Source of the DNA: Ceratodon purpureus | Lineage: Eukaryota > Streptophyta > Bryopsida > Pseudoditrichales > Ditrichaceae | Assembly (NCBI GenBank): GCA_014871385.1 | Contig: CM026426.1 | Span: 94,284,238 to 94,348,237, forward strand | Length of the DNA: 64,000 nt | Direction: 5' to 3' | Shown: piece by piece, positions 1-64,000 of the stretch | How positions within the stretch are numbered: the first letter of the stretch is position 1 | How the letters are laid out: each line of letters begins with the position of its first letter | The notes under the pieces: generated by a model | What the model was told of the DNA's origin: nothing | The model's database searches: none | The model's input: only the letters and a program-made list of their open reading frames with translations | Made by a program: the position numbers and the translations under genes

Positions 1-978
1 CCTACATGGTTTCCTTGCCTTCTGCATCGCTGGAAGATTCAACTATGTTCCCTAAATCTAGATTAGAAATCATAGGGACCTTTGTTTCAATAGCGGATGG
101 AAACATTGTTGCCAAAATACTATCAGGTGCAATAGGCTTCACATCCCGAGCTTTGTATAATACATTAGATGAAAACTTAGGTCACAAAAAGGCCTTACAA
201 AATGGCACATGAGAGAAAAAAACAGGGTGTTTGACCACTTTTGACGATGCACTGAAGGTGCCACCGTGGTGCCAGCAACGCCGGAGCGGGGGGTCGAACC
301 AATAACCTTTGGCTCCAACGTGTGTCGGGCGTTACTACAGTGGCACGCTGACAGCAACCTAGCCGACTTGGGACCAGATCCCGAGCCGTCCACCTCGTGT
401 TAGCAAACTTTCTGCCAACGCATTGAACAAGGAAATTATGAGTCAGCCCACCTACCTCTTCCACCAACGACGAGTGCTCTCCATCTCTGCCGAAGTTGTT
501 GCCAGCGGTTAGGGAAATTGGGTGCACCCAGCAGGGGTTAGTGAACTATACATTGTGCTTGCAACATCATGTTTGGTTTAGTATATGTTTTAGCCTCCCA
601 AGACCGGTATGTAACCTTCTCCCTTGACGAATGCAAGTCTACTTCTAGAACATCTTCCTGCCAGCAAAGTTTAGGGTTCAGGGCAAAGGCGACTTTCACA
701 AAATAGTACAAAAAGGTGGCAACCACATGTACAAAATGCAAACACAATAGGATGAAGTTCATCATAAGTGTCCAAAAAAAGGAAGTTTGGTTTCCAGAAA
801 CTCTGACCCCTCACTATCGGAACTACTTATACACTACTGCCAGCAACTACTCGCTCCTACCGCACTTGAGAACATGGAGTTGGAAATCAAGGCAACACAT
901 GAAAATAAAATGTGGAACAATGTCAATGCCGCTAATACTAATCTGCTATGGCACTATCCACAAAAAAACCACAGAAAT

Positions 979-2890
979 CTATGGCACTGCTGAGGTCTCG
1001 ATGGCATCAACAAGCTTGTCAAAGGCAGCTCCATCTGGGCATGAAGATATCCCCCCAGACTCTATGGCACTACCGCTGCGTTCACCTCCATGTGAGTGAG
1101 TCTCCTCGGCGTTCACACGTGGAGGGGCTTGTGTCACCTGAAGGAAGCTCAGGTCGTCTGACCTCAAGGTGTTGTCAGCACCATCAACCTCCACTATAGC
1201 TGTTGGCAGCATCTCCGCGGATACCATGGACAGAGTGGACGTCTTGGTGGTGACAAACGGATGTGAAGCCCGCTTAGTCGCTTCAACACAGGTCTTCTTC
1301 CTGACTTGGTCTTCGTCCTCCGAAGGAAGAGAAGTATGCTCAGCCGCCTTCTTGCTGCCAGCAAAGGAGCTTTGGAAGTCTAGTACACCCACCTCGGACC
1401 GGAGAATCTCTTGAAGGTGGTGGAGCTCCGCTTGAGCAGACTCATGCAGTGGAAATCCCCATTGGCCAAGCCACCGCCCACTCAAGGAGCGGCACCAACG
1501 GCTACACTTGGCGTCAAGGGAGAAGACAACCTCAAACATCAATGTGGGTGTGCTAAGCAGCCGCATGTCAAGGATACACAAGCCGTGTCAACAAAGTACC
1601 GGTCACAGAAAGGGCGAGGGTCAGACACCTGGATGGAAAGGGCTCGAAACTTGGATGGCCACTCGGAGGTGTAAGAGCACACTCTTTGGCCGTAGGAATG
1701 TTGTTGCCAACTCAAGGGACATGACCTCCACACTAAGAACCCCGACCTCAGCCTTGGACTTCTCTATATCCCCCACCAATGCTGCCAGCTGCTTCTCCTT
1801 GGTGTCGATGCAATGCTGGGCTTCTTGGGCAGCCTTGCTCGCATTGGCCATCTCATCACTACCAAGACGGGCCAAAGCATCAAACTGCTTCTTCACTTCT
1901 GCGTTGCTAGCGGCCCCGGCTTTTTTGCTCGCAGCACGGTAGGCGGCCAAATTGTCATAGAACCGATTCTTCTCATCCTCCTTCTCCTCAAGAAAGCACG
2001 ATAGTTTCGCAAATCTCCAACAATCACCTCCCTTTGAGCCTCCTTCTCTGCAAGGTGGGCCTGAGCTCTTGCTTTCTTGGTCCTAGCCTAGTCCAACTTC
2101 GTCTTCGGATCCGAGGTCGGTCTTCATCTTTGCTGCCAGCAGAGGAAGACTTGGGAACCGGTTCCTCTTCACTTACCAAAGTCTTTCCCTTCGCCTTCAG
2201 CCCGCTTCAAGTGCGACCCTGCGATCCCTCTACTCTAGGCCCTCCCTTGCTGCTGCTCTCAGTAACAAGGATGCCGTGGCTAGGTTGAGTGCCAAGTCCC
2301 TGAATGGCCAAGGATGTGTTGATAACAGAGGGCCGGTCATCAATGTGGCTAGCAAGCACGTCAATGATGGCCTCGATTTGCTCTCGGATTGCTGGGGGTG
2401 AGAGCTTCAGGGGGTTGCGGGCAGCGTGCTTATCACCTGCCTTTTGCAGGGACTCTGCCTTCTGTGCCCAATTGACCTCTTTGCCCAACTCGAAGCTCAG
2501 ATGACAAGCTCAAAGGAAGCAGGTACCACATGTGTTGTTGTCACGGTCACCTTTATACACCTTTGATCACATCTCTGTGTAAGCCTCGATGGCTTGCTGG
2601 TCACTGCAATCAGAAATGTAGTGGTGCCCAGATGAGCGCTCCGGCCACCGCTCTATAAACAAGGATTTCTTGCATACCTTGTCATTGCAGAGCTTGGAGA
2701 AGGGAATCCCACTGTTGCAGAGGCCAAGTGTACGCTGGAAGAACTGGCTGTGGTAGTTTTCCATCTTCCTTCCAAGAAGAAAGGGAGCTATCACCACGAG
2801 CTTGGACGCCATATCCTCCGGTAGCAACTTCAGTTTGAATGGGAGGTCCCATGTCATATCAACCGGCTCCTCCTTGGTGCCAACAACCAT
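979..2890 (-). pseudogene. Decayed coiled-coil gene of unknown family, minus strand
   Basis: Four protein-like stretches run in order on the minus strand: 2890-2567 (true ATG; contains LLPEDMASKLVVIAP and a cysteine-containing stretch), 2488-2207, 1950-1621 (heptad-rich, Ala/Lys/Glu, likely coiled coil) and 1581-979 (Ser/Glu-rich). They lie in different frames or are separated by stops, for example a TGA directly after the first stretch, so this is either a multi-exon gene whose introns I cannot place or, more likely, a decayed gene. The composition (globular N-terminus, then coiled coil, then a low-complexity acidic tail) is that of a nuclear or transposon-carried accessory protein. I recognise no catalytic motif and assign no function. 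Confidence 0.4.
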
Positions 2891-3419
2891 GGTTGCGACA
2901 CAACCACTATTTGTTAGTGCTGACAGTAGGTGAATTAAAATTGAAGCACTCTAAGTCCTATAAACAATGAAGTAGGAAAGAGGGTATATGCAATGTTTAC
3001 CTTCCTTGTTCATAGCAAGCGCTGCTGCAACACGTGAAGAAAAGCGTCTTGCATACAATTCATCACACATTCAAAGAAAAAATCTTCACACAACCATTTA
3101 CAAGGAATGACACTCTGACTACTTCTTGAATTTTAAACTGAGCTACATCGTGGCAGCTCACTTTAGTGTAGTACGGTTTTAGTGAACCAGCTTACCTCTT
3201 CACTTAAGCCCTCCTTGTGCTCTCCACGTACCGTCGCGCTCCTTCCGTTGCCGCTGCTTCTGTTGCACAACTATCGCGCCGCACAGCACCTCTTCCGCAA
3301 TCTCCCACCGCAGCGTACCTCTACCAGAGCGTGCCCTCCACAGTGTCCCCTCCACAGCATGCCCTCCTAATCGAGTCCTCGGCGAGCTGCCGACCGAGCT
3401 GCCTCTGACGACCTCCAAT

Positions 3420-3600
3420 TTTTCTCGCGGCGGGACCTTCGATCTCCCACCCTCCGTCCCTGCGCGACCTCCAATCTCCCACCCGGCACAACCTCCAATC
3501 TCCCACCCGACACAACCTCCAATCTTCCGCCCTCCGTCCCTCCCTCAATCTCTCGCGCTTCGTCCCTCCTTGAATCTCCCAATGCTCCTCCACCTCCTAC
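3420..3600. repeat. Pyrimidine-rich minisatellite
   Basis: A degenerate unit of about 24 bp, carrying CTCCAATCTCCCACC and CCTCCGTCCCT variants, repeats several times up to the left end of the 11-kb transposon. The minus-strand reading frames across it, such as repeats of CRVGDWRL, are a by-product of the repeat and are not genes. Confidence 0.75.
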
Positions 3601-3601
3601 A

Positions 3602-3631
3602 GGGTGAGAGTACGTTAGACCCATGTCACTT
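3602..3631 (+). repeat. Left terminal inverted repeat of the 11-kb transposon
   Basis: This begins GGGTGAGAGTAC, followed by GTTAGACCCATGT. It pairs with the right end at 14819-14848. The flanking TACA lies at 3598-3601. Confidence 0.85.
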
Positions 3632-3639
3632 TTGGCAAA

Positions 3640-4190
3640 AACCTACTGTATCGGTTGTACTCAGAAGTACTATATTGTACTATGAGTACTAAGTCCCGGT
3701 CACCGTTGGCCGTCGGATGAAGGGGTAGTCAGGGAGTCACGAGGATCGTCAGATCTGGCTCGGCCAATGGGAAGACGTCTGCGTCACGTGGACAGGGAGG
3801 CTGCGAGCATCGTCTGCAAGAATCTTGGGATAAAGAGGACGGTGACAAGCTGGCTGGTTTGAGTTAGGCTGCAGCATCCAATGTGAACAACATTGTGATG
3901 TGGATCTTACTTGCGGTCACAGATTCGAGATGTATAACTTGGTATCTTCAATTTTTTATGTGCCTAGAGCTATGGTTAAGTAGAATTTATGCTTATTTTG
4001 GATGAATATTAGATGAAATCAAGTACATGGTGTGCATATTGTGATGAAAATTTGTATTTAATTTGAATTTTAGTGTCCTTATTCAACTTGTAAATATAGG
4101 GTGTAGGGTGATTCAGTTACTTGTTGAATGATTTTCCATAGAATACATTTGTGATACCCTACACAGTATTGGAGACATGAAAGCTAGGTA
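3640..4190. other. Non-coding left arm of the transposon
   Basis: No gene is seen. Within the first 90 bp of the element there are five GTAC sites, mostly as AGTACT or TGTACT. A GC-richer stretch around 3690-3790 carries a GGTCACCG motif that recurs, in both orientations, at 5490-5560 just upstream of the SET gene. After 3900 the sequence becomes AT-rich. Confidence 0.6.
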
Positions 4191-5390
4191 TATAGGACAT
4201 CTTAACCCTTCGCTAAATCTATAATTTACTAATAATGTTAGTTATCCACTTCATTGGTTTATTTTTTAATTTATTTTTTATTTCTTCTTATTTTCTTTTA
4301 AATTATAATCTATGAATTCAATTTCCATTATTTGCTTCTTCATCCATTCATCAATTAATTTTTTTGTCCTTCCCTTTTTATTTATTTATTTAATTTTCCT
4401 TTATTCTTCAATCCTCCTCTAGACATCGCATCCCATCTTCATAAAAAAATCAATTACCCACATTGTGAGTTCTCCACTTCAATTCCAATTGTTTTATAAT
4501 TTTAAATTTTCCTTTGATGATTGGTTTGTTTTTAAAGTTCTTATCTATTGATTTTTTTTTAGTTTATTTCTTCTTCAATCTTCATCCATTCATTCTTTTT
4601 TTTATTGGGTCCTATTTTTATTTATTTAATTAATTGTCTTTTATTGTTCAACCCGTTTGTAGACATCATTTACCATATTCCTAAATATATCATCTACTCA
4701 CCTTGTGAGTATTCCACATCCTATCGTTCTTAATTTAATTTTATTCTTTTGTAGTTTGTTTTTCTAATTATAATCTATGGATTCAATTTTGACTTTATTC
4801 TTCTTCATCCATTCATTCATTATTTTTAAATAAGTCTTATCTTTATTGGTTTTTTAATTTAATTTCATTGTTCAACCCTTTTGTAGACATCCTTCACCAT
4901 CTTCTCAAACCTATCATCTACTCACCTTGTGAGTTCTCTACTTCTATTGCATTCTTCTTTTATTATTATTATTGTTTTTTTTTTTTTTTTTTTTTTTTCA
5001 TTCAAATCAATTGACTAAAGTTTTGATTTCTTTTTTCTTCATCAATTCATTTGTACTTTTTGCTTATTTTTTATTTCTACTATTTTTTTTTTCTACTTTA
5101 TCATATTCCTAAATCTATCATTTCCCCACTTTGATCATCATCCACTTCATTTGCATTTATTTTATGTTTTTTTTATTTTTTTATTTTTATTTTTTATTTT
5201 TTTGTTTTAAATCAATTGATTAAATTTTCTATTTCTTTGTTCTTCATGAATTCATTCATATTCTTTTTTCCCTTTCTATTATATCCATTTTTTTTAATTT
5301 TTTTTTATTTTTTAACTTCCTAAATCTATCATTTGCCCACCTTCTGAGCTGTCCATGTGAATTTCATCTCCTTAATTTTTTTTTAAAAAA
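4190..5390. repeat. T-rich degenerate tandem repeat, ~215-bp period
   Basis: A block reading roughly CTAAATCTATCAT, a variable few bases, CACCTTGTGAG, then TCCACTTC recurs near 4219, 4440, 4679, 4900, 5107 and 5324, a spacing of 208-240 bp. The blocks are separated by poly-T-rich spacers and stretches reading TTCTTCATCCATTCATT. About six units are visible, increasingly diverged toward the right. It lies inside the transposon, between its left end and the promoter region of the SET gene. Confidence 0.75.
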
Positions 5391-5689
5391 TAGCCCGGCA
5401 TGTAGATTTCCTCTATCCTAGCTGGTTGCCTTAGTGACTTATTAATTGCAGTTGGTGAGTTAGGTGTCTTTTCTACTGGCAACCGCTGGTCACCGGTTGC
5501 GTCATCCGCGCCCTCAGCAGGAAACCGGTGACCTCAGGTAATCATACGGACTGACCGGTGACCGACGGTCGTCGTCTCGCACCTCACTTTGGCGGGGAGG
5601 TTAGCGAATCAATGTTTTGAATGAGCTGTTGGTGCTGAGCGTGGCTCCGCTCGTTGTGGACGTTGAGGGAGGGCTTGGCCGCGGCAGGG

Positions 5690-5778
5690 TTTGGGGTGTG
5701 AGGGAGTTGGGTTAGGGTTAGATTCCTCATTGAGGGGTATGCCGTAGACAGATATTGTTGTGAGGGTTTAGGGTCGCG
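5690..5778 (+). promoter_or_regulatory. Telobox-like 5' region of the SET gene
   Basis: The 90 bp before the ATG contain GTTAGGGTTAG, GGGTTTGGGG and AGGGTTTAGGGTC, the last ending three bases before the start codon. These resemble the plant telobox (AAACCCTA), a promoter element that in land plants binds telomere-repeat-binding factors and is common in constitutively or S-phase expressed genes. No TATA box is obvious. The role here is inferred from the motif alone. Confidence 0.45.
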
Positions 5779-8700
5779 ATGGAGGAGAGCTTGACGGCGC
5801 GGACACCGTCTGCTGGTACTGGGCGGGGTAGGCCGGTGCAGTCGAAGTCAGGCGTATCGAGCAGGAGGGAGGAGTCGGCGACGGAGGCCTGCAGCGACGA
5901 GGAAGGGGGCAACGCCGATGCGGTTCGCAATGAGGAGGCGGGTCAGGCATCTCAGCGGAAGAAGATCGGGAGATCCGTGAAGAAGATTGAGTCGGTGGAG
6001 GATGTTGAAGCAGAAATCCGACGTCTGAAGGCGCCCCCTCGCGTACTCACTAGGGAGGATTTCCACAGGGAGTATAACCTCCCCCTCGAAGGTGACAACC
6101 CACATCGGTTCCGGAAGAACACGGTGCGCGCCGAGGCTGTGAAGAAGCTGTTTGGAGCCCGCTACGGAGATTCAGGCCGCGCCGGCTTCTGCTGGCTCAA
6201 CTGCAAGGTACCTGAGGTCGTGGCGCGGGTGAAGTTCCTCCACCCTATCCTGTACCAGCATGGACCAGGGGAAATTCCGAACAATGTGAAGGTTAAGTTT
6301 GCGGAGGGGGTGACCTTTGAATACGAAGAAGGGGCCGGGTTCGTGGACTGGTGTGCCTTCGGTGCAGAGACAAACGAACGCCAACGCTCAAGGTACAAGC
6401 AGGATCTTGCGAAACTCCTGGCGTTGAGGAAGACGTTTGAAGGGAAGGGTCCCGTGGATGTTCGAGGGAAGGAATGGAGGAGTATCAAGGTTGAGCCTGG
6501 AACGGAGGGGGAGCGTGGGGGCGGGACATTTGACAGGAAGGAGAAGCCGCAGCCTCTGAAGAAGGAGGGAGTGGATGCGGGTTTAGGGTCCTGCCTTGGC
6601 GAGACAGGTGATTGCGATGGTAATTTTGAGAGTGGGATGGGTTCTGGGGTGTGTGTGCAGGGAAGTGTGCAAGATCGTAGTGAGGGGTTAGTAGGCTGGA
6701 GAAAGGGTTTGGTGCATGAGCGGCTCAAGGAGTTAGAGGGGTTGATGGGGGTTTTGCACCTGGAATTGAAGGCATTTGCCGTGAAGAAGGTCCAGTGTTT
6801 GGAGAGGACGGAGGCTGCGAGGTCGAAGTGCAAACAAAGAACTTGTTTGGTCGACAGTTGCAAGCATCAGATTCAGCAGAAGTTAGTCCGCATCGACGTG
6901 CTTGAGGCGGAGGGTCAGAGCTCTGTCCGGGAGAAAATTAAGATGGAAGGGATTCAGGAGCAGCTTGAGGAGGAAGAGGCTCAGATGCGGTTGGACCTAG
7001 CTGAGCAAAAAGCAGCCGAGTTGGAGCTGGAGGAGGTGGCAGCAATGGTTGAGGGGAGACAAAAGCTGTTTGATGCACTATCAGCGGAGAACTTCCAGCT
7101 AAAGCGAGGGAAGAGCAACGCCTCCATCTGGCCACGTCCTATGGTGTACAACCAGGGCTTTGATTTGCCCGTCGTTGGGAGTCCGGAGAATTCTGCTTCA
7201 ATTGCAATTACAGCCTGCTGCTTGTGTCTTTTTCCATTCCCCTGTAACGATGTTGTTCTATCTAGTTGTAGTCATCTTTATCACCCTTTCTGTGCGTCCG
7301 TGGTGTTTGTCAATGCCGGTCCGTGCTTGGCGAAGGGCTGTGGATCAATTCCCCATCCCGACTGGTACAACAGCTTTGGGTGGGGACATCCATCTACAGA
7401 AATGCGTGATCGGGGGAGAAGGATGGGCGTGTTGGAGGACAGGAGCAGAGTTCTCCAAGCAAGGGCAGAATGTGCGAAGGAGATGCTGCCATCAAATGGT
7501 ATGTTCTCTGTCTATTATGTATGGTTTCAGTTTTGCAGGGTACAAACGGGTCAGTGTGTGTGATAAGGCTGTATATTGAATAGTTCAATTACTATGTTGT
7601 CGAATTTGCAAACTTGTAGAGTACTTACCAGAGTCTATAAGTACTTACGTCTAGAATGAAACCTTCAAGTGGTAGCAATTTTTTGTGACTGTACTTTTCT
7701 TCGATACAGTCTATTTGTGCGTGCACTTCTTTCTAGTAGGTATGGTATATTGAGTACACTCTGGTCAATGAGAATACAGTGTCTACAGCTGCTGAATTGC
7801 TATTGTACTAAAAAAATGTACATACTTTAATCGGCTTTGTTGTTATAGTACTAAATGTATAGTTCCATTGTGAAGGCGTCGATGAAGCGACGGTGCTCTT
7901 GTACTAATTTCGTAGCCTAAGTACAGAACTCTCGTACTCACTGTACACTTGTGCATGTTAAGTACGTAATGTATAACAATGAGCCTACTGTTTGTATCCT
8001 TGCTCGCAGACAGTGTACATACTATACATTACTGTCCAGTTGAAGGTACTATGATGTCCTTCTTTGGAGTCGTCTAAGCATAGTTAGTACTTTTTGAGTA
8101 AACTTAACTGTATCTTTGGTGCATGCTTGCCACAGAGTCTTCAGGCTTCTCCTTCCATGCGCCTGCTGAGTCGTTACCAATTGTGCTGGAGGAGAGATCG
8201 AGTCAGATTTACGATCCTCAACCCGAAGTGCAAGGTCAGAGATTACTGCCGGTGACGCAGCAACATGCCCCTTCGAAGACGTTGTCGAAGCATAATGCGG
8301 CTGGAGCGAAGCGGAAGAGAGATGAAGTACCGCACTTTGAGTGCTTGGAGGGAGGAGGTGCTGCGAGATCACAACTTAGGGAGCCCGAGCTGGACTCTGA
8401 AGATGAGTCCTCAAGTGACGAAGAAGGAGACCAGAAGATGCCTAGGCTCCCCTCCAGCTCCGGGACAACCACGTCAACTCGCAACGGTGACAAGGATGCC
8501 CTCGGTGAATCTTCGGAGGGAACGTTGCCGATTCTTAAGTCCTACCATCCTGACTTCATTAGCCCCGTCATCGCAGAGGATCCTGATCTAGACCTAGCCG
8601 GGGGGGAGGCTAAGTGGGATTCTCCTATCAGACAGCCCCTCATTGAGGGCAAAGATGACCTTCTTGCTCCCGTGCAGGTGATGGACACGCACATGGAGGT

Positions 8701-10480
8701 GACATCTCCACCGGCAGAACCTGTTCCAGGATCCCAGTGTCTTCCCGGGAGGAAACACGACTTGAGCCCTCCTGAAATTAAAGACCCAGAACCCACAGGT
8801 GAGACTTCTTCACCATTTTTTTAATTGCTGACTCTTAATCGATTTAGTAGGTGTACTCTGTTTAGTTAGTTCCTTCTACTACTGATTTCGATTCTCATTG
8901 CAGGTGCTAGCCAGAGGGGAGTAGAGGGTCGTGGCAAGAAAGTCAAGCAACCCGGCCCCTGCTCTCAGCAGAATCCTCTCGACACTGAAGAGGTTGCGCT
9001 CGAAAATTTACACTCCGTGGACAAGAGTGTCACCCAGCTTTTTCACGAAGCTCTTGCTGGTGGGGGGGATGTAGAACTGAAACTCCACACTTCGACTGAA
9101 AGAATCACGAGGGCACGTGCGAAGGAGAATCCAGAAGCTGTAGATGGCGGTGATGAGGCAGCTCCCGGAAGCTCCAAACAGAAGAAATTGGAGAAGAAAC
9201 GTAAGGTAGGTGGGGCGGCGTCCAAGGGCCGGAAGTAACGGCAATGGAGATAGATATTCTCTGTCAATTTTGGTAGATTTTGTGGAGGGTTTAGGGCATG
9301 CATGAGACTCCTGCCCAGCACTGTATCGTAACCTCGTTTGCGGGGTTCACTTCAATGAATTAACATTGTCGTATAACATTTGTGGGAATGTGGGCTGTTG
9401 GGATGGGAAACCTACCAGGGCCAGTTCACTTATCTGATTGAAGATTTGTCTAGGGGACTAGAGAAGACCCCAATCCCTCTTGTCTTCTCTGAATTTGCTT
9501 TGCCTAAATTTCAGTACATCAACAAGAGTATTGTACACGACCAGGCTCATGTGAATCCTACGTTGTCCAGTCTAGGCAAGGGATCATATTGTTCATGCCC
9601 TTCAGGGGACTGCTTGACCGCCAAGTGTCAATGTACATGTGCAACAACCGCCAACGGTGGTAGATTTGCATACAGGGCAGGCGGTTTCCTCAAGGACTCT
9701 TTTCTCCAACGACGCATACATGAGGCATACGACTGTACTAGTACTCTGCAGTGCTACTGTACTAAGCTACGTCGTATTGAGAGTGTTGTCACATGTGGGG
9801 TTCACAAGTCGGCTGCCTTCATTTCTGAGTGCAATGCAAAGTGTGGGTGTTCAATGGATTGTGGGAACCGTGTTGTACAGCAAGGGATGAGATACGGAGT
9901 AGAGGTATTTCGTACAGCCCACATGGGATGGGGTATCCGGGCAAGAGTACCTATCCCTAGAGGGGCGTTTGTCTTTGAGATGACGGGAGAGATTTTGACA
10001 AATGGTGAGCAAATATTGAGGAACCGAGGAATGAAGGGAGGCTCGACTTATACCTTACAGATAGATGCCGACTGGGCTGCTGAACGAGTATTGGATGACA
10101 ACTCAGCCCTGTGCCTTGATGCAACCCGGTTTGGGAATGTGGCCCGATTCCTCAACCACCGGTGGGTCCCACTTTTATTTGGCCGTATTGTATAAGCCGG
10201 TTTATACTTAGGTTTCTATACTTATAATTTTTTTTTTTGGATCTACAGGTGCGAAGATTCGAACTTGGTAGATGTCCCAGTCCTGGTCGGGAGGTTAGAC
10301 CGTAGCTTTTACCAGCTGGCATTCTTCACAAAACGCAAGATTCAGCCATTGGAGGAACTAACGTGGGATTATGGAACTGACTTCAGTAGAGAAGACCCTG
10401 ATCTGCCGTACTTTGAATGCAAGTGTGAGAGTACAGTGTGCAGGGGAAAAGCAGAGTTATTCAGTACTTGTTCTACCTAG
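5779..10480 (+). CDS. Transposon-borne RING-H2-like/coiled-coil/SET (SUVR-type) histone methyltransferase, 5 exons
   Basis: My splice model is 5779-7498, 8136-8798, 8904-9205, 9419-10161 and 10249-10480. All introns are GT-AG, phases agree, and the total is 3,660 nt (1,219 aa plus stop). Residues 1-240 are a globular region I do not recognise. About 310-460 is coiled coil. Residues 480-521 form a RING-H2-like finger (CCLC, CSHLYHPFC, then C-x4-C, an unusual last pair). KKLEKKRK near 890 is a likely nuclear signal. From about 900 the protein follows plant SUVR1/2/4: pre-SET cysteines, a SET core with FLNHR joined across the last intron to CEDSN (the conserved NHxC), WDYG and a post-SET CKCESTVC. 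All zinc and catalytic motifs look intact. SUVR proteins methylate histone H3 lysine 9, so that is the expected activity. The weakest call is intron 3: without it there are two genes, a 905-aa one ending at 9238 and a SET gene with no upstream ATG. The phase-perfect join favours one gene. Two ORFs could also be a real alternative transcript. Confidence 0.8.
7560..8120. promoter_or_regulatory. GTAC-rich intron of the SET gene
   Basis: The 637-bp first intron (7499-8135) contains about 16 copies of the palindrome GTAC, often as AGTACT, TGTACA or TGTACT. About 2.5 are expected by chance in this length. The sites are scattered with no fixed period, so this is an enriched short motif and not a tandem repeat. 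The same motif crowds the other non-coding parts of this transposon. Confidence 0.7.
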
Positions 10481-10675
10481 GGTACACTAACCACATATTG
10501 TACATAGTGTACAAATGCAGTACATTTCTTAGAAGACAATTTGTACATATTTTGAATATTGTACACAATGGACACAATGGACATATTATATCATCGGCTG
10601 AACTGACGGCAATGGTATTCAGAGTTTGTATTAAGCTATAGGAAATACAGTTATGATGATTTGTTTCATTGTGTT
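10481..10675. promoter_or_regulatory. Convergent 3' spacer of the transposon with six GTAC sites
   Basis: The spacer separates the stop codons of the two convergent genes by 195 bp. Its first 90 bp contain six TGTACA/AGTACA-type sites, some in near-direct repeats (TTGTACATA, GTGTACAAA). The two transcripts may overlap or share termination signals here. No polyadenylation signal stands out. Confidence 0.55.
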
Positions 10676-13600
10676 CTATTCTTCGTTAAATGCCCACCAG
10701 TCTCTCAATGCATCCTCACAAATCCTTTTTGACTCAGCTGTAATCTTGTACACTGGACTACCTTTAACTCTATGGGCTGCAAGAACCATTGGGAACTTGC
10801 AAGCTCTGACCAGATGAGCATCTATATGTGCATCAACTGCACTATCACAAAACACGTATGTTTTATCACCTCTTCCATACTTCTTATAGTACTTAGCTCG
10901 GATCACATTGTCCCCAGCAGAAAACACACCACCCCATGGACACGACAAACCCTCTTGCAATACGAACTTTGTACGTTGACATTGCAGTATGTAGTAATCA
11001 ACTCCATCTTCGTTGTCACTCTCTGCCGGGATCATGAAATTATCACCCACACACACCAAGTCACCTATCTCCACTGAAGTTCCATCGTGAATCCAGTTGG
11101 CATCGTCATCAAGCAAATCCAGTTGGCTTGCTACAGTGCCGGCACTAAGCGGCTGTAGACGCTGAACTTTCCACTCCTGCACATGAAGGAAGTTTTCACA
11201 GTTATTCCAATCACCATCGACACAAGGGATGCAAAAGCAAGATAATTCACGGGTTCTAAGAAGAGTAGGGTCAGATACAGAGAATCCCATGACAGAGTGC
11301 AAATTCTTAGAGCCTGGTAAAGTACGACATTTAATACTACTATCTCTGTGATCTACTTCGAATTCTCCTATGTTCCAGAAGACACGGGAGATTGGGTTAG
11401 TTGTTGACTGAGCATATGTGCTAGAAACACGCTCAGAGTAATTTTCCTTCAAGAAATCAACAACGTGCCCAGCATTCTGAAGCGGCCTGAGGGGGTTCCG
11501 AATCTGCTCCGCTCTCAGCGCCCTTTTCACCACTGCACCTGCACCATCCCACTCCCCCTTCCCGTGAGCAGATTCAAAAAAATTCCACCGCATCAAGCAC
11601 CCCCCAGTGAGAGACGGATACCGACCAACAAAAAACATGGCAGTCGCACACTTGAATTGCGAGCTGCAGCCGTCACTGAATACCCAATGTTCCTCTATGG
11701 TAAGTCCAGCATCAACCACCCAGTCCCAATGCAACATTAAGCAATGTTGCACAAATGCCGAATCATGTGCCTTATCATCTGAAATATAATAATGCGTCTG
11801 CTTCATGATTTCGTCACCTTCCCTCCACATCGTGATATGTACAAGAATGGTTACACTAGTGCTGAAATAATACATGCTTTGCACTTCGTTTTGAATTGCA
11901 AATGTATAATTTTCAGCATAATCTATGTGGGACACAAGAACCCCTTCTGGGATATTCTTCATCATGAGCTGACACTGCTCATCTTGCCACCTCGCTCTGA
12001 AATTGTGTGTCACGAAAGTCGTCACTGTCTTCTCCATATACGAGAGGAACTCATGGACCGGCGTTTCCTTGAAAGCCTCTCTCAATCTCTTCTTTGGCTG
12101 CCCTGTCTCTGCATGCACTCCAACCTCGTAGTACTCAAAGCACTTCCACTTCAGTACAAATGTCTGAGAGTCCTGTAACTCTAATGGACAGACCTTGAAT
12201 AAATGAAAGCCACACTGTGTACAATCACCCATAAGGCACTCTAACCTATGCCATCTCTCGAACTCTCCTTTAGGACATAGACAAGCCTCCCACATGGCTG
12301 TAATGTGTTTGAAAATTGAGACGTGAGCATGGCAACCGGTCCCTTGTTCATCTGCACACACCACACAAAGACATGTGCAGTCTGTTGAGGTATGGAAACC
12401 CCTCAGCTTGTCCCTCAGAGTGATTAATCCAGCCTTCATCATGTCCATCTCAACATGATAGATGCAGCAACAGGTATTCCTCTCTTTTAATTTCTTTACC
12501 CACCACGGCTTCAACCTCTCGAATGCCCTCTGTCGAACACTGCATTCAGGGTGGATTTCGAGGAAACGTTGGAAGACCGACGTCTGTACAAACATGACAT
12601 CGAAGTACACGTTGCCCTAGGTTAGTACTCAATAACCATTCCGGATACTTTAAGTACTAGAGCTCTACATATTCTACAAGATAACCACATCCTAGTACTA
12701 TTAAAGTACGTCTGAATTACTTTAGTTACCTTGAAGTAGTAGTGTAATACAAATGGTACTCTAGACTACCCATGCAATTAGCATCCCATGATACATAGTT
12801 CGATAAAGGATACAAGGTGTACACAAATTTCTTACAGTCAGTAGGACTAGCACAGTGCCAGTACATCTTGGAACTATCAAAAACTTGAGGGCCTAAACGG
12901 CTGTACTCTAAATACAAGATCCACAATCAAAAGTACGAATATGATTGTCCCACAGCCAGGAGAATACAACTGTACTCCTAGACAAAGTATTGAAACTACA
13001 GAGCATAGAGTAATGCGACGTAATGTACTCTTCAATGACCAAGGTGGAGGAACAGTACATTCTAGTGGGTACATCAAAAGATAGAGCACTCTACGTAGTA
13101 CACATTGCCAAGTTTTAAAACAGAGTTGAAAAGGATACATGGTAAACTTACTTGTGTCTCGCAGAGATAATGAGTAGGATGAGGTTCCAGCCAGAGTTTG
13201 CGCCCTATCCTATGCCTAACAATGTCCTTCTTGTTCGGTGAAACCTTGGTCTGTATCTCCCACCAATGGAGTATGCACTCTTTGACATAATCAGAAATAC
13301 CCGCCCTTGGCTGCCGAGACAAACGTAACTTCGGCAGTAACCCCTGAGAATCCTCCTCTGGTAACCTCCTCTTCAAAGCAATGCTAATACTCTCTTTAGT
13401 TGTGTCCAGTATTCTAGACAAGGCACCCACTCGGACATTAGAGCCGCAACTAACAGCAGCATCTAGAAGAGCTGATTTCCGAGCTAAGTAATCATGAGAA
13501 TTTGCAACCTTGACTAAACGAAGCTCATTCTTAAAGTTGTCAATAAACGCATCCCTAGCTTGTGCTTCTTGTGGACGGTGATAACAATCAGGCAAAAAGG

Positions 13601-13952
13601 GAGAAACTGTAGAATGACGAAGGACCCTTTCCATGACATCTCTCCGCCCAGCTAGATTCGGACACTGTTTCAACTCTTGAACAATGGCTTGACTGATTCT
13701 CAAGGAAATCCTACTACTCTCTCTCACTGTAAAGGACCGAGCTGCAGCTTGCTCCGCCATGTCATGAGCTAGAACTAGAGACTCTGCTACCCTCTCCCTA
13801 TCACGTACTCTCTGCCTGCTTTTTCTCTCCCGAGCTGCACTAGCGATAACAACTCTTTGAGCCTCAAGGGCTTCAACCTCGGCAGCACGTTCAGCTGGAC
13901 CTGGACGTGCTATTCCCTCTCGTACACGCCGTCTCTTTGCAGTATTTCCCAT
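10676..13952 (-). CDS. DDE-type transposase of the 11-kb element, 2 exons
   Basis: The model is exon 1 13952-13152 (ATG, MGNTAKRRRV) and exon 2 12616-10676, with donor GTAAGT and acceptor CTAG. The join is in phase and gives 913 aa. The N-terminus is basic and alpha-helical (Arg/Glu/Ala-rich), suited to DNA binding. Residues about 315-410 hold a Cys/His cluster (TCCCIYHVEM, CTCLCVVC, CLMGDCTQCGFH), a probable zinc site. The catalytic core is read from SHIDYAENY (Asp about 499), FSDGCSSQFK (Asp about 582) and NFFESAHGKGEWDG, whose Glu 615 or 622 or Asp 624 would be the third acid. These motifs match a family of DDE-like proteins I recall from invertebrate genomes (DxAENY, SDGxxSQFK, HGKGxxDGxG) whose superfamily name I cannot give. 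The reading frame has no stops. It acts in the nucleus, cutting at the inverted repeats. Confidence 0.75.
12617..13151. promoter_or_regulatory. GTAC-rich intron of the transposase gene
   Basis: This 535-bp intron holds about 14 GTAC sites against about 2 expected. The enrichment is as strong as in the first intron of the SET gene, which shares no overall similarity with it. It supports the view that the motif, not the surrounding sequence, is kept. Confidence 0.65.
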
Positions 13953-14818
13953 GAGTAGTTCCTTCGAAGCTAAGTTTTGCAAAGTCCTGAAACTGGAGAG
14001 ACGCGAGAGGAACACTTAGAGAAGAAGTCGAGTACATGAACTTCTGAACCAGCTATGCATAACAGAAGTGTGGGCAAAAAAAAAAAACAGCACAAGGAAG
14101 CATTCAACGAGAGCCCCCTCCACTAGCTCATGAGAGGACTGAGTGAAGGAGACTGAAGCGCCGCCTCGACGCATAATGATGCGCCGCAGTAACGAACTAT
14201 TTGAGGCTCGGCGTCCGATGAAGACGCTGACAGCGAACGTGGACTGCCACGTACTTCTCTGGGAGTACAAAGAGTACTTTAAGCACTAAGAGTACAAGCT
14301 CCTGCGCAGCCACTAGTAAAAAAAGATATATCCGGTAGAGAGTTTTTTGGCTGATTCGACGGTTGGCCATCCTGGGTTAGTTCGTGCTCTTCTAGAAACT
14401 GCCAGAAAAATTAAAAATTAGACAACTTTTGCACAACTTTTGCACTGCAAAAAAACCGTTACTTCTCCTCTAGATCTACGAAATTGTATTTGTGCTACCG
14501 TAGCAGTTCATTTCCCATCTCAGTGGCCTCCATGTCAGGTATTCTCTAACAGGCGGAAGCATTATTTCGACTTTGAATGATCCACGAACTTTGTACTTTT
14601 GTGATAATTTTGTACTTTGTGACATCCGCCTAAAGTTGTGCAAAAGTATCAAATATACATATGTGCTTCCTTTATTTTTCATAACTCTTATCGGGTTAGT
14701 TCCCTTAAAGTATTGTATGACATAGGAAACACAACCAATCGACAGAAAACGACCTCCAACATTGAGTTATTCAAAGTACAAATTCAAGTACTTTGACATT
14801 TTTTCGGTGTGACACACA
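13953..14818. other. Right arm of the transposon: transposase promoter region with GTAC sites
   Basis: No further gene is seen. Ten or so GTAC sites occur here, clustered at 14250-14300 and 14590-14840. GC content is higher at 14100-14250 (probable 5' untranslated region) and the sequence is AT-rich afterwards. The open frame 14270-14016 starts off any conserved context and looks random. Confidence 0.5.
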
Positions 14819-14848
14819 AAAGTACAAGGGTCTAGTGTACTCTCACCC
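14819..14848 (-). repeat. Right terminal inverted repeat of the 11-kb transposon
   Basis: Read on the minus strand from 14848 it begins GGGTGAGAGTAC, then ACTAGACCCTTGT. It matches the left end at 3602-3631. TACA follows at 14849-14852. Confidence 0.85.
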
Positions 14849-14849
14849 T

Positions 14850-17800
14850 ACAGACTCCGGCAACAGCTCTGCTGCAAGCTCGTAGGTTGTTGGAGGGGCG
14901 CGCAAACGTTGCTGCCAGCAACGGTGTCAAGAGGGGGGGGGGGGGGGTGTGGGGAGGGGAGCGCACCTCCCCGTCTTGACACCGCGTGGGTTTGGATGCC
15001 GCGACTATGGGTGAATGACAGCAGCATTAATTTATTCTCCTTCTCAATCCGTTCCATCCAATTTTTTATATGTAAAAAATATCATCAATTTGGAAAATAT
15101 AAGAAATCGGGATTTTTTTAAAAAAAAAACTAGTATAAAAAAATTATAAAAATTCAAAAAAAAAAAAAAAAAAATAAAATAAAATAAACACTATAACATA
15201 ATAAAAACTGAAACAAAACAAAACCTAAAATAATGAAAGATAAGAGAATTATCTGAAATCAGAAACCAAAAAATTGAATGAAGACATAATAAAAACCAAA
15301 TGAAAATAAAATTTTATTCGTAATTTTAAAAATATCTGAATTCGGCAAAAAAGTAAGAGAAGTTGGAAAACTAAGTAAATTAAAAAATGAACGTTGAAAC
15401 ATAATAAAAACCATAACCAAAAATATTGGCAAAAATAATGATAGACAACAAAATTATCTAAGATTGGGAAAAAAAATAATAAAATAATAAAAACCAAAAC
15501 AAAACAACACCTAAAGTGATGACAATGGGTAGGAAAAGTAACGTATATTTGTGGGAGAAGAAGGAAGTTATCAACTAGTAGTTCTCTTACTAAACCATTA
15601 ATTATAAACTATTAACTCTGTAATCAACGTTATACAATTTATTCTACAATATCCATAATGGAAAATCACAAAGGAACTTAGAAAACATCGTTTTAAAGAA
15701 ATGGGAACGATCAAATTGATAGTATTCCAAAAGATTTGAAGAAATAAACATTGAAGAAATAAACATTTGAAATTGGTAAATTAGAACTAAAAAAATTTTT
15801 TTAGGAAGAAAACATAAAATAAATTGTAGAAATTATTAACTTTTGATTATCTTAGAAAACCAGTAATCACAAAGAAACTTAGAAAACCTTATTTGTAATA
15901 ATCATAAAAAACTGGAAAAAAAATACTTTCTTTTTGATGTATAGTGCAACTATGAAATAAAAATAAATGATCTTCAATTTTTTATATTAGAAGAATGAGA
16001 TAAAAATAAAATTAAAAATTAGAAATCCATTAGAGATCTCTAAAATAAATTAAAAAAGAAATAATAACTAATGAGCTTGTCTCCTTGTCCCGTCTCGTAG
16101 ACTATATTCATTAATACTCATTAAAAATAAATAAAAACAAATTAGAAAGATTTCATCTATTCTACTTCCCTCTAAAGTTTCTAATTGAATACATTGTGAA
16201 ACATAAAATTCAAAAATTTAAAAATAAATATGAAAATTAAAAATAAGAAAATTCAATTCAAAAATGATGAAACCTGCCACTAAGATCTCGTAGAAAACAC
16301 TAAGAAATATTAAATGCAAAAGCTTATTAAAAATGATATATGATCCAAAATTAAGAGAAGTGAATCTGAAAGCAAGATTATTTTATAAGAGAACATGATT
16401 TAAAGTTTAAAATTTGGCTTCGTGTAATAATTGTTTCTATAAATAACATCCATATTTTTTTAAATTTAAATATGATATTCCAAATATAAGATCTCTATAG
16501 AAGAATTTCAGTCTTATTTGCCTGAGTATGGACGATGTTTCCTTGACTATGTATTCGCATATTTCTTAAATTTTGGAAGTGAATTGCCTTCATGTTTATT
16601 TTTATTTTTAAAAGAAAGTGTACATTTGAAGACAATTTCAGTGTCCCTGAAACTGTTTGCTTTTGTATACTCTCTATAGGATACAGTTCAAATGAAAGAT
16701 ATTACTCCTCTATAACAATCGCCTTCTACAAACATATCCCTCTTCGCACGTGCTCCACTGATTGGTGGCCACGCTGCAGCAGCTCCCCTCCAAGCTCGTC
16801 GCCTTCAACACCAACACGGAGTAGTTGTTGGCAGCAATAAGGGTAAGAGGGGAGTAAGGGAAGCGCTCCTCTACCTCTCTACTCTGTGCAAGAATGGGCG
16901 CTGCAGTCATAGGGAATGACCAACATCCATTAACATACATCCCCCCGTATCACAATATTAAGAGTTTAAAAAAAAATAGAAACTTGGAAAAAAATAACAA
17001 AAAATGGGGGATTAAAATGTGAGGAAAAAAAAGGAAAAAATAAAAATAAAAACAAGATAAAAACCGAAAAAAAAATAAATCTAAAATGATGATTGCTAGG
17101 AAAATTAACTAAAATTGGAAGATAGAAAATAATTTAAAATAAAAAATTATTAAATTTTGATTATCTTAAAAAACCAATAAATGCATTTCAGGAATCAATT
17201 CATTTAGAATTTGAAAGGTTTGGGCCAAATGTGTTGGTTTAATAATGATAAGGAATTTAGAAAACATCATTTTAAAGAAATGAGAAGAAGAAGGAAATTT
17301 GAAAAAAAAAAAGTTGTACAAAATAATCATTCAATATTAGATAAATTGAGGAATATGACTTGTATAAGTTTATGAAATTCTTATAATTTAATCCACAATA
17401 TCTTAACAGAAAAGTTTATTTGATTTTGATTTAAATTTTTAAATTTTTAAATTTATTTTTCCTTTTCCTACCAAGTATTTTAATTTTTTGCTTTTTAGTT
17501 TTGTTTTGTTTTATTATTTTGTTATTTTAAAAATATTATAAATTTGGAAAATAATTCAAGAAAATTGGGAAAAGTTAATAAAATAATAAACTTTTTCTTT
17601 GATGTATTGTGCGACTATGAAATAAAAATAAATGATCTTCATTTTTTTTCAATATTAAAAGAATGAGATAAAAATAAATTTAAAAAACAAAATACCATTG
17701 AGGACATTTAAAGTAAATTTAAAAAGAAATAATAACAAATGAGCTTGTCTCCTCGTCCTGGTGTCGTAGACTATATCCATTAATATAAATTAAAAAAAAC

Positions 17801-18115
17801 AAAAACAAATTAGAAGGATTTTATCTATTCTACTTCTCTCTAAAGGTCTTATAGAATACATTGAGAAACATAAAACTCAAAAATTAAAAAATTAACTTAA
17901 AAATTAAAAATAAGAAAATTTAATCAAGAAATGATGAAACTTGCCCTAAAGTTCCTTAGAATACAAAGGAAGAAATAATAAATGAAGAAACTTGATAAAA
18001 AGGATATATGATCCAAAATTAAGATAAGTTGATCTAAAACCAAGATTCCTTAATAAGAGAACATGATTTAAACTTTAAAATTTGGCTTTCTGTAATAATT
18101 ATTTCTATAAATAAC
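14850..18115. repeat. Two diverged direct copies of a ~1.7-kb AT-rich unit
   Basis: Each copy starts with a GC-rich segment containing CTGCAGCAGCTC-like or CTGCTGCAAGCTCG text and a GTTGTTGG/CAGCAA block (14860-15050 and about 16770-16935), followed by more than 1 kb of A-rich sequence. Matching landmarks include a segment with ATGAAATAAAAATAAATGAT (15950 and 17617), AATGAGCTTGTCTCCT (about 16070 and 17738) and AAAATTTGGCTT (about 16408 and 18078). The spacing is about 1,665 bp. The copies differ by many substitutions and indels, so the duplication is old. No gene is seen. A run of 16 G at 14932-14947 lies in copy 1. Copy 1 begins directly at the right end of the 11-kb transposon. Confidence 0.75.
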
Positions 18116-18210
18116 TATGCTTAAGGCTCTGAGCCCTTTAGTCGCTGTCAGCATGTTCAATGTCGACATGGCGGGCAACATCCTCCATTGGCAACGTCCC
18201 CATTGGCATT

Positions 18211-21200
18211 CTATTCTAGCTCTTTTTGCACGAATCTATCTCCTCCACCTTCCACGACTTCTTCAATAACATATGCTCTGCCAACACGCCGCCTCCTTGA
18301 CCTCCACTCCTTGCAGGCATTGGTAGCACTTGATTGATGCCACCGCTTGCGTCTTCTGGATGCTGCTACGGCTCTTGGTCCATTAGCTGGGTCAGGTACA
18401 GCTCCGTCGATCTCCAATATCTTGTTATATTGATGTTGTATGTTCGGTACCAATGCTGGAACTGTTACGAAATCGCGCTAGTGCGGGCTTTCCCACCCCC
18501 GTGGGCTGTATGTGTTTAATGTGCTGCCTTTGCTTGATGGTGTGATTTCTCCATACCTTCGCAACTCTAGACTCCTAGGCTCCCATAGTGATCCACTAAC
18601 CAAGAAGAGTGCCTCACAATTACATGTTGTCACCAATAGGAAGGAAGTTAAAAGGCACTTGCAGAGGTAAAGTAGGCGGCTCCTGAAGAAAGACTGGAAG
18701 CATCAACAGACAAATTAGAGAACATACCATGTAGTGAGCAACATGCTCCTCTCCAAAGGCCTTTAAGTATGCCTTTCCGCACTTTTGTATCTTTTGTATG
18801 AACTCCATCCTTTGCTCTACTGTCAACACCAATCAGATCAAATATGGCACGACCTCTTCAAAGGCTTACCACATCTGAGCCTTTGCAATGTGCTCAGCTC
18901 CACTCTTGGTATTATTATTCTCGGCTTGACAAATATCTTTCGAAGCCTTATCATTGCCAGACCAAAAGCTTGGCCTAAGAAGTCTGCTGGCAACAACACC
19001 ACTCAGAGATGGTTTTTGTGGCACGTTTCTAGTGTTGCCACTAAGCTTCGTGTCCCTCCTAAACTCCACGTTTCCACCATGAGCCCCTATTGCTGACAAC
19101 GACTTCTCCATCTCTTTTATTGCAGTAGCCCTAAGTCTCTAATTCTGTATATTCCATACATACATGAAATGCATGTACGCAATCTTCTCTGTCAATCGAA
19201 CTTGGGCATGCAGTGTACAAATGTGCACTCCGGACAAAGGAATTGGGAGGATAGGCCTCCACCTAGTAGATGCTGTCATGTCACAAGGTTCTTCTAGTAC
19301 GCTGCTCAAAAATAGTCCTCCCACACAGTTTGCTTTACCACGGCTTTTGATGGCAGCATTTGCCTGACTTGTTGTCTCCACTGTGGGCTTAATCCTCTTT
19401 TGGTCGTAGTATATGCAGTTCATTACACATGCAGGCCCAGAGTGAAGCCCATACGTGCACTTAATTATCTTCATGTCTGATGCAAGGTGCCACTCCACAT
19501 AGAATTCACCAACTCGGGGGACTTGTAGCCTCTGGCCATTTGGCTGTGCTGCAATCACAGCTGATAAGTTTGATCTTTTAAATATCCACGATAGAACATC
19601 GTAGGACTCCTTTTTCGACCTAGAACATGGCAACTGGCCAAACTTTTTGCTCGGTCTGATCTGAGAAGTACCACTTGTGGTCCATTTGAATGTCAGCATC
19701 CAATGCCGTGTTCATCAACGTGATGCTCACACGTTCAAATTTTTTTCCATTCACAATCTCCACCTTGTCCAGTTTGTGAACAAAGATCGTCGGAGCCCCT
19801 TCCAACTCTGCAAAATTATTGAAAGTGAGAATGATTGTTTGATGCAATAGAAGATAGCTTTCTTTGTTGTCTACACTCAATGCGGGTGTTCACACCAAAC
19901 GAACAATCAGTGAGGCACTAACATGATTGGAAGAGGATCCATACTTGATTCCGTGATGCTGTAAAAGATGACCATGCTTTGTTGGACCACCTCAAAGTCA
20001 ATGAATAATGAATTCTTTTCATCCAAGACTACCTCTTTTTGCACCTCATCGGATTTCTTGGTTTTCTTTTATATTATTGGCAGCTCCATTCTTCCTTGAT
20101 AGTGGTTACACACCAACAAACTGTGGCAAGTTCGCATTCAGCTCCTGCCAAAGCAATTTCACGTGGTAGGTGCTTGGTTGTATGTTGGATTTCATATCCT
20201 TTGTCAAAGCCCGAAGTGGATCCTTCACGGCTTGGAAAATAGCACCATAGCCTCAATAGGACACCCATGCTCGACCGCAGGCAGCAAGAATTTTTCCCGG
20301 TCCTACACTATTTCCAATTGATTTGAGGACATTGCTGGCAATCTTTGTCTTAACATGCTCCATAGATGGTTGAGTTTGCGAGGGTTAGACCTTCATGCCT
20401 AGATAGTATTTTTGCTAACGCTACAACAGTTCTTGTTTGGGAGGCTTTATCCCCATGAAGTCGTTGTTTCTCATGATTGACTCGATTGTTCTCGTTGACA
20501 CCATCCACGATTTGTAGTTGTAACACTCTTCTAATGAGCTTCAGTCTAACTTTTGCACCCCCTGTACCAGGTCTCAATTCATGAATCCCCCTAAGCGAGC
20601 GAGCCCTACGTCGCATCCTTCTAGGTGTGTCTTTCCAGATTTTGCCCCTTTGCTGTAGGGACTCACTCTCTTCCTGTAGGCGCTCACTTTCTTGCTGCCA
20701 ACGACGTACGTTGGTCTCAAAGCCCTGCACCATCATGCCATAATTTCTCTCTTTGCTGCTCATCTCGCCACTAGTAGTCTCCAATTCATTCCGCAACTGC
20801 ATGCATGTATCCTCAATGTCCCTGTAATGGTCAAGCCTCACTCTGCTGCTAGCCAGGTCGTCTCTCACCTTCCACAGTTCTTCTTCAAAATGTTGGCATT
20901 GCATTTCCAACTCACGTCGTGTAGGTCCACCTTCATGACCGACCTCCAATCTACGTGCATATCCGTACATACCTCGCTCTCCATGGCAGATGAATTCTAG
21001 GCAATCCCTAAGAGTTCTGAATGGAGGTGGCCTTCTTGTTCCTGGATCAACCGTGTAAATGTTGCCATCGGTCCACAAGTCAATCTTTGTATTCCTGATT
21101 GCCCTCCGCGCTGGAAAAGTTGATGGACAGGGTTGCTCACATTGCAATGAACCTTGCCTAATAAGCGGTGCATAGTGTGCATTTAGCGAAAGTGAGAGAC

Positions 21201-21234
21201 GGTAGCTTGAAGGCTCCGCCACTCTTGCTGCCAT
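18211..21234 (-). pseudogene. Decayed minus-strand gene with N-terminal coiled coil
   Basis: Stretches in order on the minus strand are 21234-20350 (294 aa; residues about 110-200 are a strong coiled coil rich in Glu/Arg, followed by a basic segment), 19880-19620, 19699-19139, 19111-18866, 18832-18620 and 18453-18211. The pieces from 19699 to 18620 share one frame and are interrupted only by a few stops, for example TAG after VWNIQN. The text GLHSGPACVMNCIYYDQKR and IPLSGVHICTLHAQVRLTEK looks conserved, with Cys/His residues that could bind metal. I suspect a transposon-derived gene family but cannot name it. The stops and a frame change near 19690 argue that this copy is dead. Confidence 0.5.
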
Positions 21235-21410
21235 CGAGAGTCAAGAAATCTGCAATAGTGCTTGAAGCTCTCAATTGCTTTGAACGTTCTGCAAGTGTGA
21301 AGAAAAATCTTCTTATGTTTGCCAAGAACCCAAAACTCCAGAGTTGTCAACAACCATACCCCATACCATAGCCACTTAAAGAAATTGCAAAATGAAATGA
21401 AGAGCATCAT

Positions 21411-22680
21411 CTACCCTAGTACTTGTGGATCACGACCTGAACTTATCATAGAGAACATGTCACTCACAGTATAATTTCAATCTACCGCAGTAGGAGTTAC
21501 AGGAACACCCTTCCAATGCTTCACTACAGGAAGTGACCGACCTTATTTACAAAAGAAATGCAATTTGCTGTTGGAATGGACTCAGTTTTGTTAAATTTCT
21601 GTAAGAATTATGGGCTTTGATAAATACGACAGATCCAATGATTCGTTTCAGTCACAGAGCACATTTTCTATTAGAATTCAATTTAGAGTCTGTGGATGAA
21701 ATTTTCTGTGCTGCAACTCATCCCAGTTTACTTTGCTCGTCTAGGATATAGGTTTTGTCTTTTCAATTTTGTTTACTTTTATTCATTATATAAGTTTTTT
21801 CCTACTTCTTTATAAGTTAGGGAGGCTTGTAAGAAGGTTCCAACCGAACAAATACACAATTGAGTTCATTATGCGATAAAGAGTGTGTTCTGAATATGGA
21901 CTTCTGAAGTACGTATATGCATTCTTCTCAAGGATTCACAAAGAGACAGTGTGTTTTTGATGCGCATTTCACATGTAGCTATTAACTGCAGCTACCGCAA
22001 ACTCCTACAAAAGAAAGATGTGAAGCACATGTATAATATGACAAGTTGACTACGGATCCAAAACCGTAGATGAATTGATGTTCGTTTCTCATACAAAACT
22101 GAGCATTCCGTTTATAATCCTGTGTTTCAATCCATTGTCTCTGTGGAAGAGGAATACTTACCAAAAATCAGTCACCACATTACACAGATGTGACCTGAAA
22201 CCCACATTCCGGTAATACAACCACCTTGTCGTAATTCCATTACAGAGGACATCAATATCCAATGTTTCATCCTGTCCAACTCAGGGTAATCTCTTCAACT
22301 CTGCACTCTTTCTCTGATTTATGTACTTCTGCAACTGCGTATTGCATGACCTAGTACTTAAGGCTAGTTTGTATATCCCCTAATCCTCATTGGAAAAAAA
22401 TACATTTCATGTCGACTACACCCTTACAACACTATAATCCATCTTCAATTCCAAAATCGGACAATATCTAATGCCCCATACCGAATTCCAAAAAAAACTA
22501 CAAGTTATGGTCTTAGCAACTGGCAATGGAAGATAGACATAATATACATTCGACAATGAAAATAAAAAAGGAGAAACGAGAAAAGTAGAATAAAAAATAA
22601 AAATAAAAAACAAAAAACAAACAGACAACAATAAGCATAGAAAAAATAAGAAACAAAATAATGAAGAAACAAAAAAAAAA
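21411..22680. other. Gene-poor interval
   Basis: About 1.3 kb of moderately AT-rich sequence with no supported reading frame, repeat or RNA gene. Confidence 0.5.
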
Positions 22681-22689
22681 AAAAAACAA

Positions 22690-22835
22690 ATAAGAGAATG
22701 AGGGAGAGATAAAGAGACACGAAGAGATAGGGAGGGAGAGGGAGGGAGAGAGAAGGAGAGATTAGAGAGAGGGAGAGAGAGAGAGAGGGAGGGAGGGAGA
22801 GAGAGAGAGAGAGGGAGGGAGGGAAGGTAGAAACA
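22690..22835. repeat. GA-rich microsatellite
   Basis: Imperfect (GAGAGG)n / (GA)n / (GGGA)n over about 140 bp, preceded by an A-rich stretch (22570-22690). The minus-strand Leu/Ser/Pro reading frame across it is a repeat artefact. Confidence 0.85.
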
Positions 22836-23079
22836 TAATACTAAAGCGTGAAAAAAATAACAACGATGGAAAATTGGTATTTTACATGCCCTGTACATCA
22901 CACAGATGCAGTATACTCACTGCCTATTCCTTGAACATGTTTCAAACGTGGATCCCTTTTGTTTGTTGTGGTCCATCAATCTACATATGTAAATGCTTGA
23001 TCCCTTTAGACTTGCAATTACATTTCCTTGTAATGCACGCACAACAGAAGGTATGGAATAAGAAAATCATTTAGAATGC

Positions 23080-26040
23080 AAAATTGTGTACTTATATTAG
23101 AATCTGTAATAAATTGTACAGCTTTCAAAACTCCCGTGCAACCCACACGTCTTCCAGACTAATGCATGGAAATTCTAAGCATTGCCGCTTCAAGATCCAA
23201 CTTTGGAAAAAGAACAACAAGTACAGATAATGAATAGAGGAAAAAAAAAAAAAAAAAAAAACATGACACAAATGGTAGAGAACTCACAAAAGTGGAGCAA
23301 ACACTGTTTTTCTCACCTGCGTGGTTTCTTACGGGTACTTCCACTCGCAATGTACGATGCGGAGCGATTTTCTGCCTTGGACCTGGTTATTTTTGCTGCT
23401 GGACACTGCGGACACCGTCAACACCGACTCTACACTGACGAATGAGCCCGCCATCACTGTGGTGGATTTGAAATCCCCTACAAAGGAACTAGAATCAGAG
23501 AGGTTGATTACCACATTAGGTGGATTTCCTGCCAGATTAAATGAGCGACGCCTTGCGTTTGAAGACAGACGCCCTCGGCGCGTACCTCCCCGTTTCGAAG
23601 AAGGGGCCACGACACGATTACCACGAATGTTGGGAGAGGTTTCAGCATGATAACGGATGTTTTCAACATCGACACGGATGCGAGTTGCTACAACGACAGG
23701 AAGAGTGCACCGAGCCCAATAGCAGCCACCTCGGAGATTTGCACGCACAACGTCATCGCCAGGAATTTCAGTACTTCCACTTCCCTAACCGCGACCAAGT
23801 GAGAGAGCACGCGCAGTGGGAATGGCGGGAGGCGTCGGCTGGATGATTGCTGACGAATACTTTGACTTAGGCAACTTCCTATTGGAGTCCAGCAACGGAG
23901 TTTTCGCAACATGAGGAACGCCGCGTCTCGGCGGAATTGCCATAAAACTTCGACGCACAATACCTGCATGCGATCTCCACTTTGGAACTCCGGTTTGGTG
24001 GCGCGGAGGGTGCATGATTCCGGTGGAATTCGCCACTGCCTGGAACTCCAACAGTGCCTTTGGGGTCCACCTGCCCATCCAAAACGGTCCTACCATCGCA
24101 CGAATCGAGGAAAACGAAGGACACTTCAATTTTGTTTTGTCTTTGAACTCCTTCACCGACTCCAACCACCTGAGTAAGTCGCGAAGTAAGGTTGGAGCAT
24201 CCTTTAGGTGCTGCTAATGCTCCCCCCGTCTTCCAGCCACATCTCTCCAAATCTCCTGGTTTGAATCTTCAAAGTCCACGTTTACAAGGCGCTTCAGCGG
24301 GGGCTCCAATTTCCCATCATCGCCCTTCTTCTCCCCAATCTTTCTCTTCCAGTGTGAGATTGTTGAGTGGCCTTCCACATGACTCTGTTGTTTGGTAATC
24401 TTGATTGTCCTCCAATTACGGCACTTGCTGAATGTCAGAGCGTGACACAAATGCCACAATTTCCTAACATTGTTGCAAGTGCACAGTTCACGTGTTCACA
24501 AATACGCAAGCGGAACGCTGTGCACAAGCAGAAAAATACTTCTACAACTTCGAAGGTGATCACAAAGACATGCTGCGCTTGCACCACACCAACACACAAC
24601 GGAATAAACCTGGGAAAATCTGGAGAGAAGGTGACCAAATACTAACGTGGAAAAACCTTGATAGAGGCCAGCTTTTCAGTGCCATATCACTTGATTTGGC
24701 CTACAGCTGCAAGGGAAAATGATGCTTAATCATCATGTATCTCAATTACTGCGTATCCCAATCATCATATTCGCATTAACCTGACATGAAACCACTAAGT
24801 AGTTAGATCAATTTGGATCACTCCTACTGATTATTATGATCTACAAAGAACTCTAATCAACATGGCACTCTAATGTTCTGGAGCTACGGGGTCCTAAAAA
24901 TGACAATCTACAAAACGTCCTGGACACCATCCAGGTGTCCATGCTGTATGTGAATAGGGTCAATGCTCCCCGGGTATCAATAACTCCCCTGGCATCACAT
25001 GTGTACCAGAGCTGACCCAGACATTAAAATGTACGGGATCTTAATACTAGTATCACAAGAAATTTAGACTTCACAGATAATGCCAAGTACAGTGGAATTT
25101 ACCGCACAAAGCCTGAACGCTCGAATACACAACTTCAGGTACAACAATATCTTCCACGCCAACACATTCTCCTTCTTACATCCATAGCCCTGCAGCCTAT
25201 TTGAACTTTACTCTGCAAACTGTTTGAATTGTTTGAACTTTAGCAAGTTTATATGGTTTTGTTGCAGATTTAATTGCTTATTCTAGGTCTTGCATATGTA
25301 AAAAGTTGTCAAAGACTTCTAACGGTCAAAGGTCATTCATGTTCATCTATGTTTTTGAAAGGGAATGAGCAAAAAAAAATAACATCAAAAAGTAAGAAGG
25401 CAATGCCTGAACGATTGTCTGAAGTGTTAGCTTAAACTCCAATGTGAACTCAATGGTAACCAGTAATCAGGCTGTAGAACAAGCAAGACACAGTGTAGAG
25501 CACAAATCAATCCAAAAAGCAGTAAGCAAAGAATACATACATGTCCACTATTTGTCGCACCGCTCCAAATTAGACAACGTCTAAGAAACTGAACCACAGA
25601 GACTCTCGAAGTACTGGGGGCTTATATGAACCTATTGCCGTTGAGTCATCCAGAATGAAGCTCACAAAGACAACTTCCTCAACCGAACTGCAACAGTATT
25701 GACAGAAAGATTCGACGCCACTAAGGAATTCGACTCTACTAGCATGTAAACCATGACAAGGACTGCGTCAAGCTCATCGCACAACAAATATACTCCCTCA
25801 AAATTACCCTATTGTATTAGAACTACACGGTATCCTAGGTTCCAATTTACAACAAAAAATTTAGGAGTTCTTGAAAAGTCTGGTATGTCTATTTTTAGTA
25901 GGCAATAGATATCAAAATGGACAGTTGGTTAGGAAACACCCCAAAACAGAGTAGCTGCCCCTGCACCACACCAACACACACCGACAAGTCCTAAAAATTA
26001 TCCGATCCTTAAACCCTGAGATTTTACAATCAAAGTCACA
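23080..26040. other. No recognisable gene; possible decayed exons
   Basis: Open frames on the minus strand at 23748-23329 and 24250-23785, and on the plus strand at 24014-24217 and 24367-24722, overlap one another and none carries a motif I recognise. GC content rises at 23330-24400, which may mark a decayed coding region. 24723-26040 is featureless apart from a few short open frames. A poly-A run sits at 23241-23262. Confidence 0.35.
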
Positions 26041-26125
26041 TTATGTGTAACCAAATAACAGCGAAGATGGAGCAAACACATGTCGTGCTGAGTCTGTCTT
26101 TGTGTACCCTTTGTCACAAATGCAT

Positions 26126-26761
26126 CTAACCCTGACGGGTTGGAGAATATATGACAAGGTCCGAGGCGCTAGACTCCAAGCAGCAAGAGGTTGATTCTTC
26201 TTTGGCAATGGGGCCGCTCCAAACAACGCTCTTAGTGGAGCAGCTCTGAGAAGATGGCTCCAACCTCGCCAACATCGAATTTGCACCACTAGAGAGAATG
26301 GCGTCCAGGTCCATCAGCACCACCTTGTCTAACTCCAGCTCTGCCAACGCGTCCGCAACACGAGCTCCAGAATCGCCAACACCGATCGAAGCTTTATCGG
26401 AATTCAAACCGTTAGCTGTGGCACCACTCACACTACTTGAACGGGGCTCCTCACTCGAAGTATCATCAGGAATGTCACCAATTAGGATAGGATAGGCGGC
26501 GCAACTACCACGGTGGTTAAGAGGAGTGTTTAAACTTGTTATATACTCCGAGAATGTGTAATCACCGGCCACCCCCAACATGCAAACCTCAATGTAACAT
26601 TCCTCAGACCACCCGTATGATCCGGAATCCAGCAGCAAATGACCGAATGCCGGCAGATCAAGAAACCAAGCCTTAAGCGCAAGAGGGCTACGTGCGCCCC
26701 GACATATAAAAACCTGACCTATCCATGACAACAAAACACCTTTCTCCACATCAATGACGCT
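26126..26761 (-). CDS. Exon of unknown gene, copy 1 of a duplicated domain
   Basis: A likely acceptor (TTTAG) places the exon start at 26761. It reads SVIDVEKGVLLSWIGQVF, then WFLDLPAFGHLL, YGWSEECYIEV and LGVAGDYTF, followed by a Ser-rich, acidic tail up to the stop. The first about 70 residues align with 28114-27872 (copy 2), position for position in the Trp, Leu, Gly and Tyr residues. The fold looks globular (hydrophobic, Trp-rich). No catalytic motif is visible, so no function is assigned. The tail (DDTSSEEPRSSS) resembles linkers of nuclear proteins. An upstream exon may be the stretch TTKRWFSEFHSLTEDALW at 27210-27120. Confidence 0.4.
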   Translation of the reverse strand, partial: SVIDVEKGVLLSWIGQVFICRGARSPLALKAWFLDLPAFGHLLLDSGSYGWSEECYIEVCMLGVAGDYTFSEYITSLNTPLNHRGSCAAYPILIGDIPDDTSSEEPRSSSVSGATANGLNSDKASIGVGDSGARVADALAELELDKVVLMDLDAILSSGANSMLARLEPSSQSCSTKSVVWSGPIAKEESTSCCLESSASDLVIYSPTRQG

Positions 26762-27119
26762 CTAAACTGATCCAGCATATGCAACACTCCAAAACATACC
26801 AAAGACAATGGCCACTGTCTCACAGGAGCTAACATTTATAATGCAAACCCTTGGATACAGATTACGGCTGCATTCAATAGGCGGAGAACACAAGAAACCC
26901 TAGGATTTTAGGCAACTAGTTTACATCACCAACATTACGTGACACCAACAATTTACCCTAAAAACAGTTCGGAAGAAAAATAGTCAACAATCAGAGGACA
27001 TTACTACATCGCAGTATATACTTCTCAACCGCAACACACTCATAGACGCCTGAGCAACCCCCCACAAAACCCTCTGAACTACCAGCATCCGCCAGCAACA
27101 ACTACAAGGTAACGCCCTC

Positions 27120-27215
27120 CCTATATACTGTCCATCCTTTAACCGCTGAAGCCACAATGCATCCTCAGTCAAAGAGTGAAATTCTGAAAACCATCTTTTG
27201 GTAGTCTGTAGTAGG
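27120..27215 (-). CDS. Possible short exon between the two copies
   Basis: After a polypyrimidine-type acceptor (CTACTACAG) the minus strand reads TTKRWFSEFHSLTEDALW and continues LQRLKDGQYIGRAL. Composition and placement upstream of copy 1 suggest an exon of that gene. The end is not determined. Confidence 0.25.
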
Positions 27216-27365
27216 AATTGTGAAAATCTACCGAATAAAACTATTGTGTGTGCTAATCCGCATATCAAAATTGACACAAAAAGAGTGAAATGAAGAAAAA
27301 TGTACCACAATGTCCACATCTTCGACAGAAAGACAATAGTAACAGAGCAAGGTCTAGAAATGGCA

Positions 27366-28114
27366 TCAACAGGCATGGAGATATTCACATACAATCAGCC
27401 GCTCTTCCCCCTGTAAGCACCGAACAGATCCCATGCTCTCCTCCTTCGAGGTCTCTTCATGCGCAGTGGTGTGAATATCGTGAAGAAATGTCGCATCATC
27501 CGCATCATCGAGGCGCTGTGGAGTGCAGTCCCTTGCGCCTGCGACAACATCTGGAAAACCCTCATGTCTTTGCGGATGAGCCTTCACACCCAAACTCTTT
27601 GAGCAATGATCAGCATTAGATCCACCACCGTTAGGGGACTTCATTGACGGAGAACCAACGTGGCCGTCTGCAACATCATCTGAACCACCCGGAACCTGCA
27701 CCCATTAAACATCCCCGCCATTTCGTCCTGAACCAACGCCGGAAGTTACAGGACCTCAAGTATTACTATTCGACTCAGTTGAGAAAGACGTAGAGCTATT
27801 GGAGGTATTGTCCAATGTGATCGGATTAGCAAATTAGCTGCCGAAACTATTGTGAGGTAGTTCAAGATCATCTAGGATGTCGCGAATGAATATCCAGCTG
27901 CTCTCCCAAGTAGTAACACCTCGTGATAGCAGTCCTTGTTCCATGAAAACTCCAACGACATACTCATCAACTGGCCTAGAGCTGGAACATCAAGTAACCA
28001 CCTCTTGTTTTCCCATTTGTTTCTTGCATCGCGATTGAAGAAGACTATTGACATCCATGCCATCAATGCCCAGTCTGCTGATCCAACCCAAGAGAAATTA
28101 AAAAAAACGGACAC
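27366..28114 (-). pseudogene. Copy 2 of the duplicated unknown domain
   Basis: 28114-27872 reads WVGSADWALMAWMSIVFF, RWLLDVPALGQLM, FSWNKDCYHEV and LGRAAGYSF, matching copy 1 at 26761-26550 throughout. It then meets a TAG where copy 1 continues. A Ser/Gly/Asp-rich stretch (27701-27366) downstream parallels the Ser-rich tail of copy 1. Either an intron I cannot place removes the stop, or this copy is broken. The protein divergence between the copies is high, so the duplication is old. The family is unknown to me. Confidence 0.4.
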
Positions 28115-28309
28115 TGATGCCGGAGAAGAACAAAAACCTACAAGACAATCTCACGACCCTCTGAACTACGACAATGACTAAATTGGCAAAACCACAGTCT
28201 AGCGACATGAAACAAAAGCGCTGAATACTGAAAACAGACCCGCTCAAAATACACAATGGAGGGACGTCATCACGAGAAATATCAAAAGCAATTGATGGAC
28301 ACATCAATA

Positions 28310-30130
28310 GCTCAACAACCTGCCATCATACATTAGATGGCTCTCGTAAGGGAAATGAAAATCTTCTACAGTCATATCACCTTAACCTGTCTTCTTTGTC
28401 CAGCATGATTTCAAATGTTATGTCCACTTTGTTCCTAGTACTCAGAATCAAGCTATGTATTGTAGGCAACTGGGTGGAAAAGATGATGTGATGGCTGGGT
28501 CAGGCAGTCTCCTCAATCATCAGTTATCTACTGCAGAGAATAGATAACAAAATACGCGCCCAACAACACAGAAAAGATGGAGTGACGAGACAGAGACTTC
28601 CAGTGTAACCTTAGACATATACGACGGGACTTCAGAAGGGACATTGAACAAGTGAAATCCAGCAGCCATCAATCATTCTTCAACTAGTAGGCACGAAACA
28701 GAAGACAACAAGGAAGAACAAACTCACAATTTCAACATGGAGTTTTGAGTTCTTGCACATAAACAACGAAAACCCACTTCGACTAATACAAAGGAAATAA
28801 GAGAACATCGCAACCCCGGAAGACGATTGAATATTAGGAGGCCGGCTTCCATAGCTGCCTGCGTGTTTCAAAAACCCCAGTTCAGAAAATAGCATGATTT
28901 TCATAAAGGTAACGACGAACGAGAGAGATAGGAACTAACTCGGATGAAAAAGGATTTGGGTTTATCAAAGACATCCATCGTCATGGAATTCCTTCCACAG
29001 GGACCCGTACCCGTGAAGCCTGGCGGTTTCACTGTACCATACTTTTTTAAAGCAAAGGGAACTCCAATTATAACAGAAGAGATCATTTAAAATTCTCTTT
29101 CACAGTCACAAATTCTGCTATACACTTGTATTGTTCTATGAAATAGCTGATCCTCAGCGACGTCCATTGATCCGATTTATGCATTGATACATACGTATTT
29201 TCTGAATATAATATTCAACCGCCACGTTCATTTAAGAAACATGAGACGTTGATCACTTAAATAATATCTATTGTGTCAAAGATAAAAAAACAAAGATTCG
29301 TAGAAAATAAATCCTTGTCTGTATGATATCCCAAAGTTGACAGAGTATTGTGCATTAGAAGTCGAACTCAAATTCAAGAAACATCGGAATGCATCGCATA
29401 TACACTACAGAAATCACAGTTTTTTAGTAAGACTTTGTCCTCAAAACTCAATGGAAATTGGACTACAGAGCATTCGTGACGCAAATATTTTAAATATATT
29501 CAAACACAACCTACGCTTCTTGGAAAAATAAAGGATTCAAATAATGAAATGAAATAAATAAAAAAGTAAAACCACTTACCAAAAACAAAATGTATCGTCA
29601 ACTGACGATCATAATGTTATACGTACTGTCTCAATAGACCACATTCAGGGTTGCACTTAGAAGCTCTACAAAACACGACTTTGACAGCAATGGTAATCAC
29701 TCTAGATTGCCTAACTATAAAATTATACAGTTTATAGCCGTGATTTCCATATAGCGGAGTTAGATACAAAAAAAGAAACAGTTAACTTTCATGCATGTTC
29801 AGCTATGTCCAATGATAAATGGAGACACAAAATTGCATATAAGTACGACAAGGATTTTTGCGACCTTTAGAGTTCTAGACAAGTGTACTAGCTGCAAATA
29901 CATATCCGCAGCAATAGCAAAAATGTGATTGCCTGAGTTATTGAACCTGGTTTAGACGAGAAATTACACACAATACTGTATCAAATTTTATTTATACGTT
30001 CTTGGAAAAAAACATAAAGCAAATACTTTGCCTGGACCCTTGAACATTCCCAGGCAACACGTATGTAGCAAACGTAGAAAATCCAAAACAGAGAAACAAA
30101 AATTGGAAACGAAACAATTCTAGATTATAA
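28310..30130. other. No supported gene
   Basis: AT-rich sequence. One minus-strand stretch at 29086-28930 (ALKKYGTVKPPGFTG, then a Cys/Gly-rich segment) could be an isolated exon but has no partner I can identify. Otherwise nothing is seen. Confidence 0.35.
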
Positions 30131-30329
30131 TGGAAACAAAGGTAGGCTCACTACTGTACACCCATTTCATCTCCATTGGCAACACTGATGTCAACATTCA
30201 CATACAAAGTACTCACTCATCCCCTAGTATACTAAACGTTGTTGGCCGGTATATGTCCATTGCGTCAAGACCAAACTGCTGTACACTGAAGAGAGGTATT
30301 GGCAAAGATGGAGGCGTCGACATTGGAAT

Positions 30330-31307
30330 CTACGCAGATTCTTTACTCTCTTCTTTTTTGATGAGGAAATCGTCTTCTAGGAGTCGATCTTGCATGTCAA
30401 CAGAGTCTTACATCCACTTGTGCGATACAACAAAGGGGCCATCGCTTTTCATAATCAGGTTTTGTTCCTCGCATAAGCCTAAGCTAGACATGACATTTCC
30501 ACATCGGTTATTTGAGCAAACTCTGCATTCAATTCTGTATACAGGTCTGTAGAAACAAACGAGGCATCTTCATTGCAAAATAAATTGTGTGCTCCTCATT
30601 CAAATCATTTTGGAATACATGTAAATCAACAATTAAAAAACCAAACAAGTTTAAAGAAAATAGTATCCATCCAAATTCACGTGTAATTACCTCCGGCAAA
30701 TGGCGGGCACACTCACCGGTATATCGTCTCTTATAACGCAGACGACGTGTGTGACATCTTCATTCAAGGCATATGACAGACGTCCACCATATGATTCTAT
30801 TTTTAGCGCTAATTTGTCTGACAAGAACGACGCGAGCAGACGAGCGTCTTTGTTCCTGTTGTAGTTCATCAGAAAGTTAGAAGTCAGAAGACTTTACAAT
30901 GTCACAAATCATTTAAATGAAATACTCACAATGTCTACGAAATAATAGCTCTTTGGTCAAAATTCATCCTCTCCTAGAAATGCCCAGACATAAATTGATT
31001 TGGTCGCATAAACTAGATCACAAGCGTGAAGTAAAAAATAATGAAATTAAGCATGCATTGTTACTTACTTGACGTAATCAACACGGACAAAATAGGCAAC
31101 GACCCCCCTGTATTTCCTCCACTTCTTGTGATCATGGAATCATTTATCCATCATCTTGTCAACCTCCTTTCTTGTCAGAGGCTTTGTCTTCCGCATGGTC
31201 TCCTCCCAGAACCTAGAGTTGAAGAGACTCGACAATTCCTCGACTGTCCACTCTGTGTCGTCCATCATCTTCGAGTCCAACCGCTCCATGCTCCAATCCC
31301 CCGACAT
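30330..31307 (-). pseudogene. SANT/Myb-like + BRCT gene, copy B (stops)
   Basis: The first exon (31307-31069; ATG, MSGDWSMERL) has TEWTVEELSSLF, a SANT/Myb-like helix pair, then YRGVVAYFVRVDY, the start of a BRCT domain. It splices (AA|GTAAGT) in phase to about 30862, giving KNKDARLLASFL, GGRLSYAL and DVTHVVC, the BRCT core with its Gly-Gly turn and THVVC strand. A third piece (about 30460-30330) has PFVVSHKWM, a stop, DSVDMQDRLLEDDFLI, the Trp-containing last BRCT helix. BRCT domains bind phosphopeptides in DNA-damage and replication proteins. There are two in-frame stops (TGA after KMMDK, TAA after HKWM), and the junction into the third piece is unresolved. It is a tandem paralogue of 33370-34724. 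Confidence 0.6.
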
Positions 31308-31339
31308 TCTGTAACAATTCAAAATGCAAAAAGAAACTA

Positions 31340-33360
31340 AAAAACTACCCTACCCCTAAGGATGGGTGGGCGGGACATCCCTTTACAGGGCAACTTTTAT
31401 CACCTTCCTCACCAAATTTCATTCTCAATCAGCCCATTTTCAATTCAAACCTAATCAAATCTGTACACTCTCTTGTGATTCCAAATTACTAGTATAGACA
31501 CATAGTGCTTTTCACCAAAGAATTCTCAATCAACACACTACTTACAATTTAGTAGTGTATGACAAAACAATCCAAATAATAGAGAAAAGTTTGTCTTAAA
31601 ACTGACAATACAAGATCAAACACAAAATAGTTTGAGTCTCCAGAAATCTTCTCATCCCTTGAATGTTGGTGTAGTAAAGTAAGAAAAATCCAGAGGTAAA
31701 GGACCTCACCTGTCCCCATATACACAACCAAAACCACAGTTAGGATTGTGTTTGTAGACAAGGTGTCAACAGCCCTTTACAGCTTGTTATTGCAGTCACA
31801 AGAAAAATCAAACCCTACACCAAACATATAAATCAAAGGGAGAGATGAAAGAGTCTAATTGCAATCATAAATTAGAGGACCTGACTAGTAGTTCCACCAG
31901 ACTCAGCCATGTTGCACTTTGCTTCAGCTCCACAACACCATATACCAAAACTTCACAAGCTCTAAAAATCTCTCATACACATGTAGCTAAACTAGAATTA
32001 CTTTCAAAGCAGACAAGTAAACAGATGCATATGGCAAAGAAACTCCCAAGGTTTTATACCCTCAAAGAAGTCTCTAGAGATTCACTTGTTTGTTATATGG
32101 ACAGGAATAGCCTCGCTGGTCCAATCATCTCTGACCCTTAGATGAAGGTTAACCTAGATCAAATGGTCACAAATTAGTGACTTGCTAGACTAAAGTTTAA
32201 GCTTGTAGTAAGCCTTAAGTAAAGTAAGCCCCAAGTAAAGTAAGCTTCAAGTTTGGAGTAACTACCAGTAAGCCATGTGTAAGGGAGGTGGGTGGGTTTC
32301 ACTAATTTACACCTTATTCAGCATATCATGCCAAAATAAAGTGACTATGTAATTGCTTGCAAAGTTTTACAAGTAATGTGCAAATTTATTTTGCAAGCCT
32401 ACATAACTGAAGAGTGCAACTTCTGTCTGAATCATTGTAATAAAAACCTTATTTAGAAAATAAATTCTAAATTAAATACGGGTATAAGATCTTCCGAATA
32501 TTTTTAAAAAAAAAAAAAAAGAAAAAAAAAAAAAGAAAAAAAAAGCAAATGACTGTTCTATGCGACAGTTAACTAGTACTGTCTTCCTCTCCTTCTAAAT
32601 GCAAGCAAAGATACAACAAAGGTTTGGAATCCAGATCGCTTGATTGGATTCGACATATGCTCTTCTTCCTTAAGTACCTTGTTAGACGCATGTGCAAAAC
32701 TACTTTACCGCATGCGGAGACATGGACGCCATTGAACAAACTCAAACACAGAATGGAAACTTTAGACATGCCTTTCTGCATGCGGCGCTTAAAGTAGCCA
32801 ACTACACAGGTGCCACCGAAAACTGCAATCGACATTCATCACAAACTATTCTGTCCCACACTTGATCGTCCAGCGAGGTTGCCACGTCTAAATGCCATGT
32901 GGACAATTACACAAAAAAATCTCTCCGAAGGTGTTATAAAGCAATTAAGCGCAATCTGCTGACTTATGTATGATCCTAAACGATTCTAAATACAAACTAC
33001 GCAGGTGCAAAGATACTCTAAACTACTTGTGAACAATAGAAATTGAAACACTATACAGCTCTCTTGCTGTACTACAACATTATTAATTTGTAATCAGTTC
33101 GATGTAAAATCTCTCACCTCTACCTCCATGACCTATCTATCGACATAGCTCAGAGTAGTGGTCCTAAAATCTCACTCTACTCTAGAAGACCGCAAAATTT
33201 ACCTCATCGTTGTCGTAGTCGTAAAGTGTTGGATTATAATACAGCCTGCAATCTTCTAGATTGAACAAGTAATTCATGTGTGCGTTGCTGATCATTCTCG
33301 AGAAATTACAAGAATATTGTCAAGCCCACCTACATGTTTGAAATAGAACCCAGAAGACTA
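31340..33360. other. Spacer between SANT-BRCT copies
   Basis: This includes a repeat of AAGTAAGCC-type text at 32190-32290, an A-rich low-complexity run at 32508-32545, and a minus-strand open frame 32835-32569 with no recognised motif that could be an exon. A GT-flanked minus-strand stretch near 33300-33200 (YLFNLEDCRLYYNPTL) may be a further exon of copy A. Confidence 0.35.
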
Positions 33361-33369
33361 TCAGCTCAT

Positions 33370-34724
33370 CGTCGTCCTCGTTCTTGACAGAGCCGTAGTT
33401 CTCTTGGAGCCATTCCATAAGAATCACCGTGCAAAGCTGCGGCATACAAACCAAAGAATTCATCTTGGAGAGCTGCTATAATCGTCACATTCGAATAGAA
33501 TCAAGAGGTCCTACTACACGCATGCAAACATACAACACTATGCAACGAACATGGGTGCGTCTTCTCCTTCTTATGCTGCTCCAACAGCCATGCAGTCCTC
33601 TATCCTACCAACAAAGCCGCCAACACTGTAGTCATAGAAGGAAACATCCTTCATGCATACAAAGCCTTTTCCATCATTGTCTCTTACCGCATTTCATTTA
33701 GCAAGCAGAAAAAAGGGAATTTCTTTACGTTCTCACATCTGTTTGCAGGCATACTAATCCAAAGTTAATAAATCATGAAATCTCTAAAATCCATGTCAGA
33801 CACTGCTCAAACTCAAAACAATTTACAACAAAGAGAACTTTATTGAAATTACAGTCTAGTACATATTATGAAATGCATACCGTCATCACGCGCAGCATTT
33901 ACATCAACAGGTATTACTAAATTCAAAATCTCACCTACTTTTGGGAATTTCGTACTGGGCTATAGACACCTCACTCTTAGAACGAACGCATTCAACAATC
34001 CAGTCATGAGTTACGACTTTTCACCCTTCTTGTAACAAAATGTTGTCCTCCTCCACAAAGTCCATGCTGTACACAAACACTTCTGAAAATCAATCACCAA
34101 AAATGCGCAAATTACAAACTGGACATTACATAGGATGTAAAACAAATGCTTGGAAATTCGATCATAAAACAAAGAATTACGTGCTCATGATATCAACGAA
34201 GGTGTTTTCGTTTAGGATCCCTGATACATAGCACACACAATGAGTAACGTCCTCATCCAGGGTTTGCTTCACAGTCCCCTCAAACATCTCAACAGCTCCT
34301 TTCAACAAGTGGATAGTGTTTTCCAGAGCTGCAGGATTTCTGGCATTCATTAACCTACGGTAGAGAAACAGAAGATTATTAATAGTTGAACAGTGTGAAG
34401 CTTCTGCTACGCATAATCACATACTAAACCAAACACTAGCAAAACCTACCTTGCGTGACTCACGGGTGGAAAAAATGCACATGTTCTTGTGAAGAAACCC
34501 CAATTTGCAAGAGTGTTGAACTTGCTCTCAATTAAAGCCCACAAAAACCTGTTGTCGTCCTTGTTCCTGTCGAGACTCTTGATCAAACTGGACTCTAACA
34601 AACTAGCAACTTCAGCATCTGTCCAGTCCACATCCTCAGCCAATCTTCTCACAACAAATTTGAAAGTCCAATGACTGGAATTGCCGTCCACCATTGTTGA
34701 CGTTGAATTTAGTCTAGAACCCAT
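33370..34724 (-). CDS. SANT/Myb-like + BRCT gene, copy A (partial model)
   Basis: Exon 1, 34724-34449 (ATG, MGSRLNSTSTMVDG), contains DVDWTDAEVASLLES (SANT/Myb-like) and GFFTRTCAFFPPV (first BRCT strand). AG|GTAGGT splices in phase to an acceptor near 34355, giving RLMNARNPAALENT, then HLLKGAVEMFEGTV and DEDVTHCVCYVSG, the BRCT core. A later stretch at about 33447-33370 (VILMEWLQENYGSV, DDDELIV) fits the last BRCT helix. No stop interrupts these parts, unlike copy B. Such small SANT-BRCT proteins would be nuclear, binding DNA or chromatin through SANT and phosphorylated partners through BRCT. The 3' end is not fixed. The gene lies directly beyond the CACTA remnant and could belong to that element or be a host gene. 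Confidence 0.5.
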
Positions 34725-35520
34725 GTCCCTTTGCCTCTACGAAATACAAAAAAGAAATAAAGTATTGTTGCTTCCTAAAACTGCACGCTTCTTGCCAAGA
34801 ATCAAAAGAATGGTTTCTATCTCACTTTGCTTACACTTACATCTCGCTCATAGTAGAGATCACATCAAGCGAATAGATATAGGAGATCTGTAAGACTCTA
34901 TAAGCTTCGAGATGTCTCCGAACGAACTCTAAAAGCAACTGCCACTTCTACAATGGAAAAGGTTTCCACATTGTCATCTCAGTCTCATGATGTCATACAT
35001 GAGTGTCCATTTAGTACATGTCATGCATGTAACTGTGACTGCATAATAAATTTACAACAAAATGTACACGCATGCAGAGCAGAATACAAGATAGACTACG
35101 CGATAAATTGCAATTTTTCCTACGCATATGCTTTGAATAACAAGAACTATGATAAAAATAAGTTGCATTTTTGTTAATTAGATTATAATAAATCACGGAG
35201 TTAAAATACAATATGAGAAACAGAGGCTTGCTACACTAGAATTTGACATTTGCCACAACATTCTAGACAAGATTTCTTGTACAAAATAAAAAGTACAAAA
35301 GTAAAAAATAAACATTAAAATCAAAATCGAAGGAAGAGTTAGTCCTCACGCTCGTCTGAAGAGTCTCTGACGTCTTCGTCGGCGCTGACCTCTTCGAGGA
35401 TACGTTGTGCGAACAGGACTTCATCTGGCATGACATCCTCCCCGTCGGCAACCCCACTGGATCTTCCTTTGACAGATTTCGATTCGGGACTATGGCTTCG
35501 TAGTCATTGTCGCTTCCAAA

Positions 35521-38500
35521 CTAGAACATATCGGTTGCACCATTTGCATCGTCATCACCGGATGCTCTTTTAGATCTTGCCTCCTTTCGGAGGACTACCT
35601 TCCACCTCGTGTCTTCTGCTGCGTCTGCATAAAAGACCTGCTCACACTGAATTGGAAATGCAAAAGACTCTGACCCTAGGCCACTCAGTGTGTCAAAGTT
35701 TGCCAAAGTGAACCCCCACTAGTCGGTCTTGATGGTAGCATTGGGTCCACGATAGTTCGCCTTCACCCAGCTTCCCACAAACAACACTGTTTTGTGCCCT
35801 CTGTCTTGCAACGGTTCACTCCCCCGAGCATTAGGTGGTTGACTATCATAGTCACCTGGGTAGTGTAACTCTATAATTTCTTTTAGTTCCCCTACGTACT
35901 CCAAGTCAGCAACAACAGGGCTCTTATCTTTATGTCCATTGATACACGGCCTTCGAAATACAGCACATATGCCACTGTCATAAGTTGGAAGGAATTCCTC
36001 TCCACTGGCCACTCTGAAACGGTTACCTTGGGAATAAACACTTCTGTATCTACTAGCCATGCTCAAGGGTGGCCTAGATGACTCCACAACTAAAGGGTCC
36101 AATCGTATACCAGATTCCTCTATGTTGTCTACCTCTCCTCAAAGCCAATCGTTGAATCGAGGCAAGTCAGCTATCTCAGGTGGCAGAGTTGATCTCCGTC
36201 GTTTGTTTTTTCTCTTTGTGTGGAGACGTCTCCACTGTGTTTGCTCCACGGCTCTTTCTTCCACAGCATCTTGATATCTCCTGTACAAAAACATAAAAAA
36301 TAAAACACTGTCAATCAAGCTCTATCACATTTATACTGTAACAAGGATTACAAAGCACATCAATAGCCAAATAGTCTCTCATTTTCATTTTACATTGAAT
36401 GTAATAACGACTTCTACAATTAAAAAAATGCAATAATAATTATATAAAATATGACATAAAACTTACAAACTGACTTGCTGAACAAATCTGCTGCACGATA
36501 ATTCACTCAACCCTGATGCATTGACATTGAACCTACCATCGGATCAATACGAGCACTGAGATAGACTATAACAGTTTAGCCACGTGAAAGAAGTCCATAC
36601 TCTGATTCATAACTGGACCTAAACTTAAGAACAGAGCCAAAACTTATGTGTGACCAGGGGAATATTGAACACGTGAATGATTATGAATACAACATAATCA
36701 ATGATTATCAGAAAACAAGGCAACATGCTTAAAAAACATGGCAATACATCTCGGTTCCGATAACATTTAGATATTGTTCATACTCCAGTGCACAGTGAAG
36801 CCATTCGTGACAACATTTCAATACGCACATGTGGAAAACAGATTACGCAAAAATCCATGAGGAGAACAAGCCTCAAGGATACTTACCGTTGCAAAGGCTC
36901 AAGGTGTATGGCGATGTCTAACACAAAGCTATGCATTTATTGGCGTTCAATTTCGCTCAATGGTCTCTCTTTAGGGTCACCCTCAAGCACGTCCTCCGAC
37001 ATTGAGAGATCTTCATTGTTTTCCCAGACTCGCTTCGGAGTGGCCCTGTACTCAAACATGTACTCCGTTAAAAATCCTGACGCCTCCATAATGGAATACG
37101 ACTTTGCCATGCTGCCTTCAGGTTTGGCTCTATTCCTTACGCTTCCTTTCAGTTCCTTCATATACCGCTCAAAGGGGTACATCCAGCGTGTGTGTACTGG
37201 ACCGCATAGAAATAGATCCTGCACCAAATAACGAGGAAGGTGGAAAGTAATATTGAAAAAAACAGGAGGGAATTCTTTCTCCATGGTACATTGTATCTCG
37301 CTCACGTCCGTCATCTTTTGCTCTTTTGTATCCGCATCGACTGTTTTTGCACATATCTTTTGAAACAATCGACTCATGTGCATATCAACCCGACAACTTT
37401 TGCATCCCCAATTCCACGCAAACAGAGAGGTAACACTTGCTGTAGAAGCACATGCAGATCATGGGACTTTAACCCTCTTAGTTTTCCACTACTAATCTTA
37501 GAGTGCAGATTGCTGCAATAACCACTTGGCATTTTCAAGTGTCGGAGAGTTTCGAGCACCGTCTGCCTGTGATGAGGAGAGAGTACGTACGGTGTGTCTG
37601 GCATGTACAGCCTCCCTATGTCTCCAATTCGTCTCATCCAAAGGTGTTTTCTTATATGCCGGTTCTCTAAGTCCATGCGTACCGACGGAGTGTCTATCTC
37701 TCCAAATAGCATTTGCAAAATACTATCCGCAAGATTTTTTTCGCAATGCATAATATCTAACACGTGTCGAACAGGCATTTCCTGGCACATGTTCATACAA
37801 ATAAAGTTTCAAATACCAATGTCTTCTACAAATATGATCTACAGCGGTGGATGTACATGCAATCTTTGACTCACGGTATGATGAACATGACGTGACTCAA
37901 CTCATACTGGAATGAAAATCTCTATTTTATTTCCAATAATGATGAAAGAAGGAAATAGAAGTGAAACAAAGGTGTGTACTCGATGTTGCTGAACTTCTAA
38001 ATTGCCATAAACGAATTAAATTTCAAATCTGCGATGGAGTGTGAGTACCTCCCAGTATGGTAGTCGATAGAGTATACTGAGTCGGTTTACTCCATGTTGT
38101 TTGACTGGGTCACCGTCGCTATCCGGTCTCCCCCCATCGTCCAACCATTTCTGGCGTTCTTCTGCATATTCTTGAACATCTTTTCTAGACATGCGTGGAG
38201 CCTCACCTCGAACCTCTGTTTTGTTGTTGAACGCTTTTCGAGCTCTTCTCCACGGATGGTTTGAATCCAGATTCCTCCTCGCTCCTAAATAAACAACCTT
38301 GTTAATTGTAGGCCGACAACTCTCACCGCATGTTTGCTCTCCGCAGTGTATACAACCGGAGTAGCCTTTTGTGACCTGATGTGATATTAATCCAAGGGCT
38401 GGATAATCTCCAACTATCCACATCAACATCCCTCTCAAATAAAAACTCCTTGGTTCATCTGGGATAGAGCAATTGTCGGATTTAATTCCACGCCATAGCT

Positions 38501-39257
38501 GCAGCAAGTCATCAACGATGGGTTCTAAAAATACATCAATAGTTTTTGATGTAGGCGATTTTGGGCCTAGAATTAAAAGCACTAAAGAAATAAAGAATTT
38601 TCTGGTCGCTAACTAAGGTGGGAGGTTATACGGTGCCAGTAAGACGGGCCAAGTCGAATGAGTGGTTGAGTGCATGTTGAACGGGTTGATGCCGTCCAAT
38701 CATAGTGCAAACCGAAGAAACCTAGGATCATTTGCATACTCACTCCATCTAGACAAAATCCACCTCCAAATAGGGTTGTCTATCATTGACCGCATCACAT
38801 CGGCCTCACTCTGATACTCCATATGGAATTGGAGTAGTTTTGCGATTTCAGGAAATCTGAATAGCCGTTGGAAACGTTTTACTATAGAAAAGTACTTGAC
38901 TACTTTCGCAGGAATACTATTTGATCCAGCCATGTACCTGCTCTTGCCGCAACCAGGTTCCGTACACTTGTCCAATCACTTGTTATCCTTCTAGAGCAAC
39001 ATGTGACCGTCAGGGCAACAATGAATGTCCTCGTGCTTGAGCCCTAATCTCATCAAAAGGGAACGGCATTCATAGGATGTCATAGGTAACGGATTGTCTT
39101 CAAGAGCCTCCATGGTGATGGTCTGTAATATGTCCTCTGTATCAGCAAATTCTTGCACTTGTTGATATACGTCCTGAACCATACGACGTACATCCACCCC
39201 ACTGTCACAAGTTTGTGGATGTCTCGAAGCAGCAGCAACTCTGGCGCTGAAGTCCAT
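35521..39257 (-). pseudogene. CACTA (En/Spm) transposase Tnp2 with DUF4218 and DUF4216 parts
   Basis: Parts in order are 39257-38016 in one frame (CGKSRYMAGSNSIPAKVVKYF, trimmed by stops; DGINPFNMHSTTHSTWPV; LILGPKSPTSKTIDVFLEP; MWIVGDYPALGLISHQVTKG), 37796-37374 (DIMHCEKNLADSIL; RGLKSHDLHVLLQQVLPL), 37383-36937 (DUF4218: EFPPVFFNITFHLPRYLV, GPVHTRWMYPFERYM) and 36102-35521 (DUF4216: YVGELKEIIELHYPG, VLFVGSWVKANY, CEQVFYADAAEDTRWKVVL). These are the diagnostic blocks of plant Tnp2 transposases. At least four in-frame stops interrupt the first block (near 38991, 38976, 38700 and 38611), so this copy is not functional. I could not find a convincing CACTA...TAGTG pair of ends. One CACTAGAA lies at 35234 beyond the 3' end. 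Confidence 0.85.
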
Positions 39258-39259
39258 CT

Positions 39260-41690
39260 CTCACTCTTCGTCTGAGGAATCCGGGTCCTGAGGACCTCTC
39301 CACGTCCTGCAATCTTGAGATCTCTCGTACTTGACCAAATGTCGTTCTATCTCTTCAATCCAAAACGAGTGCCCCGTCCCTTTGTGTTGATTACAGGGAC
39401 ATGGGATTTTGGAAAACTATAAAGTGATGCTCGTCGTTTATCCCGATCCCATAACTTACCATCACGTGCCTTTATTCTCCTCGGATCCAATTAAGGCAAC
39501 CTCGTAGGCAACCTCAAGAACCATAACAATGTTGTTCTTAGATTTCATTCCTAGTTTACCCAAACTATCGTGCACTGTATGTAGGCACTGGTATGACGAT
39601 AAATGATACCAAAACACAGCGTAATGCATAACCAAACAGCACTCAATATTTCATGGAGTTCCATCCCTGTTAGAAGACAAACTGATATCACATGCGCAAG
39701 TTTAATTTCCATATCGTTTACAAATGATAGTTATGTATGACCTGAACAGCTTTGATATAAGGATTACTTCTCTGCATGAATTGCCGTAATTTTTTGGGAA
39801 TATATTCAAATTACCAGAATTAACAGTGCTTAAACAATCCGTTCCCTAAATGAAATTGTAATCAATGTTTGCATTCAGAGGGCATTGACGGACTTACATC
39901 GCTTTAATGTTGAATGTGTAACTGAAAAAGTTGTACTGCCTACGGTGTGACAGAGGCTTGATTATCCAATGGAGCAATTGTCGGGTATCTGGTACTATTA
40001 CTTATGCAACTTCTTTCCTAATCGCGCATGCTCCCCTCGTAACACCCCTCGTCTTGCACCAATGTCTTGTCTGTTAGATTATCCATAAAAAATACAAGCT
40101 AATCTATTAGAAGTATGACCTTTTCTTGGAAAAAATGGTGCATCATGATTGAACTACGCATACATCAGGATTTTCCTTCTGACAAAGCATACAAAAATTC
40201 AAAGAAAAACAGTGCACGACATAATCGTAAGTTTTTACATCTCAATTCCAATAGTGCAATAAAACTTACATAGTTCTTACCGTGTTCATAAAGGCGACGT
40301 CGTAGTAGGTTCACAGACACCCAGGAAATGCTATCTTGTGCTCTATGTTAAAAGTTGTAGTACAACGATTTCAACGTCTATTATGTGACGGCATCCTAAT
40401 CATGGCGGAATGTTGCCGCAACACAGGCTGAAGTGTAAGTGAACAGCGCCTATCCAATATTAAGATTCTCCCCTTGTCCCTGGATCAGAAGACGGTATAC
40501 AAAAAAATTGTTTGTTGATCATCGAGACTGAAGCAAAATTGTTTATGAGAACGGCTTGGATAATGTAGGGGACTTGTCATTTAAGTTTGAAGTTTCTTTT
40601 CTAATCCCTCTAAATTCAAAGAGTAAATATTGCTGAAACCCACTGTTTTCCTAATCATTTTGTCAATATAAGTTGCAGTTTACATGCATCAATTAAACAG
40701 CACATATGTCAAGGGGGCATTGATAGGACTTACCTGTCTGCGAGTGTCCAACGCGTTACTGGAATAGATCGACATCCTACACAGAGGAAGTTGGTCTGAA
40801 GTCCTAGGTAGCCTTGTATCATTAACTTCTCATCACATGCCTGTAGTGTTCTTCCAGTCGCGCGTGCTCTCCTCTCCAAGTGCAATGCCTAAACAACAAC
40901 ATCAAAGCCTCGAATCCCCCCCAAATCCCTTCCAATCCCCTCCCCCTCCCAACCCCCTATGGCAGCACCTAATTAAGTAAGTCTAATAGTATTACATATG
41001 ATAGTGTATTTAAAAAAACATACCTCAAATGAAGGAATGCTTGGGTACAGCGGAATTGGAAATTCACAACGATGAATTCCAGCTCCAATATCAGAAATAC
41101 GTAATTCGTGACCTGTTAAACATGGAGTACGTTATAGACGAAGGCCACCCCAGCAAAATTCTAAATGAATTCAAAAGTGTTCTATGTGACAAAAGTCATG
41201 AGAGAACCTATAAAACAATAAGGTGCGGTAAGAACGTTATAAACCGGCTTCCAAACTCACCGCCGCTGGAGTAGACCATGCATTCGAATCAACGACGAAC
41301 AAAAGAAACGGGCAAGCCTACATGAATTGCACAGTTGACAGGGAATAATCGATATTAGAATTGATAGAGATAGTAAATTGCCATAAATCAATTATGTCAA
41401 ACAAAACTAAACACGGTGAATAAATGACGTATTAAGGCACATCAGATTGGTTGCAGCCGACGCTAAGCTAATTTCTGTTGAGAAATGTACTAGGAAACAT
41501 CTTCAATTACAAACATCGGTCACGAGCTAAGAACAATGAATTCTGATCGTTAACTACATGGTTTCAACAGTGCTCTACTCAAGGAACCTTGGAAGATTTG
41601 TATAGATCCATAAAGAGATAAAGTTGCTAATCCGGTCTTCACTTAATTAGTAGTGCAGGACTTGCAGGACTTGGAATAACTCTACTGCCC
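39260..41690. other. No supported gene; probably 5' part of the CACTA element
   Basis: Moderately AT-rich, with short open frames only. The plus-strand frame 41029-41274 has an ATG but no recognised motif. Several TAGTG sites (for example 41651-41655) could be an element terminus, but none pairs clearly with a CACTA start. Confidence 0.35.
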
Positions 41691-41759
41691 ATCGTACAGA
41701 TCAAAAGTGGAGGAACAAGTCAAGGTTTACCTTGCAGTCAGTGATTGAGAAGTGCGCGA

Positions 41760-42045
41760 TAATTCGCCAGCACCCTACCTGTATTTCACGATGGCGATCA
41801 TGACAGCAGGAAATTTCACGGATTTGGGGGTGGGATTCGCCCACCACGGAGATGGGTGACCCATCACCTCGCCACCTCCAGCTCATGAGTGGCCCACCCA
41901 GTCGCCATTTTCCCACCCAGGAGTCTAATCGCAGTCGCCACCCACGACGTCGTCTCTTCCAATTTTCGCCTCCTGCTTGTTACAAATTCGGAACACTCGC
42001 CACCTCCTCCTCATTCCATTTCGAGCTCTCTTCGCCATTTTCGCA
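41760..42045 (+). repeat. TCGCC-motif cluster upstream of the hAT-like gene
   Basis: About eight TCGCC motifs, mostly TCGCCA or TCGCCC preceded by AT or AC, occur in 280 bp. Four more (45047, 45079, 45157, 45220) lie beyond the 3' end of the hAT-like gene in the same orientation. Subterminal short repeats are transposase binding sites in hAT elements such as Ac, so I infer these lie near the two ends of this element. Exact termini and the expected 8-bp duplication were not found. Confidence 0.4.
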
Positions 42046-42327
42046 CTCTGCAATGCCGGCGCTCGCTAGAGGCCATGCACTTTTTTTCAATCTGAGTTTG
42101 TTGTTTCTGCAAATTAGTTTGTTGTTTCAGCATTGGTGCTTCGATGGCGCGGTTGGATTTCGGGCTTCTTAAGCAGAGATGCAGGGAGTTTCCAATCACA
42201 CATTGCCTTCTTCTCGGTTTTGAGTCTTCTGTTCTCTGCGTTTATGTGAATTGTCCTTGTTGGGGTTTATTGATCTTGGTGCATTGGTTTTTTGGTTGAG
42301 TTGCGCTGGTTCGGGGGCTCTGTTTCG

Positions 42328-44874
42328 ATGGCGCTGGTCCAGCAAGGGATGTCGAAGTTTTTGTATGGGGGGCGAATGGGGTTTGGGGAGTTGGGTTCAT
42401 TGAGCGAGGGGTTTGAGGGGGGCTGCAGACTAACCGAGCTATGTGGGGTGATCGAGGGTGAGTCTGGGGCGCTTGGGGTGGGTTCTGATGAATTAAGTTT
42501 CGGGGGAGGTTTTGGGACGGAGTCTGGGGCGGAGAACGCCTTTGTAAAGGCGATGGGTAAACCACAGCCCACGCAGAGTTCAGACTCCGATTGCAAGGAG
42601 CTGGACCCTGCTGTGGCGTCCCCTGTCTTCGAGGCTGCTCGTCGCAGACGCCGGAGCTATGAGTATTCCCGGCATTTCCAGGACAGTTGGGCCGCGAAAA
42701 TGCCCTGGGCTCAACCAGTCATGGGGAATGATGGGAGAGTCTGTCAGGTCTGTTGCAAAATCTGTTCTGATGTAGAAGGTCGTGACAAATTGTTGGTGCC
42801 GAAGTTGGACTCTTTGTGGAAACATGCTGGGAGACGTAAGACTCTGGTTGGATTCGGGAAGATTAGCAAGGGATCGCACTATTTTCTATCTACGTGCCAG
42901 CACGTAAAGAATGAGACGATCCATTTCGCAAGGGGTGGCTCGGAGACAATTGTGCAGAAGGTGGTCGAAGGTGCTGTGAGAGAAAAAAAGAAAAAACTTG
43001 TGCAATTTCGCACACTGTTCTCGGTGCTCTCCTCTAGAAGGCCAATGGCCGACTATGAGAACATGCAGGGGCTTCTTGCGCAGCTGCAAGTCCCGGACAT
43101 GCCTCGTAAACACTGGTCTGGGTTCTGTGGGTGGGAGATGGCTGTGTCCATGGCTGCTGTTCTCTCAGCTCATGCCAAGAAGCTCATTGCCGATGCTCCA
43201 TTTTTTTCCCTGTCTGCCGATGAGGTAACGACCATTGATCACCAGTCATGGCTGAGTCTTCATATTTACATTGTTGTCGGATTTAGGAGAGACTCCATTC
43301 TGTTACAGTTGCAGCGTCTTGTGGAGGGAAACGGAGCCTCGGCTATCCTAGAAGCTATACTGATTGGATTGGATTACCATGGAGGACTGAAGGTTGATAA
43401 GATTGCAGAAAAGTGTGTATCGTTTGGAGCAGATGGTGTCTCTATTTTCCAGGGATCCCAAACTGGAGTCACTACTCAGTTGAAAAAAAAACACGCCCCC
43501 TACATGCTGGGGGTGCATTGCATGGCGCATAGGACGAATCTCGCTGTTCAACCCATTTCGAACTTGCCCCTTGTGGCCAAGTTGGAATCTTTGTGTAAAG
43601 CAATGTATGCTTATTTCTCTGCTTCTCCGAAGAAGCATCTTGAGTTCCAGAAACTTGCTGACCTCATGGAAACAGAGGGTCTGAAAATGTTGCGAAACGT
43701 GAAGACCCGGTGGATTTCACTCCTGGATCCACTTCGAAGAGTATTGGGAGAGTACAAGACTCTCATTGTGAAAATGTGCGAGGATGCTGCTCTTAAGGAG
43801 CCTGATCTAACTCCGAAGCAGGCTGCGGCCAGGGACTCAGCTCGGCTCAACTGTGATCTACTCTGTGACATCGGCACACTCTTAGCCTTGCCTTGTATCA
43901 TGCCTTTGCTGGAATCTGTCAATTGTCTGATGAAATTTGCTCAGTCTACTCACGTATATGTTTCTGACTATGTGGCAGCTGTAAAAATCTGTCAAGCAGA
44001 ACTCTACATGATGTACATTGATGGTGATTCGTCTTTCCAGAGGCAACACTTCCAGCAGTTCTGTGACGTTGTGGAGGACCACTCCTACACTATCTCACAA
44101 GAGTGGGTGGTGGATCTAAATGATGGGACAAAGAGTCTAAGTTTCCGGATTGGTGAGCGCACTTACTCAGCTCATAAGCTGTGTCCCACATCTGGGCAGA
44201 AACTGCCTGTGAGCCGAGGTGATTTTGAGGAGGTGGTGTCTTCGGTGAAGGGGCAATGTCGGGATGCTGCTGAGGTTCTGATTTCGGAGCTGGAAAAGAG
44301 GTTCCCGGATTATGACCTGATGAATGCTTTCTCTGTGGTTTTCCCGCAATTCTGGTTACAGCCTAACTGTGATGAGCTCTTTCCATTGTACATGAAAACT
44401 ATTTGGAACCACTATTGCGTGGCCAAATCTGTGGACACAGGGACGGAAGAGGAACCTATGATGGTACAGTACGATGCCCCTCTTGATGCTCGGACTTTGG
44501 GAATTCAAACCTCCCTATTCAAGCTCACCATGAAATCGAATTCGAAGTCAGCTATGGCTGAACCTCGGGATGTGAATCCCATGACAAAACTATGGGAGAA
44601 GATAGGCCAGAATGGCCTCATGTTGAGCAGATTATCCGAGTTTTTTAAACTCAGTAATATTGCCATCTGCTCAGTCCTCGGCAGTGTAGAGGATGAGCGG
44701 ACTTTTTCGACACTTGGATTTATGAAATCAAAAGTCCGTAACCGCTTGGGTGGCCATCTGGATACGTGTGTGAAGATTTTCGCACAGCCTTGGTATAATC
44801 AAGAAACTTTTCCTTATACCGCAGCAATCTCACATTGGAGTGAGGCTCGGAAACAAATGGGGGTTGAAAACTAA
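42328..44874 (+). CDS. hAT-superfamily-like transposase, uninterrupted frame
   Basis: The ATG at 42328 (MALVQQGMSKFLYGG) gives 848 aa without an intron or stop. The N-terminal part is Gly-rich, followed by a possible zinc-finger region (CQVCCKICSDVEGRDKL, then a His about 20 residues on). The RNase-H-like core includes FFSLSADEVTTIDHQSWLS (first acid), GADGVSIFQGSQTGV (second acid), HCMAHRTNLAVQ and KTRWISLLDPL. The C-terminus has VEDERTFSTLGFMKSKVRNRL, the hAT dimerisation signature. The overall style matches the ZNF862/KIAA-like branch of hAT proteins, with HCMAHR and TRW motifs. Length and lack of stops suggest a recently active element or a domesticated gene. It binds DNA as a dimer and cuts at element ends if active. 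Another in-frame but non-ATG extension upstream is possible. Confidence 0.8.
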   Translation: MALVQQGMSKFLYGGRMGFGELGSLSEGFEGGCRLTELCGVIEGESGALGVGSDELSFGGGFGTESGAENAFVKAMGKPQPTQSSDSDCKELDPAVASPVFEAARRRRRSYEYSRHFQDSWAAKMPWAQPVMGNDGRVCQVCCKICSDVEGRDKLLVPKLDSLWKHAGRRKTLVGFGKISKGSHYFLSTCQHVKNETIHFARGGSETIVQKVVEGAVREKKKKLVQFRTLFSVLSSRRPMADYENMQGLLAQLQVPDMPRKHWSGFCGWEMAVSMAAVLSAHAKKLIADAPFFSLSADEVTTIDHQSWLSLHIYIVVGFRRDSILLQLQRLVEGNGASAILEAILIGLDYHGGLKVDKIAEKCVSFGADGVSIFQGSQTGVTTQLKKKHAPYMLGVHCMAHRTNLAVQPISNLPLVAKLESLCKAMYAYFSASPKKHLEFQKLADLMETEGLKMLRNVKTRWISLLDPLRRVLGEYKTLIVKMCEDAALKEPDLTPKQAAARDSARLNCDLLCDIGTLLALPCIMPLLESVNCLMKFAQSTHVYVSDYVAAVKICQAELYMMYIDGDSSFQRQHFQQFCDVVEDHSYTISQEWVVDLNDGTKSLSFRIGERTYSAHKLCPTSGQKLPVSRGDFEEVVSSVKGQCRDAAEVLISELEKRFPDYDLMNAFSVVFPQFWLQPNCDELFPLYMKTIWNHYCVAKSVDTGTEEEPMMVQYDAPLDARTLGIQTSLFKLTMKSNSKSAMAEPRDVNPMTKLWEKIGQNGLMLSRLSEFFKLSNIAICSVLGSVEDERTFSTLGFMKSKVRNRLGGHLDTCVKIFAQPWYNQETFPYTAAISHWSEARKQMGVEN

Positions 44875-44961
44875 TTCTAAACCTCTGTTTCCATGATATT
44901 AGCAAGCTTTGGTTGCTTGCAATTTTTAATTAAGTGACTAACTGGGTGTGGGGTGGGGGGG

Positions 44962-45016
44962 ATTCACTGCTGCAATGGGCAGGGCCTTTGGCCGAGGTTC
45001 GATTCCTCCAGTGAAT
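44962..45016 (+). ncRNA. Short tRNA-like fold in the 3' flank of the hAT-like gene
   Basis: The outer 7 bp pair exactly (ATTCACT 44962-44968 with AGTGAAT 45010-45016). Inside are a small hairpin GGCC-TTT-GGCC and a T-arm-like hairpin GAGG-TTCGATT-CCTC with a perfect B-box core, GGTTCGATTCC. The D-arm and a normal anticodon arm are missing and the whole is only 55 nt. It may be a degenerate tRNA, a piece of a tRNA-derived SINE or a coincidence. Confidence 0.3.
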
Positions 45017-45289
45017 GCAATTTTTGTTTGTAAAAGAAAAAAATTACTCGCCACCCAAGCTCTGCAGAATCTGAAGAATATCGCCACATGAGCGAAGGAT
45101 AAAGATGATAGGAGCCAGCTGTGAACACTGTTCACAAGATCACGGTAAAAAAAAATTCGCCAATATTGTAGATGAATTTAAATGTAGGAGCCACCTGATT
45201 TTACTGAGTTTGAAACACTATTCGCCAGAGAGTCTGAGCTGGCCGGTGCGGGTGTAGCCACTCGCGCTACACCCTGTCCACCAAAAAAA

Positions 45290-46640
45290 AATCGCTGCTT
45301 GCAGTTGAAGACGCCGATGTATTTAGTTGTGTTTGCACCGAGGAGGGAGAATACTGCGTTGATGCTGCGAATTACCGCAAAAGTGGTACTTGGCTGTGTC
45401 TACTTTTATGAGAGTTACATCATCGTGGTCTAGAGGAGACAGAGAATAAGATGTCGAGAGGCGATTCCGGAAGCGACAGGGAGGACTCTGACACTTCCCC
45501 TTGTCATAACTCTCTTTGAGATTTTTTTGTATGGGATCTACGCTACCTCCCGTCACGATATCTGACGTTGGGAGGACCTCCCGGGATTTTCCGCGGAATT
45601 CCCGCCCCGAGAAAAATCCCGCCACGCAAAAAATCCCGGGCTGGTCCAAAACATTTTCTTGATTTCTTTTTCCCCTCAAAAAAAGTAAATGTTTCTGAGC
45701 AACAAGAATTGCTTATAATAAAGCATACAGTTTAATGAAACAAACTTTGTTACAAGTTGAACACAGTAATTGAATCGTTATTTTAACTAGATTAATTTTG
45801 AGCAAGTGAGAGCAATTACAATTACATAAGGAATGAAATTCAAATAAAAATCACAGTTAGAGTGAATAACACTTCCATTTACGATTAAAACCAAAATGAA
45901 CCACTTAAGTCTGTGGTGGATTGTGGTAAAATTTGAAATCTGATGTGGTAAATTTTGAAATCGGATGTAAACCAAGTCATTTACAATTGTTTTTACAATC
46001 ATTGACAACTACACAAAATTACAATGTAAACTAAGAGCTGTAAAACTGTAAAACTATAGACAGGAAAATTGTAACCTACTGTACACAAGACTAAAACTAC
46101 AATTTTGTGAATCGTAAAACTACAGTTTACTGCGAACTAAGTGGTTGAGTCAGAACTGGAACACCCTACAAAAGAAACACAAGGGAGTTAGAATTTTGAA
46201 ATTACAAAATTACAAAAGTCAGAAGTTGAAAAATTCAAAGGGTAATCTGTAATCATACCTTGGAGATTTTTGAAATCAGTTTAGTTACAATAGTGGTATC
46301 CTCACGCCCGTTGAAATTGAAGAAATTAGAGCCAGAAGCTGAGCCAAAGACAAAACCACTAGATCTACTTCACTGCTTAACATAACACTGTAAAAACATT
46401 CAAGTTACCATATGAAACATTTGAATATATGTACTTCACATTTACCTAAAATCATTTGCGGTCCACATCATTCATCCAGACTTGTCATAGTAGACGGACG
46501 GGGCATAAAATTATCGTCTTGTCACGTAACGTACGTACGGACGCGTTTTTACTGGACTATTGGACGCGCTTATCGGACGAGTTTCCGCGCGCAAATAAAA
46601 TTACTGTCCTCACAGTTTACTACTGTTTACCATGGAATAG
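45290..46640. other. No supported gene
   Basis: A GC-rich stretch at 45550-45640 repeats CCCGGGATTTT, CCCGCC and CCCGGG text in both orientations and could form hairpins. The remainder is AT-rich with scattered AAAACTGTAAAACTA-type repeats (46030-46130). No gene is seen. Confidence 0.4.
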
Positions 46641-46649
46641 CGCCAGTCG

Positions 46650-46985
46650 TAGCCTCTGCTTGGGCTCGTAGGCACGCGCGCGCGAGCAAAATAAATAAAT
46701 TATTAATATTTTTTGCGCGCGCGCGCCTACATGCACGCGTCTGAATGCTCGCGCCCGTTCGCACGCGCCCGAGAGCTTGCGCGAGACTTTCACAAAGAAG
46801 TTGTTTGTTTCAATTTGGTAATAGTTCCTCCTTTGCGTGCGCCTATCTGCATGCGCCCGAGAGCTCACGGTGGACTTCTACCAAAAAGTTTTTTATTTCA
46901 ATTTGATGCTAGCTCCTCCTTTGGGCATGTGCATGTAGGCATGCACATAGGAAAAAATCAAGCACCAAAATGAAATGAACAACGT
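46650..46985 (-). repeat. GC-rich ~105-bp repeat, minus orientation
   Basis: Units combine a GC-alternating part (GCGCGCGC, GCGCCCGAGAGC, CATGCGCCCG) with an AT-rich part that on the minus strand reads like CACCAAAATGAAATGAACAAC, then TTGGTGGAAGT. The same unit occurs in plus orientation at 48050-48690, making an inverted pair around 1.1 kb of AT-rich DNA. Confidence 0.6.
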
Positions 46986-47279
46986 CTTGGTGGAGGTTGG
47001 ATGCGTGCATGTTGGTGTGCATAGAAAAAACTAGCACAAAAATGAAATGAAACCGAACTCCCAAAATTCATGTAGATATGTTCTTATATGATTTGAATCT
47101 TGATTTTCATACTATTAAAGTTATTCTTGTTAAATATAGTTTTGTATTTTGTTCATGATTGCATTCATTAATTAAATATGTAAATAACTAATATTTCATG
47201 TTATTCTTGAATTTATTTACCATGTTTCATTCAACTGACACATACAATAAGTTTACATAAAAAATATATATAAAAAAAA

Positions 47280-47730
47280 ATACATCATGGAATGGAAATG
47301 ATAAAATAAATACATGATAGACTAAGAATGGAAGAAAAAGAAAACGAGAAGATAGAACAGAATAATAATGAACTTAAGAAGAACAAGATGATAGAATAGA
47401 AGACAATTAGAAAAATAAATAATAATAAAAGATGGAATGGACGACTAATGGAAGAATAAATAAACAAATAAATACATCATCCACTAGAAATGGAAGAAAA
47501 GGAAAACGAGAAGACAGAATGGAAATATAATGAAGTTAAAAGTGACGAGATGATAGAATGGAAGACAATTGGAAAAAATACATAAAAATTAAAGATAGAA
47601 TCTGAGACTAATGGAAGACTAATAAAATAAATAAATTCATCATCCACTGGAAATAGAAGAGAAGGAAAACAAGAAGACAGAATGGAAGAAGAATAGAAAA
47701 ATCAACAAATAAAAGGATAGAATGGGAGAA
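47280..47730. repeat. AT-rich minisatellite, ~162-bp period
   Basis: A block GAAAACGAGAAGAYAGAA followed by AATGAA and GATAGAATRGAAGACAATT recurs near 47340, 47502 and 47665, about three units. Each unit also has CATCATCCACTRGAAAT text. No gene. Confidence 0.65.
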
Positions 47731-48049
47731 ATATGAAAAAAAGTCATAGATAAAAAGCCATCAAGTGTGATGAACGACATAGTCAACAATGAATTGACGT
47801 TTAAATAAATTTTGATTTAATCAACGCGAAGATAGTGGAAATGAATACAAAGTGCTTTAGTTCAAACAAAATTAAACTAACTCCAAAATCTCCTACTAAT
47901 CTAATTATCTATGCCTTTTGCTACTATTTTTATTCCAATATCATATTACAAAAATGTTCTCATTAGTCATCGATCTCCATTACATCAGGTACTGAGCACC
48001 TGAGCTCCTTGGTCTAGCAACCATTATTTGTGCATGAAATTGCAATGAA

Positions 48050-48321
48050 CAACTCCTTGGTGTAAGTCCAACGCGAGCTATCGAGCGCGTGCGAGCAGGC
48101 CCGCACAAAGGAGGAGTTAGCACCAAATTAAAATGAACAACTTCTTAGTAGAAGTTTGGTGCAAGCTCACAAGCGCGTGCACACGGGCGAGTGCAAAGGA
48201 AGAAGTAGCACCAAAATGAAACGAACAACAACTTGGTGGAAGTCCGTTGCGAGCTATTGGGCGAGTACGGACGCGCTCGAGCACTCGGGCACAAGTAGAC
48301 ATGCGAGTGCAAAAAAAAGTT

Positions 48322-48365
<44 letters not shown>

Positions 48366-48690
48366 TTTTAATTTTTATAAAAAATAAAATTTGGCTGGTT
48401 TCTTTCAGCGCGTTCGCCCATATGCTCGTGCCCGTCTGCGCGCGCCCGAGTGCTCGCGTGTAATGGAGGAAGTTGACAAAAATGAAATGAACAACTTGTT
48501 GGTGGAAGTTGGGTGCGAGCCATTAAGCGAGTGCGGACGGGCGCGAGCACTCGGGCGCATGCAGACGGGTGAGTGCAACAAACAAAAGAAAAAAAGAAAA
48601 GTTACTTTTTATTTTTTATTTTTTTTTGTTGTTGTTTTGTTTTGTTTTGTTCACTCGCTTGATTGCATGCACCCGAGTGCACGCGCGAAA
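48050..48690 (+). repeat. GC-rich ~105-bp repeat, plus orientation, with (TA)n
   Basis: Four or five degenerate units read roughly AATGAACAACTT, TTGGTGGAAGT, GCGAGC, GCGCGTGC and GGGCGAGTGCAAAGGA. An uninterrupted (TA) run of about 36 bp splits them at 48325-48361. They are the reverse-orientation partners of 46650-46985. Confidence 0.65.
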
Positions 48691-48719
48691 ATTAGCGCTA
48701 GGTAAATTCGTTTTACCCT

Positions 48720-49360
48720 TACCATGAGTCAACCCGTCAACGCCCTTATCAGATGGACATGTGGGTGTGTTTTGTCACCATGATGGACTAATAGACTAAC
48801 AGACGGTCTGTCTGTTATGACAACCTTGCATTCACCAAGTCCAAACATATAAATCTTTCGATCAGGCTATCCTCCTCGACAAAGGACCAGCAACGAACGA
48901 ACTCCGACATAGCCACAACAGAACACCGGCATATATCAATTAAAGTACATATAAATTGAAGAACATATAAATTTTGAAGCTAACAATGCATAAAGCTAGA
49001 AAAATTATAAAAGTAGGAAACAATAAAAATCTCTTACCTCTTCAGATGCTGTTGCAGCTTGCTGTCGAATCTTCAAAATAATTTGAAGCAACAGTAGAGG
49101 CACCCGTGGACTTCCGTTTAATTTCGGGATAAAAATGCACTTTTGCTTCAGACTTTGCTCCAACCTTCACTTGAACCTCGGATTTGACCTTCAATCCAGT
49201 AGCTCCCTACTTCTTAAAAATCAACAAAGAAAACAAAAATGTGTTAGAACCAAATCGTATCAGATCTACAAAAAATCAAATTAACTCGAATTGAACAGTG
49301 AAACCAACAGAAATTACCTTTTTCATTTGCGATTGTAACACATTGGAATAAATACCTCCA
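48720..49360. other. No supported gene
   Basis: AT-rich sequence, with nothing recognised. Confidence 0.4.
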
Positions 49361-49362
49361 TT

Positions 49363-50373
49363 TCAGAAATAATTCTTTGACAAGTGTCCATCTAGAGCTT
49401 GATGGGATTCGTGATTGTACGATTTGACGTCACAGTGGCCTGTGACCAACATACCTTTGTCCGTGGGAATTTGAGTCTCGGCCATACGAGAAATATCCAT
49501 CCTACGTGGGGTTTTGATTGTGAACTTTTGCTCACCAACAACAACACCTGCAAAAACATAAGAAAACATTAGAAATGATTATCAGATATAAAAGATAAAA
49601 ACGAATTTGAAATTCAAATTTAAATTTGAAAGTCTATAATTTAAAATACTTATCAGGTCTTGCTTCAATGAGTTGCTTCACTGCTTTTCCAAGTGTATTT
49701 TGACCAACTGCTCGCTTCTAGTATAAGACTTTGTCCCCCGGCTTATTATTACTTTTAGCCAATAGAAAAACATGATGCGGATTTCCACTATACCTCACCT
49801 CTAACTCTTCTTTACTGAAAACAGGCCATCTAGCAGACATCCGTTTAAAAGTATCTACTACATCTGGATCGGCACTGTCTAGGCTATGGCGAATGGTGTG
49901 TTTTGAACAGTGTTCTTTATCCATGTTGTATTTTTTAGAAAGGCTTGGATTGTATTTACAGAAGGACAAAAAGAAAACAATGTCAATAAAATAGATAAAA
50001 AAACACTAGAAAAATCCAAAAACAACACATGAAAGGTAAAATTAAAAATAGTAAGACAAAAACAAATAAACACAAACATTTACCTCAAAAATTCAACTCC
50101 AGTGTCAGAGAGGACCTAGAATTGGCCAACGTGCGTTGCAAGCAGCTCATCGTGTCCCCTTATAAAAAGATTTCTGCAAAAGAAATATACAAGCCTCATA
50201 GACAGTCCAAACATATTCTCCACAGAAGCTGCTGCCGACTTCAACGCCAAGATTTCTTCTTCTCTCGTGAGGACGTCAGATGTTGATGTGGTAATTCCCA
50301 ACCGCTGCTTAAAAGAACGCATCACGCTCTCATTCCCAGCTGCCTTCACACGACGATACCGTGGATCGTGCAT
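49363..50373 (-). pseudogene. Decayed three-part gene, family unknown
   Basis: Parts in order on the minus strand are 50373-50116 (MHDPRYRRVKAAGNESVM, then a helix-rich segment), 49969-49718 (YNPSLSKKYNMDKEHC, ARWPVFSKEELEVRYSG, GDKVLY then a TAG, after which the same frame continues KRAVGQNTLGKAVKQLI) and 49569-49363 (GEQKFTIKTPRRMDIS). GT-like donors can be found near part ends but the stop after VLY argues that the copy is broken. No domain is recognised. Confidence 0.35.
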
Positions 50374-50499
50374 AATGTTGAAAGGCGGTTCTACACCTGA
50401 ATTCCGCTGCAGACAAATTTCCTGTTAGAGTCGTATGATTCGGCCTATGGCGCAAATCATATTTTGCAACCTGGAAACAAAAACAAAATTCAGATTAGA

Positions 50500-50830
50500 A
50501 GTAGAACTACAATTCTGAAGCTCTGGAAAATCTGAAAACAACAACTACAATTCAGAAAACTACGACTAGAGTCTAGAGAAATCAGAAAACCACAACTAGA
50601 AAAATCAAAAAACCACAACTAGAAAACTGAAAAAACTACAACTCGAAAACTCTGAAATATACATCTCACAAACTCCGAAATCTACAACTCTGAGAACTAC
50701 AACTCTAAGAATTACAACTCCAAACAAGTTAACTCTGAAAACTACAACTCTGGAAAATAAAAAAACTACAACTCTGAATACTAAGAAATCTACCAAGTAC
50801 TACAACTCTGAAAACTACTAAATAATACAA
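50500..50830. repeat. AACTACAACTCTGAAA minisatellite
   Basis: A 14- to 17-bp unit, AACTACAACTCTGAAA with variants (AACCACAACTAGAAA), repeats about 15 times. Confidence 0.75.
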
Positions 50831-52209
50831 CTGAATCTCTTGAAACATTTACAAGAGATTAATCATTTACAAGCTAATACATGCTATTACAAAAAATTAA
50901 AAACTACGGCTAAATTTCTAAATTCTACATTCTATATTAAGATTTCAAAAATTTTAGTCTAAAGTAACTAAAATTTACATTGTGCACTCTCGAACGAATC
51001 TGAAAACATACCAATTAAAACTAAAATAAGTTTAGCATCAAAATTAACAAGGAGAAAATAGACAAACATTTTGAACACTTAAAGATACAACTAAATAAAT
51101 TAACACAAACACAAAGAAAGAAGATCAAACTCACAAAGATGGCGGATAAAGGCTCCCATCCTTTTTCGATACTTGAAGCAGAAAGTCGTGAAGAAGCTTG
51201 TTACCCGCTAGAGGCGTGGACAGCAAGGACAGTCTAAGGCGGTGGAACTAGAAGTTGTAGCAATGAGCAGTAGCAGTTAGAAAGTATAAACAGGGTAGGC
51301 AGGGTAGAACTCACACTCCTCATTTTCCATGTTAGAGTCAAGTCTTGGTCCTAGGATACTTGATTGACGTTGTATGCGCTTGAGGGCCTTGGTGCTCAGG
51401 GACGATCTTGGATCACTTGGATAATACATTGCTTTCTGCTCCATACTGTTTGCTCTCACCTCTCCTTCGCAATCTCTAACCCTCTCCTCTGCCCTCTGTG
51501 TATGCATGACCCTACAGTTCGGTTGTTTCATCTCACTGTCTTCCCTCTCAACTGAGTACCTTGGAATTCCTCGCGTCGCTAAACCCTTGGCATCCACGGA
51601 GCCTCGGCTAGGGCTTCACCTTAGTGGTCTCGTGAGGCAAGTCACGAGTCAGCCTTGAGACCTGTGGACCACGTAACGGTCCCGAGTCCTGACCATGGGA
51701 AAGACCCTGGTCCTATGACCGTGCCCTGACTCACTTCCCCTCTACACACCTATCAGTCCCCCTGCTTAGTTCGGACCCCTTCTTCCTTGACTCTTTTAAC
51801 CTCATGCAGCCCCATGACATAACCCAGGCTAACATTTTGGCGACCATGCTGGGGATGGAATGCTGAGGTTAGTCTAAATTCCCTGAAAAAATAGACACTC
51901 ACCATGCCTCCACGAAAGCTCCCCTTGGAGCGAATTAATGAAGCGGAAGACGCTGCCCAACAAGAGGATCCAGAATCCACGAAAGAATTCCTAGTATAGA
52001 TGAGACAACAAATGACTGACTTGGTAGCCAAGAACGAAGCTACTAACGCTAAGTTGGAACTGCTTAGTGCCCAGTATCACACACTACAAGAAAGCAGAAC
52101 ACAGGAGGCTCTACACAACATAGCTTTGGCGTCGAAGGCTCCCCCTGAGACCATAAGCTCTACCACATTACCTCGGGAAAACCATACTGCTGGCACATTA
52201 CCAGCCAAG

Positions 52210-52910
52210 GGGATCTGACTAAACACACCAAGTATCCCAAAATATCTTATCCAGTGTTTGATGAATCAGGGGATCTAGATTGGCATGTCAGACGGTTTAA
52301 GGTTATTGCCCGAACCAATGGGGTCACCAACACTGAAGACCTCCAAAATATTTTTGGCACCACGCTCCAAGGAAACCACATTAATTGGTACATTGACTTT
52401 GAGACTGAACACTTCTACGCAACCTAGGAGGACATAGAACGAAGTTTTCTTCACAAATTTAGAAAACTTAAAACTAGTTCAGAAGTCTTGAGAGCTTTGG
52501 GCAGCATTTTCGAGGACAAAAATGAATCCGTGGACAAGTTCTACAATAGGTTCAAGCAACTTGCGGACAAGTTAAGCCAACGCCCTGAAGAAGACTACCT
52601 ATGCGAATGGTTTAAGAAGGGACTATTACCATGGATTCAACAAGGTATTGTAATCCGTCGGGTTAAGACCCTACCAGATATACTAAATGCAGCCAATGAC
52701 ATTAGCCGAGAATTAGGGGCACAAAACAAAACCCAGGGACCCTTGCTACCTTTACCAAGTTTGCGACCAGAGAATAGGCCCCCTTTGACTCCCTGTTCTA
52801 GCTGTGGGAAAATCCATGGAGGTCGATGCTGGTATGCCAATACCCCTGCTCGGACTGAAGATAACCGCCGTTCCCGTCCTACCACGGCCGCAGTAACCCA
52901 GAAGAAGTAA
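52210..52910 (+). pseudogene. Retrotransposon gag (broken)
   Basis: The frame reads LDWHVRRFKVIARTNGVT, NIFGTTLQGNHINWYIDF, then a TAG, DIERSFLHKFRKLKTSSEV, ESVDKFYNRFKQLADKL and YLCEWFKKGLLPWIQQGIV, the alpha-helical capsid-type domain typical of plant Ty3/gypsy gag. It ends at 52910. A zinc knuckle (CWECGSLNHRRS, stop, C) follows in another frame at about 52947-52990, with its last spacing position also changed to a stop. The parts are in two frames with stops, so no intact polyprotein remains. Confidence 0.75.
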
Positions 52911-53044
52911 ATGTCGATGCCTTCCAGCCCAGCAGAAGTGACGCCTGCTGGGAGTGTGGCTCATTGAACCATCGACGCAGCTAGTGTCCACAGCTATATC
53001 AAAGATGGGCACAATACCGTGCCACACCAGGGAATCAAGGGACC

Positions 53045-53644
53045 ATGGAAAATCAGAGGACCACTGGAACCCCTAGGCGAGGCGAGGTCACACTTACCGA
53101 AGTCCATGGGGTAGAAACTAATGTGTCCACAATCAGTACAACCGTGGTCACTACCCGGTCCAAAGCTACCACGAACGACCATGTGGTTGAGCACATAAAG
53201 CCGTTCTCAGAAAATCATTGGGAAAGGCTGCATAGGATCAGGCAAGATCTGCAGGATGGGTTAGAAAGTCCCTCCAACACCACACAGCAGCAACAAATTT
53301 TGGATGATACCAATGTCACTATTACGTTGTCCAAGTTAATCCTGTTAAGCCCAGAACTTCAGAAAAACTTACAACAAGCAGCCTCACTGGGAGAATCCGC
53401 CGATCCAGAGATTATGGAAGTTAATGCTACTACATTAGACCCAGATGCCGCTGTAATACGTTTACAACTTGGAAACCATGAATTAACAAATGTATTGGTA
53501 GACGGAGGTTCTGGTGTTAACATCATGAGTAATTATTTGAGAAAACAGCTAGGACTACCCTCACCAAAGTTGGCTCGGTTTATCTTGCGCATGGCAAAGG
53601 ATGCCCCAGTAACTCCTTTAGGCATGGGGAAAGTTTGTATGTGA
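53045..53644 (+). pseudogene. Retrotransposon aspartic protease region
   Basis: 199 codons open from an ATG. The active-site motif VLVDGGSGVNIMS (residues about 151-163) is the D-G-G-S variant seen in plant Ty3/gypsy proteases, followed by LRKQLGLPSP. In an intact element it would be part of a gag-pol polyprotein that cuts itself into mature proteins. Here the frame ends soon after the active site, before the flap and second hydrophobic-Gly motif. Confidence 0.7.
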
Positions 53645-53700
53645 GCGGAGAGCGTAGAGCGGAGAGCGGAGAGCACAGAATGGAGAGCACAGAAATGACA
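53645..53700. repeat. GAGCGGAGAGC minisatellite
   Basis: Five or six units of GAGCGGAGAGC / GAGCACAGAAT directly at the breakpoint of the retrotransposon remnant. Confidence 0.6.
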
Positions 53701-54182
53701 ATTAGCCAAATTTTCAAAAGCAAAGTAGACCCTATAACCGTGGAAAATTACTAAAATAAGGCATGATTTTGTTACTTATTTTAGGAAAAGATTATACTAC
53801 CGTGGAATTCAGTATCATACGTTTGTACTATGAGGTACAAATTAGGGCTGATGTCAGGATGACGTCATGCATACATTCCTTTAGATTTGGTCCCTTATAG
53901 GATATAGATACGAGTATTCCAGCATGATGTTTTTAGATAATATAGATAATTCTAGGAATAAGAAAACTCGAAACCAGCAAAAAGAAATGGTCTTAAAAGT
54001 TCGTAGAATATTTCAGAGTTCGTGTACAATAATAGAGTACCTGAAACCAAGATGTACACCAAGTCAGAGTGCTTGTCTTCGTCGAAGAAATCTTCGTCTT
54101 TAGATAAGACCAGTCCTAGCTTAAGTATCAAGCAACAATCTATATAAACCTTAGCAGACGTCCTTGAAGTTGTATTAGCTCA

Positions 54183-54542
54183 ATGATTTATGTAGAACTT
54201 AAGCTTGTACTTGCTAGGGAGTTGTTTGAAGGTATGGGCGATTCATTTGAGGTCGTTGCCTGTGAAACGGTTTTACAGGATTTGCTTAAGCGGATGGCGG
54301 ATGGGCCTAACCCCTGGGATCATATAGGTAGTAGTGCAACGCAGGGTTGGACTCCTCTGGCTGTAATCACGTTTGCAGACGTCGAGAACGCTCGTGCTGT
54401 ATCGAAGAGTTGGAAGCGTGAGATTGACAGCAGTCCTGAATACGCATGCCTTTGGCTAGCGAGGTGGGATTACTTTTCGTACAAGGGTCGCCATTGGAGT
54501 TTGAAGGATGAATACAAAGTTAATCGGTTCAACATCAACTAG
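54183..54542 (+). CDS. Small F-box-like protein
   Basis: A true ATG and a stop give 119 aa. Residues about 55-95 read TPLAVITFADVENARAVSKSWKREIDSSPEYACLWL, which has the F-box pattern: hydrophobic Leu-Ile, then V-x-x-ARAVSKSWK and W near the end. F-box proteins bind SKP1 and bring targets to a ubiquitin ligase. Nothing after the F-box resembles a substrate-binding repeat, so the protein is minimal or the gene has later exons. It is convergent with the ParB/methyltransferase-like gene, their ends about 750 bp apart. Confidence 0.5.
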   Translation: MIYVELKLVLARELFEGMGDSFEVVACETVLQDLLKRMADGPNPWDHIGSSATQGWTPLAVITFADVENARAVSKSWKREIDSSPEYACLWLARWDYFSYKGRHWSLKDEYKVNRFNIN

Positions 54543-55294
54543 AGTGTATTTAGGAGTTCTTGGAAACTTGCAAATCCAATTTACAACGAGAGGTTAGAGA
54601 CAGCGTCCCTTGGAGAACTTAGTTGCGTTGAGTTAGATCAGTTGAGGTCATTGCTATTGGCCAATGGGAATGAGGTCTTAGATGTGCGGGAAGGGGAGAA
54701 AATTTCTCCGAGAGATGGTATCTGGATCTCTCCGAGGAATAGGTAACATGGCTATGGGTTAGGGTGAGAGTTTCAATGATTAAGAAAGTAATTACAGCAA
54801 TATATATATTTTTGAGCATTTCAGTTTTAATATTTCATTGTTTATGTTACATGTTGAGCATTACAGATGTGACATTTCATCTTTTACATACACAGATACG
54901 AATTGGAAATGAGAATCATAACAAGTTTGGTTGTTTGCAGTAGAGAAGACGAAGTAATATGCAATAAAACTCCAATTAAATCAAATCAAAATAAATGAAA
55001 ACAACGATAGATCGAAGCCTCCTTCAAACTCACAACATGCTACAATCGCTACTTCCACTCTCAGAACCCGATGACTCGGAATCTCCTTCTACAGCCTCGT
55101 CATCGACGAATACAAGGGCCCTGGGATCAAAAGGAGTTGGCCGACTAGGAACATATGTAAGGGCTCCAGATTGAAACGCCTGCGCTAAGCCCTCTGCGTA
55201 GTCCAGAAGTATAAAAGGCTGAATCGGGCTGGAATGAAGACGCCATGATGGAATAGACACTACTCTTGGCCCACGTGGCGGTGGTGCTGAAATT
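54543..55294. other. Spacer with an acidic open frame on the minus strand
   Basis: 55296-55030 on the minus strand reads ISAPPPRGPRVVSIPSWRL, LDYAEGLAQAFQSGALTYV and a Ser/Glu/Asp-rich end. It looks protein-like and could be the true C-terminus of the neighbouring gene in another splice phase, but both phases I can build put a stop at the junction. Confidence 0.3.
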
Positions 55295-58200
55295 ACTCTG
55301 CAATAGAGAACCAATTGTGGTTAGATCAAGTACGTAGAGCTGCAAAGAGAAGCAATGCTTGGATAATTTGAACAAAGAATAGAAGACTTACACCACTTAT
55401 CAGGTCTTGGTCTCTTTGGAGGCGCTTCGTCTGCTGCTGCCGGCCTAGGATGTTTAGGAGGGCCCATGGCAGATGACGTAGCCATATACGGTTTGAGAAG
55501 GGCGTTGAATATGGCTTCGTCCTCTTCAAAAGCTAGAATGTGACGACCAATAGCGTGGGAAGCCTTGATGGAAGCCCCTGAAACTCGGAGAGAAACAAAG
55601 AAATGAGAAACTGTGGAAAAAATGAGAGGAATAATTAAGTAGAGATATGTATGAATAGTTACCTGCCCCTACATTCCAGTCCAGGACTATGTCGCAGGGC
55701 TTTGACAGCTCTCCAATTATGCCCTGCATCATCTCATGGGTTTTCTCCCTTGGTCGTCTCCACGGAACGTCCCCATTCATTTGTTGCGACTCCGCATCGG
55801 TCCAGTTGAAAATGGCATCACTCTCGGTAATGTTGAGAACCCCATTTATCAACTGGGATTTCTTCGTCTGGAAGGAGAAATTACTGCCACTACGAACGTA
55901 GACGCAAATCCAGAACCGCATAGTCTGCAGTCAAGCAAAACTAGTGAGTAAAATTAAGCGGAAGGATTATCAGTAAGTAAAGAGAAGGGTATGTTAAGGG
56001 AAATTACCAAGTTCTCGGGGTTCATAGGAGAAGTCAGGCCGAGTACATTGACGCCCCACCAGTCCTTCAAAAGCACAAAGTCACCACCCTCAGCTTCTTC
56101 CTTGATATCCTTAGCCAGATTCTGATCAGTGTTGTAGATGAGGCAAAGGGCGCCATCTTTCTGCAGGTATTGATCTGCAAAATGGAAGATGTCGTACACA
56201 TTATCCTTGTAGCGAGAGTTCCAAGGCGGAATACTCGTGGGGGGAACTGAAACGGAACGGACGGGAAGATTCTCAGGGATGTCGGCAATGATCAAGTCGA
56301 CTCCCAGATGGTCCTCTTGATTGCACCGGTCCCCAACTCTGTTTTAGCGGCCTGCTCTAAACTTGAGGAAACAAGAAAGCAGAGTTAGAAACTATAAAGC
56401 GAGTAGAGGTGGATGTATCCATGAAATGTCAAAATATCGGAACGTACCTTGCGAATGAAGTCTTGAGTCTTGATCCAATCCGGGTCGCCGCCACCTTTTC
56501 TCTCCAGTCTCTTATTTCGCCGCAACATGGAATCCACAGATGAGTTGAAGACGGAAACATGTGTGGAAATCAAAGCTCCAGCGGAAGAAGTTGGTTGAAA
56601 ATATAGTTTGGCCTTCCTCTGCTCAATGAGACTTCGTGTGATCGCAGAAGCACTAATGGATGAAGGCGCATTCGCTGTGGTCGACGTTGGCATTGAGACG
56701 TCTATAGTTGGAGAAGCGTTGGGTGTCTCCTTCCCTGGTGAGGAAGACTCAGCCCCAGTATCTTGTGAGGTCTGCGACTTTGGACCCAGAGTTCGCAGTC
56801 GCCGAGCTCTCCCTCTCTTTGGTTGAGGTGCAGATGATTGACTCTGATGTTCTTCGTCATCTTCAGAAGCTTCATTGGAGTCTTCAACGACCGGCGCTCG
56901 AAGATCAAGTAATGATTTGACATCGGCCTCAAAATCAACTGTAAAACCACTGAGGCAATTTAGATACCAACATCCTGTCTCCAAGTGGGGAGCTTTGTAC
57001 CTCTTCAATTGCTGAGGAGAGTAGATACACTGGTCCGAGCCTCTCTGGATCCATGAAGTAAAGTAGTTCGGGAGTTGTTGGACAGTGATGGCGCCTTTTG
57101 GAGGAAGCTCTCTCTTGAAGTACCTAGTGTGGGCCAATTTTGAAATACTTGGTATGTGGGAGAGAGGAACGGCAGGATTCGAAATGCACACATGTTTGAG
57201 TAAAGAATCATACCGGTAGGTGACTCGCTTGACAACATCTTCCGTTCCAGGGAATTTCGTGAAAATTGTCTTCTTATCAAAAGTCTTCTTAGCCTTGGAT
57301 CCAAGGAATGCCGGGAATGCTCTATCCCAAAGGAGAATACGCCAACTCTCCACGTAATCGCCTGGTCGCTGAACATCAGGGGAGGCATTCCAATTGATGT
57401 CCAGCTCCTCAGCCTTACACATGTCCTCGAACTCTTGGATGACCGCTTCTTCCAACTACAAGAGACAGTCAGCAGAATTAGACCTTCGACAGTTAAAGTG
57501 GTAGAATGACAACGACATTATCAGTTATGGAAATAAGGGAGCATACCCTTGCCCAGAATGAAGCCCTGTTTAGCCAACGGTCCAGGTCAGCTTCCTTGAA
57601 CTCCAGTGGTGGGAACCTATAAGACTGCCTTGAAGTCGGAGAGGAGTTCCACCACCTCAACCAACGAGCTTTGTACTTGGGTTCCACTGCCGCCGGCACA
57701 ATCTTCTGCAGCTTGTCCAATGTCATCTCAGGTTTGTTGACATCGCTGAAATGGCGGTTAATCTGCAATTAGAACAGAACTGTTAGAATTATGAAATTAG
57801 GATTACATAGGAGATAAGAACAAATTGGCTTAAGAAGAAGTGATTAAGGATTCACCTCAGCAAGGAAGTCGTCACCATTTTTGGGATTCGCAATAGCCAA
57901 GTACTTGGTGAAGTCCTTCTTCTTGACGGCATCAATAAAGTTTTTCGATGCAGTCGTCATCGCATCCCAAACTCCAGACCCAGATTGATCCTCTTTTGGC
58001 GTGTTCTCCATGTATGCTCTGGCTGCCTGATCCGAGGCGACCGCAATCTCCCTCTGTGCAAAGAGAATGTATTAAAATCAATGTACAAACTACTTGAAAT
58101 GCATTAGTTAAAGAAAGTAACATAACGAATGTATTAGGGGATTCATGGAAAAAAAATTCTTACTCGGTATAGGAACGCAATGAAAACCTTCGTTGTCAAG

Positions 58201-58860
58201 GTGAACCATCGGTCCTTTGCGTGTTTGTTCTGCACACAGATTTCAAACTCTTCTGGGCTTAGAAGATCTTTGAATTCTTCTAACTTCATGACACCGAAAG
58301 AGCGGATGCGGAATAACTTCGCTGGAAGATTACTCTTCACATGGTCATTCTTAGTAGACCTGTGGACAAAAGAAACTGTTTAGAAAACACTTCATAATAG
58401 AAGGATGACCCGAAATCAAATTTGAGAAATTGTACAACAAAAATTCTTACCAGTTGATGTCGTGCATGGCATGGAGAAGATTTCCCACTTGGCCGCGGGG
58501 GTCAAATATGATGCAATGCACGGATATTTGCCATGCAGGATCGTCGGCATGATGCTTGTTGATGTGTCTTAACCAAGCTGAAAGGCGATGATTACCTTCC
58601 CATACAAAAAACATTTTGCCACTGAATTGATTGAGGTCATCGTCTCCTTGGAGGTCGGCTTCGAAGGCTTCGTTAGCCTTGCGCCAGCATGGGCTCCACT
58701 TTGCCTTCACTTCCTCCGTGACATCCATTGACATCTCTTCAGTGTTGAACATGGAAATGTACATCACGCGGTCCCCATCTCTGTAACCCTTCACGAACTC
58801 CCTCTCCAGATGTTGCACGCCCATTTTGCCAACCGGTCTCACTTTTGCCATTGCGACCAT
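55295..58860 (-). CDS. ParB-like / beta-class DNA methyltransferase-like gene, 8 exons
   Basis: Exons on the minus strand, all GT-AG: 58860-58451, 58359-58164, 58053-57856, 57762-57547, 57455-56448, about 56313-56008, 55924-55663 and 55577 to about 55387. Phases agree at every junction except 5/6, where the exon-6 start is a guess (a TAA lies just upstream in frame). Predicted length is about 930 aa. Exon 1 (ATG, MVAMAKVRPV) has FVWEGNHRLSAWL, like the ParB GxHRxxA motif. The middle is Lys/Ser-rich and nuclear in style (KRGRARRLRTLG). Exons 6-8 give, in order, VDLIIADIPENLP (position of the catalytic DPPY), YLQKDGALCLIYN, then DIVLDWNVGAGASIKASHAIGRHILAFEEDE, matching the motif-X/I region (DPFxGxGTT...A..GR..IGIE). 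This order is that of N6/N4 methyltransferases. DPPY is changed to DIPE and DPF to DWN, so methyl transfer is doubtful. It may bind DNA or chromatin without catalysis. Confidence 0.65.
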
Positions 58861-59009
58861 TCTACACAACAGGACAAGCAGGCGAGACTTCCTCAAGGGC
58901 TAAATACGAACGTCATTGATGACGTTGATCGAGTCAACTTTATGCTGTGTTCGATGAAGCAATTCCCCTTGTACAGCGTCTTTCAAATCCAGAGGCTTTG
59001 ATGATGATG

Positions 59010-59246
59010 GTTGGAACTAGAGCCCTTTAGAGCAACCTCGTAGCCCTTGGCATAATGCCTCGGTGCCCTGCGTCCATTGCTTTCGCTCGTAAGGTATAAC
59101 ACACGAAAGCCACCACCCAAGTGACGATATTTAGCCCGATGGTGTACAATTATATTCAAGTAATATTTGGATTAGGCAATGATTATGGGATAACCTCGGT
59201 TGATCAGGAACCTGCTTATGTGATCGACTTTCTTGTGTGTGTGATG
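59010..59246. repeat. Duplicated 237-bp block, copy 1
   Basis: The block from GGTTGGAACTAGAGCCC to the start of the TGTGATG minisatellite is nearly identical to 59716-59952 (one or two substitutions). It includes TTGGCATAATGCCTCGGTGCC, text shared with the repeats at 61970-62390. Confidence 0.85.
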
Positions 59247-59460
59247 TGCATGATGTGAGTGTATGTGATGTGCATGATGTGAGTGTATGTGATGTGTAGC
59301 ATGTGGGTGTATGTGATGTGTATCATGTGAGTGTATGTGATGTGCATGATGTGAGTGTATGTGATGTGGCAAATGCAAGTGTATGTGATGTGTACCATGT
59401 AGGTGTATGTGATGTGTATCATGTGAGTATATGTGATGTGTATCACGTGGCTGTATGGCC
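59236..59460. repeat. 24-bp minisatellite TGTGATGTGCATGATGTGAG
   Basis: About nine units of GTGTATGTGATGTG(C/T)A(T/G)CATGTGA-type sequence, placed directly after repeat copy 1. A shorter, more diverged stretch follows copy 2 (59940-60030). The His-rich minus-strand frame across it is an artefact. Confidence 0.85.
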
Positions 59461-59715
59461 AAATAAGAGGAATAAAGGATACATTGGATTTTAATTAGAT
59501 ACTTGTTTCATTAATAAATTGATACATGTGAGTGTATGTGATGTGTAATAGATAAGTTCAGGAGGTAAAAGATCATTTATAAGGTCTAGGCAGAAAGAGA
59601 GATAAAAAGACTGCAGAGAAACTGCAGGTTTTTTTTTTATTTCATTGGCATAATGCCTCAATGCCGAGGACTCTTGCTGGGGGCTCTCAGTCTGGTCAAT
59701 GTATGTTGTTTTCTT

Positions 59716-59952
59716 GGTTGGAACTAGAGCCCTTTAGAGCAACCTCGTAGCCCTTGGCATAATGCCTCGGTGCCCTGCGTCCATTGCTTTCGCTCGTAAG
59801 GTATAACACACGAAAGCCACCACCCAAGTGACGATATTTAGCCCGATGGTGTACAATTATATTCAAGTAATATTCGGATTAGGCAATGATTATGGGATAA
59901 CCTCGGTTGATCGGGAACCTGCTTATGTGATCGACTTTCTTGTGTGTGTGAT
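59716..59952. repeat. Duplicated 237-bp block, copy 2
   Basis: Direct copy of 59010-59246, 706 bp downstream, again followed by TGTGATG-type minisatellite. Confidence 0.85.
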
Positions 59953-60731
59953 ATGCATCCTGTGGATGTATGTGATGTGTAGCATATGACTGTATGCCAT
60001 GGACATCATGTGATTGTATGTGATCTGCATCATGTATCTATTATCAATATAAAGTCTAACCACATAAAAGACGGAGAGGATTATTTGAAGATCACTATTA
60101 GATCATAGATACTTGTTTCATTATTAAATTGGATTAAAATTTAGTATTGTTAATTATTGTAATAGCTAATAATTATATTCGATGTCAGGGCTGCTTGGAT
60201 ATAATCAATCCATCTGATCTTGGATGGTGAAAGAAAATCATCCTTGAATGATAGAAGAAATCCGCTAGAAAACAATGCTTGTGATTTAAGGGAAGGGGGT
60301 GGTTTCAGGGGTCTGGGATCCGGAATAAAAGAATAACAAACTGTTTCCATTGGGAACCACAATATGTAGTGAACATTCCATTCCAAAATCTACGTAGACC
60401 TAAACTTTAGGTACATCAACAACGTATACCTCCCTTTCACTAAGGACACACTCATCCAGCCAAGATTCTTTTCAAGCCCATAACAACATTGCAGCAACGA
60501 GTATTATCGTAAAAATAAAAAACTTTATCCATATAAATGGAGGTACTCGACTTCCGGCATGTACCACCGAGGCCTGCACTGAAAATCATCAGATGGTTAA
60601 GCAGCTATCAGTTGCGCATGTCCAGATATGGTGCCTAAATCTCCCCTTGATAAAGGAAGCTAACTCTGCACTATGAGATCCATTCTTCAGCGGCTTCAAA
60701 AACCCCACTAGTTTCCTATTTCATAGTGTAA

Positions 60732-61103
60732 TCAACACCTCAAAGGATACACCGTCCAACTCTTGTCGATATCAAACCAGCGAGTTTCGCCATCTGATAT
60801 GATCACTTCGGGCAACTGAACAACTGGATTCACAACGATGGTGGAGGACAAGGTATACGGGATAAGGGACGCCTCCATGAATTTGACAAGCTCAATGGTA
60901 CATAGCATTGCGCAGTGCCATTCCCCATCGCCAACATGGAGGCGTCCAATGTGCCTAAACGGCGGCAGGTCCATACCTCGAAGCCTGGCGCGCTCCACCT
61001 CCACTAGCCATGGCCGCAGCTCCTCATAACTCGCCGGTGCCTTGGGAGCTAGACCCACAGCCGCTCTTGTCCTCTTCAACATCGCATTGCGCACCTTTGA
61101 CAT
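60732..61103 (-). CDS. 123-aa hypothetical protein
   Basis: A true ATG (MSKVRNAMLKRT) and an uninterrupted frame to TGA or equivalent. It contains SYEELRPWLVEVERARLRG, PFRHIGRLHVGDGEWHCAML and GETRWFDIDKSWTVYPL. The mix of a basic N-terminus, a helical middle and Trp/Asp-rich end looks like a real protein, and GC content is higher here than in its AT-rich surroundings. It could also be a last exon. No domain is recognised. A further minus-strand stretch at 61700-61458 (ERGSISCIECTRPGFC, then a Lys-rich segment) may be an upstream exon. Confidence 0.4.
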   Translation of the reverse strand: MSKVRNAMLKRTRAAVGLAPKAPASYEELRPWLVEVERARLRGMDLPPFRHIGRLHVGDGEWHCAMLCTIELVKFMEASLIPYTLSSTIVVNPVVQLPEVIISDGETRWFDIDKSWTVYPLRC

Positions 61104-61729
61104 CGCACTCTAGAGGGGTTTGTTGTTCCCGAACCTTCCAAGCTAGACTACAGATTTCCTTCCCCACGTCGTTCTGCACCTCTGCATGCAACACGGAATG
61201 GCAGTGCCTGCCGTACTATACTAAAACGCCACCTCAAAGCGAGTTCAAAATCCTGGATTCGGGCCCCTTCAAAAGAAAGTCACCTGCTGCAAAGTGCTAG
61301 GAATCCCTTAGATGTATCACAGAGATAAAGTGAATTGGATTTGTGGAAAGCACCGTCATTGCAATCTCGAGGCCCATGAGAAAAGTATTGTCCGCACAAT
61401 TATCACATTCTAGGGATACGGCATCCATACCCCACACTTGCAGTACGTTTTGAGCCATCACCTACACACGGATGACGTAACTAGCATCCACCTCGCAGAA
61501 ATGGACCCGCAATTGCATTGACAACGTCTTCTAGCATCTTTTGTTTGGAACACGTCACAAGCATTAAATAATTTAAATCTACCTATCTTGTCTTTTATAT
61601 CCTTTTGAAATTTCCAAATTCCTAGGTCCCAATCCTTATCTTGATTAGCACAGAATCCAGGCCTTGTACACTCTATACAGCTTATAGAACCACGCTCCAA
61701 GATTTTACTCGATGCTTCTCTTTTCTTTC

Positions 61730-61970
61730 TTTGAGGCTAAGTCATTTTATAAAAGTCTATTTCCTTTTTTGTCGGTAATGTTATAAATCTTATTCCATTG
61801 TATTTTATTATTGTTTTCTCTTTTTCATGCTTATTCAATTTTTATTCTAATTTCCTTTCTTTATTTTATTAAATGCTATATAACCTATTTTTTTTTATTT
61901 TTTTTGGGAAGATGAAACCCCTTATGCCATCTCCTTCATTTAAATCACAAACCCCTTATGCCATCTCAAT
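61730..61970. other. AT-rich spacer
   Basis: T-rich sequence with no gene. Confidence 0.5.
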
Positions 61971-62390
61971 CTGGTCATTGTTTCTAATTTTATCCCTTCT
62001 GTTTGGGCCCTTTAAAGCAACCATGAAGCACTTGGCATAATGCCTTGGTGCCAAGCACTCTTCCTGCGGGCTCTCATTCGGGTCAATGATTGTAGTATTT
62101 TTCGTTGGTGCTAGAGCCCTTTGAAGCAACCGTGAAGCACTTGACATAATGCCCCAATGCCGTGGACTCTTCTTAAGGGCTCTCAGTCTGGTCAATGTAT
62201 GTTGTTTTTTTCACATGTGTGTCAGCCCTTTGAAGCAACCTCGCAGCCCTTAGCATTATGCCTCGTGCCGAGGACTCTTAGTAGGGGCTCTCAATCTAGT
62301 CAATATATGGTGTTCTTTTGGTTCGAGCTAGAGCCTTTTGAAGCAACCTCGCAGTCCGAGGCATAATGCCTCGGTCCCAACACTTTTCCT
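61970..62390. repeat. ~120-bp tandem repeat, four units
   Basis: Each unit has GCCCTTTGAAGCAACC, TTGGCATAATGCCTCGGTGCC, a GACTCTT block and CTCTCAGTCTGGTCAATG. One related unit also sits at 59640-59700 and within the 237-bp blocks. The units end at the satellite that follows. Confidence 0.8.
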
Positions 62391-64000
62391 TTGAGGCCTT
62401 GGACTTGCATCAAAATCCGCGATCAACACTCAAAGAATCACTACGAGAAGCAATATTCCAAAAAAAATAAAACTTCCATGAGATGGTTTTGGAGAGCATT
62501 GCATCAAGTATCGGCACCAAATAAAGTGTCGTCGGCACCGAGGCAAACATTTTGAGGCCTCGGAGTTGCATCAAAATCAGCCTACACCACTCTAAGAATC
62601 ACTACGAAAATGAATTTCCAAAAAAATAAAATTTCCATGAGATGGTTTTGGAGAGAATTGCATCAAGTATGGGCACCAAATGAAGTGTGCTCGGCACCGA
62701 GGAAACATTTTGAGGCCTTGGACTTGCATCAAAATCCGCGAGCAACACTCAAAGAATCACTACGAGAAGCAATATTCCAAAAAAAATAAAACTTCCATGA
62801 GATGGTTTTGGAGAGCATTGCATCAAGTATCGGCACCAAATAAAGTGTCGTCGGCACCGAGGCAAACATTTTGAGGCCTCGGAGTTGCATCAAAATCAGC
62901 CTACACCACTCTAAGAATCACTACGAAAATGAATTTCCAAAAAAATAAAATTTCCATGAGATGGTTTTGGAGAGAATTGCATCAAGTATGGGCACCAAAT
63001 GAAGTGTGCTCGGCACCGAGGAAACATTTTGAGGCCTTGGAGTTGCATCAAAATCAGCGAGCATGACTCTAAGAATCACTACGAAAAGGAAAATTCCCTA
63101 GAAAATAAAATTTCTATGAGATGGTTCTGGAGAGCATTGCATCAAGTATGGGCACCAAATGAAGTGTGCTCGGCACCGAGGCAAACATTTTGAGGCCTTG
63201 GAGTTGCATCAAAATCAGCCTGCAGCACTCTAAGAATCACAACAAAAAGAAAAATTTCCCAAAAAATAAAACTTGCATGAGACAATTTTGGAGAGCATTG
63301 CATCAAGTTGGGGCACCCTATCAAGTCTTTTCGGCACCGAGGAAATCATTATGAGGCCTTGGAGTTGCATCAAAATGAGCCAGCAGCACTCTAAGAATCA
63401 CTACGAAAAGGAAAATTCCCAAGAAAATAAAATTTCCATGAGATGGTTCTGGAGAGCATTGCATCAAGTATGGGCACCAAATGAAGTGTCCTCGGCACCG
63501 AGGCAAACATTTTGAGGCCTCGGAGTTGCATCAAAATCAGCCTACACCACTCTAAGAATCACTACGAAAATGAATTTCCAAAAAAATAAAATTTCCATGA
63601 GATGGTTTTGGAGAGAATTGCATCAAGTATGGGCACCAAATGAAGTGTGCTCGGCACCGAGGAAACATTTTGAGGCCTTGGAGTTGCATCAAAATCAGCG
63701 AGCATGACTCTAAGAATCACAACAAAAAGAAAAATTTCCCAAAAAATAAAACTTGCATGAGACAATTTTGGAGAGCATTGCATCAAGTTGGGGCACCCTA
63801 TCAAGTCTTTTCGGCACCGAGGAAATCATTATGAGGCCTTGGAGTTGCATCAAAATGAGCCAGCAGCACTCTAAGAATCACTACGAAAAGGAAAATTCCC
63901 AAGAAAATAAAATTTCCATGAGATGGTTCTGGAGAGCATTGCATCAAGTATGGGCACCAAATGAAGTGTCCTCGGCACCGAGGCAAACATTTTGAGGCCT
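62391..64000. repeat. 158/161-bp satellite DNA with higher-order structure
   Basis: The landmark GAGGCCT recurs at 62393, 62554, 62712, 62873, 63031, 63192, 63353, 63514, 63672, 63833 and 63994, giving ten full monomers of 158 or 161 bp, and the array continues beyond the window. Monomers alternate in type: 62393-62711 is nearly identical to 62712-63030 (two-monomer unit), and 63353-63832 to the next three monomers (three-monomer unit of 480 bp). Each carries TCGGCACCGAGG and an A-rich middle. All reading frames here are repeat artefacts. Confidence 0.95.

Follow-up and report, generated by a model that had tools for sequence, protein, structure and literature searches.

Why would a DNA transposon carry a SUVR-type histone methyltransferase gene next to its transposase? 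This question is raised by positions 3602-14848 of the window, a 64,000-nucleotide stretch of contig C6 (110.5 Mb) in the searched genome of the moss Ceratodon purpureus (362.5 Mb in 151 contigs). The initial annotation described matched inverted ends and a TACA flank around a transposase gene and a complete SUVR-type gene, both with continuous frames. Self-alignment of the window bears out the ends and the flank and identifies 3602-14848 as a DNA transposon with the following features.

3598-3601, no strand: left target-site duplication, TACA (alignment of ends)
3602-3634, + strand: left terminal inverted repeat, matching the right end in 29 of 33 columns
4210-5355, + strand: AT-rich subterminal array of six diverged 39-nt repeats, 204-240 bp apart (repeat analysis)
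5779-7498, + strand: SET gene exon 1, with an N-terminal part without a Pfam name, a coiled coil and a RING-H2-like finger (frame and splice prediction)
7499-8135, + strand: SET gene intron 1, dense in AGTAC/GTACT at 25 per kb (gene model and motif count)
8136-8798, + strand: SET gene exon 2 (gene model)
8904-9205, + strand: SET gene exon 3 (gene model)
9419-10161, + strand: SET gene exon 4, pre-SET and first part of SET (Pfam; alignment with SUVRs)
10162-10248, + strand: SET gene intron 4, with the position and phase of a host SUVR intron, inside the Arg codon of FLNHR (intron comparison)
10249-10480, + strand: SET gene exon 5, end of SET, post-SET and stop (gene model, alignment)
10676-12583, - strand: transposase exon 2, predicted RNase-H-like catalytic core (invariant D232, D285, D315 and D357 of the ORF at 10679-12616)
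12584-13151, - strand: transposase intron, dense in AGTAC/GTACT at 28 per kb (gene model, motif count)
13152-13952, - strand: transposase exon 1, ATG at 13952, full gene 902 aa (gene model)
13953-14848, no strand: terminal non-coding stretch, AGTAC/GTACT at 14.5 per kb (motif count)
14817-14848, - strand: right terminal inverted repeat (alignment of ends)
14849-14852, no strand: right target-site duplication, TACA (alignment of ends)

Elsewhere in the window, tandem repeats of roughly 160 bp each (62390-64000, by self-alignment) run off the end, and long open frames at 36764-38612, 42274-44871 and 52428-53641 resemble other transposons on visual inspection (CACTA-like, hAT-like, Ty3-like gag/protease).

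The window element is an autonomous, recently mobile moss DNA transposon with two tail-to-tail genes. Three further copies of its family (family A) lie in the genome with other flanks; they are 11.25 kb long, 99.6-99.87% identical and bounded by 4-bp duplications that all differ (GAAT, AGTC and CTGA). Both genes are open in all four near-identical copies, encoding the 902-aa transposase and, in five exons, a 1219-aa SET protein. A fifth copy, partly inverted and with CATG as its duplication, retains 85-92% identity over its longer blocks. Three elements of a diverged family C, located on C2 and 14.85-15.1 kb long, have the same gene order and the duplications TCAA, CTTA and TACT. Over the longest blocks that align, 8.6-8.8 kb in length, these copies are 98.5-99.5% identical; they show no DNA match to the window element over the first-read 10 kb (L020-L022; E 1e-5, matches of at least 40 bp). 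Perfect 4-bp duplications flank all eight complete elements examined, and the eight share no common target motif. Several families carry the two genes, and families A and C have moved with 4-bp duplications.

Twenty pattern sites were read over 10 kb each; alignment of ends or genes identified 12 of them as real element ends, and SET-domain sequence is present in nine of these 12; L024, L029 and L033 have element ends and no SET domain within the 10 kb read. Among 37 further sites, each read over 300 bp, 29 are real ends, belonging to families A (6), B (11) and C (12). Four sites on C8 (L064-L067) all start with GGGTGAGAGTACAGTTTCGAGG, a sequence without a match in any of the three families, and probably represent another repeat. 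A single weak coiled-coil match at L023 was discounted as chance, since the end at that site does not belong to an element.

The transposase has no Pfam match, and Pfam searches of 19 relatives gave one OTU and one C2H2 fusion and otherwise no convincing match. A sequence-profile search of the PDB returned one match (E 0.2), Foldseek returned weak matches such as NurA, Argonaute and RNase HI, and a possible integrase match came from VIA, a second look at the Foldseek candidates. Together with the invariant aspartates, the predicted core suggests a putative DDE/DDD-type enzyme. A scan of viral contigs with the transposase gave nine pattern stretches and no relatives. Two of the six 39-nt repeats near the left end carry the palindrome ACTCACCTTGTGAGT, whose complement holds the GGTGAG of the element end, and the repeats are possible transposase-binding sites. 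One distant transposase homologue, P0047, is fused to an OTU-type cysteine protease domain, and related elements may therefore carry other ubiquitin-linked genes.

The second gene was initially called a complete SUVR type, a description that suits its C-terminal part only. Pre-SET, SET and post-SET of SUVR type are present by Pfam and by alignment with SUVRs, the NHRC and ELTWDYG motifs are in place, and the window copy keeps 92 of the 120 columns in which at least 24 of the 25 host SUVRs agree. WIYLD (PF10440), the N-terminal hallmark of plant SUVR1/2/4 and found in nearly all host relatives among the 120 matches listed of 590, has no match in the five ORFs of the element SET gene at Pfam E up to 0.1. 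In its place, the product has a coiled coil (residues 309-442) and a RING-H2-like finger (about 480-521). The Pfam zf-RING_2 model matches this finger weakly, in 9 of 15 members with a best value of 0.0012, the window's own copy being without a match. The structure model of the N-terminal part is poor (pLDDT 52.5) and contains helices, and the predicted donor of exon 1 is supported by the divergence of homologues at that point. Judged by its sequence, the chromatin protein of the element is a coiled-coil/RING-like N-terminus fused to a SET module derived from plant SUVR1/2/4.

Among the matches listed, the nearest relatives of the element SET are plant SUVR1/2/4 proteins (120 listed of 590 matches); this protein search excluded short exon ORFs by length, so that its absence of closer matches is uninformative on other mosses. 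The element SET is 42-47% identical to 25 aligned host SUVRs and 44-45% identical to the moss host SET, and the SETs of different element families are 45-58% identical to one another. A tree was built from 10 element SETs, 24 angiosperm SUVRs and the Ceratodon SUVR, the 25 host rows being hand-chosen from the 120 listed relatives and L034 (153 of 324 positions) being left out; for diverged copies, tree and codon comparisons used blast-aligned pieces in lieu of full gene models. All ten element SETs fall on one side of a 100/100 branch, apart from the host SUVRs. Given that the tree has no root and that the program flags long branches as meeting, this is consistent with a single origin of the element SETs rather than proof of one.

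The host SUVR protein of C. purpureus, P0101 (M758_1G137900), matches one C1 locus in five stretches of 89-100% identity, some extending into introns. One intron is common to this gene and the element gene: it lies inside the FLNHR Arg codon, after the second base in both, a comparison in which only the first base of the next host exon was read. Shared position and phase suggest that the element SET descends, from long ago, from an intron-bearing SUVR gene, and the element has apparently undergone an old capture of a plant SUVR-type gene. Recent capture from the moss SUVR is rejected by the low identity of element and host SETs and by their separation in the tree. An origin as a retrocopy is likewise rejected by the shared phase-2 intron, although the element gene lacks two others of the host gene, those near residues 380 and 452.

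A six-frame search of the genome yielded at least 142 SET exon matches (142 scored of 736 candidates), counted whether or not an element was identified around each, and at least 68 transposase matches (68 scored of 1554 candidates). A SET exon lies within 5 kb of 58 of the 68 scored transposase places, at a distance of 457-1446 bp, and the two genes are convergent, tail to tail, in all 58. Random placement in 500 runs gave a mean of 0.48 pairings and at most 4. For the other 10 transposase places, the 142 scored of 736 SET candidates include no partner. Stops are present in 66 of the 142 scored SET exons and absent from 76. Contig C6, which its size suggests to be the male sex chromosome, holds 30.5% of the bases and 85 of the 142 scored SET matches; stop-free matches are rarer there (39/85) than elsewhere (37/57). 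A single C1 locus, the one that matches the host protein P0101, stands against these at least 142 matches. Most SUVR-like SET exons in the C. purpureus genome are probably transposon-borne, a caution for its annotators.

Wherever a ratio of non-synonymous to synonymous change could be computed for the SET gene, as the initial annotation had proposed, it lies below one, though the values are saturated or moderate. Between the window copy and family B (L018), dN is 0.32 and dS 3.46, a ratio of 0.09 with dS saturated. The window copy gives 0.33 against L031 and 0.41 against the fifth copy, both of which contain stops, and family C gives 0.23-0.65 against older copies. These closer comparisons (0.23-0.65) are moderate and have decayed copies on one side. 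In the recently moved family C copies, the aligned SET gene is stop-free; the transposase alignments contain one to four stops, which may come from alignment across introns.

A further feature of the element is its density of the short motif AGTAC/GTACT, which reaches 6.76 per kb in the window element versus 1.38 in the rest of the window. Two family C copies have 6.98-7.00 per kb, one 9.8-kb family B locus is weak at 2.96 per kb, and two backgrounds stand at 1.38 and 1.95 per kb. In 500 draws with the same nearest-neighbour frequencies, the 16 motifs of SET intron 1 compare with a mean of 4.3 and a largest draw of 17, which reaches the observed count. The 16 of the transposase intron compare with a mean of 3.7 and a largest draw of 11, and the 13 of the terminal stretch at 13953-14848 with a mean of 2.0 and a largest draw of 8. 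In family C, the 500-bp bins rich in the motif are those at both ends, directly following the first SET exon and in the gaps of the transposase match, so that the motif is clustered at ends and introns in both families A and C. These clusters favour self-targeting of an element protein; they could also serve the transposase alone.

On balance, we consider it probable that the SET protein is a self-targeted chromatin protein of the transposon that modulates silencing of the element. An element protein, either the transposase or the SET fusion, would bind the AGTAC clusters and thereby bring the SET protein to the element's own DNA and chromatin. There it would alter H3K9-type methylation or compete with the host SUVR/H3K9 machinery. 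With a RING-like finger present and WIYLD absent, the element protein might, more speculatively, supply ubiquitin instead of reading it. Retention of the SET gene in many copies, next to the transposase, suggests that the element manages its own chromatin instead of relying on the host to do so, and a role in silencing or site choice, as proposed in the initial annotation, is plausible.

SUVR4 is active as an H3K9 methyltransferase and binds ubiquitin through its WIYLD domain, and Arabidopsis SUVR2, with a conserved SET domain, has no activity and is nonetheless needed for silencing (PMC4260354, PMC7218100). H3K9 methyltransferase activity is a possible property of the element SET, which keeps NHRC and ELTWDYG, yet the SUVR2 case indicates that these motifs are insufficient for catalysis. 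Of the effects considered, a weakening or tuning of element silencing seems the likeliest, at slightly less than even chances; it is favoured by the precedents of VANC and the TET/JBP enzymes discussed below, which act or are thought to act in that way. Since SUVRs are silencing factors, the direction could be the opposite. Held more tentatively still is the fuller reading that this lineage has carried a SUVR-derived SET as a standard gene since before its families split, self-addressed through the AGTAC clusters and with a RING-like module replacing the ubiquitin-binding WIYLD. If so, well over a hundred element-borne SUVR-type SET exons would stand against the one host locus found.

The opposite direction would amount to self-restraint: the SET protein would deposit repressive H3K9 methylation on copies of its own element, which would spread during windows of weak silencing yet limit both its copy number and the damage to its host. 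The retained NHRC and ELTWDYG motifs agree with this, as does the active relative SUVR4, which turns H3K9me1 into H3K9me2/3, in transposon chromatin according to a cited title (PMC4260354, PMC7218100). The many places and several recently moved families are unlike strong restraint, and selection for self-silencing would be weak on a selfish element, so we regard this reading as unlikely, if a serious contender. Less probable again is a part in transposition itself, with the SET/RING-like protein aiding the transposase at donor or target sites through complex assembly or site choice instead of acting in H3K9 silencing. The regular pairing and convergent layout of the two genes would fit, and a coiled coil with a RING-like finger suggests protein assembly or ubiquitin transfer; the eight duplications, however, share no target motif.

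Capture of host genes is common in plant DNA transposons, as in Pack-MULEs, and the SET gene might be a functionless passenger, part of a host SUVR that was picked up by one element and replicated with it. The stops in 66 of the 142 scored exons point that way, but the gene is kept in families whose SETs have diverged to 45-58% identity, has no stop in those family A and C copies that moved recently (in C, over the aligned parts), and retains 92 of 120 host-conserved columns, with the ratio of 0.09 against family B at saturated dS. These observations make a passenger very improbable. That chance ends enclose a host SET gene merely neighbouring a transposase is virtually impossible, being refuted by four copies with distinct flanks and duplications that each carry both genes. 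The self-targeted chromatin protein remains the reading that we prefer, and known systems can be compared with it.

Plant SUVR1/2/4 proteins share with the element protein pre-SET, SET and post-SET domains, 42-47% identity across the 25 aligned hosts and, for the Ceratodon gene, one intron; the element protein differs in its N-terminus, in which WIYLD was not found, and in being mobile and multicopy. SETMAR, like the moss element, unites SET and transposase sequences, but it is a host fusion gene at one locus and not a two-gene mobile element. Harbinger elements make 3-bp and MuDR/VANDAL elements 9-bp target-site duplications, and neither length was found in the moss elements, whose duplications are 4 bp. 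Sola transposases are of the DDD type. Sola2 duplications are described in the cited part of PMC3627910 as AT-rich and 4 bp long; the moss elements have the length in common and mixed rather than AT-rich sequences, in a comparison by description only.

The statement in the initial annotation that no DNA transposon was known with such a gene proves too wide, since HarbingerS and MuDR transposons of Phytophthora are already in print as carriers of SET histone methyltransferase genes (Kojima and Jurka 2014, cited by Kojima 2025, PMC12730594). As in the moss element, a SET histone lysine methyltransferase accompanies the transposase. These systems differ in belonging to oomycetes and in their Harbinger or MuDR transposases, and the cited passage is silent on SUVR descent; in the moss element the transposase matches no Pfam family, the duplications are 4 bp long, and the SET derives from a plant SUVR and has one intron in common with the host gene. 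What stands is the narrower form: a literature search, with Repbase Reports and most subscription journals outside its coverage, turned up no account of a DNA transposon that carries a SET gene derived from a plant SUVR, or of such a gene joined to this moss transposase. Fungal DNA transposons with a TET/JBP dioxygenase also have an epigenetic enzyme on board, thought to counter silencing (PMC12730594); in the cited account they target 5-methylcytosine and have no SET protein. Conversely, no TET/JBP gene was found among the Pfam matches of the eight element ORFs scanned.

Whether transposons write histone marks to their own advantage could be studied in this moss, which offers near-identical copies that look live, families at greater divergence for comparison, an evident counterpart in the host and candidate binding sites. 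The main plant body of a moss is, moreover, haploid. The likeness in working is found in VANDAL elements: VANC21 binds short motifs in the introns and in the intergenic and terminal non-coding parts of VANDAL21, and DNA methylation is lost there (PMC5735166). As far as the cited part describes them, these too are plant DNA transposons with an extra protein and motif clusters in introns and terminal non-coding DNA; they differ in being MuDR-type, in having the motif YAGTATTAY in place of AGTAC and in lowering DNA methylation, and the moss side of the likeness is one of sequence anatomy. Motif clusters in non-coding parts thus indicate a similarity of working and not membership in MuDR/VANDAL. 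VANC is not known to have a SET domain. Should the moss protein counter silencing, it would parallel VANC by means of an enzyme; should it silence, it would be a rare case of built-in self-restraint.
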